DNA of 64,000 nt from Qipengyuania sp. HL-TH1 (lineage in GTDB: Bacteria; Pseudomonadota; Alphaproteobacteria; Sphingomonadales; Sphingomonadaceae), in NCBI RefSeq assembly GCF_036365825.1, contig NZ_CP142675.1, forward strand, positions 372,001-436,000, given 5' to 3'. Shown in pieces: positions 1-64,000 of this stretch. A program made the translations under genes and the position numbers. Each line of letters opens with the position of its first letter. The stretch's first letter is position 1. The notes under the pieces were generated by a model. That model was given only the letters and a program-made list of their open reading frames with translations. It was not told the origin of the DNA and did not search any database.

Positions 1-2
1 AA

Positions 3-983
3 CGGATGCGCGAGCAGGCGGCGCGTCCCGATCTCGCCTTCATGGACCGGGTCCACCTGTCCTTCGCGCTGGGCAAGGCGCTGGAGGACCGCGGCGACTA
101 CGCGGACAGCTTCGTGCATTACGAGCGCGGCAATACGCTCAAGCGCGCGCAGACTCGCTACAGCGCCGACGCGATGAGCGCCGAACTGGCCCGGCAGCGC
201 GACATCTGCACGCCCGAGCTGTTTGCCAGACATGAGGGCGCGGGCGATCCCGCGCCCGATCCGATCTTCATTCTCGGCCTGCCGCGCGCGGGTTCGACGC
301 TGCTCGAGCAGGTGCTCGCCAGCCACAGCCAGATCGACGGGACGCTGGAACTGCCCAATATCCTCGCGCTGGCCCACCGCCTGCGCGGCCGCCGGGCAGG
401 GCAGTCGCGCTATCCCGAAGTGCTGCATGATCTGACCGCCGAACAGCTTTCCGCCTTCGGCGCGAAATTCATCGAGGATACCCGTGTGCACCGGCAGGGC
501 GCGCCATTTTTCATCGACAAGATGCCCAACAATTTCCGCCACATCGGCCTGATCCACCTGATCCTGCCCAATGCGAAGATCATCGACGCGCGCCGCGCGC
601 CGATGGATTGCTGTTTCTCGGGCTTCAAGCAGCTGTTCGCCGAAGGGCAGGAGTTCACCTACGGCCTGCCCGAGATCGGGCGTTACTATGCCGATTATGT
701 CGAACTGATGGACCATTGGGACACGGTGCTGCCAGGCAAGATCCTGCGCGTGCAGCATGAAGACGTGCTCGATGATCTCGAAGGCCAGACGCGCCGCATG
801 CTCGACTATCTCGGCCTGCCGTTCGAGGACCAATGCCTCGCCTTCCACACGACCCGCCGCGCGGTGCGCACCGCGAGCAGCGAACAGGTTCGCCAGCCGA
901 TCAACCGCAGCGGACAGGACGCATGGAAACCCTACGCGCCATGGCTCGCTCCCTTGCGCGAGGCGCTAGGCGAGCACGGCTGA
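3..983 (+). CDS. TPR-type sulfotransferase family protein (5' truncated by window)
   Basis: C-terminal part of a sulfotransferase; the frame is open to the window edge, so the true start and probably an N-terminal TPR region lie upstream. The visible part begins with TPR-like helices (LGKALEDRGDYADSFVHYER) and then shows the PAPS-binding loop GLPRAGSTLLEQ, about 88 residues in, which binds the 5'-phosphosulfate. The later stretch RRAPMDCCFSGF matches the 3'-phosphate region with its Arg and Ser. Members transfer sulfate from PAPS to hydroxyl groups of proteins, glycans or small molecules; the acceptor cannot be told here. Family assignment is firm, substrate unknown. The ATG at position 6 is internal, not the start. 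Confidence 0.85.
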   Translation, partial: RMREQAARPDLAFMDRVHLSFALGKALEDRGDYADSFVHYERGNTLKRAQTRYSADAMSAELARQRDICTPELFARHEGAGDPAPDPIFILGLPRAGSTLLEQVLASHSQIDGTLELPNILALAHRLRGRRAGQSRYPEVLHDLTAEQLSAFGAKFIEDTRVHRQGAPFFIDKMPNNFRHIGLIHLILPNAKIIDARRAPMDCCFSGFKQLFAEGQEFTYGLPEIGRYYADYVELMDHWDTVLPGKILRVQHEDVLDDLEGQTRRMLDYLGLPFEDQCLAFHTTRRAVRTASSEQVRQPINRSGQDAWKPYAPWLAPLREALGEHG

Positions 984-1066
984 GGCCCGCACGCGGCCCG
1001 CAGCACCGCCGAACAGTGCCTCGGTAGGATTGACCCCAACCCACCAACGCCTCGCCGAAAATGTCC

Positions 1067-1091
1067 GGAACTGTTTGAGCGGGAATTCGCT
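1067..1091 (+). promoter_or_regulatory. Candidate EcfG-type general stress promoter
   Basis: GGAAC at 1067-1071, a 16-base spacer, then CGCT at 1088-1091. The alphaproteobacterial EcfG consensus is GGAAC-N16/17-CGTT, so there is one mismatch in the -10 box. It lies 26 bases ahead of the first gene of a cluster whose content (SRPBCC protein, dehydrogenases, flavodoxin) is typical of the general stress regulon. Found by eye. Confidence 0.45.
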
Positions 1092-1117
1092 GCGTCATCA
1101 TGTCGCGGAGAAAATCT

Positions 1118-1762
1118 ATGTCTCAAAATTCCAAAATCGGCGCCGGATTGGGCGGCGTCGTTCTTACTGCCGGAGCGATCGCATTCGGAGCGTTCCTGTC
1201 CAACAGGCACCAGAATCGCGGATATGACGATGCCGCCAACCATACCAAACGCCGGCCTGAAGGCGACAACGCGCAGGTCGGCAGATCGGTAACCATCCGC
1301 AAGCCGCGAGCCGAACTGTTCGCATTTTGGTCGGACTTTTCCAACCTGCCGCAATTCATGGAGAATGTGGAAGCGATCGAAGCCGGCGCAGACGGAGCAT
1401 CGACCTGGCGGATCAAGGCCCCCGCGGGTCAGACGGTCGCGGTGAAAACCGAAATCGCCAGCAAGAAGCATGACGAGCTGATCGCCTGGCGCTCGGTCGA
1501 GGAGTCCGAGATCGAAACCAGCGGCGAGGTTCGCTTCGAGGATGCACCGGGCGAGCGCGGAACCAGGGTCAGCCTGGTGATGGCCTACGACCCGCCCGCA
1601 GGCGCGCTCGGCCGAGCGGTGGCGAAGCTGTTCCTGCGTGAGCCGCAGGTCCAGGCCCGGCATGATCTGAAGCGTTTCAAGATGCTCATGGAAACCGGGG
1701 AAATAGCGACATCGGCGCGAACGCGGGACGAAACCCGTGCAGCCAAGCAGGAGAACGGATGA
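1118..1762 (+). CDS. SRPBCC (cyclase/dehydrase-like) membrane-anchored protein
   Basis: A 214-residue protein with one N-terminal membrane segment (about residues 7-26, rich in Gly/Ala/Val) followed by a START/SRPBCC fold of the COG5637 type. Typical features are the opening VTIRKPRAELFAFWSDFSNL, the LPQFM segment and a closing long helix. Such proteins form a hydrophobic pocket; the ligand here is unknown. ATG at 1118 is preferred over the in-frame ATG at 1100, because GGAG at 1107-1110 is well spaced for it. The gene follows the candidate EcfG promoter, and its stop overlaps the next start by four bases (ATGA), so it leads an operon. Relatives are often stress-induced. Confidence 0.8.
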   Translation: MSQNSKIGAGLGGVVLTAGAIAFGAFLSNRHQNRGYDDAANHTKRRPEGDNAQVGRSVTIRKPRAELFAFWSDFSNLPQFMENVEAIEAGADGASTWRIKAPAGQTVAVKTEIASKKHDELIAWRSVEESEIETSGEVRFEDAPGERGTRVSLVMAYDPPAGALGRAVAKLFLREPQVQARHDLKRFKMLMETGEIATSARTRDETRAAKQENG

Positions 1763-2943
1763 TGCGAGCACTTACCTGGCATGGAACCAACGACGTTCGC
1801 GTGGACACGGTCAGCGATCCGGAAATCATCAATCCCCGCGATGCGATCATCAAGATCACCAGCACGGCCATCTGCGGGTCCGACCTTCACCTTTACGATG
1901 GCGTCATTCCCGGCGTGGCGCCGGGCGATGTGCTGGGCCATGAATTCATGGGCGAAGTCGTCGAGACGGGGTCTGCGAGCAATCTGAAGAAAGGGCAGCG
2001 CGTCGTCGTGCCGTTCACGATCAGCTGCGGCGGCTGTTTCCACTGCAAGCAGCAGCAGTATTCCGCCTGCGACAATTCCAACCCGGCTGAAAAGCAGGAT
2101 ATGTCGGCGACGCTGTTCGGCCAGCCGATGGCCGCGCTGTTCGGCTATTCGCACCTGACCGGCGGCTATTCCGGCGGACAGGCCGAATACGCCCGCGTGC
2201 CCTTTTCCGATGTCGGCCCGATCGTCGTTCCCGACCATCTGGAGGACGACAAGGTGCTGTTCCTTTCGGACATCCTCCCGACCGGCTGGATGGCGGCGGA
2301 AAATGCCGACATCCAGCCCGACGATACCGTTGCGGTGTGGGGCTGCGGACCGGTCGGATTGTTCGCGATCCAGTCGGCCATCGTGATGGGCGCATCCAAG
2401 GTAATCGCGATCGACCACTATCCGAACCGCCTGGCGCTGGCGAAGCAGCTGGGCGCGGAGATCATCGACTTCCGCGAGACCGATGTGCGCGAGGCCCTGA
2501 TGGAAATGTCCGGCGGGATCGGCGTGGATGCCGTGATCGACGCGGTCGGCATGGAATCGCACGGCTTCGCGATCGACAACATGTTCGACGTGGTGAAGCA
2601 GAAGGTCGGCATGGGCGCCGACCGCGCGAGCGCGCTGAAGCAAGCGATTCTCGCGGTCCGGTTCGGCGGCAAGGTCTCGATCCCCGGCGTCTATGGCGGG
2701 ATGACCGACAAATGGCCGCTCGGGGCGATGATGGAAAAAGGCCTGCAGGTCCGCGGCGGCCAGACACATGTCCAGAAATATACCAAGCAGCTGCTCGAGA
2801 AGATCGAGGATGGCACGCTCGATACCACGTTCCTGATCAGCCACCGGCTGCCGCTCGAACAGGCGGCCGAGGGCTACAAGAACTTCAAGGAGCAGCAGAA
2901 TGAATGGACCAAGGTCATTCTGAAGCCCGGGATGGAGAACTGA
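1759..2943 (+). CDS. Zinc-dependent alcohol dehydrogenase (formaldehyde dehydrogenase-like)
   Basis: A 394-residue medium-chain dehydrogenase. The catalytic-zinc ligands are visible as Cys39 (AICGSD) and His61-Glu62 (GHEF). Four structural-zinc cysteines sit at 90, 93, 96 and 104. The nucleotide-binding motif GCGPVG is at 195-200, followed by an Asp-ended strand (VIAIDHYP) that favours NAD over NADP. The long form with the insertion around residues 110-140 resembles the glutathione-independent formaldehyde dehydrogenase branch. The exact substrate cannot be fixed. It is translationally coupled to the SRPBCC gene and followed after two bases by a short-chain dehydrogenase, suggesting a stress-linked redox operon. 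Confidence 0.87.
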   Translation: MMRALTWHGTNDVRVDTVSDPEIINPRDAIIKITSTAICGSDLHLYDGVIPGVAPGDVLGHEFMGEVVETGSASNLKKGQRVVVPFTISCGGCFHCKQQQYSACDNSNPAEKQDMSATLFGQPMAALFGYSHLTGGYSGGQAEYARVPFSDVGPIVVPDHLEDDKVLFLSDILPTGWMAAENADIQPDDTVAVWGCGPVGLFAIQSAIVMGASKVIAIDHYPNRLALAKQLGAEIIDFRETDVREALMEMSGGIGVDAVIDAVGMESHGFAIDNMFDVVKQKVGMGADRASALKQAILAVRFGGKVSIPGVYGGMTDKWPLGAMMEKGLQVRGGQTHVQKYTKQLLEKIEDGTLDTTFLISHRLPLEQAAEGYKNFKEQQNEWTKVILKPGMEN

Positions 2944-2945
2944 TC

Positions 2946-3740
2946 ATGGCCGGGAAGATCGACAAGCTGTCCGGGCTGTGCGTGATCACCGGTGCTTCGA
3001 GCGGCATCGGGCTAGAGCTCACGAAGCTGGCGGCCCGCGATGGCTGCGACCTGATCCTCGCCGCCGACCGCGATCTTGGCGCGGCCGAAGCCGCCGCGCG
3101 GCAGTGCGGTGCCGCAGGTGTCGAGACGGTCGAAGCCGATCTCGCCACTCGCGATGGCCTCCAGGCCCTCATGACGGCGCTCGGCGACCGTACGCCCGAT
3201 GTTCTGCTGGCCAATGCCGGCCATGGGCTGGGCGAAGCGTTCCTCGATCAGGAGTGGAAGGACATCGCCCATGTCATCCACACCAATGTCACCGGCACGA
3301 CCTGGCTGCTGCACCATGTCGGGCAGAAGATGCGGGCGAAGAATGCCGGCCGCATCCTCGTGACCGGTTCGATCGCGGGGCACATCCCCGGCGCGTTCCA
3401 GCTCGTCTACAACAGCACCAAGAGCTACATCGATTACTTCTGCTTCGGGCTGCGCAACGAGCTCAAGGATACCGATGTCGTCGTCTCGTGCCTGATGCCG
3501 GCTCCGACGGATACCCAGTTCTTCGACCGCGCCGGGCTCGAGAACACCGATGTCGGCAAATCGGACAGCAAGGACGATCCCGCCATGGTCGCCGAGGCGG
3601 GCTACAAGGCCCTTCTCGAAGGCGACGCGCACACCGTCAGCGGCTTCATGAACAAGATCCAGGATATGTTCGCCGGCGTGATCCCCGACACGGTGCTGGC
3701 ACAGATGCACCGGCGCATGGCCGAACCCGACGATCGCTAG
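2946..3740 (+). CDS. Short-chain dehydrogenase/reductase (classical SDR)
   Basis: A 264-residue cytosolic oxidoreductase with a Rossmann fold. TGASSGIG at 15-22 binds the cofactor, NAG at 90-92 stabilises the central sheet, and Ser142 with Tyr155-x3-Lys159 (YNSTK) forms the catalytic set. The Asp-containing second strand (LAADRD) points to NAD. ATG at 2946 is chosen because the TGASSGIG motif then sits at the usual depth; an upstream in-frame start would lie inside the dehydrogenase gene. It starts two bases after that gene's stop, so the two are co-transcribed. Substrate unknown. Confidence 0.88.
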   Translation: MAGKIDKLSGLCVITGASSGIGLELTKLAARDGCDLILAADRDLGAAEAAARQCGAAGVETVEADLATRDGLQALMTALGDRTPDVLLANAGHGLGEAFLDQEWKDIAHVIHTNVTGTTWLLHHVGQKMRAKNAGRILVTGSIAGHIPGAFQLVYNSTKSYIDYFCFGLRNELKDTDVVVSCLMPAPTDTQFFDRAGLENTDVGKSDSKDDPAMVAEAGYKALLEGDAHTVSGFMNKIQDMFAGVIPDTVLAQMHRRMAEPDDR

Positions 3741-3785
3741 GCCCGCGCGCCTTCGCCAATCTGCAAGAAACCGAGGAGAACACCT

Positions 3786-4403
3786 ATGCCTCTCACCGCC
3801 ATCGCCCTGAACTGCTCGCTCAAGAAATCTTCGGGCGAAGCAAGCTCGACCGACGCCATGATCGCCGTGCTGAAAGAGCATCTTGCCGAGCAGGATGTCG
3901 AACTGGCCGAAACCATCCGTATCGCCGATTACAATGTCCCCCCGGGCGTAACGTCGGACGAGGGTGAGGGTGACGACTGGCCGGGTATCCGCGAAAAGAT
4001 CCTGAACCACGACATCCTCGTTTTCGGCGGGCCGATCTGGATGGGCCAGATCGGGTCGGTCGCCAAACGCGTGCTCGAACGCATGGATGCCTTCACCAGC
4101 GAAACCGATGACCAGGGCCGGATGCCGAGCTTCGGCAAGGTGGCGATTGCCGCGATCGTCGGCAATGAAGATGGCGCGCACTGGAGCTCGGCACAGCTGT
4201 TCCAGTCGCTCAACGACACCGGCTGGACGATCCCGGCGGGCGCGGCTTGCTATTGGGTCGGCGAGGCGATGGGCAGCATCGACTTCAAGGAGCTGGCCGA
4301 AACCCCCGATGCGGTGACCGAGACTGCGCAGATGTGCGCGATCAATGCCGCGCATCTCGCCAAACTTCTCGCAGGCGACACCTACCCCGGGACGAAGTCC
4401 TGA
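3786..4403 (+). CDS. Flavodoxin-like / NADPH-dependent FMN reductase family protein
   Basis: A 205-residue flavodoxin-fold protein. The opening strand with NCSLKKSSGEASST is an FMN-phosphate loop, and FGGPIWMGQIGSVAKR is the second FMN-binding segment found in WrbA-like and NAD(P)H:quinone reductases. It should carry FMN and reduce quinones or other acceptors using NAD(P)H. GAGGAG (3774-3779) lies upstream of the ATG. It is 45 bases behind the SDR gene and belongs to the same stress cluster. An iron-sulfur flavoprotein is unlikely because there is no cysteine cluster. Confidence 0.8.
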   Translation: MPLTAIALNCSLKKSSGEASSTDAMIAVLKEHLAEQDVELAETIRIADYNVPPGVTSDEGEGDDWPGIREKILNHDILVFGGPIWMGQIGSVAKRVLERMDAFTSETDDQGRMPSFGKVAIAAIVGNEDGAHWSSAQLFQSLNDTGWTIPAGAACYWVGEAMGSIDFKELAETPDAVTETAQMCAINAAHLAKLLAGDTYPGTKS

Positions 4404-4446
4404 CGGCCCGGAACGCTCACATTCCGTAATCTCTTGGGAGACCATC

Positions 4447-5316
4447 ATGGGACAAGGAACCACCAACCGGATCGAGCCGCCCCTGCCTGAGCAGCAACAG
4501 CGTGTTCCGGGCGCGACCGAGGCAATGCACCCCAAGCCCGATCACGGCGAAGACAGCTACGAGGGCTCCGGCCGTCTCGAAGGAAAAAGGGTCGTCATCA
4601 CCGGCGGTGACAGCGGGATCGGTCGCGCGGTCGCAATCGCCTTCGCGCGCGAAGGCGCGGATGTGCTGATAGCCTATTTGTGCGAGGATCACGACGCGCA
4701 GGAAACGAAGGAATGGGTCGAAAAAGCCGGGCGCAAATGCGTCCTTATGCGCGGCGATATTAGCGATGCGGCGCATTGCCGGGCGATAATCGACCAGGCT
4801 GTCCGCACCTTCGGCGGCATCGATGTGCTGGTGAACAACGCTGCCCATCAGATGACTTTCGAGACATTGGAGGACATTCCCGACGAGGAGTGGGAGCGGA
4901 CCTTCGCCACCAATATCCACGCGATGTTCTATCTTGCCAAAGCCGCCTTGCCGCACATGGGCGAAGGCAGTTCGATCATCAATTCGGCATCGATCAATTC
5001 CGACCAGCCCAATCCTACGCTGCTCCCCTACGCGACGACGAAGGGGGCGATCCAGAATTACACCGCAGGCCTCGCGCAACTACTGGCAGACCGGAAAATC
5101 CGGGTGAATTGCGTCGCGCCCGGGCCGGTTTGGACACCGCTTATCCCCTCGACGATGCCGCAAGAGAAGGTCGCCAAATTCGGGAAGGATTATCCGCTTG
5201 GCCGCCCTGCGCAGCCCGCCGAACTCGCGCCTCCATACGTCATGCTGGCGAGCGATGAAGCGAGCTACATCTCGGGAGCCACAATCGCCGTTACCGGCGG
5301 CAAACCGATGATGTGA
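4447..5316 (+). CDS. SDR family oxidoreductase (YghA/YhdF-like, extended N-terminus)
   Basis: A 289-residue short-chain dehydrogenase with a 45-residue polar N-terminal extension, then TGGDSGIG at 52-59, NNAAHQ, and the active-site YATTK. The extension (EQQQRVPGATEAMHPKPD) is typical of the general-stress SDR group that includes YghA and YhdF. ATG at 4447 follows GGGAG at 4436-4440, which is a good ribosome site. A strict EcfG promoter was not found immediately upstream, so it may be read through from the gene 43 bases before. Acceptor unknown; its stress association is inferred from neighbours and family. Confidence 0.87.
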   Translation: MGQGTTNRIEPPLPEQQQRVPGATEAMHPKPDHGEDSYEGSGRLEGKRVVITGGDSGIGRAVAIAFAREGADVLIAYLCEDHDAQETKEWVEKAGRKCVLMRGDISDAAHCRAIIDQAVRTFGGIDVLVNNAAHQMTFETLEDIPDEEWERTFATNIHAMFYLAKAALPHMGEGSSIINSASINSDQPNPTLLPYATTKGAIQNYTAGLAQLLADRKIRVNCVAPGPVWTPLIPSTMPQEKVAKFGKDYPLGRPAQPAELAPPYVMLASDEASYISGATIAVTGGKPMM

Positions 5317-5404
5317 CCTCCCGGCTAGCCCGAGTAAGGGGGCGACACAGCGCGGCCGACCAGTTTGGGCTGCTCCGACGAAGATGCGGGTCCGCCGCGG
5401 CCCC

Positions 5405-5902
5405 CTATTCGTCGGGCGACCTTCCGATCGAGCGCGCGATGTTGCGATCCTCCTTGCCGAACTTGTCCTCCGCAACCCGCAAGACCGTGATCATGATCAG
5501 GCTGACTACGGTGAGAATCGCCACCAGGGGCCATTGCGCAGCACCGCAGGCAATACCCACCATGGTCGCCAGCCATAAATGGGCCGCCGTCGTCAAATTG
5601 TGGAGCTGGCCCTTGCTGAAGACGATCAGACCGGCCCCGATTATCCCGATGAACGCTCCGGCTGCCTCGAACAGTCGCAGAGGGTCCATCCGCGGACCGT
5701 CGAGCTGATGGTACAGGGCCATGATCGACACGACCATGGCCGCAGCCGAGACACAGATCAGGCCATGCGTTCGCATGCCGGCGGCATGGCCGCGCCATTC
5801 GCGATCTAGTCCCAGCACCAGACCGAGAATCGCAGCCACGCCAAGCCGGCTGATGATATCCCAATCGAGCCATTCGAGGGATGTGACAGGATTGAGTTCC
5901 AT
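5405..5902 (-). CDS. MgtC/SapB family membrane protein
   Basis: A 165-residue inner-membrane protein with about four to five hydrophobic segments. The family signature is present: AAILGLVLGLDREWRGHAAGM near the start, then RTHGLICVSAA, and GAGLIVFSKG. MgtC proteins are linked to survival at low magnesium and to modulation of F-type ATPase, but many homologues are only generally stress-linked. This one lacks the long cytosolic C-terminal ACT-like domain of Salmonella MgtC and ends soon after the last helix. It is transcribed opposite to the flanking stress genes. Confidence 0.85.
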   Translation of the reverse strand: MELNPVTSLEWLDWDIISRLGVAAILGLVLGLDREWRGHAAGMRTHGLICVSAAAMVVSIMALYHQLDGPRMDPLRLFEAAGAFIGIIGAGLIVFSKGQLHNLTTAAHLWLATMVGIACGAAQWPLVAILTVVSLIMITVLRVAEDKFGKEDRNIARSIGRSPDE

Positions 5903-6155
5903 GGTTCGCTATTCCGCTTTCTGCCCGGGTCCCGGGATGGGGTCTTTGCGCTGGCCGCAAGCTGATAGGACAACCGACCCGAGTGCTGCAATTGCCGGGT
6001 GGGATGCTCTCTCCTGTAGACAGCCGTGCAGCGCCCCTACGATAACCCGTTGCAAAGGTGAGACAATCTCTTCGTGGGACCCTTGCCCCATACGGGGTTG
6101 CTCATATATTTTCTTGGTGCGGACGGGTTCTCGATACGAGACGAGGAGAAACGTG

Positions 6156-6368
6156 ATGGCAAAGGGAGACAAGGACAAATACACCGACAAGCAGAAGCGC
6201 AAGGCCGAGCACATCGAAAAGAGCTATGAGGACCGCGGCGTGTCGCGGGAAGAGGCCGAACGCCGCGCCTGGGCGACCGTCAACAAGGAAAGCGGCGGCG
6301 GCAACAAGTCCGGCTCCGGCCGGGGCGGCCAACAGAATTCGCGCGAAAACGGGGCGGAAAGCAAGTGA
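6156..6368 (+). CDS. Small basic, highly charged protein (often named plasmid stabilisation protein)
   Basis: A 70-residue hydrophilic protein rich in Lys, Glu and Arg. It has an N-terminal helical half (DKQKRKAEHIEKSYEDRG, EEAERRAWATVNKE) and a Gly/Ser tail. Similar short proteins are common in alphaproteobacteria and are often labelled plasmid stabilisation protein without functional evidence. A strong ribosome site (GAGGAG, 6143-6148) precedes the ATG. Its stop overlaps the ATG of the next small gene by one base, so the two form a translationally coupled pair. Function unknown. Confidence 0.7.
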   Translation: MAKGDKDKYTDKQKRKAEHIEKSYEDRGVSREEAERRAWATVNKESGGGNKSGSGRGGQQNSRENGAESK

Positions 6369-6592
6369 TGCATAGTTACAAGCTGCGCGCCCGCGATGAT
6401 CACGATTCAGTGATTGAAGAAATCGATTTCGAATGTCTTTCGATTGCCGGCGCTCTGGACAAGGCCAAGGCCATGGTCAAAGCTGGCCAAGCCGATCTCT
6501 ACCAAGATGGCGCGCCGATCTGTTCTATGGAACTGGTGGCGGCTACAGGCGTGTGGCTGGTTGGAGAACCGCGTTCTGATCTTGACTGCTGA
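6368..6592 (+). CDS. Small hypothetical protein coupled to upstream gene
   Basis: A 74-residue protein starting at the ATG that shares its A with the preceding stop codon; a GTG one codon earlier is also possible. It has no signal peptide or membrane segment. A central acidic-to-hydrophobic helix (SIAGALDKAKAMVKAGQADL) and a short C-terminal strand (GVWLVGEP) suggest a compact alpha/beta domain. Not assigned to a family. Coupling to the small basic protein suggests shared expression in the stress cluster. Confidence 0.6.
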   Translation: MHSYKLRARDDHDSVIEEIDFECLSIAGALDKAKAMVKAGQADLYQDGAPICSMELVAATGVWLVGEPRSDLDC

Positions 6593-6864
6593 AGGGCACT
6601 TTTAGCCAAGCAGCCCGCGGACCGCTGGTAGTCTCCGGCTCTGCGTCTGCTTTTCGAATTCGCGGCGCGCGATAGCTAAAAGGGCATCCAAAAGTAGCCG
6701 TAAACGTCCGGGATGGGGGCGCTTAGCTGACCGGCAGATTCCACCAAGAGCAGCCTGACGGAATGTGGCGGGGAGATAACCGCCGATGTTCGCCGAGGAC
6801 CACCCACGTTTTTCACGTTCTTTTCATGGAAACCCCGACCATCTCCTCTAAGTCACTGAAAAGA

Positions 6865-6939
6865 TGGTGGGCGCGGCAAGGATTGAACTTGCGACCCCAC
6901 CCGTGTGAAGGGTGTGCTCTACCACTGAGCTACGCGCCC
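6865..6939 (-). tRNA. tRNA-Val (anticodon CAC)
   Basis: A 75-nt cloverleaf including an encoded CCA. The acceptor arm pairs GGGCGCG with CGCGCCC, the D arm is GCTC/GAGC, the anticodon stem CACCC/GGGTG encloses the loop TTCACAC, and the T arm is GCAAG/CTTGC. The loop gives anticodon CAC, reading GTG valine codons, which are frequent at this GC content. The region on either side (6593-6864 and 6940-7018) holds nothing else I can support. Confidence 0.97.
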
Positions 6940-7018
6940 GCCCGATGGTGCGCGCGGGCGGAGCCGCGGCAGGGCAGGGGCGCGCCTTTACTGTGCGAAT
7001 CGGCGCATGGCAAGCACC

Positions 7019-8899
7019 CTAGCCGAACAGCAGCGCAGCGATCCGCGCGAGCCAGCCGTCGGGCGCCCTGGCCTGCGATTGCCCGGCGTCCGGCGAAGGG
7101 CAGGCGAGGCAATAGGCCTGCGCGCCCTTGGCACCGAGCAGGCGGTCGGCATCGGCGGCGACCTGCGTCACCACGCTCGCCTGTCCGCGCGCCATGCGGG
7201 CGAAGACATCGCCGCCCGATCCGGTTTCCTCGCCATCGCCGATCAGCCATTGCCGCAGCAGCGTGTCATAGGTCGACGGGTTGGTGCCGAGGTAGACGAC
7301 ATGCCAGTCGCTGCCGAGGTCGGCCTGCGCGGCGGTCCACGCCAGCGCCTCTTCCATGCCCCCATATTCATCGACCAGCCGCAACTGGCGTGCGGTTCCG
7401 CCATCCCAGACGCGGCCCTGGCCGACCGCATCGGCCTGGTCGCGTGTCATGCCGCGCGCTTCGCCGACGCGGTCGAGGAAATCCTCATATCCGTTTTCGA
7501 TGAAGGCCTGCAGGATCGCGTCGGTTTCGGGGGTGAAGCCGCCGATCAGATCGGGCTGGCCCGACAGCGGCGTGGTGCGCACGCCGTCGCTGGTGACACC
7601 GGCTGCGGCTGCGGTTTCCTCGAAGGTGGGGATGACCGCGAAGATGCCGATCGATCCGGTGATCGTCTCGGGCTCGGCAAAAATGCGATCGGCGGGGGTG
7701 GAAACCCAATAGCCGCCGCTCGCTGCGACATTGGCCATCGAGACTGCGATCGGGATGTCCTGCGCCTTGTGGCGCAGCACTGCCTCGCGGATCAATTCGC
7801 TGGCAAGCACCGATCCGCCGGGAGAATCGACGCGGACGACAAGTCCGGCCAGCTCGTCCTCGAGCGCTTCGTCGAGCAGCGCGGCGATCCGGTCGCCGCC
7901 CGCCACACCGGGGCCGGCCTCGCCATCGACGATTTCGCCCGCCACGGTAATCACGCCAATCGGGCGGCCGGGGGTCGGCAGCGGATTGTCCTCGAGCCAC
8001 ACCGCGAGCCTGGTGTGCGGATAGGCATTCGCGCCGTCGCCCCATTCGTCTTCGCCGACCAGCTCCACGACGCGCTGCTCGAAGTCGGCGCGGCTGCCGA
8101 TCTGGTCGACCAGCCCGGCCTGCAGCGCGGCCGTGGCGAGGTCGCCCTGCGCGGCTTCGATCCAGGCGACCGGCTGCGTGGTGATGCGTTCGATATCCGC
8201 CGCCGGCCGCGCCTTCTTGAGATTGGCGCGATATTCTTCCCACAATGTCTCGTAGAGCGCACGGGCGTTTTCGCGCGCCGGGTCGGACATGTCGGCGCGG
8301 CTGTAGGGTTCGACCGCGCTCTTGTAGTCGCCGACCTTGTAGACCCGCGCGTTGACCTTCAGCCGGTCGAGCAGACCGGCGTAATAGAGCCGTTCGCCGC
8401 CCGGGCCGGCGACGACCGCGCCGCCCATCGGGTTGACCCACACCTCGCTTGCATGCGCGGCCAGCAGCATGCCGTCGTCGCTATAGGCGGTGGCATAGGC
8501 GAGTACGGGCTTTTCCGCCGCGCGCACGCGGTCGAGCGCTTCGCCGATTTCCTGCAGATGGACCTGCCCGCCGCCCATGAAGCGGTCGAGATCGAGCACC
8601 ACGGCCGAAATCCGTTCGTCCCCCGCCGCCTCGTCGAGCGCATGGACGAGGTCGCGCGCCTGGTATTCGCCCATCGGGGTCTGGCCCGACAGCAGCGCCT
8701 CGAGCGGATCGATCCGCGTCCGTTCCTCGACCACCACGCCGTTGAGATCGAGCAGCAGCGCTCCGTCGCGCACCGCAGCTGGGCTGGGGCGCGCAGTCAG
8801 CACTGCGAACAGGGCGGAGAAGAACAACAGCATGAACAAAAGGACGAGCCCGTCCTTGATACCGACCAAAAGGCGCCACACTTTTCCGGCGAACTGCAT
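7019..8899 (-). CDS. sppA: Signal peptide peptidase SppA, 67K type
   Basis: A 626-residue membrane-bound serine protease of family S49 that degrades cleaved signal peptides. One transmembrane segment lies near residues 15-35 (DGLVLLFMLLFFSALFAVL). Two tandem S49 domains follow. The first carries the general-base lysine in VGDYKSAVEPY, and the second carries the nucleophile serine in NVAASGGYW followed by ITGSIGIFAV. This is the long two-domain architecture of E. coli SppA. It is divergent from pyrB with a 102-base gap. A long antisense open frame across it is a composition artefact. Confidence 0.95.
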   Translation of the reverse strand: MQFAGKVWRLLVGIKDGLVLLFMLLFFSALFAVLTARPSPAAVRDGALLLDLNGVVVEERTRIDPLEALLSGQTPMGEYQARDLVHALDEAAGDERISAVVLDLDRFMGGGQVHLQEIGEALDRVRAAEKPVLAYATAYSDDGMLLAAHASEVWVNPMGGAVVAGPGGERLYYAGLLDRLKVNARVYKVGDYKSAVEPYSRADMSDPARENARALYETLWEEYRANLKKARPAADIERITTQPVAWIEAAQGDLATAALQAGLVDQIGSRADFEQRVVELVGEDEWGDGANAYPHTRLAVWLEDNPLPTPGRPIGVITVAGEIVDGEAGPGVAGGDRIAALLDEALEDELAGLVVRVDSPGGSVLASELIREAVLRHKAQDIPIAVSMANVAASGGYWVSTPADRIFAEPETITGSIGIFAVIPTFEETAAAAGVTSDGVRTTPLSGQPDLIGGFTPETDAILQAFIENGYEDFLDRVGEARGMTRDQADAVGQGRVWDGGTARQLRLVDEYGGMEEALAWTAAQADLGSDWHVVYLGTNPSTYDTLLRQWLIGDGEETGSGGDVFARMARGQASVVTQVAADADRLLGAKGAQAYCLACPSPDAGQSQARAPDGWLARIAALLFG

Positions 8900-9001
8900 G
8901 CGTAAAATCTCCTGTTGCGGGAGAGTTAGGGGAGGGCGTGGCGCTTTGCCACCGGAAAGCGCTTGAGCACATGATACCCCTCGACTAAGGGCGTGGTCTC
9001 A

Positions 9002-10027
9002 ATGACATCGACGGAAACTTCGCCCCCTGCGGCCCGCTATCCGGCGGGTGCGCTCGCTTTCCCGCACCGCGACCTGATCGGGATCGGCCAGCTGGAGCGG
9101 CACGAAATCCTCTTCCTGCTCGACGAGGCGGAGCAATGGGTCGCGCTCAACCGGCAGCCGACCAAGCACGAGAACGTGCTTTCGGGTCTCACGGTCATCA
9201 ACGCCTTCTTCGAAAACTCGACGCGGACGCTGCTGAGCTTCGAAATCGCGGGCAAGCGCCTTGGCGCCGATGTGGTCAATATGCATGCCGCGCAGTCGAG
9301 CGTGAAGAAGGGCGAGACGCTGATCGACACCGCGATCACGCTCAACGCCATGCGCGCCGATGCGATCGTCATCCGCCACGGGTCGAGCGGGGCGACGCAG
9401 CTGATTGCCGACAAGGTCGACTGCCCGGTGCTCAATGCGGGCGACGGGCAGCACGAACACCCGACCCAGGCCTTGCTCGACGCGCTCGCGCTGCGGCATG
9501 CCCTGCGCGACCGGGGCGAGACGGCGGACGATTTCACCGGGCTCAAGATCGTCATCTGCGGCGATATCCTGCACAGCCGGGTTGCGCGTTCCAATTTGCT
9601 CTGCCTGCAGGCGCTCGGTGCCTCTGTGCGGCTTTGTGCGCCGCCGGCGCTGATGCCGGTGGGGATCGAGGCGATGGGGGCGGAAGTGTTCCACGATTTC
9701 GATGCGGCGCTCGACGGCGCAGATGTCGCAATGATGCTGCGCCTCCAGACCGAGCGGATGAGCGGCCAGTTCATCCCCTCTGCCCGCGAGTATCACCACC
9801 TTTATGGACTGACTGCAAAGCGCCTTGAGAAAGCCTCGAAGGACGCGCTCGTGATGCATCCGGGTCCGATGAACCGCGGGGTCGAGATCGACAGCGAGGT
9901 GGCGGATATGATCGACCGGTCGATCATTACCCGGCAGGTCGAGATGGGCGTCGCGATCCGCATGGCCGCGCTCGACGTGCTCACCCGCCGTGCCCGCGGC
10001 GTGACCGGCTGGGGAGACGCGGCATGA
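9002..10027 (+). CDS. pyrB: Aspartate carbamoyltransferase catalytic subunit
   Basis: A 341-residue enzyme catalysing carbamoyl phosphate plus aspartate to carbamoyl aspartate, the committed step of pyrimidine synthesis. The carbamoyl-phosphate loop FENSTRT is at 70-76, with [18 protein letters not shown] and MHPGPMNRG following, all intact. ATG at 9002 is preferred to the GTG at 8993; AAGGG (8987-8991) lies upstream. No pyrI regulatory gene is present. Its stop overlaps the next gene, a dihydroorotase-like protein, by four bases, as in Pseudomonas, where ATCase assembles with an inactive dihydroorotase. Confidence 0.97.
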
Positions 10028-11253
10028 AGCAGCAAACTCCGCTGACGATCACCGGCGGCCGGCTGGTGACACCCGACGGCGTGCGCGAAGGCGCGCTGCG
10101 GCTGGTCGACGGCTGCATCGAGGCGATCGGCGGCGAAGCGCAGGATGGCGATGAGATCGTCGATGCGAGGGGCCGTCTGGTTGCCCCCGGTCTGGTCGAT
10201 CTCGGCGTGTTCGCAATCGACAAGCCGGCTTTCCATTTCGGCGGGATCACCCGCGCGGCGCTGATGCCCGACCAATCCCCCCCGCTGGATCTGCCCAGCC
10301 GGGTCTCCTACATCGCCAAGAGCGGCAAGCCCGATTTCTGGGTCCATCCGCTCGCCGCCGCGACCCGCGGGCTCGAAGGACGCGAGATCGCCGAACTGGG
10401 CCTGATGCGCGCAGCGGGCGCACGCGGCGTGGCCACCGGGCGGCAGTGGATCGCAGATTCGGGGGCGATGCTGCGACTGCTGCAATATGCCGCCATGCTC
10501 GATCTGGTGGTGGTCGCCCATGCCGAGGACGCCGCTCTGGTCGGCAGCGCGGTCGCCACCGCGGGTGAAATCGCCACGCGGCGCGGCCTGCCAAGCGCAC
10601 CTGCCGAAGCCGAGGCAATCGCGCTCACCCGCGATATTGCGCTGGCCGAGATGGCGGGCGCACGGATCCATTTCCGCCAAGTCACCACGCGGGCAGGGCT
10701 GGATATCGTCCGCCAGGCAAAAGCGCGCGGACTACCCGTCACCTGCGGTGTCACCCCGGCGCATTTCATGCTCTCCGATCTGGCGACGGTCGATTTCCGG
10801 ACCTTCGCCCGGCTGTCGCCGCCGCTCCGCACCGAGGACGACCGCCATGCGGTGCGCGAGGCGATCGTCGACGGGACGGTCAACGTCATTGCCAGCGGTC
10901 ATGATCCGCGCGGCCCGGAAGACAAGCGGCTGCCGTTTGCCGATGCCGAGCCGGGGATGGCAGGGGCCGAGACGCTGCTGGCGATGACGCTGTCGCTGGT
11001 GCGCGACGAGCTTATCGATATGACGCGGGCCTTCGCGCTGGTGGCGACGGCGCCCGCGCGCATCCTCGGGGTCAATGCCGGAGCGATCGCAGTCGGGCTC
11101 GAAGCCGATATCGCCATCGTCGATCCCGACCAGCCCTGGGTAATCCAGAGCGCCCGGATGGAAGCCACCGCCGGCAATACACCGTTCGACGGCCAGCCTA
11201 CGCAAGGGCGTGTGAAGACACTGTTCAAGGGCGGCGTCCGGATCCACCACTAG
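10024..11253 (+). CDS. Degenerate dihydroorotase-like protein (probably non-catalytic, PyrC'/PyrX type)
   Basis: A 409-residue amidohydrolase-fold protein that would normally be called pyrC, but the metal site is eroded. Where active enzymes have His-x-His in VDVHVHLRE, this has VDLGVFAID. The HVS segment is RQVTT, and the final metal or base Asp region (normally TDHAPH) reads SGHDPR. The His of HAED is kept. The overall fold markers ([21 protein letters not shown]) remain. Family knowledge: Pseudomonas pyrC' lacks the zinc ligands and serves as a structural partner of ATCase. The four-base overlap with pyrB fits that role. A separate active dihydroorotase should exist elsewhere in the genome. 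Confidence 0.88.
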
Positions 11254-11261
11254 GCGCCACG

Positions 11262-11292
11262 AAAAACCCCGCCCGGATTGCTCCGGACGGGG
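11262..11292 (-). terminator. Rho-independent terminator for the SPOR-TPR gene
   Basis: On the minus strand, a stem made from CCCCGTCCGGA and its near-perfect complement (11267-11292) is followed by a run of five T (11266-11262). It sits after the stop of the SPOR protein gene and also just beyond the stop of the plus-strand dihydroorotase-like gene. Its stem is nearly identical to the one at 29448-29486. Confidence 0.85.
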
Positions 11293-11321
11293 TCGCTCGG
11301 TGGTCTGGTTTGGTGGGCCGA

Positions 11322-12632
11322 CTAGCGTGCGGCGACCCGCATGTCACCGGCAACAACGTCGATCGCGCCGGGCAGCGGCCGGCTCGAGGCATAGGCGATG
11401 CAGCCGCCGCCCTTGCCCTTGACCGTGCGGCACATGGAATCGGCCGATGCCTTGGCGAAACCGGCAGCCGCGACGCGGTAGTAGATCTTGCCATTGACGC
11501 GCGCCTTGGTGATCACGCGCTCGGCATCGCCGAGTTCGGGATAGCGCTTCTGGAACTGCTTCCAGGCCTCATTGGCATCCGACATCGAGAAGAACGAGCC
11601 AAGCTGGACGTTGTAGTCGCCGCTGCGGGCAGTGCTGGCGGGCGCTGCGGCACCCGCGATGCGCGGGGCAACGGGTTTGCGCGATTGGACCGGCGTTTGC
11701 TGGACCACTTCGCGCGACACATAGCGAACACCGCCGATGCTCGGCGCAAGGCCGCCGTCGGCGAGCGCTGCGTCGGCACGATCGTCGATGGACGGCGCGG
11801 CGCCAACTGCAGGAAGTTCCTCGGCAAAGGCGAAATCGCCCTGCGGTTCGGCCACGGCCTCCAGCTCGCCCACTTCCTGCGCGGCCAGCATGTTGACGCT
11901 GGGATGGTTGGCGAGGGCGAGCATCTGCGGCTGCCCCGGATCGGCCTGCGGCTCTACGCCGAGCAGATTGGCAACGCGGGTCGTAAAGGCTTCGGGGCGG
12001 ACGACCGCGGCCCACTGGGCCATCCGATCGCCCACTTCGCCTGCGGGCACGTCTTCCGCCGCCATGATGCGCGCGGAGCGCCAATTGCCCTGCAGCGCAT
12101 AGGCATAGGCGAGGTTCTGGCGAACCTTCGGCGTGTTCTGGCCCGCGCGCAGCGCATTGCTCAGTACATGAACGCCGTGGTCGGGACGACCGGCGAGCGC
12201 GATGGCCAGGCCGAAATCGGCCGGGTCGAGCGCGGTTTCGAACTGATCGAGCGTTGCCAGCGCGCCGACCTGATCACCAATGGCGATCTGCGCCAGCGTA
12301 TAGCTGATGATGGTGCGCGGGGCAGTGTCGCCCAGCTCGACGGCCTCGGCGAAAGTCGTCGCGGCCGATGCGAAGCGCCCGTCTTCGAGATAGGCATTGC
12401 CCAGCAGCGTGCGCGAATAGGCGTCGCGCGGGCTGGCCAGCACTGCCGCTTCGGCGTGCTGGACGGCCTTCGAGGTGCGGCCCTTGCTCAGTGCCTGTTC
12501 GGCATGCGCAGCCGAATAGGAATGGCTGGGTGCAGCCTTGCCGGTGCACGCCGTAAGCGCGGTCGTCGCCAGCGCCGTGGTGACGGCGAGCTGGACGAAC
12601 CGCTTGTTCCTGGCTTTCGTCTCGATGCTCAT
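11322..12632 (-). CDS. TPR- and SPOR-domain lipoprotein
   Basis: A 436-residue envelope protein. The N-terminus is a lipoprotein signal (TALATTALTAC, lipobox LTAC). Then come TPR-like helical repeats (about residues 45-210; for example VLASPRDAYSRTLLGNAYLE), a proline/alanine linker, and a C-terminal SPOR domain (GDYNVQLGSFFSMSDA onward). SPOR domains bind denuded septal peptidoglycan, so the protein probably acts at the division site or cell wall. It is the last gene of a minus-strand group after a ParA-like ATPase and a small DNA-binding-like protein, 39 bases downstream of the latter. Precise role unknown. Confidence 0.82.
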   Translation of the reverse strand: MSIETKARNKRFVQLAVTTALATTALTACTGKAAPSHSYSAAHAEQALSKGRTSKAVQHAEAAVLASPRDAYSRTLLGNAYLEDGRFASAATTFAEAVELGDTAPRTIISYTLAQIAIGDQVGALATLDQFETALDPADFGLAIALAGRPDHGVHVLSNALRAGQNTPKVRQNLAYAYALQGNWRSARIMAAEDVPAGEVGDRMAQWAAVVRPEAFTTRVANLLGVEPQADPGQPQMLALANHPSVNMLAAQEVGELEAVAEPQGDFAFAEELPAVGAAPSIDDRADAALADGGLAPSIGGVRYVSREVVQQTPVQSRKPVAPRIAGAAAPASTARSGDYNVQLGSFFSMSDANEAWKQFQKRYPELGDAERVITKARVNGKIYYRVAAAGFAKASADSMCRTVKGKGGGCIAYASSRPLPGAIDVVAGDMRVAAR

Positions 12633-12671
12633 AATTACCCCCTTGAAGGCGATCCCACGTCGTTAAAGTGC

Positions 12672-13181
12672 TTATTCGCCGCGCTGGACCTGGGCAGCGA
12701 GGCTTGCGATTTCGGGCATTTCGGCGAGCAACGCGTCAAGCGCGTCGGTCACCAGCTGCTGTGCGCTGCGACCGCGGACGGTGCAGGCGAGACGCAGCAT
12801 AAGATGGCGTTCCTGGTCGAGCCGCAGCGTGAAGGCTGCGCGCTTGCCCTGCGCGGCGGCGGCCTTGCGGACCATCGGCCGGGGCTGGGCGGGGCGTTCG
12901 AGCTGCGCCTGGATCTTGGTCAGCGATTCGCGCACCTGGTTGGGTGCGCCCGCTTCATTCGCGGCCCGCGAGGTAATCGCGACCACCTTTTCCTCGGCCG
13001 GATCGGCCGGGGCCTGCTCGCTCTCGCCCATGTCGTTCCAGCCGAGATCCTCGAGGCTGGCGGCGGCTTCCTTGCCGTCGACCGGGCCGAGAATCCCCGA
13101 TTGGGGACGCATGGCAGGCTTCGCGCCGCCCTTGCGTGCCAGCAGGGTCGAGGAAAGAGAGGCGAAATTGGCGTCAGACAT
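12672..13181 (-). CDS. Hypothetical protein with ribbon-helix-helix-like C-terminus, ParA-linked
   Basis: A 169-residue soluble protein. The first 100 residues are low-complexity, rich in Ala, Glu and Pro, and likely disordered. The C-terminal 50 residues (AFTLRLDQERHLMLRLAC, then SAQQLVTDALDALL) have the strand-helix-helix pattern of ribbon-helix-helix proteins. It lies 22 bases after the ParA gene and is surely co-transcribed. ParA ATPases usually work with a small partner that stimulates them or binds DNA, and this protein is the obvious candidate. The fold call is by pattern only. Confidence 0.6.
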   Translation of the reverse strand: MSDANFASLSSTLLARKGGAKPAMRPQSGILGPVDGKEAAASLEDLGWNDMGESEQAPADPAEEKVVAITSRAANEAGAPNQVRESLTKIQAQLERPAQPRPMVRKAAAAQGKRAAFTLRLDQERHLMLRLACTVRGRSAQQLVTDALDALLAEMPEIASLAAQVQRGE

Positions 13182-13203
13182 CCGGGAGTCTCCGCCCTTC
13201 CTG

Positions 13204-13953
13204 TTACTGGGCTACGCGGCGGCCAAAGCCACCGGCAGGACGATGGACGCCGGGCATCGCGGATTGCGAATTGGGCGCGGCGAAGACCGTGCGGCGGAAG
13301 TTCTTTTCCAGACGGTCGGCGATATATTTCCACAGCGCGGTGACCTCGGCGGCCGAGCGGCTTTCGGGGTCGACCTCCATCACCGTGCGGCCATCGATCA
13401 TCGACGCAGCGAAATCGGTGCGGTGGTGCAGGGTAATCGGCGCGACCGTGCCGTGCTGTGACAGCGCGACGGCGGCTTCCGAGGTGATCTTGGCCTTGGG
13501 CGTCGCGGCATTGACTACGAACACCAGCGGCTTGCCGGCGCGTTCGCACAGATCGACCGTGGCGCCCACGGCGCGCAGATCGTGCGGGCTGGGACGGGTC
13601 GGGACGACGATCAGTTCGGCGACCGAGATAACCGACTGGATGGCCATGGTGATGGCCGGCGGGGTGTCGATGACCGCCAGCTTGAAACCTTGCTGGCGCA
13701 GAATGGCCAGATCGGTTGCCAGGCGGGCGACGGTGGTCTGGGCGAAAGCGGGATATTCATCCTCGCGTTCGTTCCACCAATCGGCGAGCGACCCCTGCGG
13801 ATCGATATCGATCAGGACGACGGGACCGGCGCCGGCGCGCTGGGCCTGAACGGCCATATGTCCCGAGAGCGTGGTCTTGCCCGATCCGCCCTTCTGCGAT
13901 GCCAATGCCAGTACACGCAAGACTTGGTCCCCCTGGTTTGCGCCAGTATTCAA
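13204..13953 (-). CDS. ParA family ATPase (chromosomal, orphan)
   Basis: A 249-residue deviant-Walker ATPase of the ParA/MinD superfamily. KGGSGKTT at 21-28 is the Walker A motif with the signature lysine. DIDPQGSLADWW and LAVIDTPPA give the switch and Walker B parts. It dimerises on ATP and usually binds DNA or membrane to position cargo. No parB or parS-like array is adjacent, and the gene differs from the canonical chromosome ParA by lacking an extended N-terminal helix-turn-helix. It is followed by the RHH-like protein and the SPOR lipoprotein, so cell-envelope or cell-cycle positioning is more likely than plasmid partition. Confidence 0.85.
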   Translation of the reverse strand: MNTGANQGDQVLRVLALASQKGGSGKTTLSGHMAVQAQRAGAGPVVLIDIDPQGSLADWWNEREDEYPAFAQTTVARLATDLAILRQQGFKLAVIDTPPAITMAIQSVISVAELIVVPTRPSPHDLRAVGATVDLCERAGKPLVFVVNAATPKAKITSEAAVALSQHGTVAPITLHHRTDFAASMIDGRTVMEVDPESRSAAEVTALWKYIADRLEKNFRRTVFAAPNSQSAMPGVHRPAGGFGRRVAQ

Positions 13954-14150
13954 TTCACTCGTGCTGCTTTGCTTTGCAGCGCTCTTGTCATGGAAATCGC
14001 AGACTACCCCTAATTTTGGGTTAACCGGATGCGACTTTGGTCAGGGCCGAACGCAGCAAAACGCCTCGCAACACTTTGCTAACGAGTGATTTACTATAGG
14101 ATGCCGCTGATCCGGCGCGTTCCCGCGCGTCGTCGCATGGGAAGGGTACG

Positions 14151-15269
14151 ATGCTACGAGTGGCGAAAGCAGCATGGCTGGCCGGCGCAATGGCCGCGGC
14201 AACGATGGTTTCGGTTCCGGCGCAGGCCGACGTCAAAACCGGTGTCGATGCCTGGACGCGGGGCGATTTCGCCACCGCAGTGCGCGAATGGGCAGGGCCC
14301 GCCGCGCAGGGCGACCCCGATGCGCAGTTCAACATGGCGCAGGCTTACCGTCTGGGCCGCGGGCTCGACGCCGATCCGCAGCAGGCCGAGGCGCTCTATG
14401 CGCTGGCCGCAGCGCAGGGGCATGTGAAGGCGGCGGACAATTACGGGCTGCTGCTATTCCAGCGCGGCGCGCGCGAGGAAGCGCTGCCCTATGTTTCGGC
14501 CGCTGCCTCACGCGGCGATCCGCGCGCGCAATATCTTCTCGGCATCGCGCATTTCAACGGCGATCTCGTCGCAAAGGACTGGCGCCGCGCCTATGCGCTG
14601 CTGACGCTGGCCAATTCGGCGGGCTTGCCGCAGGCACGCGGCGCGCTGGCGCAGATGGACGAATATATCTCGCTCGAGGACCGACAGGCCGCACAGCCGC
14701 TCGCCGCATCGCTCAAGGCCGAGGCCGAAGCGGCGCGCGCGCGCGAACTGGCCGCGGTCGATCTCGCGCTGGGCACCGATGCGCCGACCGGGCCGGTGGT
14801 CACTGCCCCCGCTCCCGCGCCGACGACGCGTCCCGCCGGGACCCCGCGTGTCGCGGGCAGTACCGCGGCCTCTGCACCGGCAACCGCGGGGGCGGATTAC
14901 ACGCTCCCCGCCTCGCGCCCGACAGTCGTCGCGCGGCAGGACGAGGAAGCTCTTTCGCGCGAGGCGGTGGTCGTGGCGTCCAGCCCGGTTCCCTCATCTC
15001 CCGCGCCGGCCCCCGCCGCAGTCACGCGCGTGGCAGCAGTCGCTGGTCCGTGGAAGGTCCAGCTTGGCGCGTTTGGCGTGCCGGGCAATGCCGAACGGCT
15101 ATGGAGCCAGCTGGCCGGTCGCAGCGAAATTGCCGGGCGCACCCGCCTGCTCGAGAAATCGGGGCGGCTGACCAAGCTGCTGGCAGGCGGCTATGCCACG
15201 CGCGATCAGGCGGCGGCGGCCTGTGCTTCGCTCAAGCGTAGCGGGCAGGGCTGCCTCGTCACCCGCTAG
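14151..15269 (+). CDS. Sel1-repeat and SPOR-domain periplasmic protein
   Basis: A 372-residue exported protein. It has a signal peptide (cleavage near AQA-DV), then Sel1-like repeats (AAQGDPDAQFNMAQAYRLG; AASRGDPRAQYLLGIAHFNG), an Ala/Pro-rich linker, and a C-terminal SPOR domain (WKVQLGAFGVPGNAERLW). Strong ribosome site GGAAGGG precedes the ATG. It is divergent from the ParA gene across 197 bases, and together they bracket a second SPOR protein, so this locus encodes two septal peptidoglycan-binding proteins. Enzymatic activity is not apparent. Confidence 0.82.
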   Translation: MLRVAKAAWLAGAMAAATMVSVPAQADVKTGVDAWTRGDFATAVREWAGPAAQGDPDAQFNMAQAYRLGRGLDADPQQAEALYALAAAQGHVKAADNYGLLLFQRGAREEALPYVSAAASRGDPRAQYLLGIAHFNGDLVAKDWRRAYALLTLANSAGLPQARGALAQMDEYISLEDRQAAQPLAASLKAEAEAARARELAAVDLALGTDAPTGPVVTAPAPAPTTRPAGTPRVAGSTAASAPATAGADYTLPASRPTVVARQDEEALSREAVVVASSPVPSSPAPAPAAVTRVAAVAGPWKVQLGAFGVPGNAERLWSQLAGRSEIAGRTRLLEKSGRLTKLLAGGYATRDQAAAACASLKRSGQGCLVTR

Positions 15270-15335
15270 GGCGCAAGCACATGGGTTGCTCTTCCGCTTG
15301 TCGGGGCTAAGGCCCGCAGGCGAAGGGGGCATCAG

Positions 15336-16625
15336 ATGAGCCAAGCGAACGATCGGGCGGCGATCGCCGATACTGCAGGGGACGATCCGCTGCCGAGCGC
15401 GCTCGCGGGCAACCGTATCGTTAGTCTCGATTTCATCCGCGGCATCGCCGTCATGGGTATCCTGGCGGCGAATATCGTTGCCTTCGGCCAACCCTTTTCC
15501 GCCTATATGTACCCCGATGGCTTCCTCGTCCCGCACAGCGACGCGGATGACTGGATGTGGGTGGCGCAATTCGTCCTGATCGACGGCAAGATGCGCGGCC
15601 TGTTCACGCTGCTGTTCGGCGCGGGGCTGTATCTGTTCATGGAGAAGGCCTGGGCCAAGGGCGAGGGGCGCGAGCTCCAGGCCCGCCGCCTGTTCTGGCT
15701 GCTGCTGTTCGGGCTGGTGCATTTCTACCTGATCTGGCGCGGCGACATTCTGATCTATTATGCCGTGTTCGGCCTTGTCACGATGATCGGCATACGCTGG
15801 GCGGCCAAGACCCAGCTGCTCGTCGGCCTGCTCGGATATGCTGCGGGGATCGCCATGGTCGCCAGCTTCACCGCTTCCCCCTATTTCATCGCCGAGACGG
15901 CGCTCGGCGAACAGCCCGCCTATGCCGAATTGCGCGAGCAACTGGCCGCGGATAAGCAAACCACGCTCGAAGAGGGACAGGCCGAGCGGCAGGTCATCGT
16001 CGAAGGCTCTTACCCGGACTACGTGCGCCACAACATCACGGAACATGGCGGTGACCCGCTGTTCGGACTGTTCCTCTTCGCGCTCGAATCCGTACCGCTG
16101 ATGCTGATCGGTATGGCGCTTTACCGGTTCGGCCTGTTCAGCGGCCGCATGAACCCGGGCAGGCAGCTGCGCTGGGGGCTGGCCGGTATCGCGATCGGAA
16201 GCGCGGTGACCCTGCTGATCGCGCTGTGGGTCAAGGGGATCGGGTTCTCCTATTGGAGCACGCTCGCCGCTTTCATGAGCTTTTCGATGCTCCCGCGCCT
16301 GCCCGTCGTCCTCGGCCTCGCTGCGGTGCTCGCCGTGATCGGCACGCGCACATCGGGCTGGCTGATGGAGCGGATCTCGGCGGCGGGACGTGCGGCGTTC
16401 ACCAATTACATCGGCACATCGCTGGTCATGCTGCTGGTGTTCCACGGCTGGGCAGGTGGGCTTTATGGCGAGCTGGGACGCAGAGAGCTCTATCTGGTCA
16501 TGCTCGCCACCTGGGCGCTCATGCTGCTGTGGTCGAAACCGTGGCTGACGCGTTTCCGGTTTGGCCCGCTCGAATGGTTGTGGCGTTGCCTGACCTACTG
16601 GCAAATGTTTCCGCTGCGGCGCTGA
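15336..16625 (+). CDS. DUF418 family integral membrane protein
   Basis: A 429-residue inner-membrane protein with about nine to ten hydrophobic segments. The opening RIVSLDFIRGIAVMGIL is the conserved start of DUF418 and the related heparan-acetyltransferase-like group. The C-terminal DUF418 block (AAFTNYIGTSLVM and a closing WQMFPLRR) is present. Members are predicted acyl-transfer-type membrane proteins, but no substrate is established. It stands alone between the Sel1-SPOR gene and the iron-storage pair. Confidence 0.85.
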   Translation: MSQANDRAAIADTAGDDPLPSALAGNRIVSLDFIRGIAVMGILAANIVAFGQPFSAYMYPDGFLVPHSDADDWMWVAQFVLIDGKMRGLFTLLFGAGLYLFMEKAWAKGEGRELQARRLFWLLLFGLVHFYLIWRGDILIYYAVFGLVTMIGIRWAAKTQLLVGLLGYAAGIAMVASFTASPYFIAETALGEQPAYAELREQLAADKQTTLEEGQAERQVIVEGSYPDYVRHNITEHGGDPLFGLFLFALESVPLMLIGMALYRFGLFSGRMNPGRQLRWGLAGIAIGSAVTLLIALWVKGIGFSYWSTLAAFMSFSMLPRLPVVLGLAAVLAVIGTRTSGWLMERISAAGRAAFTNYIGTSLVMLLVFHGWAGGLYGELGRRELYLVMLATWALMLLWSKPWLTRFRFGPLEWLWRCLTYWQMFPLRR

Positions 16626-16650
16626 GCGCGCCGTGGAAAACGACGCTTGA

Positions 16651-16671
16651 TAATGAGAACGACTCTCACTA
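16651..16671 (+). promoter_or_regulatory. Fur-box-like operator upstream of bfd
   Basis: A near-palindrome centred on TGAGA-ACGAC-TCTCA (16654-16668), extended to TAATGAGA...TCTCACTA. It resembles the Fur box pattern (GATAATGATAATCATTATC) and overlaps the likely promoter 37 bases before the bfd start. This implies iron-responsive control of the ferredoxin that mobilises iron from bacterioferritin. Confidence 0.7.
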
Positions 16672-16707
16672 GAACTGCTCATGCGAGTCAATCGCAGGAG
16701 TTGTCGA

Positions 16708-16896
16708 GTGTACGTCTGCATCTGTAACGCGATCCGGGAAAGCGAACTGCGCCGTGCTGCGCGCCATGTCTCGGGCGATGCCGAGGCGTGCTATGCCGCG
16801 CTGGGCAAGGCACCGTGCTGCGGAACCTGTCTCGACGATGCCGACGACATCCTGCAGGAAGAACGCGAGTTCGGTCTCGTCTCTGCCGCGGCGTGA
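16708..16896 (+). CDS. bfd: Bacterioferritin-associated ferredoxin
   Basis: A 62-residue [2Fe-2S] protein that reduces and releases iron stored in bacterioferritin. Ligand cysteines 4 and 6 (MYVCICNAI) and the pair in CCGTC (38 and 41) match Bfd exactly. The GTG at 16708 is chosen: AGGAG at 16696-16700 is spaced seven bases away and the resulting MYVCIC start is the family norm, whereas the ATG at 16681 would add nine basic residues and lies in the promoter zone. It is downstream of a Fur-like box and 124 bases ahead of bfr. Confidence 0.92.
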   Translation: MYVCICNAIRESELRRAARHVSGDAEACYAALGKAPCCGTCLDDADDILQEEREFGLVSAAA

Positions 16897-17020
16897 CTTT
16901 CCGCTAACAAGAATTGCTCGCAACTGGCGGAATTACGCCGATTTTTCGATCTTCGACCTTGCCAAGCGCCGGTGGAAAAGCGCATAGCTGCGCCGCATCC
17001 AGCAGCCAGGAGACAGGGCC

Positions 17021-17512
17021 ATGAAAGGCGATTCCAAGGTCATCGAGTTCCTCAACAAGGCGCTCACCAACGAACTGACCGCGATCAACCAGTACTGGCT
17101 GCACTATCGCGTGCTGGCCGATTGGGGCGTGACCAAGCTCGCCGAGTACGAGCGGCACGAATCGATCGACGAGATGAAGCATGCCGACATCCTCGCCGAG
17201 CGGATCCTGTTCCTCAACGGGCTCCCCAACTTCCAGGCGATCCACAAGCTCAAGGTCGGCGAGACGGTCGAGGAAATCCTCAGGGCCGATCTTGCAATGG
17301 AAATGGAAGCGATCCCGCTGCTCAAAGAAGCGGCGGATTACTGCCAGGACGTGCGCGACTTTACCACGGGCCAGATTTTCGAAGACATCCTCGCCAGCGA
17401 GGAAGAGCATGTCGACTTCCTCGAAACGCAATTCGACATGATCGCGCGGATGGGACTGGAAAACTATGTCCAGCTCAACAGCAAGCCGGTGGGCGAGGGC
17501 GAAGCGGGCTGA
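17021..17512 (+). CDS. bfr: Bacterioferritin
   Basis: A 163-residue ferritin-fold iron-storage subunit forming 24-mer cages. Ferroxidase residues Glu18, Glu51 and His54 and the haem-ligand Met52 are all in place (ELTAINQYW; IDEMKHAD). EDILASEEEHVDFL supplies the second Glu and His of the diiron site. Ribosome site GGAG lies ahead of the ATG. Its pairing with bfd fits controlled storage and release of iron. Confidence 0.97.
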   Translation: MKGDSKVIEFLNKALTNELTAINQYWLHYRVLADWGVTKLAEYERHESIDEMKHADILAERILFLNGLPNFQAIHKLKVGETVEEILRADLAMEMEAIPLLKEAADYCQDVRDFTTGQIFEDILASEEEHVDFLETQFDMIARMGLENYVQLNSKPVGEGEAG

Positions 17513-17598
17513 CCTAGAGCCGGCTCATTCGAAGCCACGCAGTCTCAGCCTCTTTGCCACGCCTCGTCCCGCTGTGTTCGGTCCCGGGATAACGCCGG

Positions 17599-17805
17599 TC
17601 AGGTGACGCGCCAGAAGGTCGCGTGGACGCCGCCGTGCTTGGACAGACGCGCCAGCCGCTGCTCGCCATCCCAGATTTCCGCATCGCCCGTGCCGACGTT
17701 GATATCGGCTATCGTCAATGCGGTGGCGATGTCGAGTGCTTCGAGCGCGAACTGATCGTCCACGCGATTGGCATGCCCGTGGATCGAAACGCGGAGTTTG
17801 CTCAT
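17599..17805 (-). CDS. Small hypothetical protein
   Basis: A 68-residue soluble protein with an unusually strong ribosome site (AAGGAGGTGAG) before its ATG. It contains alternating strands (LRVSIHGHAN; ATALTIADINVGTGDAEIW; RLARLSKHGG) and no signal or membrane segment. It lies 117 bases downstream of the DUF2721 gene on the same strand. No family recognised; the good start signal and codon pattern support it being real. Confidence 0.6.
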   Translation of the reverse strand: MSKLRVSIHGHANRVDDQFALEALDIATALTIADINVGTGDAEIWDGEQRLARLSKHGGVHATFWRVT

Positions 17806-17922
17806 ATCTCACCTCCTTGCCCCGCCGCGTTTATGACAGGTGGAGATGAACCGTGGCCGACGTTTTTACGCCAATCGTCGCGCAAATGACTTCGGTCGGT
17901 CGCGCGCGGGGCGCAAACTGAG

Positions 17923-18429
17923 TCAGGACTTGGCGGCAGCCCGGCGTTCGCGGATCCGTTCGCGGTTGCGACGGGCGGCGGTGCGGGTTTCCATCAGGAA
18001 GGACGCGAGCCCAGCAACAAGCAGTCCCATGCACATCACCCATGTCGCGGCGACCAGCGTGCCCAGCGGTGTGGTGACGAAGGCGCTCACGAACAATAGG
18101 ACGATGACCACGCTGATTGCCAGCGCGGAAGCGGTGCTGAACATGACCGCGCGCTGGGCGTAATTGCGGCGCATTTCCAGCGCGGGCAGTTCGGCGCGCA
18201 TGGCTTTGACATCGCCATCTTCCCCCGCGTTAAGAATCCGCTCGATCTTGTTGGCGACCCAGATCAGCCGGTTGGTCATGACGTTCATCACCGCGCCGAT
18301 CCCAGCAAGCAGGAAGGCCGGCGCGAGGCTGAGCTGGACGACCTGCTGCACACGCAGGGTCGAACTGGTGCGCTCGATCAGGTCGAAAGCGCCGACGCCG
18401 GACAGGATGTCGAGCAGCGGCAAACTCAA
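17923..18429 (-). CDS. DUF2721 family membrane protein
   Basis: A 168-residue inner-membrane protein with three hydrophobic segments (about residues 32-55, 94-115 and 120-145). The segment IGAVMNVMTNRLIWVANKIERI and the paired cytosolic charged loop are typical of DUF2721. The C-terminus is a basic tail. Its start overlaps the stop of der by four bases, so it is translated with that GTPase. Function unknown. Confidence 0.8.
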   Translation of the reverse strand: MSLPLLDILSGVGAFDLIERTSSTLRVQQVVQLSLAPAFLLAGIGAVMNVMTNRLIWVANKIERILNAGEDGDVKAMRAELPALEMRRNYAQRAVMFSTASALAISVVIVLLFVSAFVTTPLGTLVAATWVMCMGLLVAGLASFLMETRTAARRNRERIRERRAAAKS

Positions 18430-19826
18430 TCCTTCTGGAAGGGGTTCTTGGGACTCTTGAGCACCACGCGGACCGGCACCGCGTCGAAGCCCAGCTTGTC
18501 GCGGATGCCGTTGATCAGATAGCGTTCATAGCTCTTGGGCAGCATATCGAGCCGCGTACCGAACACCACGAAACGCGGCGGGCGAATGCTGGCCTGCGTG
18601 ATATAACGCAGCTTGATCCGCTTGCCCTTGGGGGCGGGCGGCGGATTGGCTTCCAGTGCATCGTCGAACCAGCGGTTGAGCGCGGCGGTGGGCACACGGC
18701 GGCTCCATGCTTCGCGCAGGTCGAACGCCGCGCCGAGCATCTGGTCGATACCCTTGCCGGTCTTCGCGCTGACCGCGAACAGCGGCACTCCGCGGACCTG
18801 CGCCAGACCTTCGTTGAGCGCTTCGCGGATGCCGTTGAACAGCGCGCTGGCGCCTTCGGCGACATCCCACTTGTTGATCGCGATCATCAGCGCGCGCCCT
18901 TCTTCGAGCACCATGCTGGCAATCTTGAGGTCCTGCGATTCGAGACCGCGGGTGGCATCGAGCAGCAGCACCACCACTTCGGCGAAGTCGACCGCGCGGC
19001 GGGCATCGGCGACCGAAAGCCGTTCAAGCTTGTCGATGACCTGCGCCTTCTTGCGCATGCCCGCTGTGTCGATCAGCCGGATTTCGCGGTCTTCGCCGCT
19101 ACGCGGGTCATGCCATTCCCAATCGACTGCGATCGAATCGCGCGTGATCCCGGCTTCGGGACCGGTCAGCAGCCGGTCTTCGCCCAGCATGCGGTTGATC
19201 AGCGTCGACTTGCCTGCGTTGGGACGGCCGACAATCGCCAGCTTCAGTGGTCCGGCAAGCAGCGCCTCTTCATCTTCTTCGCTCAATTCGAGCGTTTCGG
19301 CAGCCGCCTCGGCCTTGTCACCGATGATCGGCCAGAGGCGTTCGAACAGGTCGCCAATCCCTTCGCCATGTTCGGCGCTGATGCCGGCCGGCTCGCCAAA
19401 GCCGAGCGAGAAGCTTTCATAGATACCGGCGTCGCCCTGCGTGCCTTCCGCCTTGTTGGCGACGAGCACTACGGGGACCGACTGCCCGCGCAGCCAGCGG
19501 GCGATTTCCTCGTCGAGCGGGGTCAGGCCGACGCGCGCGTCGAACACGAACATCGCGGCATCGGCGCCCTCGAGGCTGACTTCGGTCTGCATGCGCATCC
19601 GGCCGGGCAGGCTGGCGGGGTCTTCGTCCTCCCATCCGGCAGTGTCGACCACCTGAAATTCGAGCCCGGCGATTTCCGCATTGCCGAAGCGCCGGTCGCG
19701 CGTGACGCCGGGCTGGTCGTCGACCAGCGCCAGGCGCTTGCCCACGAGCCGGTTGAACAGCGTCGATTTGCCGACATTGGGCCGGCCGATGATGATCACC
19801 GTTGGCTTGGAGGAGGAGGGCACCAT
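18426..19826 (-). CDS. der: Ribosome biogenesis GTPase Der (EngA)
   Basis: A 466-residue protein with two tandem GTPase domains and a C-terminal KH-like domain, required for 50S subunit maturation. The first G domain opens with GRPNVGKS (14-21) and DTAGWED; the second has GRPNAGKS, DTAGMRKK and NKWD. The KH-like end runs through IKLRYITQASIRPPRFVVF. ATG at 19826 gives the canonical N-terminus; an upstream in-frame ATG would add 64 unrelated residues. An acidic insertion (LELSEEDEEALL) separates the domains, as in other alphaproteobacteria. Confidence 0.96.
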   Translation of the reverse strand: MVPSSSKPTVIIIGRPNVGKSTLFNRLVGKRLALVDDQPGVTRDRRFGNAEIAGLEFQVVDTAGWEDEDPASLPGRMRMQTEVSLEGADAAMFVFDARVGLTPLDEEIARWLRGQSVPVVLVANKAEGTQGDAGIYESFSLGFGEPAGISAEHGEGIGDLFERLWPIIGDKAEAAAETLELSEEDEEALLAGPLKLAIVGRPNAGKSTLINRMLGEDRLLTGPEAGITRDSIAVDWEWHDPRSGEDREIRLIDTAGMRKKAQVIDKLERLSVADARRAVDFAEVVVLLLDATRGLESQDLKIASMVLEEGRALMIAINKWDVAEGASALFNGIREALNEGLAQVRGVPLFAVSAKTGKGIDQMLGAAFDLREAWSRRVPTAALNRWFDDALEANPPPAPKGKRIKLRYITQASIRPPRFVVFGTRLDMLPKSYERYLINGIRDKLGFDAVPVRVVLKSPKNPFQKD

Positions 19827-19947
19827 GATGGCGCGGCAAGTGGCGCTTTGCGCGCCGCTTTGCAAGCGGCAGCAGGGATCATGGTTAAATCGCGTTAACC
19901 GTAACCGGAAAGATCGCGATAAGCTTAACCGGCATAATCCTGCCGGT

Positions 19948-20526
19948 ATGAGGAAGAATCTTGCCGTGATCGCCTTGCTTGCCTGCGCCACACCTGCGCT
20001 TGCCGAGGACTTCGACAACTTCGCCGCCCACGGCGCAGAACTGGACGCCTACCTCCAGTGCGTACCCTATGCGCGCGATGTCTCAGGTATCCAGATCTAC
20101 GGCGATGCGCATACCTGGTGGGACCAGGCGCAAGGCCGCTACGCCACCGGCTCGACGCCCCGTCCCGGCGCAGTGATGGCCTTCAGCGCGCATCGCAATA
20201 TGCAGTTGGGTCATGTGGCCGCGGTCAGCCGCGTGCTCGATTCGCGGCGGGTGCTGCTCGACCACGCCAATTGGTCGCCGATCAACGGCCGCCGCGGGCA
20301 GATCGAAAAGGATGTGCTCGCGGTCGACGTTTCGCCCAACAATGACTGGAGCGAGGTGCGCGTCTGGTATGCCCCGCTGGGCAAGGTCGGGACGACGGCC
20401 TGGCCGGTAGATGGCTTCATCTATAGCGATCGGCAGCCGCAGCCGCGCCGCCAGATCGCAATGGCCCCGGCGCGCAAGCAAACCTCGAAGAGGTTTCTCA
20501 GCGCCTTTGCCGATTTCGCAGACTGA
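19948..20526 (+). CDS. CHAP-domain peptidoglycan hydrolase, secreted
   Basis: A 192-residue exported protein with a signal peptide ending near LAE-DF. The CHAP domain carries the catalytic Cys in LQCVPYARDVSG and the His in NMQLGHVAAVSR, with the expected DAHTWWDQA segment. CHAP enzymes cleave amide bonds in cell-wall peptides. The ATG at 19948 is right for the signal peptide. The gene converges directly on the DUF3297 gene with no spacer, so each must end within the other's transcript. Confidence 0.85.
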   Translation: MRKNLAVIALLACATPALAEDFDNFAAHGAELDAYLQCVPYARDVSGIQIYGDAHTWWDQAQGRYATGSTPRPGAVMAFSAHRNMQLGHVAAVSRVLDSRRVLLDHANWSPINGRRGQIEKDVLAVDVSPNNDWSEVRVWYAPLGKVGTTAWPVDGFIYSDRQPQPRRQIAMAPARKQTSKRFLSAFADFAD

Positions 20527-20811
20527 TCAGTCGGCCTTGGCCACCGGCGGTTCGTCGCCCATATCTTCAAACCAGGCTTCGACCGGACCCGTCAGCTTGA
20601 TCGTCAGCGGCTTGCCGCGGCGATCCACGGTCTTGCCTGCCTGAACGCGCACCCAGCCTTCGGAAATCGAATATTCCTCGATGTCGGTGCGCTGCTTGCC
20701 TTTGAAGCGGATGCCGACGCCGCGCTCGAGCGCTTCCATCTTGAAATGCTCGCTATCCGGATTGACCGAAAGGTGATCGGGCGGGGTCTGGCTCTTGGTT
20801 TCTTCGCTCAT
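20527..20811 (-). CDS. DUF3297 family protein
   Basis: A 94-residue soluble protein matching the small alphaproteobacterial/betaproteobacterial DUF3297 family. The pattern is PPDHLSVNPDSEHF, ALERGVGIRFKG, and a basic turn GKTVDRRGKPLTIKL. Some databases label such proteins glutathione peroxidase, which nothing here supports. Function unknown. It ends one base after the convergent CHAP gene. Confidence 0.82.
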   Translation of the reverse strand: MSEETKSQTPPDHLSVNPDSEHFKMEALERGVGIRFKGKQRTDIEEYSISEGWVRVQAGKTVDRRGKPLTIKLTGPVEAWFEDMGDEPPVAKAD

Positions 20812-20850
20812 GGCGCGCGCCGATACTGCGGCGCGCGCGCGCGGGCAAGA

Positions 20851-21030
20851 TCAATCGGGCGGCGGGGGTGTTTCATCGGGACCGCGGTCGGGCTCGTCGA
20901 AGTCGGGCTGCGGCGGCTCGAAACCGGGCGGTTCATGCATCGGTGCCTCGTCGGGCGGACTCGCGGGCGGCATCTCGTCGGGTGCACCGGGATTGATGGT
21001 GTCGGGATCGGGGTCGGGTTGCGTCGCCAT
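20851..21030 (-). CDS. Small acidic proline-rich protein
   Basis: A 59-residue, very acidic and proline-rich protein (repeated PDDE/PPD-like units) that is probably disordered. ATG at 21030 is preceded by GAGGAT at suitable spacing. It lies 12 bases after the stop of a second acidic small protein on the same strand, so the two form a pair of disordered acidic peptides. No family known. Confidence 0.5.
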   Translation of the reverse strand: MATQPDPDPDTINPGAPDEMPPASPPDEAPMHEPPGFEPPQPDFDEPDRGPDETPPPPD

Positions 21031-21041
21031 GTATGGTATCC

Positions 21042-21263
21042 TCAATCGGGTGGCGGACTGTCGAGCGCGGCTTCGCCTGCACCGTCGCGCCCGCCTTCTT
21101 GCGCGTTGCCGAGCGCTTTCTCGACTTCGATCTTTTCGTCTTCGGTGTCTTCGGCAGGCACCTCGCCATCGGCCTTCGCTCCGGCCGGGCTTTCCTGCTG
21201 TGCCCCGGGATCGATGACCGGCGGAGTATTGGCCGGCGGCTTGGGTTTATCGTAGTCGTGCAT
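21042..21263 (-). CDS. Small acidic hypothetical protein
   Basis: A 73-residue hydrophilic protein starting MHDYDKPKPP, with proline-rich ends and an acidic centre (EDTEDEKIEVEKALGNA). It is probably largely disordered. It is followed by the similar 59-residue acidic protein; they may be tandem products of one operon. Not assigned to a family. The alternative longer start at 21332 would overlap the tRNA-Leu promoter region and is less likely. Confidence 0.55.
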   Translation of the reverse strand: MHDYDKPKPPANTPPVIDPGAQQESPAGAKADGEVPAEDTEDEKIEVEKALGNAQEGGRDGAGEAALDSPPPD

Positions 21264-21396
21264 GATTACAAAACGCGTGCGCGCGCAAAGCCGTTCCATC
21301 ATCCGTCGCCGCGCTTGCGCATTTGGTCGCATCCTACTAGAGGCACGCGCCTACACGCGTAGCGCATGTCGCCAACGCGCAGCTTCGTTCGGGTTA

Positions 21397-21481
21397 GCGG
21401 GCGTGGCGGAACTGGTAGACGCGCTGGTTTTAGGTACCAGTATCGAAAGATGTGGGGGTTCGAGTCCCTTCGCCCGCACCA
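21397..21481 (+). tRNA. tRNA-Leu (anticodon TAG)
   Basis: An 85-nt class II tRNA with an encoded CCA. Acceptor GCGGGCG pairs with CGCCCGC, the anticodon stem CTGGT/ACCAG encloses TTTAGGT, giving anticodon TAG at 21431-21433, and the long variable arm and T arm (GGGGG/TCCCT) follow. It reads CTA/CTG-type leucine codons. It sits 63 bases ahead of trigger factor. Confidence 0.96.
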
Positions 21482-21544
21482 GTGCCGCCGCCGCGCGAAT
21501 CCCCTTGCACATAGTCGCTTTTGGAAAGTCACGAGTTTCAACCC

Positions 21545-23122
21545 ATGCAGATCAAAGAGACCGCCAACGAGGGCCTCAAGCGCGCCTACACCGTCACCAT
21601 TCCTGCCAAGGAAATCGACGAGCGCGTCAACAGCGAAGTCAAGAAGATCGCCCCGCAGGTGAAGATGCCCGGCTTCCGCCCGGGCAAGGTGCCGGCGAAC
21701 CTGGTCCGCAAGATGCACGGCGAACAGCTGCACGCGCAGATGGTCAACGACATGATCCGCGAATCGGTCGACAAGGTGATGGCCGACAACAAGCTGCGCC
21801 CTGCGATGCAGCCGAAGGTGGAAATCGACGAGGGCTATGAAGAAGGCAAGGATGCCTCGCTCAGCGTCGAAGTCGAAATCCTTCCCGAAATCGACGCCCC
21901 CGAAGTGGATGGCCTCGAACTCGAACGCCTGACCGTTCCGGTGACCGACGAGCAGGTCATGGAAGCAGTCGAGCGGATCGCGTCGAACAACAAGAGCTAT
22001 AAGGACGCCGCCAAGACCAAGAAGGCGGGCGAGGGCGACCAGCTGATCATCGATTTCGTCGGCCGTGTCGACGGGACCGAATTCGAAGGCGGCAAGGCCG
22101 AGAACACCCCGCTGGTAATCGGCTCGGGCCAGTTCATCCCCGGCTTCGAAGAACAGCTCACGGGCGTGAAGACTGGCGACACCAAGACCATCACGGTCAC
22201 CTTCCCCGACGATTACCCGGCCGAAAACCTCAAGGGCAAGGATGCCGAATTCGACATCACCGTCCAGCAGGTCAAGGTCCCGACCGACACTGCGATCGAC
22301 GACGAGTTCGCCAAGAACCTCGGCCTCGAGGATCTCGCCAAGCTCAAGGAACTGCTGCGCGGCCAGCTCGAGCAGGAAACTGCCGGCCTCACCCGCACGC
22401 AGATGAAGCGCCAGCTGCTCGACACGCTCGCCGCCGGTCACGATTTCGCCGTGCCGCAGGGCATGGTCGAAGCCGAATTCGAACAGATCTGGGCCCAGCT
22501 CCAGCAGGAAGCCGCGCAGTCGGACGATGCCGAAGCCATGCTCAAGGAAATGGACGACGAGAAGGACGACTATCGCAAGATCGCCGAACGCCGTGTCCGC
22601 CTTGGCCTGCTGCTGTCGGAAATCGGCCAGAAGAACGGCGTCGAGGTCAATGCCAATGAGATGAACATGCTCATCCAGCAGGCAGCGCAGCAATATCGCG
22701 CCGAAGACCGCGAGCGGTTCGTCCAGTACGTCCAGTCCGAGCCGATGGCCGCCGCCCAGCTGCGCGCGCCGCTCTATGAGGACAAGGTCGTCGACTTCCT
22801 GTTCGACAAGGCCGAGATCACTGACCGGGAAGTGACCCGCGAGGAACTCGAAGCCGCGATCGAAGCGGAAGAGACCACCGAGGAAAAGCCGAAGAAGAAG
22901 GCCCCGGCCAAGAAGGCCGCCGCGAAGAAGGCTCCGGCCAAGAAGGATGCTGCCAAGGACGCGGACGACAAGCCCGCCGCCAAGAAGGCGCCTGCCAAGA
23001 AAGCCGCGCCGAAGAAGGCTGCTGCCGCCAAGGACGAGGACAAGGCTCCGGCGAAGAAACCCGCTGCCAAGAAGCCGGCCGCCAAGAAAGCGCCTGCCAA
23101 GAAGGCCGCCGCAAAGAAATAA
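21545..23122 (+). CDS. tig: Trigger factor with lysine/alanine-rich histone-H1-like tail
   Basis: A 525-residue ribosome-associated chaperone and peptidyl-prolyl isomerase. The ribosome-binding domain holds GFRPGKVP (the signature loop), the FKBP-like PPIase domain has VDGTEFEGGKAEN and FIPGFEEQLTG, and the C-terminal cradle follows. ATG at 21545 gives the usual MQIKET start. Beyond the normal end at about residue 445, a tail of some 80 residues is built from PAKKA/AKKAPAKK units with a few acidic breaks. The tail is highly basic and like the C-terminus of histone H1. It is in frame and codon usage matches the core, so it is real. Confidence 0.96.
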   Translation: MQIKETANEGLKRAYTVTIPAKEIDERVNSEVKKIAPQVKMPGFRPGKVPANLVRKMHGEQLHAQMVNDMIRESVDKVMADNKLRPAMQPKVEIDEGYEEGKDASLSVEVEILPEIDAPEVDGLELERLTVPVTDEQVMEAVERIASNNKSYKDAAKTKKAGEGDQLIIDFVGRVDGTEFEGGKAENTPLVIGSGQFIPGFEEQLTGVKTGDTKTITVTFPDDYPAENLKGKDAEFDITVQQVKVPTDTAIDDEFAKNLGLEDLAKLKELLRGQLEQETAGLTRTQMKRQLLDTLAAGHDFAVPQGMVEAEFEQIWAQLQQEAAQSDDAEAMLKEMDDEKDDYRKIAERRVRLGLLLSEIGQKNGVEVNANEMNMLIQQAAQQYRAEDRERFVQYVQSEPMAAAQLRAPLYEDKVVDFLFDKAEITDREVTREELEAAIEAEETTEEKPKKKAPAKKAAAKKAPAKKDAAKDADDKPAAKKAPAKKAAPKKAAAAKDEDKAPAKKPAAKKPAAKKAPAKKAAAKK

Positions 23123-23144
23123 TCCCGCACCACGGGTTACGCGA

Positions 23145-23176
23145 GGGGCGGCGGACTACGGTTCGCCGCCCCTTGT
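23145..23176 (+). terminator. Terminator downstream of tig
   Basis: A perfect 9-bp stem (GGGGCGGCG with CGCCGCCCC, 23145-23153 and 23164-23172) with a ten-base loop and a short T-rich trail (TTGTCGTT). It lies 22 bases after the tig stop and before the convergent antiporter gene. Confidence 0.7.
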
Positions 23177-23188
23177 CGTTGGGCGAGG

Positions 23189-24532
23189 TTATTCCGGCTT
23201 TGCCGCCTCGGGCGATAGCGCTTCCATGCTGGTATCCTGCCCGGCATGGACATGCGCACGGCGGTTCTCGACATGGCGGATAAGCGGCCCCGAAACGACG
23301 CCGTGGACCACGATCGATAGCAGGATGGTGAAGCTGACCGTAGCCCATAGCAGGTCGATCTGGGCAAAGTCGGCGTGGTTCTGGCCATAGGCGAGATAAT
23401 AGATCGAACCCATTCCGCGCACCCCGAGGAACGCCACCGCCAGCTTGCCGACCATCGGCAGATCGCAGTTCAGCTCTGCGAGCAGACCCGCAATCGGGCG
23501 GATGATGAAGATCAGCGCAGTCCCCAGCAGCGCGGCGGGCCAGGTCAGCGCGGACAGCACGCCGCTTGCCAGCATCGCTCCAAAGCCGAACAGCACCGCG
23601 ACCAGCACGATCTGCTCGATCTGGTCGATGAAGTGGTGGCTGATCTTGTGATAGCGGCTGCGGTTCTCGCGCTGGCGGGCGGTCACGGCGCCGACGAAGA
23701 CCGCAAGGAAGCCGTAGCCCTCGACCAGCTCGGCCAGCCCATAGGCGAGCAGCAGCGTGCCGAGCACGATCAATCCCTCGCTGGTCGAATAGCTGGGCTC
23801 AGCGGCGCTCTCGCTGGCCTCGTCGATATCTTCCATGGGAGAATCGGCTTCGCGTTCGAAGACATACCACGAGCCGATGCGGCCGACGGCCCAGCCGACC
23901 GCGCAGCCCATCACGATCCGCCAGCCAAGGTCGAGCGCGGCCCATTCGAGCGTCCAGCCGCCCAGCGCGGTCATCCCGACCGCGGCAATCGCCAGATAGG
24001 TAAAGGGGAAGGCGAAGCCGTCGTTGAGCCCGGCTTCGACCGTCAGGCTGAACCGGACGTCGTGCCGCTGGTCCTCGCCCGGCGGGCCGACCTGGACGCT
24101 CCGCGCCAGCACCGGATCGGTCGGGGCCAGGGCTGCGCCTAGCAGGATCGCGCTGGCGGGGGCCAGTCCCAGGCCCCACCAGCCGAGCAGCGCGACCGCG
24201 CCGATCGTCAGCGGCATAGCGATCACCAGCAGCGGCCAGATCTGGCGCCAGTTGACCCAGCTGACGGGCCGGTCGATCGCGATCCCAGCGGCCATCAGCG
24301 AAGCGATGACGATGAATTCGGTGGCATATTCCAGCGTCATCGCATCGAAGCCGTCGACCGTCGGGTTGAAATGCGGCAGCCCCAGCGGCAGCGACCACAC
24401 CGCGAACCCGACCGCGACATAGAGGATCGGCAGCGACAGCCAGTAGCGGGCCAACCACCGTTCGAGCGTGACGGCCAGCGTCAGCCCGGCGCCGAATACG
24501 ACGAACATCACAATACGCGGATCGAATTCCAA
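23189..24532 (-). CDS. Cation:proton antiporter, CPA1 (NhaP-like)
   Basis: A 447-residue inner-membrane exchanger with about 12 hydrophobic segments. The family core is visible in LGAALAPTDPVLARSV (the conserved TDP segment) and VEAGLNDGFAFPF (the ND motif of the ion-binding site), with FLGVRGMGSIYYL near the end. It should exchange Na+ or K+ for H+. A charged cytosolic loop (EREADSPMEDIDEASESAAE) splits the two halves. It follows the TonB receptor gene on the same strand after 55 bases. Confidence 0.9.
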   Translation of the reverse strand: MEFDPRIVMFVVFGAGLTLAVTLERWLARYWLSLPILYVAVGFAVWSLPLGLPHFNPTVDGFDAMTLEYATEFIVIASLMAAGIAIDRPVSWVNWRQIWPLLVIAMPLTIGAVALLGWWGLGLAPASAILLGAALAPTDPVLARSVQVGPPGEDQRHDVRFSLTVEAGLNDGFAFPFTYLAIAAVGMTALGGWTLEWAALDLGWRIVMGCAVGWAVGRIGSWYVFEREADSPMEDIDEASESAAEPSYSTSEGLIVLGTLLLAYGLAELVEGYGFLAVFVGAVTARQRENRSRYHKISHHFIDQIEQIVLVAVLFGFGAMLASGVLSALTWPAALLGTALIFIIRPIAGLLAELNCDLPMVGKLAVAFLGVRGMGSIYYLAYGQNHADFAQIDLLWATVSFTILLSIVVHGVVSGPLIRHVENRRAHVHAGQDTSMEALSPEAAKPE

Positions 24533-24587
24533 GATGGTCTCCCTTGTTCCGCCTAACGCGTGGAACGCGGGAGGGGTCCGCGAGGCG

Positions 24588-26684
24588 CTAGAAATCCCCG
24601 CTGACAGTCAGGCGGAAGATCGGGCCGATGCGGCGATCCTGATACTCCTCGAAGCGGATATCGCCATCGGGGCGCTCGCCGTCGTAGACCGTGCGGCGGA
24701 AGTAATTGCGCGCACCCAGCAGATTGCTCGCGCGGGCCTGAACCGTGAGGCCGAATACATCCTTGTGCTCGATAAACAGCCCGCCCCACACAGGGCCTTC
24801 CCATTCGCGGCCCTCCTCGTATCGCCGCGCATAGGGCGCCGGGTCATCGTGATCGAGGCTGGCGCCCCACGCCCAGGCGCTGCCGGGAATGTCGTGGCGG
24901 AAATCGATCTCGAACGCGCCTTCCTGGTCGTAGGAGAAGGGGCGCTCGAGACCGGTGAAGGGATCGGTGACATTCATGAACCGCTTGATCACCTCGACAT
25001 CGAGCCGCGCGCCGCGAAACCCGACGGGGTCGAGGTTGAGCGTCGCATTGGCCTGCAGATGGAGCCGGTCCGCATCGCCGATATTGCCGCGCGCCTCGCC
25101 GCCATTGGGCAGCGGGAACCAGTCGATGAAATCTTCGAACCACGCCTTGCGGGCTTCCAGCTTGATCGAGCCCCATGGACCGAAGGTCTTGTTGGCTTCG
25201 ATCTCGACATTGTAGCTCTGGTAGGGGACGAGCTCGTTATTGCCGCCGTTCTGATTGTCGTTGTTGAGCGATACCGAGGCGAGGAAATCGCCGAAGGACA
25301 GCTGGCTGACGCGTTTCGCCAGCGTGACCGAGACGTCGAAATCGTCGCGCGGTTTCCAGGTCGCGGCAAACGATCCCTTGGGCCGCTTGAAGCTGCGCGA
25401 ATTGGCGGCAAAGCCGGTCTGCTCGATGGTCGAGAATTCCATTGCTCCGATCAGCTGGACCGACAGTGTGCGTGACAGGGACCGCGAGACGCTGAGGCTG
25501 GCTTCGTAGCGATCTTCGGTCACCCCGCCGGTGCCTTGCGGGAAGGCGCGCTCGACGAATTCGTCACCGGCTTCCAGTTCGAACAGCCTCGAACGCCGGT
25601 CGAGCCGGTTGAAGGCGGCCTCGCCCGACAGCTGCCAGTCGGCCTTCCACAATCGCCAGTCATATTCGAAGCGCCCGATCCGCTCGCCTTCGCCGTTAGT
25701 CTGCTGGAAGCGCGAGCCCCGCGACGGGCTACCGTCGGAGAACCTGTCGATCAGCGTCGAGGCGTAATTATCGCGCTCGAACCGTTCGAGGCCGATCAGT
25801 TTGAGCGAGCCGGGGCCGAAGGGAAACTGGATGTCGCCGCCCAGCTCGTAGAAGGGACCATCTTCATCGGTCCGCGATTCGCGGGTGCGAGTTTCGCCCG
25901 ATGCGCGCGTCCCGGTTTCGGGTTCCTGGCGCGAATAGTAGTCGACCCCGTAGCTGAGGTTGAGATTGGCCAGCACGCCGCCGCCGAAATCGTAGGAGAA
26001 GGCGGTGGAGAGCTTGGGATTGTCGAACCGGCCCGAAAACTTGGTGTCCTGCAGTTCGATCAGCGCCCCGTCGCGATCGGTGATGGTGACCGGTCCGTCC
26101 GCGCCGAAGCGGTTGTTCTCGTTCGACAGCGAAACCGTATAATCGAGCGCGCCGCTGCTGCCGATCACCGAGATTTCGCCGCCGAAGAGCTGCGCCGCGG
26201 TGTTGTAGGGGCGAAAACCGGTCGTCCATTCGAACTGTCCGGAGGAGCCGGTGGTGGTGTAAACGACATTGGCGACCTGCCCGGTCAGGCCCGGGATGCT
26301 GGTGGCATTGCCGTCGAGTATCTCGATCCGGATTACATCGGGTGCGGGGATGCGGCGCAGTTGGTCGTGCACGCTTTCGGACTTGCTCGACAGGCGCTCA
26401 CCATTGACGATCACGTTCTGCGTCGCCTGGCCAAGCCCGCGCTGGCCTTGGTCATTGCCCCCGCTGATCGAGAAGCCGGGGATGCGATCGACCATGTCGA
26501 GCGCATTGCGCGGTGCGAACTGGTCGAAATAGGCCGGCTCGAACACCTGCGCGCCGGCACTTGGCGCGGTCGCCGGGGTGGCGGTATCCGCCACATCGTC
26601 GCTGCCCTGGGCATGGGCCGGTGCATGCGCAGCGGCAATCAGCGCAAGGGTGGACGCTGCCAGCGTCAACGAACGTAAAGTCAT
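24588..26684 (-). CDS. TonB-dependent outer-membrane receptor
   Basis: A 698-residue beta-barrel with a signal peptide (cleavage near AHA-QG). The plug domain contains NALDMVDRIPGFSISGG and NVIVNGERLSSKS, followed by barrel strands and a terminal phenylalanine (RLTVSGDF). No clear CarO/TonB box or secretin-like STN domain was seen, so it is a simple transducer-less receptor. The substrate is unknown; no Fur box was recognised in the 267-base upstream region. Similar receptors in sphingomonads take up oligosaccharides or other organics. Confidence 0.88.
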   Translation of the reverse strand: MTLRSLTLAASTLALIAAAHAPAHAQGSDDVADTATPATAPSAGAQVFEPAYFDQFAPRNALDMVDRIPGFSISGGNDQGQRGLGQATQNVIVNGERLSSKSESVHDQLRRIPAPDVIRIEILDGNATSIPGLTGQVANVVYTTTGSSGQFEWTTGFRPYNTAAQLFGGEISVIGSSGALDYTVSLSNENNRFGADGPVTITDRDGALIELQDTKFSGRFDNPKLSTAFSYDFGGGVLANLNLSYGVDYYSRQEPETGTRASGETRTRESRTDEDGPFYELGGDIQFPFGPGSLKLIGLERFERDNYASTLIDRFSDGSPSRGSRFQQTNGEGERIGRFEYDWRLWKADWQLSGEAAFNRLDRRSRLFELEAGDEFVERAFPQGTGGVTEDRYEASLSVSRSLSRTLSVQLIGAMEFSTIEQTGFAANSRSFKRPKGSFAATWKPRDDFDVSVTLAKRVSQLSFGDFLASVSLNNDNQNGGNNELVPYQSYNVEIEANKTFGPWGSIKLEARKAWFEDFIDWFPLPNGGEARGNIGDADRLHLQANATLNLDPVGFRGARLDVEVIKRFMNVTDPFTGLERPFSYDQEGAFEIDFRHDIPGSAWAWGASLDHDDPAPYARRYEEGREWEGPVWGGLFIEHKDVFGLTVQARASNLLGARNYFRRTVYDGERPDGDIRFEEYQDRRIGPIFRLTVSGDF

Positions 26685-26951
26685 GGTTTATTAGCCTCCC
26701 CGCCATCTCGTCGAGCGTTCGTCTACGAGTGTAGGCGAGCGGGCCAATGGCGCCTCGACCGATGTCGTTCCACGTCCGACAAACGGATTCCGGACAGCCA
26801 CCTGTAGTGTATGCCTCTCCATATAGGCCGGGAAAGTGCCCCGATCTTGGCCGCATCCGACATATCCGCGGCTTTCGAGGGTTAAGGCCCTTGAACATCC
26901 CGGGATGCATGGCGACATAGGCGGCCAATTGATCCGACAAGAGGACTATTC

Positions 26952-27647
26952 ATGATCGACCTGTTCGGCAGCAACGCCCACGGCGCGCAGGGCCAGTTCA
27001 CCACCGATCCCGTAACCGGTGCGCTCGTGCCCGTGGTGGTCGAACAGACCAGCCGCGGCGAACGCAGCTTCGACATCTTCAGCCGCCTGCTGCGCGAACG
27101 CATCGTGTTCGTGACCGGCCAGGTCGAAGACGGCATGGCTTCGCTCATCACCGCGCAGCTGCTGTTCCTCGAAAGCGAGAACCCTTCGAAGCCGATCAGC
27201 ATGTACATCAATTCGCCGGGCGGCGTGGTGACCGCCGGCATGGCGATCCATGACACGATGCAATACATCAAGCCGCGTGTGTCGACGGTGTGCATGGGTC
27301 AGGCCGCGAGCATGGGTTCGTTCCTGCTTGCCGCGGGCGAGCCGGGGATGCGGATCGCGCTGCCCAATGCGCGGATCATGGTCCACCAGCCTTCGGGCGG
27401 CGCGCGCGGCATGGCCTCGGATATCGAGATCCAGGCCCGCGAGATCCTGCGCATCAAGAAGCGCATGAACGACCTCTATGTGAAATACACCGGCCAGAGC
27501 CTCGACGATATCGAGAAGGCGATGGACCGCGATACCTTCCTCGAAGCCGATGAGGCCATGAAGTTCGGTATCGTCGACAAGGTATTCGAAACCCGTCCCG
27601 AATCCGAAAACGGCGATGCCGAAGGTTCGGGCGGCGCGCCCGAATAG
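26952..27647 (+). CDS. clpP: ATP-dependent Clp protease proteolytic subunit
   Basis: A 231-residue serine protease forming tetradecamers that partner ClpX. Motifs of the catalytic triad are present: Ser in [14 protein letters not shown], His in [11 protein letters not shown], and Asp further on (AMDRDTFL). A typical MYINSPGG stretch precedes the Ser. A possible heat-shock promoter (CTTGAA at 26890, then ACATAG) lies upstream, but it matches only loosely. clpX follows after 188 bases. The last 20 residues are an acidic and glycine-rich extension. Confidence 0.97.
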
Positions 27648-27835
27648 GACGGCACTCAGGTTCCGGCACGGGTAGTGTGCCCGTGTGGGACTGTTGCAAG
27701 AATGTCGTAGGAATTGGGCAACCCTGCCGCTTCAGACTGTGGCAAGGGGTGTGTGATACCTGGGATATTGACCCATACCCCATGGCCCCTACAGTCTGGA
27801 GCCTTCTGATGGGGACGCGGGAAAGACGTTAGGAT

Positions 27836-29097
<1,262 letters not shown>

Positions 29098-29101
<4 letters not shown>

Positions 29102-29427
29102 CCAGGCAGCGCTTCCTGTTCGTCTGCGGCAAGAATCGCTGGCGAAGTCCGACAGCAGAGCATATTTTTTCCGGCAGGAAGGACGTGGATGTCCTTTCTG
29201 CCGGAATTGCATCCGAAGCCGACACGCCGCTCGATGACGAGCTGGTGTGCTGGGCGGACCGCATTTTCGTGATGGAACAGAGACACCGGACCGCCGTCCG
29301 GCGGCAGTTCAGATCGTCGCTGGGTTCGACACCGATCGTCTGCCTCGGGATACCCGATCGCTATCGGTACATGGACCCCCACCTTATCGACCTGCTCGAG
29401 CGCAAGATGACGCGCTTTATCGGCTGA
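29098..29427 (+). CDS. Small low-molecular-weight tyrosine phosphatase-like protein (COG4551 type)
   Basis: A 109-residue protein. The P-loop C-x5-R is CGKNRWRS at residues 10-17, followed by PTAEHIF. The C-terminal half carries the aspartate region [16 protein letters not shown] of the family. No ATG or GTG exists upstream of the P-loop in this frame. The first conventional start, GTG at 29185, would delete it. A CTG at 29098 overlaps the clpX stop (CTGA) with an AGGAAGAGG stretch at 29085-29093, so a coupled CTG start is most plausible. Function of this family in bacteria is poorly known. Confidence 0.8.
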
Positions 29428-29447
29428 GCGGGCTTCGTCCTCGCGAC

Positions 29448-29486
29448 AAAAAACCCCGCCCGGCCTCTGCTGAGCGCCGGACGGGG
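29448..29486 (-). terminator. Rho-independent terminator for the fasciclin gene
   Basis: On the minus strand, stem CCCCGTCCGG/CCGGGCGGGG (one mismatch, 29454-29463 with 29477-29486) is followed by six T. It is located after the fasciclin gene. Its stem repeats that of the terminator at 11262-11292. Confidence 0.85.
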
Positions 29487-29542
29487 ACAGTGGAGTGCCG
29501 GGCGGAGATGGAAGTGACCCGATCGGCACCCGTGGGGATGGC

Positions 29543-30112
29543 TTAGCCGGGCAGGAACACGCCGTCGGTCACGTGGATCACGCCATTGGCGGTATCGACA
29601 TCGGCCTGCACGACCTTGGTTTCGCGGCCCGCGCCGTCGGTCACCACGATGGTGTGCCCGTCGAAGCGCGCGCTCAGCGTCTCGCCGGCGACGGTCGCGA
29701 ATTCATAGCTTCCGCCCGCGCCGCGGATCGCCTGCGTCAGCGCCGCAGCGGGAACCCGTCCCGCGACCACGTGATAGGTCAGGATGGAGGTCAGCTGGTC
29801 CTTGTTCTCGGGCTTGAGCAGCGTGTCGACGGTGCCTGCGGGCAAAGCGGCAAAGGCATCGTCGGTTGGGGCGAAGACCGTATAGGGGCCGGGGGCAGTC
29901 AGCGTCTCGACGAGATCGGCGGCCTTGACCGCGGCGACCAGCGTGCCGTGCACGCCCGTGCCCATCGCGGTCTCGACGATATTCGGCTGGCTTGCCTCGG
30001 CCGCCTTGGCGTGGTGGTCGGCAAATGCCGGGGTACCGGTCATGAGGGCGAAACTGCCCATGGCGGCGATCGATGCGAAGGCCGCGGCCTTGAGCGTGCT
30101 GGAAATCGGCAT
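29543..30112 (-). CDS. Fasciclin (FAS1) domain secreted protein
   Basis: A 189-residue exported protein with a signal peptide (cleavage near AFA-DH) and one FAS1 domain. The H1 box (GPYTVFAPTDDAFAALP) and H2-like end (NGVIHVTDGVFLP) are clear, as is the YHVVAGR strand. FAS1 domains mediate adhesion or cell-surface interaction. ATG at 30112 follows AGGAG. It is the last gene of the minus-strand group after the sigma factor and anti-sigma factor, matching the mycobacterial sigK-rskA arrangement where fasciclin-like antigens are targets. Confidence 0.9.
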   Translation of the reverse strand: MPISSTLKAAAFASIAAMGSFALMTGTPAFADHHAKAAEASQPNIVETAMGTGVHGTLVAAVKAADLVETLTAPGPYTVFAPTDDAFAALPAGTVDTLLKPENKDQLTSILTYHVVAGRVPAAALTQAIRGAGGSYEFATVAGETLSARFDGHTIVVTDGAGRETKVVQADVDTANGVIHVTDGVFLPG

Positions 30113-30156
30113 GTGTAACTCTCCTTTGCGCCAGGCCCCGTCCAGCCTGTGCACCG

Positions 30157-30185
30157 AGTTACGCAAGGAGCTGCGCGCCGGATGC
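30157..30185 (-). promoter_or_regulatory. Candidate ECF-type promoter before the fasciclin gene
   Basis: On the minus strand, GCATCC (30185-30180), a 17-base spacer, and GTAACT (30162-30157), about 44 bases before the fasciclin start. GCATCC resembles the CCATCC -35 box I recall for mycobacterial SigK; the -10 box matches poorly. Tentative. Confidence 0.3.
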
Positions 30186-30206
30186 ACGCCGCCGCTCGAT
30201 TTATTT

Positions 30207-30925
30207 TCAGATAGCGGTGAAACGGGCCTCGGCGACCACCGGACCCGCCCCGGCGTCGGCGGGCTTGCCGCCGAGCGGTTCGCGGGTCAGCACCAGCTGC
30301 GAACCGTCGTGCAAGGCCTGCGCGACCGCATCGGGCACATCGTGTGCAACCACCTTGCCGGGTGTCACGATGCCCAGCGACACCAGCTCGCCCTCGGGCG
30401 GGACGAACCATATTTCGTGATCGTGGACCCCGTCCGCCGTCAGCCCGATCGCCCCGACCAGCAGGCTGTCCTCTGCGGGGAGATAGGTAAAGTCGAGACG
30501 CAGCGGCGTGCCCGCGATGGGCATGTTGGCGGCCAGCGGCGGGCCTGCGGTAGCCGGGCCCTGCGCAATATCGGGCAGCGTATCGCCGGGGCCGGTCAAT
30601 TGCGGCAGCGCAAGGAAAGCCAGCACGACGGCGGCGGCCGCGCTCAGCCCGCCCGCCAATTGCCAGCGGCGCAGGCTGCGGCGCAGCGAAACCACTTCGG
30701 CGCTGCCGGTATCGCGGGACAGTTCGGCTTCGATCCGTTGCCACACCTCCGCGCGCGGCAGGCGCGGGGGGATGTGGTCGGCCAGCGGGCGAGGCGCTCG
30801 TGCCACTGGTCGACCTCGGCGGCGAACAGCGCATCGCTGGCCACGCGTGCACGCGCCGCGAGCAGATCTTCGCCTTCGAGCAGGCCGAGGGCATATTCGG
30901 CGGCGAGGGTCTGGTCGCCGGTCAT
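30207..30925 (-). pseudogene. RskA-type anti-sigma factor, frameshifted
   Basis: Coding is split across two frames. The N-terminal frame begins MTGDQTLAAEYALGLLEGED and is a zinc-free anti-sigma helical domain, ending in DQWHERLA. The C-terminal frame continues from PLADHIPPRLPRAEVWQRI through a membrane segment (LAGGLSAAAAVVLAFLALP) and an RskA domain (LVGAIGLTADGVHDHEIWFV). Adding one C in the minus-strand run at 30787-30789 rejoins the two parts seamlessly. It is either a one-base sequencing or assembly error in a G run or a genuine loss of the anti-sigma factor. Start overlaps the sigma factor stop by four bases. Confidence 0.85.
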
Positions 30926-31491
30926 CCACCCGCCTCCATACAGGCCTTGAGCTTGGCGAGGCCGCGGCGGATCCAGCTTTTCATCGTCCCCAACGGCTCG
31001 TCCATGCGATCGGCCAGCTCGGCATAGGTACGCCCTTCGAAGAATGCGGTCTGGATGGCATCGCGCGGGGTGTCGTCCAGTGTCTCGAGGCAGCCATGCA
31101 CGCGGGCTTCGCGTTCGGCGTCGATCAGCATGGTTTCGGCAAGCGGGGTCTCGTCGGCCAGCGGCGCCGCCTCGTCCTCGGATACCGAACCGCGGCGCAC
31201 CTTGCCCGTGCGCAGGCGATCGATCGCGCGGTTGCGCGCGAATGTCGCCAGCCAGGCGATCGGGCTGGCGCGGTCCGGATCGTAGCGATCCGCGCGCCGC
31301 CAGAGGGTGAGATAGACGTCCTGCAATGCGTCCTCGGCTTCCTTTTCGTCCCCCAAGATACGGTAGCAGATGCCCAATAGTTTCGCCGAGGTCGCGCGGT
31401 AGATGTCCTCCAGCGCCGCGCGGTCGCCGCTGGCGAGCCGGCTCATGGCAGCCTTGAGCCGATCGCGGGCTTCCTGGCTGGCGGGTTGCAT
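30922..31491 (-). CDS. RNA polymerase ECF sigma factor (SigK-like)
   Basis: A 189-residue sigma-70 factor with only regions 2 and 4. Region 2 holds LLGICYRILGDEKEAEDALQ and the DNA-melting LTLWRRADRYDPDRASPIAW; region 4 has TPRDAIQTAFFEGRTYAELA and LGTMKSWIRRGLAKLK. ATG at 31491 shares bases with the stop of the upstream zinc exporter (TGATG). Its immediate partner is the RskA-like anti-sigma gene, and the fasciclin gene follows. That set defines a SigK/RskA-type switch responding at the membrane. Stimulus unknown. Confidence 0.9.
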   Translation of the reverse strand: MQPASQEARDRLKAAMSRLASGDRAALEDIYRATSAKLLGICYRILGDEKEAEDALQDVYLTLWRRADRYDPDRASPIAWLATFARNRAIDRLRTGKVRRGSVSEDEAAPLADETPLAETMLIDAEREARVHGCLETLDDTPRDAIQTAFFEGRTYAELADRMDEPLGTMKSWIRRGLAKLKACMEAGG

Positions 31492-32402
31492 CAGCAGCCC
31501 GCTCCGCAATTGGCGCGGGTCGTTTCGATCTGGATGGTCGGATGGCCGATGCGGTGGTGATGCTCCAGTTCATGCGCCAGTTCGAGCAGGAACGGATCGC
31601 CCGGATGGCCGCCGGGCATCACCAGATGCGCGGTCAGCGCGGTCTCGGTGGTGCTCATCGGCCAAATATGCAAATCGTGCACTGCTTCGACCCCGGGCAG
31701 GCCGGACAGATAGGCGCGCACCTCGTTCTCCGAAATGCCCTTGGGCACGCCGAGCATGCTCATGGCGACGCTGTCCTTCAGCAGGCCCCAGGTCCCCCAG
31801 GCGATCACCGCCACGATGGCCAGGCTGACCGCCGGGTCGATCCAGCGCTCCCCTGTCATGATGATTGCCAGCCCCGCGATGACCACGCCGAGGCTGACCA
31901 GCGCATCGGCTGCCATATGCAGGAACGCGCCGCGGATGTTGATATCGTGCTGTCCGCGCATGAACAGCGCAGCGGTGCCGGCATTGATGACGATGCCGAT
32001 CCCGGCGACCACCACCATGGTTTCCCCCGCGACCGGGGCGGGTTCGGCAATCCGGTTGAGCGTCTCGAACAGGATCGCCCCGATAGCCACCAGCAGCAGC
32101 CCGGCATTGGCCAGTGCGGCGAGGATGGTCGAGCTCTTGTACCCATAAGTGAACCGCTCCGACGCGGGGCGTCTGGCAGCGACGCTGGCGCCCCATGCGA
32201 GCAGCAGGGCGAGGACATCGGAGAGATTATGCCCGGCATCCGCGATCAGCGCCATCGAGCCGGAGATCCAGCCATACACCGCCTCGATCGCCACGAATGC
32301 GGTGTTGAGGACGATACCGATAAGGAAGGCATTGCCGAAATCGGCGGGGGCATGGCTGTGCCCATGCCCGTGATCATGCGAATGGCTGTGACCCGCTCCC
32401 AT
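31491..32402 (-). CDS. Cation diffusion facilitator (zinc/cadmium exporter)
   Basis: A 303-residue inner-membrane metal/H+ antiporter with six membrane segments and a cytosolic C-terminal domain. The N-terminus is histidine-rich (HSHSHDHGHGHSH), binding metal. Metal-site residues HxxxD and DxxxD are in ALIADAGHNLSDVLALL and FLHMAADALVSLG. It should export Zn2+ or Cd2+ (ZitB/CzcD group). It lies five bases after mtgA and overlaps the sigma factor start by one base, so the four or five genes form one operon. Confidence 0.93.
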   Translation of the reverse strand: MGAGHSHSHDHGHGHSHAPADFGNAFLIGIVLNTAFVAIEAVYGWISGSMALIADAGHNLSDVLALLLAWGASVAARRPASERFTYGYKSSTILAALANAGLLLVAIGAILFETLNRIAEPAPVAGETMVVVAGIGIVINAGTAALFMRGQHDINIRGAFLHMAADALVSLGVVIAGLAIIMTGERWIDPAVSLAIVAVIAWGTWGLLKDSVAMSMLGVPKGISENEVRAYLSGLPGVEAVHDLHIWPMSTTETALTAHLVMPGGHPGDPFLLELAHELEHHHRIGHPTIQIETTRANCGAGC

Positions 32403-32407
32403 CGACC

Positions 32408-33076
32408 CTACCGATAGACGCAGGAATCGAGCCCGTCACGGGATACCGACCCGATGCGTGCGGATATTGTGTTGCCGTGGCGCGCCAGCCAGCCGCGGGG
32501 ATTGACGACCGAGCGTTCCTTGGGGAGCGGCAATGCGGCGGCCATCCGCGCGGCTTCGAGCGGGGTGAGCGAGGCGGCGGACTTGCCGAAATAGCGGCGC
32601 GCGCCAGCCTCCGCGCCATAGGTGCCGATGCCGGTTTCGGCGACGTTGAGATAGACTTCCATGATCCGCCGCTTGCCCCAGATCTGTTCGATCAGCACGG
32701 TGAACCAGGCTTCGAAGCCTTTGCGGACATAGCCGCCGCCCTGCCACAGGAAGACGTTCTTGGCGGTCTGCTGGCTGATCGTCGAGCCGCCGCGGATCCG
32801 TCCGCCGCGCGCATTGCTGGCGATGGCGTTCTCGATCGCTTCGCGGTCGAACCCGTCATGGGTGCAGAACTTCCCGTCCTCAGCCGCGATGGTCGCGCGC
32901 ACCATGTTGCGGTCGATGTTGGACAGCGCGGTCCAGTCCTTGGTGATGCCATTGCCGTCGAGCAGCATGGTGGCGGTCACCGGCACGGGCACGAATTTGA
33001 ACAGCAGGACGAGCGCGAGACTTAGGCCCACGAAGCCGATCAATGTCTTGAACAGGAAACGGACCAGCCAGCGCAT
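32408..33076 (-). CDS. mtgA: Monofunctional biosynthetic peptidoglycan transglycosylase
   Basis: A 222-residue inner-membrane glycosyltransferase (GT51) that polymerises lipid II. One N-terminal membrane anchor (FLFKTLIGFVGLSLALVLLF) precedes the catalytic domain, whose motifs EDGKFCTHDGFD (catalytic Glu), GGSTISQQTAKN and KRRIMEVYLN are intact. No transpeptidase domain follows, as expected. ATG at 33076 gives the right length; longer in-frame starts add unrelated sequence. It heads the operon with the zinc exporter and sigma factor. Confidence 0.95.
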   Translation of the reverse strand: MRWLVRFLFKTLIGFVGLSLALVLLFKFVPVPVTATMLLDGNGITKDWTALSNIDRNMVRATIAAEDGKFCTHDGFDREAIENAIASNARGGRIRGGSTISQQTAKNVFLWQGGGYVRKGFEAWFTVLIEQIWGKRRIMEVYLNVAETGIGTYGAEAGARRYFGKSAASLTPLEAARMAAALPLPKERSVVNPRGWLARHGNTISARIGSVSRDGLDSCVYR

Positions 33077-33187
33077 GCCAGCGCATCTAGCCGCGGGGAC
33101 AGGGCAACGCAATCTGCCTGCTTGCCGCGCGCCGCCACGCATGCTTACTTTGCCGCGCGGCCACGGGGGCCTGGAGGGAACTTTTTC

Positions 33188-34522
33188 ATGCGTAAGGCAA
33201 TTTTCGGACTGGCCGCTTCGGCGATGGCACTGACCTGGGGCGCGACGCCTGCAGCGGCAGATCCCGCGGCAGTGAAGCAGGCAGTGGCGGCGGATTACGA
33301 CAGCCATCTCGAAGACCTGTTCCTGCACTTTCACGCCAATCCCGAACTGTCCTTCCTCGAAACCGCAACCGCCGCGCGGATGGCGGCGGAATTGCGCGCC
33401 GCAGGTCTCGAGGTGACCGAAGGCGTCGGGGGAACGGGCGTGGTCGGCATGGTGCGCAATGGCGACGGGCCCCTGATCCTCCTGCGTGCGGATATGGACG
33501 GGCTGCCGCTGCCCGAGAAGACCGGCCTCGACTATGCGTCCACGGCGACGCAGGTCGGGCAGGATGGCCAAGAATACCCGGTCATGCATGCCTGCGGCCA
33601 CGATGTGCATATCACCTCGATGGTCGGCACCGCACGGCGGCTGATGGCGACCAAGGACCAGTGGTCGGGTACGCTGATGTTCGTCGTGCAGCCGGCCGAG
33701 GAACGCGTCGGCGGCGCGGCGGCAATGCTGGAGGACGGCCTCTACGACCGCTTCGGCACGCCCGATTACGCCTTGGCCTTCCACGTCGCCTCGATCCTGC
33801 CCGCAGGCAAGATTTCGGCCTCGGAAAGCATCCAGTATTCCAGCGCGGATTCGGTCGACATCATGGTCCCCGGCGTGGGCGCGCACGGGGCCAGCCCCCA
33901 TGCGGGCCGCGATCCGGTCTATATCGCCTCGCAGATCGTCACCGCGATGCAATCGGTCGTCAGCCGCGAGGTGGAGCCGCTGTCACCCGCCGTGATCACG
34001 GTCGGCGCCTTCCATTCGGGCACCAAGCACAACATCATTTCCGACCGCGCCGATCTGCAACTGACCGTGCGTGCCAATGACGAGGGCACGCGGGCGCAGC
34101 TGCTTGCCGCGATCGAACGGATTGCGGTCAATATCGGCGCCGCGCATGGCCTGCCCGACGATATGCCGGTGCAGGTCCGCGTTTCGGAAGGGACCCCGGT
34201 CACCAATAACGATCCCGCGCTGGCGCGCCGGCTCAATGCGGTGATGCAGCGTGATCTTGGCGAGGATGTCTTTATCCCCTTCGTGCAGCGCGGCATGGGG
34301 GCGGAGGATTTCGCCTATTTCGTAGCCGAGGAATATGGCGTCCCCGGCTATTACTTCGCGGTCGGCGGTACCCCTCAGGCTGCGTTCGACGCGGCGGAGA
34401 ACGGCGGACCGCCGGTCCCGTCGCATCACTCGCCGCTGTTCAAGATCGCCCCGCGCGAGAGCGTTACGCTGGGAACCGAGGCAATGGTCGCCGCGGTGCT
34501 GGACCTGGCACCCGCCGGTTAG
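33188..34522 (+). CDS. M20 family amidohydrolase/carboxypeptidase, exported
   Basis: A 444-residue metallohydrolase with a signal peptide (MRKAIFGLAASAMALTW, cleavage near AAA-DP). Metal ligands of the M20D amidohydrolase group are seen in MHACGHDVH and the catalytic Glu in QPAEERVGGA. The dimerisation domain (GAHGASPHAGRDPV) and final SHHSPLF follow. Likely substrates are N-acyl amino acids or hippurate-like amides. GGAGGG lies ahead of ATG at 33188. It converges on rpoH with a shared terminator between them. Confidence 0.9.
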   Translation: MRKAIFGLAASAMALTWGATPAAADPAAVKQAVAADYDSHLEDLFLHFHANPELSFLETATAARMAAELRAAGLEVTEGVGGTGVVGMVRNGDGPLILLRADMDGLPLPEKTGLDYASTATQVGQDGQEYPVMHACGHDVHITSMVGTARRLMATKDQWSGTLMFVVQPAEERVGGAAAMLEDGLYDRFGTPDYALAFHVASILPAGKISASESIQYSSADSVDIMVPGVGAHGASPHAGRDPVYIASQIVTAMQSVVSREVEPLSPAVITVGAFHSGTKHNIISDRADLQLTVRANDEGTRAQLLAAIERIAVNIGAAHGLPDDMPVQVRVSEGTPVTNNDPALARRLNAVMQRDLGEDVFIPFVQRGMGAEDFAYFVAEEYGVPGYYFAVGGTPQAAFDAAENGGPPVPSHHSPLFKIAPRESVTLGTEAMVAAVLDLAPAG

Positions 34523-34535
34523 AACTGGTGATACG

Positions 34536-34573
34536 AAAAGGCCGCCGACACCCAAGGGTATCGGCGGCCTTTT
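34536..34573. terminator. Bidirectional terminator between M20 hydrolase and rpoH
   Basis: A 13-bp perfect stem (AAAAGGCCGCCGA with TCGGCGGCCTTTT) plus inner pairing around a short loop. A run on one side and T run on the other make it work for both converging genes. Confidence 0.93.
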
Positions 34574-34592
34574 CTGTCGGTTTGCGTCTGGC

Positions 34593-35498
34593 TTACGCCA
34601 CGCCGGCCAGCAGCCGGTCACCGGCGATGGTCTTCATCGCCTTCTGCACTTTTTCGAACGCGCGCACTTCGATCTGGCGGATACGTTCGCGGCTGACGTC
34701 GTAGACCTGGCTCAGTTCCTCCAGCGTCTGCGGGTTTTCCGTCAGGCGCCGTTCGGTAAGGATGTGCTTTTCGCGCTCGTTGAGGCTGTCCATCGCCTCG
34801 ACCAGCATGTCGTGGCGCACTTCGGATTCCTGCGCGTCGGCGACCAGCTCGTCCTGCAACGGACCATCGTCCTTGAGCCAGTCCATCCATTCGCCCGAAC
34901 CTTCTTCGCCATTGCGCATCGGCACGTTGAGCGAACCATCGCCGCCCATCAGCATGCGGCGGTTCATATTGACCACCTCCTGCTCGGGCACGCCGAGATC
35001 GGTGGCGATCTTGGTCACATCGTCGGGATGAAGATCGGTGTCCTCGTAAGCGTCGAGGTTCTTCTTCATCCGGCGCAGGTTGAAGAACAGCTTCTTCTGC
35101 GCGGCGGTGGTGCCCATCTTCACCAGGCTCCACGAACGCAGGATATATTCCTGGATGCTCGCCTTGATCCACCACATCGCATAGGTCGCGAGGCGGAAGC
35201 CGCGATCGGCCTCGAACTTCTTGACGCCCTGCATCAGGCCGACATTGCCTTCGGAAATGAGGTCGGACACCGGCAGCCCATAGCCGCGGTAACCCATGGC
35301 GATCTTGGACACCAAACGCAGGTGCGAGGTGACGAGCTGCGCAGCAGCTTCCGTATCGTCATGTTCCTCGTAGCGCTTCGCGAGCATGTATTCCTGCTCT
35401 TGCGTCAGCACGGGGAATTTCTTGATTTCGGAGAGATAGCGGTTGAGGCTCTGCTCACCGCCGAGCGCCGGAACGCTCAAAGTTTTGGTATTGCTCAC
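34593..35498 (-). CDS. rpoH: RNA polymerase heat-shock sigma factor RpoH
   Basis: A 301-residue sigma-32. Region 2 (LVSKIAMGYRGYGLPVSDLI, EGNVGLMQGVKKFEADRGFR), the RpoH box (AQKKLFFNLRR) and region 4 (LEELSQVYDVSRERIRQIEV) are intact. GTG at 35498 is preferred because it gives the compact SNTKTLSVPA start; the ATG at 35552 would add 18 residues over the likely promoter zone. It controls chaperone and protease genes such as the clpP, clpX and tig genes in this window. Many sphingomonads have a second rpoH elsewhere. Confidence 0.95.
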   Translation of the reverse strand: MSNTKTLSVPALGGEQSLNRYLSEIKKFPVLTQEQEYMLAKRYEEHDDTEAAAQLVTSHLRLVSKIAMGYRGYGLPVSDLISEGNVGLMQGVKKFEADRGFRLATYAMWWIKASIQEYILRSWSLVKMGTTAAQKKLFFNLRRMKKNLDAYEDTDLHPDDVTKIATDLGVPEQEVVNMNRRMLMGGDGSLNVPMRNGEEGSGEWMDWLKDDGPLQDELVADAQESEVRHDMLVEAMDSLNEREKHILTERRLTENPQTLEELSQVYDVSRERIRQIEVRAFEKVQKAMKTIAGDRLLAGVA

Positions 35499-35620
35499 TT
35501 GTACCCTGACCTTTCTAGCGTCGACCTCGTGTGGCGGACCCCTGATGGGCATCCGACCTTCGGGCCACTAAGGTTACCTATACCGGACGCAGCCCAGATT
35601 GCACACGCCTTTCGTCGATT

Positions 35621-36565
35621 TCAACGTGCGGTTTGGTCGATCAGTTCCCGCATATCGAAGGGCGGTTCGGCGTAGAAATCCAAGCTTTCGCCGCTGATAG
35701 GATGTCTGAATCCCAACCGAGCGGCGTGCAATGCCTGGCGCGCGAAACCGAGCTCTTCGAGCAGGGGTCTGAGGGCCTTCGGGGTGCGTCCATAGACAGG
35801 GTCCCCTAGTAGCGCATGGCCGATTGACGCGCAGTGAACACGGACCTGGTGCGTGCGGCCGGTTTCGAGGCGGCATTCTATCAACGATGCGTGGGTCAGC
35901 GCCCGGAGGGTCTCGTAATGGGTGACCGCGTGCTTGCCGCGGGCCGTGTCGTCGGGAAGCACCGCCATCTTCTTGCGGTCGCGGTCCGAACGGCCGAGCC
36001 GCCCTGCAATCGTGCCCGCGGGCGGGTTCGGGTGGCCGGCGCACACCGCGAGATAGCGGCGGGTGATCGAATGGTCGGCGAACTGGCGCGCCAGTCCTTC
36101 ATGCGCTGCATCCGACTTGGCGACGACCAGTAGGCCCGAGGTGTCCTTGTCGATGCGGTGGACTATTCCCGGCCGCGCGACGCCGTTGATCCCCGACAGC
36201 TGACCCGCGCAATGATGCAGCAGCGCATTGACCAGCGTGCCGTCCGGATTGCCCGCTGCCGGGTGAACCACCATCCCCGCCGGTTTGTTCACGACCACCA
36301 GATGCGCGTCCTCGAACACCACATCGAGCGGGATGTCCTGCGGCTTGGCTGCCAGCGGTTCGGGCGGGGGCAGGACGATGGCAAAGCGTTCCTCGCCCTG
36401 GACCTTCGCCGATGCGCTGCGCGCCACCGTCTTGCCGACGGTCACCGCGCCCTCGGCGATCAGGCCCTTGATCCGTTCGCGCGACAATTCGGTCGCTTCG
36501 GCCAGTGCCTTGTCGAGGCGGCCGCTGCTGGTCAGTTTTCCGGTGATGATATCGGCATCGGCCAT
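35621..36565 (-). CDS. rluD: RluD-type 23S rRNA pseudouridine synthase
   Basis: A 314-residue enzyme making pseudouridines in 23S rRNA helix 69. The N-terminal S4-like RNA-binding domain has RLDKALAEATELSRERIKGL. The catalytic domain carries HRIDKDTSGLLVVAKS with the active Asp, then LETGRTHQVRVH and LLGDPVYG. ATG at 36565 fits the family N-terminus; the ATG at 36712 lies inside the divergent gene. It faces the M67 peptidase gene, with starts only 16 bases apart. Confidence 0.93.
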   Translation of the reverse strand: MADADIITGKLTSSGRLDKALAEATELSRERIKGLIAEGAVTVGKTVARSASAKVQGEERFAIVLPPPEPLAAKPQDIPLDVVFEDAHLVVVNKPAGMVVHPAAGNPDGTLVNALLHHCAGQLSGINGVARPGIVHRIDKDTSGLLVVAKSDAAHEGLARQFADHSITRRYLAVCAGHPNPPAGTIAGRLGRSDRDRKKMAVLPDDTARGKHAVTHYETLRALTHASLIECRLETGRTHQVRVHCASIGHALLGDPVYGRTPKALRPLLEELGFARQALHAARLGFRHPISGESLDFYAEPPFDMRELIDQTAR

Positions 36566-36581
36566 GCTAGGGCCATGCGCG

Positions 36582-36977
36582 ATGCCGGCCCAAGTCTCAA
36601 GCGATGTCGTCGAACGCCTCCTCGCCGAGGCGGGTTCGGCGCATCCGCAGGAATGCTGCGGACTCCTGCTGGGCAGCGGCGACGCGATCACCGCGATCCG
36701 GCCCGCGCGCAATGTCCACCCCGATCCCGCGCGCCGGTTCGAGATCGACCCCCAGGCTCTGGTCGATGTCTATCGCCAGGCCCGCGAGGGCGGTCCGCAG
36801 GTACTGGGCTATTACCATTCGCACCCCAATGGCGTGGCCGAGCCCTCGGCCACCGATCGCTCGCTCGCGGCGGGCGACGGGGCGATCTGGGCGATAATCG
36901 CGGCAGGGCGAATCACCTTGTGGCGTTCGGGGGATGCAGGGTTCGAGAAGCTTCCCTATGAGCTTGCCCCTCGCTAA
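36582..36977 (+). CDS. M67 (JAB1/MPN/Mov34) metallopeptidase-like protein
   Basis: A 131-residue protein with the JAMM motif: catalytic Glu in PQECCGLLLG, zinc ligands HSHP, and the SxxD part in SATDRSLA. JAMM enzymes cut isopeptide or peptide bonds at the end of ubiquitin-like or sulfur-carrier proteins. No ThiS-, MoaD- or E1-like gene is adjacent, so the partner is unknown. ATG at 36582 is used; a start six codons earlier (36564) is possible but overlaps the rluD start. Confidence 0.83.
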   Translation: MPAQVSSDVVERLLAEAGSAHPQECCGLLLGSGDAITAIRPARNVHPDPARRFEIDPQALVDVYRQAREGGPQVLGYYHSHPNGVAEPSATDRSLAAGDGAIWAIIAAGRITLWRSGDAGFEKLPYELAPR

Positions 36978-37011
36978 GACCGTAATCGAATATTCACCAC
37001 TCGGAATCTCA

Positions 37012-37671
37012 ATGGACGACCGCCAATCGATCGATCTTGCCGCGATGCTGTGCTCGCGCTTGTGCCATGACCTGCTCAGTCCCGTCGGGGCGCTGTCCAA
37101 CGGGCTCGAGCTGCTGGCGATGGAATCCGATGCCGAAATGCGTGCCAATGTGATGCAGCTGCTCGAGCAAAGCGCGCTGATCAGCACCAACAAGCTCAAA
37201 TTCTTCCGCCTCGCCTTCGGGGCCGCAGGCGGCTTTGGCGAACGCGTCGAGATTGCCGAACCGAAGGCGCTGATCGAGGCGCTGATCGCCGACAAGCCCA
37301 ATATCACGATCGAATGGGCGCTGGCCGAACCCACGCTGGGCAAGCCCGCGGTCAAGGTGCTGCTCAATTTCGCGCAGATCGCGATCGATGCGCTGGTGCG
37401 CGGCGGTACGCTCGATATCGGTGCCGAAATGCGCGACGGCGCTTGCGAGATCGTGGTTCGCGCGATCGGGCCCAAGATCGCTTTCGACGAGACCATCGGC
37501 AAGGCGCTCGACGGGTCGCTCGACCGCGCCGACCTGACCAGCCGTACGGCGGCTGCGCATATGATCAATCTGCTGGCCACCGAAAGCGGGGGTGGGCTGC
37601 AATATCACAAGGGCCCCGATGCGCTGGTGCTCGGCGCGGTCCTGCCTGCGGGTGAAGGGCTGATCGGGTGA
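37012..37671 (+). CDS. chpT: Histidine phosphotransferase ChpT
   Basis: A 219-residue cytosolic phosphotransfer protein of the alphaproteobacterial cell-cycle relay, passing phosphate from CckA to CtrA and CpdR. The DHp-like helix has the phosphorylated His in SRLCHDLLSPVGALSNGLEL, followed by a degenerate ATPase-like domain. ATG at 37012 gives the family length; an earlier ATG at 36958 overlaps the peptidase gene by 20 bases and remains possible. Its stop overlaps the ampD start by four bases, so phosphorelay and wall-recycling genes are coupled. Confidence 0.9.
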   Translation: MDDRQSIDLAAMLCSRLCHDLLSPVGALSNGLELLAMESDAEMRANVMQLLEQSALISTNKLKFFRLAFGAAGGFGERVEIAEPKALIEALIADKPNITIEWALAEPTLGKPAVKVLLNFAQIAIDALVRGGTLDIGAEMRDGACEIVVRAIGPKIAFDETIGKALDGSLDRADLTSRTAAAHMINLLATESGGGLQYHKGPDALVLGAVLPAGEGLIG

Positions 37672-38417
37672 GCTCCGATTTCGGCAAGCTGGGCCAGGGG
37701 CTCCCCGCCAGCAAGGACGAACTCGTCGACCGCGAAGTGCTCTCGCCCAACCATGACGAACGCACCATGCCGATCGACATGCTGGTGATCCATTATACCG
37801 AGATGGAGGACAAGGGCTTCGCCATCGAACGGTTGTGCGATCCCGAAGCCAAGGTCTCGGCGCATTACCTGATCGGCGAATGGGGCGAGGTCGTTCGGCT
37901 GGTCCCCGAGGAAAAGCGCGCCTGGCATGCGGGCCAGTCCTACTGGCGCGGGCACAAGGATGTGAATTCGGCCAGCATCGGGATCGAGCTCGACCATCCG
38001 GGCCACAAATATGGCTATCGCGAGTTCAACGATGCGCAGTTCGAAGCGCTGGTGCCGCTGGTTGCGCGGATCGTGAAGCAATACGATATTCCGCGCACCA
38101 ATGTGGTCGGCCATTCGGATGTCGCCCCGGCGCGCAAGATCGATCCGGGCGAGCTGTTCCCGTGGGAGCGACTGGCCGAATATGGCCTGTGCCTGCCGCG
38201 CCCGAAGAAGCTCGAACGGGGCGATCCGTTCGACAATGACGCCTCGTTCTACCTCGCGCTCGAGCGCTTCGGCTACGATATCACCGATGGGCACAAGGCG
38301 GTCGAGGCCTTCCAGCGCCGTTGGCGCCCCGAGAAGATCGACGGGGAAATCGACGGCGAAGTGCGCGCGATCCTGTTCCAGCTCCTGCTCGATCGCGACC
38401 GGGGGAACGCCCGGTAA
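37668..38417 (+). CDS. ampD: N-acetylmuramoyl-L-alanine amidase (AmpD-like) with PG-binding end
   Basis: A 249-residue zinc amidase_2 protein. Zinc ligands are His in VIHYTEM and His in VVGHSDVAPARKIDPG, where the Lys and Asp of the catalytic set also sit; WHAGQSYWRG completes the pocket. The last 50 residues (NDASFYLALERFGYDI...AFQRRWRP) form a peptidoglycan-binding-like helical domain. No signal peptide, so it acts on cytosolic anhydro-muropeptides in wall recycling. GTG start, overlapping chpT. Confidence 0.92.
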   Translation: MSSDFGKLGQGLPASKDELVDREVLSPNHDERTMPIDMLVIHYTEMEDKGFAIERLCDPEAKVSAHYLIGEWGEVVRLVPEEKRAWHAGQSYWRGHKDVNSASIGIELDHPGHKYGYREFNDAQFEALVPLVARIVKQYDIPRTNVVGHSDVAPARKIDPGELFPWERLAEYGLCLPRPKKLERGDPFDNDASFYLALERFGYDITDGHKAVEAFQRRWRPEKIDGEIDGEVRAILFQLLLDRDRGNAR

Positions 38418-38438
38418 TCCGGCGACCGCGCCGCCCGA

Positions 38439-38885
38439 TCAGGTCGGTGGCAGCAATCCCTTTGCATCGCAGTCGAGCAGGCATTCCTGCATCTTGTCGA
38501 CAGCGACGCGTGCATTCACGCCCATCAGGAAACGGATGTTCTGCAGTTCCTCGTCGAGCGGGGATGCTGGATCCTCTCCGCCTGAAAGTTCGGCCATGTG
38601 CCAGCGGGCGAACATGCGGTCCTTGACCCCGACCAGATCGACCAGGCGCAACTGAGCGTGATCGAAATCGCAGCAGATCCGCTCGAACACTTCTGCGACC
38701 ACCTCACCTTCGCCCTCGAGCAGTTGGATGAACTGGTTTTCGACGAAGACGAGTACCCCGGTGACACCGACCTCCTTGTTCCGGATGGCGGCACGTGCCG
38801 CGATATTGCTGACCTGCTGTTCGACCGTGAGTTCATCCGGAGTGAGGCAGGAGCGGCTGGTGTACAATAGCCTGCTGATGGGCAT
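38439..38885 (-). CDS. Short BLUF-domain blue-light photoreceptor
   Basis: A 148-residue flavin photoreceptor. The FAD-binding and photocycle residues are Tyr8 (SRLLYTSRS), Asn36 (IRNKEVGVTG) and Gln54 (FIQLLEGEG), with the Asn-to-Gln spacing of 18 as in AppA. ARWHMAEL matches the Trp/Met region near the end of the domain. There is no output domain beyond about 50 C-terminal residues, so it must act on a partner. It starts 15 bases after the stop of a membrane GGDEF-EAL protein on the same strand, the likely partner. GGAG precedes the ATG. Confidence 0.92.
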   Translation of the reverse strand: MPISRLLYTSRSCLTPDELTVEQQVSNIAARAAIRNKEVGVTGVLVFVENQFIQLLEGEGEVVAEVFERICCDFDHAQLRLVDLVGVKDRMFARWHMAELSGGEDPASPLDEELQNIRFLMGVNARVAVDKMQECLLDCDAKGLLPPT

Positions 38886-38900
38886 GATCTTCTCCCGGAC

Positions 38901-40940
38901 CTAGGCTTCGGCAAAATCGGTTTGGGTGCCGGCTAAGGCAAGGAAGGCTGCGGGCGGTATTGGGCGGCCGGTGAGGAAGCCCTGGACCTCATCGCATCCG
39001 TGATCGCGGATGAAGGACAATTGCGAGTCCGTTTCAATGCCCTCCGCGGTAATCTTCATGTTCAGGCTGGCACCCAATTGGGCGATCGCCCGCACGATCG
39101 ACGCGCTGCCTACATCGTCGGGCAGTTTCTGAATGAAGCTCTTGTCGATTTTGATCCGGCTGATCGGAAAGCGGTGCAGGTAGCTCAGCGAGGAATATCC
39201 GGTCCCGAAATCATCAAGCGAGATACGTACCCCAAGGTCGCGGATATGGGTGAGCGTACGCAGCGCCGCCAGATCGTTGTTGAGCAGTGCAGTCTCGGTG
39301 ATTTCGAGTTCGAGCCGATGCGGCGCCAGGCCCGAGTCGGCCAGTGATTGGGTCACGATCTGGGGCAGTCGCGGATCGAGCAACTGCACCGGCGAAACAT
39401 TGACCGCCAGATCGATGTGTCCGGGCCAGGAGGCCGCATCTTTGCATGCTTGCCGCAGGACATCTGCTCCGATCCGCGTGACCAAGCCCAGATCTTCGGC
39501 AATCGGGATGAACTCGGTCGGCGAAATTTCTCCTTGATCGGGGCAGGTCCAGCGCAGCAAGGCTTCGGCGCCCGATATCGCGCCGCTCTGCGAGGCGAAG
39601 ACAGGTTGATAGACGATCGTGAACTCGTCCCGCATGCACGCCCGACGCAGTGAGGCTTCCAGCGCCCGGCGACGTTGGATGGCTTCCATGAGCGTGGGTT
39701 CGAACACGCGATAGGTCTGCTTGCCATTATGTTTGGCCGAGTACAGCGCGATATCCGCATGCTGGATCAGGACGTCGGGGGTGACCCCATGGTCCGGAGC
39801 CAAGGCCACTCCGACGCTCCCGCTGAGCTCGACCACATTGCCATCGATGATCATCGGCCGCGACAGGATTTCGATGATTCGCTCGGCAATGATCGAGGCT
39901 TGGCGATGGTCGCCAATGCCGAAGCACAAGACGGCGAACTCATCGCCGCCGATGCGCGCCGCCATGTCGCCGTCCCGAACCGCCAGAGTAAGCCTGTGCG
40001 CCAGGCGCTGGAGGACCACGTCACCGACTGGATGGCCGAGCGTGTCGTTGATCGGTTTGAAGCGGTCCAGATCGACCATCATCAGTGTGAAGGGGCGGCC
40101 GAACAGCTCGATCTTGTCGCATTCGAGACGTAATGCTTCGGTGAACTGGTGACGATTTGCGAGATTGGTGAGCGCATCGTGCATGGCGATGTGCGCAATC
40201 CGGCTCTCGCCGTCGGAACTCGTCTTGCGTTCGACAAGATAGGTCGAAATACCGGTCCCGACAATCAGCAGCGCGACCATCGCGATCGCGGTTGCCAGAG
40301 CGGCGAAGGCTTCGCTGTTCGCTCCTTGCGAAAAGCCGGGCATCGCCGAGACCGAGAACCCCGCCATACCGCCGAAATGCAGTCCGATGATCGCCAGCAT
40401 CAGCAGGGTTCCAGCATGCCAGATGCCAAGAGCGCCGAAACTACGGCGCAACACGCGGATTGCTAGCGAGGAGCAGGTGATGGCGATGACCATCGATGCT
40501 ACCACGTATCGCCAGTCCCAATGCACGATCCCGTCTACGCGATAGGCAAACATACCCACGTAATGCATGGCCCCCATCGCAAGGCCGATGATCGACCCGC
40601 CGAGGAGTGGAGCGAGCCGGGCGAATTTTGAAGAAGCCAGCGCAAGCCCGGCGCCGATGCCCGCAACTGCGATCAAGGCAGAGACAACGGTAAGTGCCCC
40701 GTCCAACGTGACGGGCGTGTTCGGCTGATAGCCGAGCATGGCGATGAAGTGAGTTGCCCAGGTGGCGGCACCCGCCGTTACGGCGGACAAGAAGCACCAG
40801 TGGACCCGCGCAATCCCGTCCTCGGACAGCGTGCGGCGGAACAGGGTCGCCGAAACCATTGACCCGGCGATGCACATCACCGCAGCCATGAGGACGAACC
40901 AGAGATTGTGATCGTTTATAATGCAGCCGACTATCAGCAT
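38901..40940 (-). CDS. MHYT-GGDEF-EAL membrane c-di-GMP enzyme
   Basis: A 679-residue protein. The first 240 residues hold seven membrane helices with MHYT sensor motifs ATHFIAML, AMHYVGMFAY and GLHFGGMAGF, which are thought to bind copper or sense gases. A GGDEF domain with an intact ARIGGDEFAVLC active site follows, then an EAL domain with EALLRW, NVSPVQL, DDFGTGYSSL, KIDKSF and AEGIET, all intact. It can therefore in principle both make and degrade c-di-GMP. It is the upstream gene of an operon with the BLUF protein. ATG at 40940 has GAGG upstream. Confidence 0.95.
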   Translation of the reverse strand: MLIVGCIINDHNLWFVLMAAVMCIAGSMVSATLFRRTLSEDGIARVHWCFLSAVTAGAATWATHFIAMLGYQPNTPVTLDGALTVVSALIAVAGIGAGLALASSKFARLAPLLGGSIIGLAMGAMHYVGMFAYRVDGIVHWDWRYVVASMVIAITCSSLAIRVLRRSFGALGIWHAGTLLMLAIIGLHFGGMAGFSVSAMPGFSQGANSEAFAALATAIAMVALLIVGTGISTYLVERKTSSDGESRIAHIAMHDALTNLANRHQFTEALRLECDKIELFGRPFTLMMVDLDRFKPINDTLGHPVGDVVLQRLAHRLTLAVRDGDMAARIGGDEFAVLCFGIGDHRQASIIAERIIEILSRPMIIDGNVVELSGSVGVALAPDHGVTPDVLIQHADIALYSAKHNGKQTYRVFEPTLMEAIQRRRALEASLRRACMRDEFTIVYQPVFASQSGAISGAEALLRWTCPDQGEISPTEFIPIAEDLGLVTRIGADVLRQACKDAASWPGHIDLAVNVSPVQLLDPRLPQIVTQSLADSGLAPHRLELEITETALLNNDLAALRTLTHIRDLGVRISLDDFGTGYSSLSYLHRFPISRIKIDKSFIQKLPDDVGSASIVRAIAQLGASLNMKITAEGIETDSQLSFIRDHGCDEVQGFLTGRPIPPAAFLALAGTQTDFAEA

Positions 40941-41126
40941 GAATCCTCGCGCGCGCGCCCGCATGGATTGCAGACCGCCGGGCCGCCTAGGTCGTAGAGG
41001 TTAACGAATTCGTCATGAAGCGGGTACGCGTGATGGATGAGTCCCGCGTGGGGGACCGATGCCGCCGCCAAGGCAAGCGTCCCTATTTATACTTTGCACT
41101 CTCGACCCCTTGCCCTATCTGCCACG

Positions 41127-41525
<399 letters not shown>

Positions 41526-41543
<18 letters not shown>

Positions 41544-42011
41544 ATCTTCGACTGCGGGCAATAGCGAGGGCGTGGGGGTCTCTTCGGGGACCAGTTGCCC
41601 ATCGACTTCGAGCCCTTCGAATGGGCGGCACGCCTCGTTCATCTCGTCGGAATGCAAATGCACTTTGAGCATCGGATCGGCCTTGGTCCAATCGGTCCGC
41701 GGATCGTCGCGCACCACGCAAAGCGCGCGCCATGCCAGCGGCAGCTCCTGCAATTGCTCGATGGTCGGCAGGCCTTCGATCAGCACGTCGCGCCCGGCAT
41801 AGCGGGCCGTCGCATAGCCGACGAACTTGGTTTCTGTGCCACGGATATGGATGCGGTCGGTACCCTCGTCGATGCGGGCAAAGGTATCGAGCCTGATCGA
41901 GAACGCCGCCCAGATCGAAATGCCGATCAGCAGGACCAGCGCGACCATCGTCGCGACGACAGTCCATTTGGCGACGGGATTTTCCAGACCTTCGGGGTGA
42001 TCGATCGGCAC
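41526..42011 (-). CDS. Hypothetical membrane-anchored protein
   Basis: A 161-residue protein with one N-terminal membrane helix (KWTVVATMVALVLLIGISIW) and a C-terminal extracytoplasmic domain. GTG start at 42011 has AAGGAG at eight bases. The stretch IEQLQELPLAWRALCVVRDD has a single Cys, and another Cys lies in NEACRPFEG, so a disulfide is possible. No family recognised. It lies downstream of the phosphatase gene after 86 bases and its stop overlaps rnpB. Confidence 0.65.
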
Positions 42012-42097
42012 GCGGGGAACTCCTTCAAGGCAGGATGCCGGATTCTGGAATGGGGCTGGCGCACGCACTGCACCGCGCCAATGGTCGAAACCAATTG

Positions 42098-42898
42098 CTA
42101 GGCGAATTCTTTGTGCGTGACTGTGATCGTACCATCGATGTCCTGCGTCTGGATCAGCCGGCGCTGGTCGCCTTCGAGGACCAGGGCGGTCAGCTTGCCG
42201 GTACGAAAGGCGCCGGTATCGATCCCGATCCGGTAATCGGTATGCTCGATGTCCTCGAAGATCGTGTGCCCATGCACCACGACATGGCTGAACGGTTCGC
42301 GATGCTTGAGAAACCGTTCGCGAATCCAGCGAAGGTCGGACTGTTTCTGGTCTTCGAGGCTGTGCTTGGGATTGATCCCGGCATGGACGAAGACATAGTC
42401 GCCCGCCACGATGATATCTTCCATCTCCGCGAGGAACTTGCGATGTTTCCCGGGCACGAGTTCGTGGAGCTCGGCCTGCAGTTCCTTCATGGTGAGCTCG
42501 TTGTAGCGCTTTTTCTTGATGCCGTAGCTCAGCACGGTCTCGCGCCCGCCATGCTTGAGGAAATGCCGGAGCATTTCCTTGTCTTCGAAGCTCTCGAGGA
42601 ACATTTCCTCGTGATTGCCGGCGATATAGCGGACCGCGCGGTGGTCGCGCCATTGGCGTGCGGTTTCGATCACGCGCGCGCTTTCGGGACCGCGATCGAT
42701 CAGATCGCCCAGCATAACGACCGTACTGCGCGCATCGCCGGCCTTCCTATCGTCGTTTTCGATAGCAAGGATCAGTTCGTCGAACAGGTCACAGCGGCCG
42801 TGAATATCGCCGATGACGTAGAAGCGCTCGCCCTCCGGGACCCTTGGAAGGGGCTTGGCCGAGGCGCCCTTGTTGAACAGTTTTGCGAGTTTCAGCAT
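42098..42898 (-). CDS. Metallophosphoesterase (PPP-type serine/threonine phosphatase-like)
   Basis: A 266-residue calcineurin-like phosphatase. The five metal-ligand motifs are GDIHGR, GDLIDRGP, GNHEEM, a central VHAGI and HGHT, all intact. This is the bacterial PrpA/ApaH-like group that dephosphorylates phosphoproteins or cleaves nucleotide polyphosphates. ATG at 42898 gives the right length; longer in-frame starts run into the promoter of the porin gene. Substrate unknown. Confidence 0.9.
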   Translation of the reverse strand: MLKLAKLFNKGASAKPLPRVPEGERFYVIGDIHGRCDLFDELILAIENDDRKAGDARSTVVMLGDLIDRGPESARVIETARQWRDHRAVRYIAGNHEEMFLESFEDKEMLRHFLKHGGRETVLSYGIKKKRYNELTMKELQAELHELVPGKHRKFLAEMEDIIVAGDYVFVHAGINPKHSLEDQKQSDLRWIRERFLKHREPFSHVVVHGHTIFEDIEHTDYRIGIDTGAFRTGKLTALVLEGDQRRLIQTQDIDGTITVTHKEFA

Positions 42899-43170
42899 GT
42901 CAGGATTGTGCGACTTCGAGCCTGGTTCTGGTTTGAAGCCGACCAGATAGGCGCAAGCTGCGGCGGGAGCAACAAATGCGCTTGCACCGCTACTGTTGCA
43001 GTTGCGAGAAAAGCACAGCTTTTGTTGCGTATGCGAAAACCTCGCGGCTGAAGCTTGCGTCAACCAGGCAAAGTGTGCAGGTTTATGACCGTATCCGGAC
43101 GAGGAGCCTAACAAAATGGCCCCGACGGATTCGCAGGTGGGACGAAGCGACACTCGTACAGGAGTTTGTA

Positions 43171-43917
43171 ATGCTCACGTCCTTTCGCGGCCTCATGGCC
43201 GTTTCGCTCGCTACCGCGGGCCTTTCTCTCGCAACTCCCGCCATGGCTCAGTCGGAAGACGACAGCGGGTTCACCACCTCCGCCAATGTGGCCCTGACCA
43301 CCGACTACCGCTTCCGCGGCGTCTCGCTCTCGGGCGGCGAACCTGCCATCCAGGGCGGCTTCGACGTCGGACATGAAAGCGGGTTCTACGTCGGCACTTG
43401 GGCGTCATCGATCAAGGGTGGCCCGTCCTATGGCGATCTCGAATTCGATGTCTATGCCGGCTGGGGCGGCAATCTGAGCGATGCGGTGAGCGTCGATATC
43501 GGCGTGCTGTATTATATTTATCCGACCGAGGATCTGGGGCTCGATACCGATTACATCGAACCCTATGCCTCGATCAGCACCAGTTTCGGACCGGCCGAAG
43601 CCACCTTCGGGGTCGCTTATGCGCCCGAGCAGGATTCGCTTGGCGGGGACGACAACCTCTATCTCTATACCGATGTCGGCTTCGGCATCGCCGACAGCCC
43701 GTTCAGCATTTCGGGCCACATCGGCTACACCGACGGTGCTCTGGCCCCGCCGCTGCTCGCCGGTGACACCGACGATACCGGTCTCGACTGGTCGATCGGC
43801 GCGAGCGTTGCCCAGGGCAATTTCGAAGTAGGCGTCGCCTATATCGGCGTCGAAGGTCCTTCGATCAACGACTTCACCGACGATGCCATCGTGGGTACGA
43901 TTTCCGCCAGTTTCTGA
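43171..43917 (+). CDS. TorF family putative outer-membrane porin
   Basis: A 248-residue outer-membrane beta-barrel with a signal peptide (cleavage near AMA-QS). The start TTDYRFRGVSLSGGEPAIQG is diagnostic for the TIGR02001 (TorF) group, and alternating strands run to a terminal phenylalanine (TISASF). GGAG lies ahead of ATG at 43171. A strong terminator follows. Channel substrate unknown. Confidence 0.9.
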   Translation: MLTSFRGLMAVSLATAGLSLATPAMAQSEDDSGFTTSANVALTTDYRFRGVSLSGGEPAIQGGFDVGHESGFYVGTWASSIKGGPSYGDLEFDVYAGWGGNLSDAVSVDIGVLYYIYPTEDLGLDTDYIEPYASISTSFGPAEATFGVAYAPEQDSLGGDDNLYLYTDVGFGIADSPFSISGHIGYTDGALAPPLLAGDTDDTGLDWSIGASVAQGNFEVGVAYIGVEGPSINDFTDDAIVGTISASF

Positions 43918-43943
43918 GAATTCACTGGCGGGAATTCCCCGGA

Positions 43944-43973
43944 GGGGGGCGCATGCCAGCGCGCCCCCCTTTT
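43944..43973 (+). terminator. Terminator downstream of the TorF porin gene
   Basis: Nine-base perfect stem (GGGGGGCGC with GCGCCCCCC) with an eight-base loop and four T, 27 bases after the porin stop. The convergent SIMPL gene ends four bases beyond. Confidence 0.93.
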
Positions 43974-43977
43974 CGCG

Positions 43978-44730
43978 TCAGTCGAGCGCAAAATCGACCG
44001 TAGTCACCACACGGACTTTCTTGAACGGCGTATCGCCAATACCCCATCCGCCCGCTTCGCCATCGCGGGCGTCGATCGAGAAATAGCCCTGCGTCGCCTT
44101 GTGGATGCCGCCCACCGCAGCGCCGCTGTCCTGCGCGAACTGCTCCGCCGCCGCGCGCGCGTCCTTGGTCGCCTCGGCCACCATTTCGGGCTTGATGTCA
44201 TTGAGCCCGGTGAAGGTGTAGCTGATCCCCGATCCGTCTTCGAGCACCACGCCATCGCGCACCAGCTCGGCCTGCCGGCGAACCGCGCGCTGGGCGCGGT
44301 CGATATCGCGCGTGCGCAAGACGGTGCGCTGGCGCACAGTGTAGAACAGGGTCCCGTCATTGGTGTAGCTCGAAACATTGATCCCGGCCGGGGTCAGTTC
44401 CTCTTCGGGAAAGCCTAGCTCTTCAAAAAAGGCCCGCACGGCCTCGGCGTCGCGATCGGTGTTGGCTTGCGCGGTTTGCAGATTGGTCGCGGTAGAAGCG
44501 AACGACACCGTCCATGTTGCCAGATCGGCAGTAACCTCGCGCTCGGCCAGACCGCGCACGGTCACGCTGCGCTCGGCCGCTTTCATGCGCACCAACCCGT
44601 CGCCAAGTACGAAGCCGCCGACGATCAGGCCCAGCGCGACAATGCTCGCGCTTCCCAGCCAGCGCTTCAGCGTTGCATCGCCATGTCGCGGTGTGGCACC
44701 ATTGTGCACGCTTTCGGTTTCTTCGGGCAT
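43978..44730 (-). CDS. SIMPL domain (DUF541) protein
   Basis: A 250-residue protein with an N-terminal membrane anchor (SIVALGLIVGGFVLGDGLV) and a periplasmic SIMPL domain (VTVRGLAEREVTADLATWTV, SSYTNDGTLFYTVRQRTV). E. coli YggE, a member, is linked to oxidative-stress relief. ATG at 44730 is chosen; an upstream in-frame ATG adds 70 residues across the divergent gloA promoter. Function unproven. Confidence 0.85.
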   Translation of the reverse strand: MPEETESVHNGATPRHGDATLKRWLGSASIVALGLIVGGFVLGDGLVRMKAAERSVTVRGLAEREVTADLATWTVSFASTATNLQTAQANTDRDAEAVRAFFEELGFPEEELTPAGINVSSYTNDGTLFYTVRQRTVLRTRDIDRAQRAVRRQAELVRDGVVLEDGSGISYTFTGLNDIKPEMVAEATKDARAAAEQFAQDSGAAVGGIHKATQGYFSIDARDGEAGGWGIGDTPFKKVRVVTTVDFALD

Positions 44731-44821
44731 GTTCGCCTTCCTCTCTGACCTGTGTCTCCCAAGACTGGCGATAGGGCTTGAGCGATGAACCGTGTTTGAA
44801 TAGCGATGAATGGAGTTTTGC

Positions 44822-45259
44822 TTGACCAAATATCTGCACACAATGATCCGCGTGAGCGACCCCGATGCGACGGTGGCGTTCTTCAAGCTGATCGGTCTTG
44901 AGGAAGTGCGCCGCTTCGATGTCGAGGCTGGGCGCTTCACGCTTATCTTTCTCGCCGCGCCGGGGCAGGAAGGCGTGGCCGAGGTCGAGCTGACCTATAA
45001 CTGGCCAGCCGAAGACGGCAGCGCGCCGGAAGAATACACGGGCGGGCGCAATTTCGGCCATCTCGCCTACCGGGTCGAGAATATCTACGAGACCTGCCAG
45101 GCGATCCTCGATGCGGGACATACGGTCCACCGCCCGCCGCGCGACGGGCATATGGCCTTCGTCAAGACGCCCGACGGGATTTCGGTCGAACTGCTGCAGG
45201 ACGGCTATCTCGACCCGCAGGAACCCTGGGCCAGCATGGAGAACACCGGGAGCTGGTAA
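44822..45259 (+). CDS. gloA: Lactoylglutathione lyase (glyoxalase I)
   Basis: A 145-residue VOC-fold metalloenzyme converting methylglyoxal-glutathione hemithioacetal to S-lactoylglutathione. Metal ligands are His in KYLHTMIRV, Glu in EVELTYNW, His in FGHLAYRV and Glu in ISVELLQ. The TTG at 44822 is preferred: GGAG (44812-44815) is seven bases away and MTKYLHTMIRV is the family start. The ATG at 44810 would add MEFC. It sits between SIMPL and nhaA. Confidence 0.92.
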   Translation: MTKYLHTMIRVSDPDATVAFFKLIGLEEVRRFDVEAGRFTLIFLAAPGQEGVAEVELTYNWPAEDGSAPEEYTGGRNFGHLAYRVENIYETCQAILDAGHTVHRPPRDGHMAFVKTPDGISVELLQDGYLDPQEPWASMENTGSW

Positions 45260-45283
45260 GCTCTCGGTGCCTCATCGGCCAGC

Positions 45284-46495
45284 TCAGTCGATATAGGGCG
45301 AGCGCGCATCATCCGGATGCGTCGCCGACAGTCGCAGGATGACATAACCGGCGATGGCGGAGATCAGCGATCCGAGCAGGATGCCGATCTTCGCCTCGTT
45401 GATCAGCAATTGCTGCCCGGCAAAGGCCAGCCCGCTGATGAACAGCGACATGGTAAAGCCGATCCCGCACAGGATCGAGACGCCCCAGATCTCGGGCCAG
45501 GTGGCCTGGTCGGGGCGGGGTGCGAAACCGAGCTTGTCGGCGGCCACGATAGCGGCGAAGATGCCCACCTGCTTGCCAATGACGAGGCCCGCGGCAATCG
45601 CCAGTGGTAACGGAGCGAGCAGGTGCTCGAGCCCCATCCCGGCCAGCGGCACGCCGGCATTGGCGAAACCGAATACGGGCACCACCAGATAGGCGCTCCA
45701 CGGGGCGAGGCCATGCTCCATGCGTTCGACCATCGTCTGGTCGTCAGGGCCGACCATCGGGATGCACAGCGCGGCGACCACGCCCGCGATCGTCGCGTGG
45801 ATGCCCGAATTGAGCACAAAGTACCACAGTGCCAAGGCTAGCAGGATATAGGGCCAGTAACGCGCCACGCGCATCCGGTTGAGCACCATCATTGCGACCA
45901 CCACGCCCGCCGAGGCAGCCAGCCAGCCGAGCTTGATATTCGCCGTGTAGAACAGCGCGATCACCATAACCGCGCCGATATCGTCGACGATCGCCACAGT
46001 CAGCAGGAACAGCCGCAGCGATGCGGGGCAGCGATTGCCCAGCAGGCCGAGCACGCCCATCGCGAAGGCGATGTCGGTCGCCGCAGGGATCGCCCAGCCG
46101 CGCAGCAGTTCGGCATCGCCGCCGACCACGCCGACATAGACCAGCGCCGGGATCGCCATGCCCGCCGCCGCCGCCAGGATCGGCAGACGGCGCGATTGCG
46201 CGGTGGAGAGCTGCCCTTCGATCCATTCGCGCTTCACCTCGAGCCCGACGACGAAGAAGAACACCGCCATCAAGCCGTCGTTGATCCACAGGTGCAGATC
46301 ATCGAGTTTGGGGATCGGGGTCCAGGGCAATTCGCCGTAGAACAATTGCTCGTATTCGCCGGCCAGCGGCGAATTGGCCGCGAGCATTGCAGCGGCCGCG
46401 ACGAGGATGAGCAGAATGCCCGCCGAGGCGTCGCTGACGAAGAGCGCGCGGACGGGGGCAAACACGAGGCGAAATGCTGAAGGGCGTTCGGTCAT
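45284..46495 (-). CDS. nhaA: Na+/H+ antiporter NhaA
   Basis: A 403-residue inner-membrane antiporter with about 12 helices. Ion-binding aspartates appear in PAATDIAFAMGVLGLLG and LTVAIVDDIGAVMVIALFY, and the conserved end CGIGFTMSLFISGLAF is present. It extrudes Na+ at alkaline pH, consistent with a marine or saline organism, together with the CPA1 antiporter at 23189. ATG at 46495; a GTG at 46504 adds three residues and is possible. Confidence 0.95.
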   Translation of the reverse strand: MTERPSAFRLVFAPVRALFVSDASAGILLILVAAAAMLAANSPLAGEYEQLFYGELPWTPIPKLDDLHLWINDGLMAVFFFVVGLEVKREWIEGQLSTAQSRRLPILAAAAGMAIPALVYVGVVGGDAELLRGWAIPAATDIAFAMGVLGLLGNRCPASLRLFLLTVAIVDDIGAVMVIALFYTANIKLGWLAASAGVVVAMMVLNRMRVARYWPYILLALALWYFVLNSGIHATIAGVVAALCIPMVGPDDQTMVERMEHGLAPWSAYLVVPVFGFANAGVPLAGMGLEHLLAPLPLAIAAGLVIGKQVGIFAAIVAADKLGFAPRPDQATWPEIWGVSILCGIGFTMSLFISGLAFAGQQLLINEAKIGILLGSLISAIAGYVILRLSATHPDDARSPYID

Positions 46496-46576
46496 CTTGG
46501 GCACGCTCTCTTTCGCAAAGCGGCCCGCGTTGCAAGTCTTGAAGCACGCGGTTATCCAGAAAGGCAGGGGGTACGC

Positions 46577-47980
46577 TTGGTATCTGGGGCATTCACGGTC
46601 GCTGAATGGTTTTTGGTCGTACAGCACGAGCTGCTGCTGTTCGCGGCAGCCTTTTTCACGCTCGGCATAATCGATGAATTTGCGCTCGACTGTACCTATC
46701 TCTGGTGCCGGTTGACCGGACGCATCCGCACCCCGCGGCTCGACGAAGCCGGATTGGCCGGAATCGACGGCTTGGCGGGGCGCGCGGCCGTGTTCATTCC
46801 CGCGTGGGAGGAAGCCGATGTCATCGGACCCACGCTGGTGCACATGCTCGATGCCTGGCCGCAGGATGAACTCACGGTCTATGTCGGCTGTTATCGCAAC
46901 GATGTCTCGACCATGGCCTCGGTCGTCGCTGCAGTGCGCGGCGATCCGCGCGTCCGGCTGGTGGTGCATGGCAAGGATGGACCGACGTCCAAGGCCGATT
47001 GCCTGAACCGGCTCTATGCCGCTTTGGCGGAAGACGAGCAGCGCTCGGGCGTGGGAGCACGGATGGTCGTGCTGCACGATGCGGAAGACATGGTCGATCC
47101 CGCCGCGCTCGACCTGCTCGACCAGGCGCTGTGGCACGCGCATTTCGTCCAGCTTCCGGTGCTCGCGCTGCCGCAGCGTCATTCGCCGTGGATCGGGTCG
47201 CATTATTCGGACGAATTTGCCGAAGCGCATGGCAAGACGCTGGTGGTGCGCGATGCGCTGGGCGCGGCGATCCCGGGGGCAGGGGTGGGTTGTGCCATCG
47301 CGCGCGGCTCGCTCGGCCAGCTCGCGCATCGGCAGGGCGGCAAACCCTTTGCCGAGGAATCGCTGACCGAAGATTACGAGCTTGGCCTGAAGATCGCGCA
47401 GGCGGGCGGGCAGGGCCGGTTCCTGCGTGTGCGCGGGGCCGATGGACGGCTGATCGCGACCCGTGCCTTCTTCCCCTCACGGCTCGACCAATCGATCCGG
47501 CAGAAGACGCGCTGGATGCATGGCATTGCCTTGCAGGGGTGGGACCGGCTGGGCTGGGACAGCGAGCCGGTCGAACTGTGGATGCAGTTGCGCGACCGGC
47601 GCGGCCCGCTGGCAGCGATCCTTCTGGTCGTGGCCTATCTGCTCGTGTGTCTCGTCGCCGTGGGCCTGATCCTAGAGCAGTTGGGACTGGTCGAACCGCC
47701 CCCGACCACGCCGCTGTTAAGCGTGCTGTTCTGGATCAATTTCGTCGGGCTGGCGGGACGGTTCGCGGCGCGGGCCTGTTTCACCGCGCGCGAATATGGC
47801 TGGCGACAGGGCCTGCTCGCGATCCCGCGGACACTGGTGTCGAATATCGTCTCGATCATGGCCGGGCGGCGTGCGCTCGCCGCTTATGTCGGCACTTTGC
47901 GCGGAGCGCCGATCGTCTGGGACAAGACCGAGCACCGCGATCATCCGGCGCTCGTCCTGCCGGGTAGGGGTACAGCATGA
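46577..47980 (+). CDS. NfrB-like membrane glycosyltransferase (GT2)
   Basis: A 467-residue inner-membrane glycosyltransferase. One N-terminal helix precedes a GT2 domain with the early PAWEEADVIGPT, the DxD-like LHDAED, the catalytic TEDYELG and the QKTRW motif of processive synthases, and then three to four C-terminal helices. The nearest described relative is NfrB, whose product in E. coli is an exported glycan used by phage N4. It lacks the long c-di-GMP-binding C-terminus of NfrB. TTG start at 46577 (ribosome site GGGGG). The stop overlaps the next gene by four bases. Confidence 0.85.
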   Translation: MVSGAFTVAEWFLVVQHELLLFAAAFFTLGIIDEFALDCTYLWCRLTGRIRTPRLDEAGLAGIDGLAGRAAVFIPAWEEADVIGPTLVHMLDAWPQDELTVYVGCYRNDVSTMASVVAAVRGDPRVRLVVHGKDGPTSKADCLNRLYAALAEDEQRSGVGARMVVLHDAEDMVDPAALDLLDQALWHAHFVQLPVLALPQRHSPWIGSHYSDEFAEAHGKTLVVRDALGAAIPGAGVGCAIARGSLGQLAHRQGGKPFAEESLTEDYELGLKIAQAGGQGRFLRVRGADGRLIATRAFFPSRLDQSIRQKTRWMHGIALQGWDRLGWDSEPVELWMQLRDRRGPLAAILLVVAYLLVCLVAVGLILEQLGLVEPPPTTPLLSVLFWINFVGLAGRFAARACFTAREYGWRQGLLAIPRTLVSNIVSIMAGRRALAAYVGTLRGAPIVWDKTEHRDHPALVLPGRGTA

Positions 47981-49113
47981 CCCATGCGGTCGCCCGGCGG
48001 CAGGGTCAGCCTGTGCTGTTCCTCGGCCTTTTACTGGCGGGCTGGTGCCTGCTGCGGGTGCTCACCTGGGAAAGCCCGTGGCCGCAGGCACTCGGACTGC
48101 CCGAGCCGCTCCACTTCGCCAGCGCCGATCTGCGCCAGCCCTACACCGCAGCCGGGCTGAACGATGGTATCGTCGCTCTCCTTGCGAGCAATGACCGCCT
48201 CGCAGATGAAGCCGCAGGGCGTTCCGCACCGCTACCTGTTTTCCGCAGCCCGGTAGCAAGTACTGCCCAGCGGCCGCCTTTCGAGCGATCCGACCCCCTC
48301 GAACATTTCGACACGCACCGGCGCGCTGCTGGCCACAATCTGTTGTTCGCCGCGGGGATGGCAAGCCTGCCGCTACCGCGCAGCGTTGCCGCCCTGCTCG
48401 ACCGCGAGCAGGGCATGCTGCAGCCTGCCACCCGGTCGATCCCGCGCCGGGCATCATCCCCGTGGCGCTTCGATGGCTGGGTCGTGCTGCGCGAGGACGG
48501 TCTCCAGCTTTCCGAGAGCGGCACGCGTCCAGCCAGCTATGGCGCGAGCCAGCTTGGCGCAGTTCTGTCCTACCGCCTCGCACCCGGAACGCCGCATGCC
48601 CCCGCCGCCTATCTTCGCGCCAGCCGTGCGCTGGTCGATGGCGGCGAAACCGAAGGTGCGCTGGGACTGCGCGCAAAACCGTTCGGACGCATCCCGCTCG
48701 CCCTCCATGCGGAGGCCCGGCTGACCATCCGGCCGGGCGACAGCCCCGAAATACGCCCCGCAGCCTTCGTGGCCGGCGGTTTCGACCGTATCGACCTGCC
48801 CGCACAGTTGGTGGCGCGCGGATATGGCCAGGCCGGCTATGTCGGCGGCGAATTCGCCACTGCGTTTGCCGATGGCGCTTTCGTGGCCGAGCGCGAGGTC
48901 GCGCGGTTTGATCTTGGCCGCGTGGCGCTGGGCGGCGGTGCGTGGGGCGGCGCGCAGCAGGGTGCGGCGCGGCTCGACATCGGGCCAAGCCTCACCGTCG
49001 ACCTGCGCCTCGGCGCGGCGCCCGCGCGGATCGAGGCCGACTATCGCTGGCGCGTGGCGGGCAATGCCGAGCCCGGCAATGGCGGGGTCGTGACGCTTTC
49101 GACCGGTTTCTGA
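47977..49113 (+). CDS. Outer-membrane partner of the NfrB-like transferase (NfrA-C-like)
   Basis: A 378-residue protein with an N-terminal hydrophobic signal or anchor (PVLFLGLLLAGWCLLRVL), an unstructured middle, and a C-terminal half of alternating strands (QLGAVLSYRLAPG; AEARLTIRPGDSPEIRPAAF; QAGYVGGEFATAFADGAFVA) ending in a terminal Phe. This is the beta-barrel part seen in NfrA-like proteins, here without the long TPR half. It is coupled to the transferase by an ATGA overlap, so the pair probably makes and exports a surface glycan. Its last 85 bases are duplicated 4.55 kb downstream. Confidence 0.7.
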   Translation: MTHAVARRQGQPVLFLGLLLAGWCLLRVLTWESPWPQALGLPEPLHFASADLRQPYTAAGLNDGIVALLASNDRLADEAAGRSAPLPVFRSPVASTAQRPPFERSDPLEHFDTHRRAAGHNLLFAAGMASLPLPRSVAALLDREQGMLQPATRSIPRRASSPWRFDGWVVLREDGLQLSESGTRPASYGASQLGAVLSYRLAPGTPHAPAAYLRASRALVDGGETEGALGLRAKPFGRIPLALHAEARLTIRPGDSPEIRPAAFVAGGFDRIDLPAQLVARGYGQAGYVGGEFATAFADGAFVAEREVARFDLGRVALGGGAWGGAQQGAARLDIGPSLTVDLRLGAAPARIEADYRWRVAGNAEPGNGGVVTLSTGF

Positions 49114-49119
49114 CACAGT
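49029..49119 (+). repeat. Direct repeat, copy 1 (3' end of the NfrA-like gene)
   Basis: 91 bases that end six bases past the stop of the NfrA-like gene. They recur at 53582-53672 with five mismatches (about 95% identity), in the same orientation. The repeat brackets the 4.46 kb islet. Confidence 0.97.
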
Positions 49120-49192
49120 CTTAAAATTCGCCTCCGGCGGCGCTATTCTGCTATTAACCATCCCGTAGAAGAGCAATTATCACGCCCGAGTC

Positions 49193-49315
49193 ATGGAACT
49201 TCGAACTATCCTTGCATACGCGCTCATTGCGCTTCTCATGTGTGCGGCAATCGGCGCATTCGTAGCGTATCAGCGCCGCAAGAACCGGCCGAGGAGCTGG
49301 AGGAAGCGCCGCTAG
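49193..49315 (+). CDS. Small single-helix membrane protein
   Basis: A 40-residue open frame. It starts MELRTILAYALIALLMC, a hydrophobic helix running to residue 26, and ends with a strongly basic tail (YQRRKNRPRSWRKRR). This positive-inside layout is typical of real small inner-membrane proteins. There is no strong ribosome site. It lies inside the 324-base gap before the acyltransferase gene. Function unknown. Confidence 0.45.
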   Translation: MELRTILAYALIALLMCAAIGAFVAYQRRKNRPRSWRKRR

Positions 49316-49437
49316 CGGTCTTCTTCGCAGACCAGCCGACTGGCTAGCCAGCGAAGGGCATATGCTGGCAGGTTGACAGATTATCCGTCGCGAGTGCAGG
49401 TGACCGACACGGATTGGATCGCCGAACGACTGGGTAA

Positions 49438-50553
49438 ATGGGCATGCTATCTCAGACTGAACGGCGCGACACGCTGGATTGTGCGAAAGGAATCTTGATA
49501 TTTCTCATCGTGGTCGGTCATAACCACCAATTGGTAGATGCATTTCCAAGCGGGAGATGGTTTCTATACAACTGGCATGTCTATTCTTTTTTCCTGATTT
49601 CCGCCTTTCTTCCCTTTCGCCCGCACGAGCCCGGGTTCTTCTTGACTCGAGCGGTACGCTACTATGTTCCGTTCATCTTGTTTTTCACATTGGTTTGGGC
49701 CTCCACCGGAGGCTGGGATCAACCTCTGCAAAAAGTCTTGGCGTGGCTTTTGGCGGTCGTGATCGGGTCGGCGGATTTTCTGGGAGACGCGTCGGGCGCG
49801 AGACTGTATTGGTTTTTGCCGGCCTTGCTGGGTTTGACCGCAATTCGGTGGGCCATTGCGAAGACCGGGGGATGGGAGCGATATCTACTCCCCGTTGTCG
49901 CTGTGAGCGGGTTCCTGTTCTCCGGGTTGCTACCCGATCGGATTGAACCCTTTATTCCACTTGGCCTTCCGATCGCGCTCTACGCCCTTGGGCCCTGCCT
50001 CGTGTTTGGGGCCTTCATGACATATGCACTGGCGGGAAGCCGTTTCCGGTTGCTCACCTGCGGTGTCCTTTCCGTCATCGTTCTGGCTCTCTGTACCCTC
50101 ATAGCGTCTCTCAGCCCGTCGACATTGGTGCTGGCAGCTTTCAAGTACTACGACATTCGCGAGTTGCATTCGCTCGTCGTCCATGCCCTGCTTGCAATCG
50201 CGGCTTGTTCCGCAGTCGTTTTGCTCTTGGCTTTATCGGTCCGACCGGCCTTGCTGGCGTGGTTGGGGCGTTCCTCTCTGCTGATATACCTCAGCCATCA
50301 GATTTTCTATTCGGTACTGGTGAGGCTGCTTCGAAGAGCGGCCCCCGACGTGCTGCGCGAGCATGAGGTTGCAGTGGGTCTGGTTCTCGTCTTCGCTACT
50401 CTCGTCCTCTCAGGCGCCTTCGCATATTGCGTTACCAACATACCTCGATTGCGACGGATTTTGACCCCTCGGGACCTAGGTGACTGGCTCGAGGGGCTCG
50501 GCGTCCGGCGGGTACGAAATCCTTCGCAGAGTTCCGTCGGAGGTGCCCCGTGA
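49438..50553 (+). CDS. Acyltransferase 3 family membrane protein
   Basis: A 371-residue integral membrane protein with about ten helices. The acyltransferase-3 start is present: RRDTLDCAKGILIFLIVVGH, with the His used in acyl transfer, and later SLLIYLSHQIFY. Such proteins O-acetylate or otherwise acylate surface sugars. Base composition is clearly lower in GC than neighbours (about 44% in 49501-49620 against about 65% nearby), a sign of transfer. It is the first main gene of the repeat-bounded islet. Confidence 0.88.
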   Translation: MGMLSQTERRDTLDCAKGILIFLIVVGHNHQLVDAFPSGRWFLYNWHVYSFFLISAFLPFRPHEPGFFLTRAVRYYVPFILFFTLVWASTGGWDQPLQKVLAWLLAVVIGSADFLGDASGARLYWFLPALLGLTAIRWAIAKTGGWERYLLPVVAVSGFLFSGLLPDRIEPFIPLGLPIALYALGPCLVFGAFMTYALAGSRFRLLTCGVLSVIVLALCTLIASLSPSTLVLAAFKYYDIRELHSLVVHALLAIAACSAVVLLLALSVRPALLAWLGRSSLLIYLSHQIFYSVLVRLLRRAAPDVLREHEVAVGLVLVFATLVLSGAFAYCVTNIPRLRRILTPRDLGDWLEGLGVRRVRNPSQSSVGGAP

Positions 50554-50607
50554 GGCGTGAGGCCGCGGCGAGATGCACTTGTGCGGATACTATGCGTGCG
50601 ATACGGG

Positions 50608-50630
50608 TTGGACCTGCCTTTGAGGTCCAA
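50608..50630. repeat. Perfect short inverted repeat
   Basis: TTGGACCT, seven-base loop, AGGTCCAA. It sits 55 bases after the acyltransferase stop. There is no T run, so it is either a weak terminator or an operator. Nothing else is seen in 50554-50792. Confidence 0.5.
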
Positions 50631-50792
50631 TCGTCGCGCCACGTTCCCTGTATTTTTGGATGCACAACCCGTGATGGGTACTGAGCAGGTTGCCGTACCG
50701 CGAATATACGAAGCGAATTGAACGTCGATGACCCTATCTCCTGCTACAACATCGCGCGCGCATAGTCCCGCGCCAGGCTTTGCTGCAGCGGC

Positions 50793-52214
50793 ATGATGCC
50801 CCACTCGCCTTCGGTACCGGTCCGCACGGCAGCTCGTAAACCGAGCAGCAAGGACCAGCTTCTATGGTTTGTGCTGCTCTCTTGCATCGCGCTCGTAGGG
50901 CTCGGGTTCCTGCCGCTGGCCTTTCTTGGAACGCCGTTCCTGAAGCCGATCCATATCTTCGCCGCTGCGCTGCTGTTGCTGAGTCCGACGATGCTCCCGG
51001 GATCCCCCGAAGGCACGGGAATCGTGAGGATGGTGGCATTCGCGTTCTTCACCCAACTCGCGGTGCTGCTGGTTTCGCTGGCGTGGTCGCCCTTGGTCGC
51101 GACGGGTGCGCTTTCCCTCATGATCAGCTTCTCGAACTGCGTGATCGCGCTGGCCTTCTGCTTGATGGCGTCGCGGCTCAGCCTGACGCGTCTGGCAGAT
51201 CTTCTGGCCTATGGCGCTTTCGCTGGTGCCGTAGCGTTTCACCTCTCCTTATTCGTCGGGCACGCGCTCAGTGGTCAAAATGCCATATCGGTCCTCATCG
51301 AAGCAGCGACGAGCGGCGACTTGCGCAATTTCAAAGCGCTCTATTTCGTCGGCGGCATGAAGGGCCTCGGGGTCGAGGGGGTTTCCAGCTTCTTCTCCTC
51401 CATCGCCCCGAAGGCGACCAATTCGTTCGGGAGCGCTTTCGTTACCACGGCGATTGCGGCGGTTCATGTCGTCGCCGCGGACCGGGCGCTTACCAGATAC
51501 CGCAGCGTCAAGCGGGACTGGGCGGTGTGGCTGGCGCTTATAAACGCGGTGTTCGTGATCATGATCGCATTCAGCGACCGCGTGCAGATATACGGTGCCC
51601 TCCTGATAATTGCGCACCTCTCCTATTTCGGTTTCATGCACGGGAATTGGAAGCTCGGCGCATGGCTCACTTTCGGAGGTCTCTGGGTGAGTTTGAGCGC
51701 GATCATGTACATCGCAGTCAGCGCCTCAGCGCAGGGGACTTTCGAGGAATACGCCTACCGGATTATGAACAACCCGAGGTTTACCGACCTCGACCGGGTG
51801 CTGGTAAGGCTGGGCGAGCTCGGGATGCTGGGCGGCGGCATGGGCATCCCGCTGTCATTCAGCGACACCAGCTATCTCTACCCGCACAATCTGTTTCTGT
51901 TCAATTACCTGTCGGCGGGGATGATCGGGCTGCTGGCATCGTTCATCTGGTTCGGGGTGCTGTGCCTGCTCGCAGTCAAAGCCTTCGCCCTCATGATCAA
52001 CCAGCAAATGCCGCGAGCGGTAAGGCGTCTTGCCCTGGGTGCATTCTCGGGTGTGATCTATGTGATTACGCTGACGCAGTTGGTGTCTCAGGGCGATCTG
52101 GACCTTGCCGACTGGTTGGGTCTGGCGATCGCATTGAGCGTGCTCGCCAAAGCGCAGTCCATTCACAACAGGATGGGCGCGCAGAGCCTGTCACGGCCAT
52201 CGCCCGTTCGCTGA
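50793..52214 (+). CDS. O-antigen ligase/polymerase-like (Wzy/WaaL) membrane protein
   Basis: A 473-residue integral membrane protein with 10-12 helices and a large periplasmic loop. The loop-flanking motif YPHNLFLFNYLSAGMIGLL matches the conserved His-Asn region of the WaaL/Wzy superfamily. In that family, the enzymes join glycan repeat units or attach them to a carrier. It lies between two acyltransferases in the islet, suggesting a cassette that polymerises and decorates a surface glycan. Confidence 0.8.
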   Translation: MMPHSPSVPVRTAARKPSSKDQLLWFVLLSCIALVGLGFLPLAFLGTPFLKPIHIFAAALLLLSPTMLPGSPEGTGIVRMVAFAFFTQLAVLLVSLAWSPLVATGALSLMISFSNCVIALAFCLMASRLSLTRLADLLAYGAFAGAVAFHLSLFVGHALSGQNAISVLIEAATSGDLRNFKALYFVGGMKGLGVEGVSSFFSSIAPKATNSFGSAFVTTAIAAVHVVAADRALTRYRSVKRDWAVWLALINAVFVIMIAFSDRVQIYGALLIIAHLSYFGFMHGNWKLGAWLTFGGLWVSLSAIMYIAVSASAQGTFEEYAYRIMNNPRFTDLDRVLVRLGELGMLGGGMGIPLSFSDTSYLYPHNLFLFNYLSAGMIGLLASFIWFGVLCLLAVKAFALMINQQMPRAVRRLALGAFSGVIYVITLTQLVSQGDLDLADWLGLAIALSVLAKAQSIHNRMGAQSLSRPSPVR

Positions 52215-52265
52215 CGACGCCCTATCCGGCGCAGGCGAATGGGTCGGCGAAACCTTCTTCCAATT

Positions 52266-53315
52266 CTATCCTATATCCCGCGCGACCTGTGCCTGACGCC
52301 TGACCTTGCTGCGAAGCGTCTCTACCAGTGGGTCGATCCCATACACGACGGCGCAGGACAAGATGAGGAGAACAGGCAAAGCAACTGCAAGGGCTGCCAG
52401 GCCCGGCAAGCTCGCCCCGTGGTATGGTTCGCCAAGAACGAAATAGGCCGCGATCATTCCGGCAGGCCAGTGCAGAAGGTATATCGGGTAGCTGAAATCT
52501 CCGATGCGCTTGTCAAGCGATCGCCACGGCATCTTGGTGCCGAAAAGATAGACTACGGTGCCCGCGGCGAGGAGCGCATTGACGACATTACCGATCGCGC
52601 GAACGCGCCAGTCGAGATCCCCGAACGCATATAGCGCCAGCATGGCGAGGCAGAGACCCCAGCGCCCGAACACGAGGCCGGCAAGCGTTTCCCAGCGCCG
52701 GCCGATCGCAGTCTCGAGCTCGGTGCGGAAATGATACGCCGCTGCGCCGATAGCAAAAGGCAGGCTGCCACCCATGATCGAGCCATAGACCGCATGCTGT
52801 CCCACGTCGAAGAGCAGCGCCGCCAGCCAGTAGCCAGCTGAGGCAGAAAGCCAGAGAAGGGTGCTTGTTTTGGTGCGCGATAAGCCGAGGGCGATCAGCG
52901 CATACCAGAAGATTTCGACGGTCAGCGCCCAAGTGGCAGGCGACAGCCGCGGGAACACCTCTTGCGGGTAAAGCGACGGGTAAATCAGCGTGAGGTTGGA
53001 GAGCCATTCGCTGGCCGTTTGGGGCGCCGTCAGCGCGGGATGATATGCGGAGGCGAAGGCGGGCAGTATCGCGATGAGCGCCAGGGCAACAGCGCAGGCG
53101 AACCAATGGGCGGGCAGTAGCCTCAGCGCGCGATTGGTGGCGAAGCGCCAGCGTCCTTGCTGCGTGTACCCATAACTGCCCTGCATGATGAGAGTCATGA
53201 GGAAGCCGGAGAGGACAAAGAACGCTACGACCGCATAGGGGCCGAATATCTTCATCGAGATGAGGTGTGTCGCGACCACCTCGAGGGCGAGTAGCGTGCG
53301 CCAGATACCGAACAT
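52266..53315 (-). CDS. Acyltransferase 3 (OafA/YrhL-like) membrane protein
   Basis: A 349-residue protein with about ten helices. Family marks are IWRTLLALEVVATHLI (with the active His), VVAFFVLSGFLMTL, NRALRLLPAHW and a late DFSYPIYLLHWP. It should transfer acyl groups to surface sugars. It is transcribed opposite to the other islet genes and converges on the polymerase gene, with 51 bases between stops. Confidence 0.9.
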   Translation of the reverse strand: MFGIWRTLLALEVVATHLISMKIFGPYAVVAFFVLSGFLMTLIMQGSYGYTQQGRWRFATNRALRLLPAHWFACAVALALIAILPAFASAYHPALTAPQTASEWLSNLTLIYPSLYPQEVFPRLSPATWALTVEIFWYALIALGLSRTKTSTLLWLSASAGYWLAALLFDVGQHAVYGSIMGGSLPFAIGAAAYHFRTELETAIGRRWETLAGLVFGRWGLCLAMLALYAFGDLDWRVRAIGNVVNALLAAGTVVYLFGTKMPWRSLDKRIGDFSYPIYLLHWPAGMIAAYFVLGEPYHGASLPGLAALAVALPVLLILSCAVVYGIDPLVETLRSKVRRQAQVARDIG

Positions 53316-53384
53316 GTTCTCTCCCCTAGGGTGTGTTTATCCGGTATTTTCGGACGCGCCTAGCCTGCTTGCTTGGTGAGTGCT

Positions 53385-53507
53385 TTACCGATTGCCAATA
53401 GCAGCCAATATGAATGCCGCTAGTAGCAAGCAAGCCCCGCCGAACACGAAGTAGGCGAATGTCGCATGGCAGGTAGTCCAGTCCTCGCCTGAGATCACAT
53501 CAACCAT
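53385..53507 (-). CDS. Possible small membrane protein
   Basis: A 40-residue open frame starting MVDVISGEDWTTCHATFAYF, with a hydrophobic stretch to the end (GGACLLLAAFILAAIGNR). No good ribosome site is seen. Kept at low confidence because it lies in otherwise empty sequence near the islet boundary. Confidence 0.25.
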   Translation of the reverse strand: MVDVISGEDWTTCHATFAYFVFGGACLLLAAFILAAIGNR

Positions 53508-53555
53508 CGGCGGCTTCGATTATGGCGCGCGTCCTTTGGGGCTGGCGGTAGGTGA

Positions 53556-53666
53556 AGGCTCTCGCTCGCAGCAGAGGATGCGATCAAGGCCGACTATCGC
53601 TGGCGCGTGGCGGGCGATGCCGAGCCGGGCAATGGCGGGGTTGTGACGCTTTCGACCGGCTTCTGA
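53556..53666 (+). pseudogene. Remnant 3' end of a second NfrA-like gene
   Basis: In the frame that ends at 53666, the peptide RLSLAAEDAIKADYRW then a run like the end of the NfrA-like protein (DAEPGNGGVVTLSTGF) can be read. Upstream it meets a stop at 53553. Similarity to the intact gene continues weakly for about ten codons beyond the near-identical repeat. The remnant is thus a broken 3' end of a related allele, left at the islet border. Confidence 0.8.
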
Positions 53667-53672
53667 CACAGT
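53582..53672 (+). repeat. Direct repeat, copy 2
   Basis: Second copy of the 91-base repeat, offset 4553 bases from 49029-49119, five mismatches. It lies 41 bases before the TauE gene. Confidence 0.97.
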
Positions 53673-53712
53673 TCAGCTTTTATCCGTCACCCGGCTGCGA
53701 TAGGGCGCAGGC

Positions 53713-54618
53713 ATGGACGTCTACCTCCCCATCGCGAACCTGTCCGTCAACGGACTATGGATCGTCGCGCTGGGGGGGCTGACGGGGATCCTTTCGGGCT
53801 TGTTCGGCGTGGGTGGCGGTTTCCTGACTACGCCGCTGCTGATCTTCTACGGCATCCCGCCGACCGTGGCCGCGGCTTCGGCCTCGACTCAGGTCACCGG
53901 TGCCAGCGTCACCGGCGTGCTGGCGCATGGCGGGCGCGGCGGGGTGGATTATCGCATGGGCGCGGTGATGGTGGCGGGCGGCGTGATCGGTTCGGGCTTC
54001 GGCGCGCTTTTGTTCCGGTTCTTCCGCGCGATCGGCCAGATCGACGTGGTTATCAGCGCGCTCTACGTCGTCCTGCTCGGTACCATCGGGATGCTGATGG
54101 CGCGCGAAGCGGTCCAGACGATCTGGGGCAAGGGCGGTTCGCAAGCCGCGCGGCGGCGGCACCACCCTCTTGTCGCCAGCCTGCCGATGCGTTGGCGCTT
54201 CTACCGCTCGGGTCTCTATATCTCCCCGATCGCCCCGCTGTTGGTGGGCGTCGTCGTGGGCGTGCTGACCATGCTCATGGGCGTGGGCGGCGGGTTCATT
54301 CTCGTGCCCGCGATGCTCTATATCCTCGGGATGAGCGCCAATGTCGTCGTCGGCACCTCGCTCTACAACATCCTGTTCGTGACCATGGCGACCACGATCA
54401 TGCACTCGCTGACCACCAAGGCGGTCGATATCGTGCTGGTCTTCCTGCTGCTGGTCGGCTCGGTCACGGGTGCGCAGATCGGTTCGCAGATCGCGGTCAA
54501 GGCGAAGCCCGAAGTGCTGCGCCTGATCCTCGCCGCGACTGTTCTGGCGGTCGCCTTCCGCATGTTCCTCGGCCTGTTCTACCAGCCCGAGGAAATCTAC
54601 ACGTTGTATCCGCTATGA
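53713..54618 (+). CDS. TauE/SafE family sulfite/anion exporter
   Basis: A 301-residue inner-membrane protein with eight or so helices in two repeats. Family repeat motifs are GILSGLFGVGGGFLTTPLL and GVLTMLMGVGGGFILVPAML. Members export sulfite, sulfoacetate or similar organic anions. It is followed, with a four-base overlap, by the TIGR02186 gene, a pairing that is common in alphaproteobacteria. It starts just after the islet border. Confidence 0.93.
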   Translation: MDVYLPIANLSVNGLWIVALGGLTGILSGLFGVGGGFLTTPLLIFYGIPPTVAAASASTQVTGASVTGVLAHGGRGGVDYRMGAVMVAGGVIGSGFGALLFRFFRAIGQIDVVISALYVVLLGTIGMLMAREAVQTIWGKGGSQAARRRHHPLVASLPMRWRFYRSGLYISPIAPLLVGVVVGVLTMLMGVGGGFILVPAMLYILGMSANVVVGTSLYNILFVTMATTIMHSLTTKAVDIVLVFLLLVGSVTGAQIGSQIAVKAKPEVLRLILAATVLAVAFRMFLGLFYQPEEIYTLYPL

Positions 54619-55367
54619 GGGCGCTGCTGCTTCTCCTCTTCGCCTTTGCGCTGATGGGCCAGCGCGATCCTATCCTCGTGCCCGAAGTCAGCCAGCACGA
54701 GGTGCAGGTGCGGCAGGGGTTCACCGGCACCGAACTGCTGCTGTTCGGCGCAGTGCTCGACCCGCAGGGCCGCGCGGCTGGCAGTGATTACGACATCGTG
54801 GTCGTGCTCAAGGGCCCCTCCGAACCCGTCCGGCTGCGCGAGAAGGAACGCTTTGTCGGCGTATGGGTCAATGCCGCGACCAGCGATTTCCGCTCGGTCC
54901 CGTCCTATTTCGCGGTCGCATCCTCGCAGCCGATCGACGCGATCGTCGACGAGAAAACCGCCGCGATCTACGAATTCGGGACCGATTACATCCAGCTGTC
55001 GCCCAGCGGGGTGATCGACCCCGAGGAACAGGCGCGGTTCAAATCCGGGCTGGTCGATCTCAAGACCCGCCAGCAGCTCTACAAGCAGGATTTCGGCGGG
55101 GTCCAGATCAGCGAACAGGTGCTCTACCAGTCGCGTATCTCGCTGCCCTCCAATGTCTCCACCGGCACCTATACGGCAGAGACCTTCGCGGTGCGCGATG
55201 GCCGGGTGATTGCCTCGGCGCTGGCAGAGGTCGAGGTCAAGAAAGTCGGCTTCGAACGGATCGTCGCGGTCTACTCGCAGGAATGGGCGCTGGTTTACGG
55301 CCTTCTGGCGGTTGCGCTGTCGGTCGGAATGGGCTGGGCGGCCGGGCGATTATTCGCGCTGATCTGA
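54615..55367 (+). CDS. TIGR02186 family transmembrane protein
   Basis: A 250-residue protein with a signal peptide, a beta-rich periplasmic domain (SQHEVQVRQGFTGTELLLFG, YDIVVVLKGP) and one C-terminal membrane helix (ALVYGLLAVALSVGMGWAAG). This matches the alphaproteobacterial TIGR02186 family, usually encoded with TauE-like exporters. Its function is unknown; a role in the exporter complex is likely. Coupled to the exporter by ATGA. Confidence 0.88.
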   Translation: MRALLLLLFAFALMGQRDPILVPEVSQHEVQVRQGFTGTELLLFGAVLDPQGRAAGSDYDIVVVLKGPSEPVRLREKERFVGVWVNAATSDFRSVPSYFAVASSQPIDAIVDEKTAAIYEFGTDYIQLSPSGVIDPEEQARFKSGLVDLKTRQQLYKQDFGGVQISEQVLYQSRISLPSNVSTGTYTAETFAVRDGRVIASALAEVEVKKVGFERIVAVYSQEWALVYGLLAVALSVGMGWAAGRLFALI

Positions 55368-55466
55368 CCTTTCCCGGGCACTATCGTTGACCACATCTTA
55401 AGCAGTTTCGGTCAGGCAGGCTGCCAGCGCGATGGGCGCGTTTGACGTTGGGGCACAGCCAGATCG

Positions 55467-57443
55467 ATGAACGACACAGGCAATCCGGATTACCGCAGTT
55501 TCGACCCCGCGCAGGAAGACGGCGCGGAGCCGCCCCAGCCGCGTAGCAATTCGCTACGCGACCGCATCCGCCGCAGCGCCGAACAGTCCTCCGCTCCGGC
55601 GGTGTCGCCTTCGGGCTATGTCCACCAGCCGCAGCAGCCTGTTGCCGAGATCAGCCAGCCGGAACCAGAGGGACAGCCGCAGCCCGCGCCGCTCGAGGTG
55701 CCCCGCAGCGAAGACCCTGCGGAACGTCCCGTCCCGCCCGCTGCCGCCACGCTCGGTGAAGCACCGCCGCGTCCGCCCGAACCTGCCGCCGCACCCGAGA
55801 CCGGCGAGGTGCCCGAGCCGGCGCAGGAACCCGAGGCAGTCGGGGAGAACGCCGGCAAGCCGATCGGCGTCGTGCTCGAAATCGCCGGTTCCAGTTCGCA
55901 GATCGCGATCGACCTCCAGCGGCTGAACGAATGTGCCGACGATACCGATCCGTCGGTCGCCATGGCCGGCCAGGTCGGCTCGCAGATCAAGATCCGCGTG
56001 GGCAACAGCTGGCTGCTCGCCAGCGTGCGCAACCAGCGCCAGGACCGCAAGGCGGGGTCGATCCTCGCCAATATCGACTTCCTCGGCGAAGGCACCGAAG
56101 AAAAGCTGACCGGCAAACTCCACCGCTTCCGCCGCGGTGTGACGCGCTATCCGGTCCCCGGCGCGATGGTCTATCCCGCGACGACGGCGGATTTGAAACA
56201 GGTCTATGCCAGCGACGGGCGCAGCGCGATCACCATCGGCAAGGTCTATCCGACCAAGGACATCCGCGCGGGCATCTATGTCGATGCCATGCTCGGCAAG
56301 CACTTCGCGCTGCTCGGGTCGACCGGTACGGGTAAATCGACCAGCGCCGCGCTGATCCTGCACCGCATCTGCGAGGCCGCGCCCGAGGGCCATATCGTGA
56401 TGATCGATCCGCATGGCGAATATGCCTCGGCGTTTCGCAATACGGGCGTGATCCTCGACGTCTCGAACCTGCAGATGCCCTACTGGATCATGAACTTCGA
56501 GGAACATTGCGAAGTGCTGATTACCAGCACCGGCAATGACCACCAGGTCGACGCCGACATCCTCGCCAAGTGCCTGCTCAAGGCGCGGCAGAAGAGCCGG
56601 CTGGCCGAGCACATGGGCAAGATCACCGTGGATTCGCCGATCCCCTACCTGCTCTCGGACCTCTCGAACGAGATCCAGGACGCGATGGGCAAGCTCGACA
56701 AATCGACCAATTCCGCCCCCTATATGCGGATCAAGAACAAGCTCGACGAGATCAAGGCCGATCCGCGCTACCAGTTCATGTTCTCGGGCATGCTGGTGGC
56801 CGACACGATGGCCGATTTCATCGCCAAGATCTTCCGCATGCCGTCGAACGGCAAGCCGATCTCGATCATCGATGTGTCGGGCGTCCCGTCGGACATTACC
56901 TCGACCGTGGTGGCGGTGCTCAGCCGGCTGGTGTTCGATTTCGCCATCTGGGGCCGCGACGAGCGGACCTCGCCGATCCTGCTGGTCTGCGAAGAAGCCC
57001 ACCGCTATGTCCCCAACGAGAAGAACGCCGATGGCAATTCGGTCGGCACCATCCTGTCGCGGATCGCCAAGGAAGGCCGTAAGTACGGCATCAGCCTGGG
57101 CCTGATCACGCAGCGTCCCTCCGACCTTGCCGAAGGCGTGCTGTCGCAGTGCGGCACGATCCTCTCGATGCGTCTCAACAACGACCGCGACCAGGAATTC
57201 GTCCGCGCCGCGATGCCCGAAGGCGCGCGCGGTTTCCTCGATGCGATCCCCGCACTGCGCAACCGCGAGTGCATCATCTGCGGCGAGGGTGTCGCCGTCC
57301 CGATCCGCATGAGCTTCGACAATCTCGAGGAATCGAAACGGCCCGCGTCGGAAGACCCCAGCTTCGTCGAATTGTGGAACAATGCCGGCGGCGAAGAGGA
57401 CATGGTCCAGCGCACCGTCCAGCGCTGGCGCTCGCAGGGCTGA
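55467..57443 (+). CDS. HerA/DUF87-type ATPase (orphan)
   Basis: A 658-residue hexameric-type ATPase. The first 130 residues are a proline/glutamate-rich disordered tail. A HAS-barrel-like domain follows (about 140-270), then Walker A GSTGTGKST near residue 285, Walker B LLVCEEAH, and an arginine-finger area (SRIAKEGRKYGISLGLITQR). HerA proteins translocate DNA with the nuclease NurA in archaea, or work with other effectors in bacteria. No nuclease gene is adjacent. Common in alphaproteobacteria as a single core gene; role unknown. Confidence 0.85.
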   Translation: MNDTGNPDYRSFDPAQEDGAEPPQPRSNSLRDRIRRSAEQSSAPAVSPSGYVHQPQQPVAEISQPEPEGQPQPAPLEVPRSEDPAERPVPPAAATLGEAPPRPPEPAAAPETGEVPEPAQEPEAVGENAGKPIGVVLEIAGSSSQIAIDLQRLNECADDTDPSVAMAGQVGSQIKIRVGNSWLLASVRNQRQDRKAGSILANIDFLGEGTEEKLTGKLHRFRRGVTRYPVPGAMVYPATTADLKQVYASDGRSAITIGKVYPTKDIRAGIYVDAMLGKHFALLGSTGTGKSTSAALILHRICEAAPEGHIVMIDPHGEYASAFRNTGVILDVSNLQMPYWIMNFEEHCEVLITSTGNDHQVDADILAKCLLKARQKSRLAEHMGKITVDSPIPYLLSDLSNEIQDAMGKLDKSTNSAPYMRIKNKLDEIKADPRYQFMFSGMLVADTMADFIAKIFRMPSNGKPISIIDVSGVPSDITSTVVAVLSRLVFDFAIWGRDERTSPILLVCEEAHRYVPNEKNADGNSVGTILSRIAKEGRKYGISLGLITQRPSDLAEGVLSQCGTILSMRLNNDRDQEFVRAAMPEGARGFLDAIPALRNRECIICGEGVAVPIRMSFDNLEESKRPASEDPSFVELWNNAGGEEDMVQRTVQRWRSQG

Positions 57444-57456
57444 TCCGCCCATATGA

Positions 57457-57552
57457 GTCATTGCGAGGCGCCGCAGGCGACGCGGCAATCCAGAGTACTC
57501 GGCACTGGCCCGAACGCTCGGAACTGGATTGCTTCGCTACGCTTGCAATGAC
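57457..57552. repeat. Imperfect palindromic repeat element
   Basis: A 96-base unit opening GTCATTGCGAGG and ending GCAATGAC, with further matching arms such as CGGCAATCCAGAG and GGATTGCTTCGC. This type of dispersed palindrome is abundant in sphingomonad genomes. It fills the gap between the HerA and queE genes, where it may end transcription in both directions. Confidence 0.85.
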
Positions 57553-57559
57553 TGACGTC

Positions 57560-58294
57560 TCAAGTGCCCCGCGTATCGCCGAACAAATGGATATGCAGCC
57601 GGTCGCTCATCCGGAAGCCGTGCTCGACGCATAGCGGCGCGAGCCATTGCTCGCGGTCGCGCAGCGTCTCGCTGTCGGTGCCTTCGGGCATTAGGAAGAC
57701 GTGGTCAGGCTTGAACCGGTAGCGATCGCGCAGCGCCAGCACCTCGTCGAGGTCCGCCGGCGCAGCGATCACGAATTTGAACCAGGCGCGCGGGTCGGTG
57801 GCATAGGCGTCGAGCCGCTCGGGGATCAGGGCCAGTTCGGCCGGATTGCCGCTATGCGCGAGCTTGGGGCTGACGTTGAACTGGTCGATGCGGATGTCGA
57901 GCGCGGGGCTTGCCCTGGTCGTGCCATTGGTTTCGATCTCCACCGTGACATCGGGCAGATGGCCCAGCAGCCGCGCTAGCGCCGGGGCCTGCAGCAAGGG
58001 TTCGCCGCCGGTGATGACGAGGCGCTTCTGGCCCAGCGCGGTGATCCGCGCGGCGACCTCCTCCTCGCCCAGCGTGAGCTGGTTGGCCGCGCGATCGAAT
58101 TCCACCCCGTCGCGGTGCGGCCGCTCGTCGCCCGCGAAATGCCAGGTATAGGCGGTGTCGCACCACACGCAGGCGAGATTGCAGCGCGACAGGCGCAGGA
58201 AGGTGCAGGGCATGCCCGCGCTCGGCCCTTCGCCCTGCACGCTGGCGAAGATCTCCGGCTCACCCGGAGCCTGCGTGGCGAGGACTAGCGGCAT
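57560..58294 (-). CDS. queE: 7-carboxy-7-deazaguanine synthase
   Basis: A 244-residue radical SAM enzyme of queuosine biosynthesis, converting carboxy-tetrahydropterin to 7-carboxy-7-deazaguanine. The [4Fe-4S] cluster motif is CNLACVWC (C-x3-C-x2-C), the N-terminus has SVQGEGPSAG, and ITGGEPLLQ is the SAM site. It stands alone here; queC and queD are not in view. Confidence 0.95.
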   Translation of the reverse strand: MPLVLATQAPGEPEIFASVQGEGPSAGMPCTFLRLSRCNLACVWCDTAYTWHFAGDERPHRDGVEFDRAANQLTLGEEEVAARITALGQKRLVITGGEPLLQAPALARLLGHLPDVTVEIETNGTTRASPALDIRIDQFNVSPKLAHSGNPAELALIPERLDAYATDPRAWFKFVIAAPADLDEVLALRDRYRFKPDHVFLMPEGTDSETLRDREQWLAPLCVEHGFRMSDRLHIHLFGDTRGT

Positions 58295-58497
58295 CGGGCA
58301 GGCTCACTCGGTTCGTCGTGCGCGGCGCACACATGGACCGCATGGACCACGGTCCAGGCGCAAAAATCGAACCGATCAGTCATGCGGGGTTTGATCGAGT
58401 GGGTCGATTGAAGATGCGCGTCGGAGGTTAGGGTAGGGGCGTGGGCCATTGGCACGTTCATGACACAATCGGGCTGCGTAGGAAATCGCCACCACGC

Positions 58498-58592
58498 GTC
58501 ACCCCGGCCTCCGAGCCGGGGTCGGGCGTTCTTCGTTGCGAGCACAAGGCCGAGCGAAGAAGCCTGACCCCGGATCAAGTCCGGGGCGACGA
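58498..58592. repeat. Dispersed inverted repeat (CACCCCGG type)
   Basis: CGTCACCCCGG at the left and CCGGGGCGACG at the right, each itself a small hairpin (ACCCCGGCCTCCGAGCCGGG; GACCCCGGATCAAGTCCGGG). It is the same class as the common GTCATCCCGG...CCGGGATGAC repeats of alphaproteobacteria. It occupies the 317-base gap between queE and valS; the rest of that gap shows nothing. Confidence 0.85.
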
Positions 58593-58611
58593 GAGGGTTA
58601 GGCGTGCTTTG

Positions 58612-61440
58612 TCAGCCCAGCCGCGCCAGGGCGGCTTCGAGCCGCGCGACTTCGGCGGTGTGGTGCGCATGGTCGGCGCGTGCCTTTTCGACCGCTTCGG
58701 GCTTGGCGCGTTCGACGAAGTTCGCGTTCGACAGCCGGCCTTCGAGCGACTTGGCTTCCTTGGCGGACGCCTCCAGCGCCTTCGACAGGCGGATCTTTTC
58801 CGCCTCGATGTCGATCACGCCTTCGAGCGGAATGACAAGCGCATCCTCGCCCGCTGCGATCTGCATCGCCGCGCCAGCGGGCGCTTCGGCGAAGTGGATC
58901 GCGGTCAGGCGCGCCAGCCGTTCGATGGCACCGGCATTGGCCTCGGCCACCGATTTCGCCAGCGCGCTGGGCGCGGGGCAGAAGGCTTCCAGCTTGGCGC
59001 CCGGCGCAATGCCAAGCTCGTTCTTGGCGGTGCGGATCGCGCTGGTCAGCGCAATCAGCCAGTCGATTTCCGCCTTGGCCTCGGCATCCACTTCGGCCTG
59101 CGGATCGACCCACTTTGCAGTGATCAGCGGATAATCGGCGCGGTTGCCCTGCTTGGACCACAGTTCTTCGGTGATGAAGGGCATGAAGGGGTGCAGCATC
59201 ACGAGGATCTGGTCGAGCGCCCAGCCGGCTACGGCTCTGGTCTCAGCGACGTTTTCCGCGTGCGCTGCTTCAGCAAATTCGCGCTTCTCTTTTGCCTTCT
59301 TGCGAAGAGCTTCAAGTTGTTCGCTCGAAGACGCTGAAATCGCGGGTTCCGCAAAAACATTCACACCTAGAACCGGCTTGACCAGTTCCAGATACCAGTC
59401 GCAGAACCGGTCCCACACGAAGTGATAAATCGTGTTCGCCGCCGCATCGAACCGCAGATCGGCCAGCGCCGCATCGAGCGCCTGCCTGGTCTGGACGACT
59501 TCGCCGATGATCCAGCGGTTGACCGCATGGGTGGTCTTGGGTGCGGCAATGCTGGTGCTCGCGCCGATGCCGTTCGACTGGCAGAAGCGCGTCGCGTTCC
59601 ACAGCTTGGTGGCGAAGTTGCGGTAGCCCTCGATCCGCTTGTCATCCATCTTGATGTCGCGGCCCTGGCTTTCCATCGCCGCCATGAAGAAGCGCAGCGC
59701 ATCGGCGCCGTACTGGTCGATCAGGCCCAGCGGGTCGACGACATTGCCCTTCGACTTGGACATCTTCTGCCCATCCGCCGCGCGGACGAGACCGTGCAGA
59801 TATAGCTTGGGCCACGGGTTCTGCCCAGTGGTGTACTGCCCCATCATCATCATGCGGGCATCCCAGAAGAACAGGATGTCGAAGCCGCTGACCAAAAGGT
59901 CGTTGGGATAGTGCTTGGCGACAAGGTCGGTCTGCTCCGGCCAGCCGAGCGTGGCGAAGGGCCAGAGCGCGGAGGAAAACCACGTGTCGAGCACGTCCTC
60001 GTCGCGGGTCAGTGCGGCGCCTTCGCCTGCCTGCGCCTGCGCTTCCTCCTCGTTCAGTGCGACATAGGCCTTGCCTTCAGCATCGTACCACGCCGGGATC
60101 CGGTGCCCCCACCACAGCTGGCGGCTGACGCACCATGGCTGAATGTTTTCCATCCAGTTGAAGAAGGTCTTCTTCCAGCTCTTCGGGACGATCTCGACCT
60201 CGCCGTTCTTCACTGCCTCGATCGGCTTCACCGCCAGCTTCTCGGCATCGACATACCACTGGTCGGTCAGCCAGGGTTCGATCACCACGCCGCCGCGGTC
60301 GCCGAAAGGCGTCGCGATGGTGCGCGGTTCGGCGTCGAGTTCTTGCTCCTCGCCCTTCTTGGTCTTGGCGATATGCGGGATCAGATGGCCGCTTTCCTTG
60401 AGCCGCTGGACCACCAGTTCGCGCGCGCCGTCCACCCCGTCGCGCTTGAAGCGGTGGAGGCCAATAAACTCGTCGGGAATCTTTGCAGCGTCGTTCACTT
60501 GGCAGACGTTCGCTTCGCCATCGAGCATGTTGAGCATCTCGGCGGGCTTGAACCCGGCGCGCTTGCCCACTTCGAAATCGTTGAAGTCGTGCCCCGGGGT
60601 GATCTTCACTGCGCCGCTGCCCAGTTCGGGATCGGCATGTTCGTCGGCCACGATCGGCACGCGTCGGCCGGTGATCGGCAGCACGACGTGCTTGCCGACC
60701 ACGCTCTTGTAGCGCTCGTCCTCGGGATGCACCGCCACCGCCATGTCGGCCAGCATGGTTTCGGGGCGCGTGGTCGCAACCTCGATATAATCGCGCCCGT
60801 CGGCCAGCGTGACGCCCTCTTCAAGCGGGTAGCGGAAGTGCCAGAACGAACCCTTCACATCCTGCGTTTCGACCTCGAGATCGCTGATCGCGGTCTTGAG
60901 CTTGGGGTCCCAGTTGACCAGCCGCTTGTCGCGGTAGATCAGCCCGTCGTTATAAAGATCGACGAAGGTCTTGGTCACCGCCGCGCTGAAATGCGGGTCC
61001 ATGGTGAACTGTTCGCGGCTCCAGTCCATCGAGCAGCCGAGGCGGCGCAGCTGGCGCGTGATCGTGCCGCCGCTTTCCTCTTTCCACTCCCACACCTTGG
61101 CCACGAAATCCTCGCGGCTGTAATTGGTGCGCTTGTCCTGCTTCGCCTCCAGCTGGCGTTCGACGACCATCTGCGTGGCAATGCCCGCATGGTCGGTGCC
61201 CACCACCCACAGCGCGTCCTTGCCGCGCAGCCGTTCGTAGCGGACCATGATGTCCTGCAGCGTATTGTCGAGCGCATGGCCGATATGCAGGCTACCGGTG
61301 ACGTTGGGCGGCGGATTGACGATCGTATAGGGCTGCGCGTCGGGGCGGTCGGGCCGGAACAGGCCCTGGTCTTCCCAATGCGCGTACCAGCGCTGCTCGA
61401 TTTCTGCGGGGTCGAAGGTCGTGGGTAGCTCGGTGCTCAT
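58612..61440 (-). CDS. valS: Valyl-tRNA synthetase
   Basis: A 942-residue class Ia synthetase. HIGH motif in [17 protein letters not shown] motif in QKMSKSKGN, an editing (CP1) domain in between, and a C-terminal coiled coil ([16 protein letters not shown] and onward) that binds tRNA. All elements are intact and length is normal for the family. Long antisense frames across it are artefacts. Confidence 0.98.
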
Positions 61441-61513
61441 GCGACTGGCCTTTGCCAGCGCCCTTGGTGCGATGCAACGCTGCAGGTGAAGTCGCGCGAT
61501 AGCCGCTTGGCAA

Positions 61514-62656
61514 GTGGAGGATTTGCTCGCATACGACGCCGCAATGGGTGGTTTCGCCGAATACGAACTGATCGAGGATGATGACGGGGCTACGGTCCTC
61601 GTGCTCTCCGGGCCCTATCTGGTCTCGACCATTGGTGCGATCGACCAGGATTTGCGGGTCCTCGATGGGCCCATCGGCACCATCGACCTGTCTGCCATCA
61701 GCGAAATCGATACGGTCGGCGCATGGGTGGCCTGCAGCCTGTCGAAGACGCACGATGCCGAGATCGTCGGTGCGAGCGATCGCGCCAAGCGGCTGGTCGG
61801 CGCGCTCGAGGGCATGAGCGTCGAGGAAGACATCACCGCGCCGCGCCTGCCCGTGTGGGAGCGCGTGCCGCAGGCGGTGGGCGACAAGCTGTTCAACGCC
61901 CGCCACGGTGCATACGGCGTGATCGGCTTTCTGGGCGCGCTGCTGATCTCCATCGGCAGCCTGATCCGCCATCCGCGCCGCTTCCGCGTGCTCGCGCTGG
62001 TCCGCCAGCTTGAACTGGTGGGGGTGTCGGCGCTGCCGATCATCGGCCTGATGAGCTTCCTGATCGGCGTCGTCATCGCGCAGCAGGGCGCGGTGCAATT
62101 GCAGCAATTCGGCGCCGAGACGCTGACGGTCAACCTCGTCGGGCGCATCACCTTGCGCGAACTGGGTGTGCTGATGACCGCGATCATGGTCGCGGGCCGG
62201 TCGGGCAGCGCCTTTGCCGCGCAGATCGGCACCATGCGGCTGACCGAGGAAGTCGACGCGATGCAGACCATTGGCATCTCGCCGATGGAGGCGCTGGTCG
62301 TTCCGCGGATCCTTGCCGCGGTGCTGATGATGCCGCTGCTCGGCTTCTATGCCTCCGGGGTTGCGATTATCGGCGGCGCGTTCGTCGGGCAATTCATGCT
62401 GGGCATTCCGTTCTGGACCTTCCTGACCCGGATCCAGGACGTGGTCCCGATCTACGATTTGTGGGTCGGGCTGGTCAAAGCGCCGGTGTTCGGGCTGATC
62501 GTCGCGCTGGCGGGCTGCTATCACGGCATGCAGGTCAAGGGGAATTCGGAAGACGTCGGCCTGCGCACCACCATGGCGGTGGTGACGGGCATTTTCGCGG
62601 TGATCGTGATCGACGCCTTCTTCGCCGTGTTCTTTACCGAAATCGGGTGGGGCTGA
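61514..62656 (+). CDS. mlaE: MlaE-type ABC lipid transporter permease with STAS domain
   Basis: A 380-residue protein. An N-terminal STAS-like domain (about 15-110) precedes the MlaE permease ([53 protein letters not shown]). In E. coli STAS is a separate subunit, MlaB; here it is fused. It forms the inner-membrane core that moves phospholipids for outer-membrane asymmetry. The start is uncertain: GTG at 61514 or ATG at 61544. The stop overlaps the next start (TGATG). Confidence 0.93.
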
Positions 62657-63558
62657 TGGCGCAGGACGAAACCGGGCGCGAACTGGGCCGCCACGAACGC
62701 TATCGCGGCGATTACCCGATCGTGGTCGAAGGGCTGACCAATGCCTTCGGCCCGCAGGTCGTTCACGAGAACCTCGACCTCAAGGTCAGGCGCGGGGAAA
62801 TCCTTGGCGTGGTCGGCGGATCGGGCACCGGCAAGAGCGTGCTGATGCGCTCGATCATCGGGCTGCAAAGGCCGACGGCGGGCGATATTCGCGTGTTCGG
62901 CAAGTCGATCATCGACACCGATCCCAATGTGAACATCGGCATCCGCAACCGCTGGGGCGTCCTGTTCCAGGGCGGGGCGCTGTTCTCGACGCTGACCGTG
63001 GGCGAGAATGTCGAAGTCCCGCTAAAGCAGTTCTACCCCGATATCGAACCCGATTTGCGGCACGAGATCGCGCGCTACAAGGTGGTGCTGTCGGGCCTTG
63101 CCGAAGAAGCGGTGGCCAAGTTTCCCTCCGAACTGTCGGGCGGGATGAAGAAACGCGCCGGGCTCGCCCGCGCGCTCGCGCTCGACCCCGAACTCCTGTT
63201 CCTCGACGAGCCGACCGCGGGGCTCGATCCGGTCGGTGCGGCGGCTTTCGACCGGCTGACGCTGGAGTTGAAGGAAACGCTCGGGCTGACCGTGTTCCTG
63301 ATCACCCACGATCTCGATACGCTGCACGAAATCTGCGACCGCGTGGCGGTGCTGGCGGACAAGCAGGTGATCGCGGTCGACACCGTTCCCAATCTGATGG
63401 AGCTGGACCATCCGTGGATCCAGCAATATTTCAACGGTCCACGCGGACGTGCGGCGCTGACCGCGCAGGCGCTCGACGAATTGCGCCGGCACATGGACAA
63501 ACCGGTGGCCGCGCATGCGGTCAAAGCGTTGGACAAACCGCCTGCGGGCAAGGCATAG
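62656..63558 (+). CDS. mlaF: MlaF-type ABC transporter ATPase
   Basis: A 300-residue ATPase. Walker A GGSGTGKS, Q-loop FQGGALFS, signature LSGGMKKRAGLARAL and Walker B LLFLDEPTAGLDP are intact. It powers the MlaE permease. A C-terminal extension of about 35 residues follows the core. It overlaps mlaE by one base and is ten bases ahead of the MCE gene. Confidence 0.95.
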   Translation: MAQDETGRELGRHERYRGDYPIVVEGLTNAFGPQVVHENLDLKVRRGEILGVVGGSGTGKSVLMRSIIGLQRPTAGDIRVFGKSIIDTDPNVNIGIRNRWGVLFQGGALFSTLTVGENVEVPLKQFYPDIEPDLRHEIARYKVVLSGLAEEAVAKFPSELSGGMKKRAGLARALALDPELLFLDEPTAGLDPVGAAAFDRLTLELKETLGLTVFLITHDLDTLHEICDRVAVLADKQVIAVDTVPNLMELDHPWIQQYFNGPRGRAALTAQALDELRRHMDKPVAAHAVKALDKPPAGKA

Positions 63559-63568
63559 GGCGAAACCA

Positions 63569-64000
63569 ATGGAAACGCGGGCAAATCACGTTTGGGTCGG
63601 TGCGGTAACGCTGCTGATCCTCGGCGCGCTCGCGCTGTTCATCGTCTGGCTCGCGCGCCTCGGGGGCGGGGCGCAGAACGAATACGACATCTTCTTCAAG
63701 CAGTCGGTCGCCGGCCTCGCCAATGGCAGCTCGGTCGATTTCGCCGGCGTGCCCGTGGGGCAGGTCAATGAAATCGTGCTGTGGGACAAGGACCCCGAAT
63801 TCGTCCGCGTGCGGATCAAGGTGAAGGAAAGCGTACCCATCCTCGTCGGCACCACCGCGACGATTCAGGGCAGTTTTACCGGCGTGTCGACGATCACGCT
63901 CGACGGGGCGCGCAGCGGTGCGCCGCCGATTTCGTGCGAGACCACCGCCTGCACCGAAGGCGTGCCGATCATTCCGCCCACCACCGGCGGCGGGTTCGGC
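63569..64000 (+). CDS. mlaD: MlaD-type MCE-domain protein (3' truncated by window)
   Basis: At least 144 residues. An N-terminal membrane anchor (WVGAVTLLILGALALFIVWL) is followed by an MCE domain (YDIFFKQSVAGLANGSSVDF, GVPVGQVNEI, GTTATIQGSFTGVSTITLDG). MCE proteins form hexameric rings that pass lipids through the periplasm. The gene runs off the window end. It completes the E-F-D order of a mla operon. Confidence 0.9.
   Translation, partial: METRANHVWVGAVTLLILGALALFIVWLARLGGGAQNEYDIFFKQSVAGLANGSSVDFAGVPVGQVNEIVLWDKDPEFVRVRIKVKESVPILVGTTATIQGSFTGVSTITLDGARSGAPPISCETTACTEGVPIIPPTTGGGFG

Follow-up and report, generated by a model that had tools for sequence, protein, structure and literature searches.

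A repeat-bordered islet behind a barrel gene in Qipengyuania citrea may hold the polymerase gene of a remote EPS cluster

Main

In a Qipengyuania citrea-type strain, two acyltransferase genes and a Wzy/WaaL-like polymerase gene lie between an NfrA-like gene, predicted to encode an outer-membrane barrel, and a TauE/SafE-family permease gene, bordered on both sides by a direct repeat of the barrel gene's 3' end (Table 1). How did this islet come to lie there, and which surface polysaccharide does it serve? A preliminary description of the window (the whole 64,000-nucleotide stretch of DNA that was analysed) had proposed that the cassette arrived by recombination within the NfrA-like gene and decorates the glycan made by the adjacent NfrB-like/NfrA-like pair. 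Here, we establish the empty site, the lineage limit of the insertion, the anatomy of the repeats and the differences between strains, together with the co-occurrence of the Wzy-like gene with a remote EPS cluster, its absence from that cluster and the conservation of an element upstream of TauE.

Results

The two 91-bp direct repeats agree at 86/91 positions, as had been claimed, and are the sole matches to each other in the 3.33-Mb genome at E <= 0.001 (165 and 142 bits; 40 of the 45 first-look candidates scored). When positions 44000-58000 were shuffled 20 times in trinucleotide blocks, the top direct repeat reached 31 bits. As described, copy 1 forms the 3' end of an intact NfrA-like gene and copy 2 is a gene remnant, but the weak similarity said to continue about ten codons further upstream did not hold up, given that the DNA there resembles the host gene no better than shuffles do (0.954 of 1,000 shuffles score at least as high as the real sequence). 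A protein-level match runs approximately 6 residues past the repeat upstream of copy 2, with an in-frame stop just above. That copy 2 is the decayed rest of a longer copy is ruled out by the upstream DNA, which is unlike the gene. The description of the cargo is borne out by PF01757 matches of both acyltransferases and by a polytopic, Wzy-like ORF, and the one gene of lower GC is the first acyltransferase (56.5% vs 64.0% for the window). Two readings of the islet flanks as gene debris had no Pfam support and are not claimed: at the left, 46 bases are similar to a segment of genome G018 that precedes what we take to be a diguanylate-cyclase-like domain, and the right flank reads as what is presumably a RuvX-like stretch (at most the best 12 candidates per genome were scored in these flank searches).

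Table 1 Features of the islet and its borders (window positions)
Feature	Position	Strand	Remarks
NfrB-like family-2 glycosyltransferase, upstream of the barrel gene	46577..47980	+	PF13641
Host (barrel) gene, intact 378-aa NfrA-like protein ending in Phe	47977..49113	+	ORF; 12-strand outer-membrane barrel predicted
Direct repeat copy 1	49029..49119	+	End of the intact host gene (378-aa ORF) plus 6 nt
Left unique part of islet	49120..49437	.	49120-49395 common to strain H150
40-codon membrane-like ORF, left unique part	49193-49315	+	No family above cut-off
Acyltransferase-3 gene a (low GC)	49438..50553	+	PF01757
Wzy/WaaL-like polymerase gene	50793..52214	+	10 hydrophobic segments; homologues inside EPS clusters
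Acyltransferase-3 gene b	52266..53315	-	PF01757
Right unique part of islet	53316..53581	.	53507-53529 resembles H150 shortly before H150's remnant
40-codon membrane-like ORF, right unique part	53388-53507	-	No family above cut-off
Direct repeat copy 2	53582..53672	+	By position probably the displaced native host-gene end; stops 40 nt before TauE start
Conserved element upstream of TauE	53649..53712	+	Overlaps the host gene's final codons; placed by way of the genus alignment
TauE/SafE-family permease, right border gene	53713..54618	+	PF01925; 60/60 genus genomes

The NfrB-like protein passes the cut-off of NCBIfam NF011307 (581.2 bits; cut-off 431) and lies below that of the true NfrB equivalog NF008411 (270.8 bits vs 1170). 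For the host protein the NfrA label is loose, because a Pfam search gave no match; its AF2 model has 12 strands (mean pLDDT 67.6), and Foldseek with this model returned barrel matches with low TM-scores.

Strains without the cassette had been predicted to carry a single NfrA-like gene followed by TauE, and this is what the genus survey found. The barrel gene is present in 48/60 genus genomes, and the border was surveyed in these 48. In 45 of them TauE starts 44-58 bp after the barrel gene, the two genes lie apart in one, and only the two Q. citrea-type strains, the window strain and H150, have additional DNA at this border (4599 and 2092 bp). Over the 40 nt 3' of copy 2 there is one difference from the empty site of the nearest species (G043), which by position makes the TauE-side copy probably the displaced native gene end. 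The case from sequence is weaker, because over the 91 positions copy 1 is slightly closer to G043 (4 differences) than copy 2 (6 differences). Of the proposed arrival inside the NfrA-like gene with an old allele end left behind, the lineage-limited insertion at the border therefore stands, and the old end stands by position, less firmly by sequence.

Copy 2 also overlaps the conserved element upstream of TauE. At 28 genus loci, taken from the 45 empty-site genomes and including two (L029 and L040) whose spacers are out of register, the Leu codons at -5 are CTT in 26/27 and blocks of the spacer are conserved; a sigma-70 pattern search of the element gave no match. Copy 2 was probably kept owing to this overlap, the element presumably having a role for TauE. 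The retained gene end would then be an example of how the control region of a downstream gene could fix the place where foreign DNA settles.

The two carriers differ in content. H150 retains the Wzy-like gene and has neither full acyltransferase gene: at E <= 1e-15, gene b has no match in H150, and gene a is found in the window genome alone among the 60. The last codons of gene a are still there at the H150 junction; most simply, gene a would have been deleted in that strain. Hence, the acyltransferases are optional cargo and the polymerase-like gene is the cargo common to both strains. The left islet junction is identical in the two strains and the right junction differs. Between them, the dS of Wzy is 0.287 vs 0.04-0.13 for 13 genes (3 neighbouring and 10 from the cluster), a divergence that resembles that of genes between species, at a dN/dS of 0.15, which suggests that the Wzy allele was probably exchanged while under constraint. 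Different cassettes at the same border had been anticipated and the contents do differ, but swapping of whole cassettes is not the simplest account; most simply, the strains differ by gene loss and polymerase-allele exchange.

A sulfotransferase-rich Wzx/Wzy EPS cluster lies approximately 1.03 Mb from the islet. A Wzy homologue occurs in 4/60 genus genomes (E <= 1e-3), and the same four carry the cluster's beta-helix-like marker (E <= 1e-20), a label that comes from a sub-cut-off PF13229 match in the G026 homologue. By chance, this co-occurrence has a probability of 2e-6, which rises to 3e-5 if the two citrea strains are treated as one; the co-occurrence amounts to three independent genomes. 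In the non-citrea genomes G026 and G044, the Wzy homologue lies inside the EPS cluster, adjoining a PF04932-type gene. In both citrea strains this slot is filled by an ORF, a sulfotransferase (PF00685) in the case of the window strain, and no Wzy remnant was found in the slot (the best tblastn match in the region, E 0.06, lies outside it). The Wzy-like gene is thus located in the islet and missing from the EPS cluster to which it may belong. Only two ORFs in the citrea cluster region have at least 8 hydrophobic segments, the PF04932 protein and Wzx, and the former might itself be the polymerase. Among 397 sampled family genomes, the marker was found in the window genome only (G023, G026 and G044 were not among the matches listed), and Wzy in the window genome and weakly in G029 (at most the best 4 candidates per genome scored). 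The weak G029 profile match lies inside that genome's own EPS locus, which has two PF04932 proteins; G029 is without the cluster marker.

The islet genes have an overall GC of 56-62%, which is closer to that of the EPS genes (58-61%) than to the 65-70% of the neighbouring genes. Unlike overall GC, the third-position GC of Wzy (0.776) and acyltransferase b (0.740) is nearer that of NfrB/NfrA (0.76-0.78) than that of the EPS genes (0.63-0.72).

The hydrophobic segments of the Wzy-like protein were obtained by a simple Kyte-Doolittle count, and the protein has no Pfam family of its own: at E <= 10 a PF04932 match is absent and there is only a chance Hol_Tox match (E 1.8), and hhalign against the cluster PF04932 proteins found nothing (probability 0.1%). 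The link to PF04932 runs through intermediates, the G044 homologue (E 5e-13, identity only ~25%) and the G029 profile match (E 7e-6), both of which are above the PF04932 cut-off. Its AF2 model is too poor to use (mean pLDDT 38.9), and FosA-like matches far under cut-off were ignored. Protein-database clusters have 61 members for Wzy and 42 for each acyltransferase, sizes that would fit the retention of Wzy without the acyltransferases in H150.

Discussion

On balance, it seems probable that the islet is a detached polymerase module for the remote EPS cluster, which entered at the barrel-gene 3' end. DNA in which one or more acyltransferase genes accompanied a gene for a Wzy-type polymerase would have entered there in a Q. 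citrea ancestor, presumably by homology-aided recombination in the NfrA-like gene, which would have left the host gene intact (copy 1) and displaced the putative native end (copy 2) to the TauE side, where its overlap with the conserved element would have preserved it. The islet polymerase would link the repeat units of an EPS whose remaining enzymes (initiating sugar transferase, glycosyltransferases, sulfotransferases, Wzx, Wza and Wzc) would be encoded in the remote cluster, and the acyltransferases may put optional acyl groups on this EPS. We found no donor of the islet and no integration machinery. Counted against the module are the PF04932 non-match, the PF04932 protein kept in the cluster, the three independent genomes, the Wzy match in G029 despite its lack of the marker, the third-position GC, the closer match of copy 1 to G043 and the negative sigma-70 search of the TauE element.

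The PF04932 protein that is still in the cluster would also suit a second, alternative Wzy in the islet; instead of being the missing enzyme, it would bring about serotype conversion by altering the linkage that the polymerase of the cluster forms. Alternative wzy genes on Acinetobacter prophages are described as changing capsule linkage in the cited part of PMC13228068. However, both genes look like standard parts, because G026 and G044 carry them together in the cluster and the G029 EPS locus has two PF04932 proteins; no prophage gene is found among the three main islet genes, and we regard this account as somewhat unlikely. We also think it unlikely that the islet is an excisable switch, as the analogy with Salmonella Typhimurium wzy would have it: the repeats would recombine (through RecA or otherwise), the polymerase module would leave as a circle with the barrel gene and TauE exactly restored, and cells without it would lose polymerised EPS, might escape EPS-binding phages and could regain the module from neighbours. 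In silico, crossover between the copies does, in either strain, leave the 378-aa gene intact and restore the usual spacing of 46 bp, the repeats share identical runs of up to 29 bp (window strain) and 37 bp (H150), and at one site (repeat position 78, counted from 0) the TauE-side copy of H150 has T like copy 1, as if copies had been exchanged, where window copy 2 and G043 have C. The precedent, as far as PMC12074656 is cited here, comprises 113-bp repeats, a 2558-bp deletion and a circle detected by PCR, but both citrea strains available (n = 2) keep the islet, and their repeats are imperfect, with a longest identity near the RecA minimum quoted in that paper. The full form of this idea is distinctly unlikely, namely an independently evolved alphaproteobacterial polymerase switch in which the sole repeat-unit polymerase of a sulfated EPS would sit in a repeat-flanked, excisable, allele-swapping islet, its loss would restore the host locus precisely and cells would toggle or swap the EPS that they make, with phages as the probable selective pressure.

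Many kinds of surface glycan can be modified by acyltransferase-3 proteins, and the islet adjoins the NfrB/NfrA-like genes, as would be expected if it served their glycan and the acyltransferases decorated it. We find this part of the preliminary description unsupported and very unlikely, because glycosyltransferases of the NfrB type resemble synthases and ought to work without a Wzy, whereas what both strains retain is a Wzy-like gene, which co-occurs with the remote EPS cluster but is absent from it; 45 of the 48 genomes with the barrel gene, moreover, have it without any insert. Just as improbable is a leftover of an integrase-driven element that targeted the barrel-gene 3' end and has lost its integrase. 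Such elements typically duplicate a gene 3' end and restore the gene, the target gene end is duplicated here and both strains share the left junction, but the three main islet genes include no recombinase, the right junctions differ and the other 45 syntenic genus genomes all lack an insert at the border. In addition, Wzy had no relative in 50,697 phage and 72,556 plasmid records, and islet DNA had no match in the plasmid records.

If the detached-module reading is right, a polysaccharide pathway outside the enterobacteria can have its polymerase split off into a small islet that is exchanged on its own, and EPS annotation by cluster would overlook a key enzyme. The islet would also offer a second testable case, with a gene-end repeat, of repeat-flanked wzy as a module that changes or drops a surface sugar.

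The closest precedent is wzy (rfc) of S. Typhimurium, which the cited sections of PMC12074656 describe as unlinked, flanked by direct repeats and excisable, with an unlinked location also given in PMC12004945; replacement of the right repeat gave small colonies, possibly through the thrS promoter according to the authors (PMC12074656). In both cases, a polymerase gene, here a putative one, lies off its cluster in an islet of a few kilobases, among unrelated neighbours and between direct repeats of ~100 bp. The S. Typhimurium repeats are perfect and intergenic and excision was shown, whereas the repeats here are imperfect and made of a gene's 3' end, and any excision is putative; the cluster here is a sulfotransferase-rich EPS cluster, and acyltransferases ride along. 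Conversion of capsule or O-antigen by wzy and acetyltransferase genes on prophages (described in parts of PMC13228068 and PMC4815439) likewise combines an unlinked wzy with O-acetyltransferases acting on a polysaccharide made elsewhere, but the main islet genes include no phage gene or integrase, and the resident cluster lacks this gene rather than being overridden. Homology-facilitated illegitimate recombination, to which the relevant sections of PMC5361080 attribute orphan 3' ends in T6SS effector arrays and Rhs, resembles the proposed entry in its one-sided homology anchor for new DNA and in the old gene end moved downstream; unlike in those systems, there is no diversification of the host gene, whose end is nearly identical, and the cargo bears no relation to that gene. 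From a related bacterium comes the promonan EPS of Sphingomonas, a Wzx/Wzy pathway with an OafA acyltransferase as outlined in PMC11340318, in which wzy and the acyltransferase gene are inside the cluster, whereas in Q. citrea both are in a remote islet.

Results

Strains without the cassette were expected, from the preliminary description, to carry the NfrA-like barrel gene directly followed by the gene for a TauE/SafE-family permease (TauE), and conservation of the three islet genes with both repeats across the genus would have spoken against arrival of the cassette by recombination. TauE is present in all 60 genomes of the genus compared, a set that contains the window genome itself, and the barrel gene in 48. 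The two are spaced by 44–58 bp in 45 of these 48 (exactly 46 in 36 of the 45), which bears out the predicted empty site and excludes genus-wide conservation. The site is empty in the nearest species (G043), and the gap measures 4599 bp in the window genome and 2092 bp in the second Q. citrea strain, H150 (G023). In G028 the two lie apart: the best barrel-gene match (C1:1458641, E 9e-44, residues 98–378) is ~1.29 Mb from TauE and is either a paralogue or the result of a disrupted neighbourhood. At E <= 1e-15, acyltransferase a has no match in the other 59 genus genomes and acyltransferase b matches just three, partially (38–39%).

Features of the locus and its surroundings (positions within the window, C2:372001-436000)
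Feature	Position	Strand	Remark
Window repeat	22895-23112		overlapping direct, ~131 bp, 75% identity
NhaA-type antiporter ORF	45284-47329	-	long N-terminal extension antisense to NfrB-like gene
Barrel gene	47977-49113	+	NfrA-like
Repeat copy 1	49029-49119		end of barrel gene
40-codon ORF, left islet end	49193-49315	+	one hydrophobic stretch; no family above cut-off
Acyltransferase a	49438-50553	+	
Wzy-like gene	50793-52214	+	putative polymerase
Acyltransferase b	52266-53315	-	
40-codon ORF, right islet end	53388-53507	-	one hydrophobic stretch; no family above cut-off
Repeat copy 2	53582-53672		before TauE
TauE	53713-54618	+	
Stretch within HerA-like ATPase gene	55533-55932		400 bp at 81-89% identity to H150; surroundings ~95-99%

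The 91-bp direct repeats were recovered as described (86/91 identical), far above shuffled controls and as the sole two matches found in the 3.33-Mb genome. Each comprises the final 85 bases of the barrel-gene ORF, stop included, plus six bases, beyond which identity ends, copy 1 running into the islet and copy 2 into native sequence before TauE. The first repeat in the table is the sole other one in the window at E <= 1e-6. The Pfam match of the NhaA-type ORF begins at residue 297, so its extension is probably over-called.

Comparison within the species covers two strains, the window strain and H150, which are ~96–98% identical in the islet flanks; their islets begin at a common left junction and correspond over the first 276 bases. 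The H150 sequence then skips, at a shared 4-base GAGT, to the final codons of acyltransferase a, which is most simply read as a deletion of that gene. In H150 the Wzy-like gene is retained, with 91% identity at the DNA level, and acyltransferase b is absent; its islet ends on the right in a 40-bp barrel-gene remnant, preceded by 23 bases that resemble window 53507-53529 (a score reached by 1 of 300 shuffles). A single insertion in an ancestor, with later loss and exchange, would explain both islets. Between the strains, dS is 0.08–0.13 for NfrB, NfrA and TauE, 0.04–0.12 for ten genes of a remote exopolysaccharide (EPS) cluster and 0.287 for Wzy, close to the species-level values of NfrB, NfrA and TauE against G043 (0.21–0.31). 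Given this distance and a dN/dS of 0.15, the Wzy gene is constrained and was probably replaced in one strain by an allele of another lineage.

The Wzy-like protein matched four protein clusters in a database of 5.8 billion proteins (7997 best word-sharing candidates scored). It has no direct Pfam match, its AF2 model is poor, and profile comparison with the EPS cluster's own PF04932 proteins detected no relation; its polymerase activity is a prediction. Homologues occur in four of the 60 genus genomes (the window genome, which is G000, and G023, G026 and G044), exactly those with a beta-helix-like gene that served as marker of the EPS cluster, a co-occurrence amounting to three independent genomes. 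An evenly drawn set of 397 family genomes contains the window genome but few more members of its genus. In this set the marker was found in the window genome only, and the Wzy profile matched that genome and, weakly, a second PF04932 protein within the EPS locus of G029; G023, G026 and G044 are absent from both match lists and were presumably not drawn.

In G026 the Wzy homologue sits inside an EPS cluster that also encodes Wzc, Wza and Wzx along with sulfotransferases, a glycosyltransferase, the beta-helix-like protein and a PF04932 protein; in G044 it sits directly ahead of a PF04932-type gene. Both citrea strains have the G026-type cluster (~1.45–1.47 Mb in the window genome); in the window strain a sulfotransferase occupies the slot between the PF04932 and beta-helix-like genes, and a search of this slot in citrea found no Wzy remnant. 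The sulfotransferase-rich Wzx/Wzy cluster of the window genome spans C2 ~1451000-1469000, one flank being what we take to be an isocitrate-dehydrogenase-like gene; between apparently the same flanks G043 holds a different EPS locus, with a PF04932 protein and two more polytopic proteins without Pfam family.

Discussion

The simplest reading of these gene arrangements is that the islet provides a predicted polymerase that the Q. citrea EPS cluster is without. Base composition gives no uniform picture: by overall GC the islet genes lie closer to the EPS genes, but in GC3 both Wzy and acyltransferase b lie closer to NfrB/NfrA.

Of the five sites at which the repeat copies differ, as read from the alignment, three are third codon positions, and one of the resulting amino-acid changes also occurs in other species. 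This suggests, on these few sites, that copy 2 represents another allele and diverged while its gene was still functional. That this was the native allele is spoken against by its distance from G043, greater than that of copy 1 (six and four differences over 91 sites).

Retention of copy 2 may reflect a putative TauE control element, which any insert would have to leave in place. Over 28 genus loci, conservation is unusually high in the spacer and in the last barrel-gene codons: CTT accounts for 26 of the 27 Leu codons at position -5 and GGC for 26 of the 28 Gly codons at -2, and the spacer before TauE contains two conserved blocks. The H150 remnant, shrunk as it is, still covers the coding part; we infer the element from both observations. 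The spacer is the same in the two strains, and a scan of the element for sigma-70 patterns gave no match.

None of the three main islet genes is an integrase, no Wzy relatives were found in the phage and plasmid records searched, and literature searches returned no paper on this islet. In silico crossover between the repeats gives back the standard locus in both strains. At the repeat-flanked wzy of Salmonella Typhimurium, replacement of the right repeat led to a growth defect, for which the authors name the thrS promoter as a possible cause (PMC12074656). The islet has its homology on the side of the barrel gene and its right junction is irregular, a pattern that fits the homology-facilitated illegitimate recombination described for T6SS arrays (PMC5361080).
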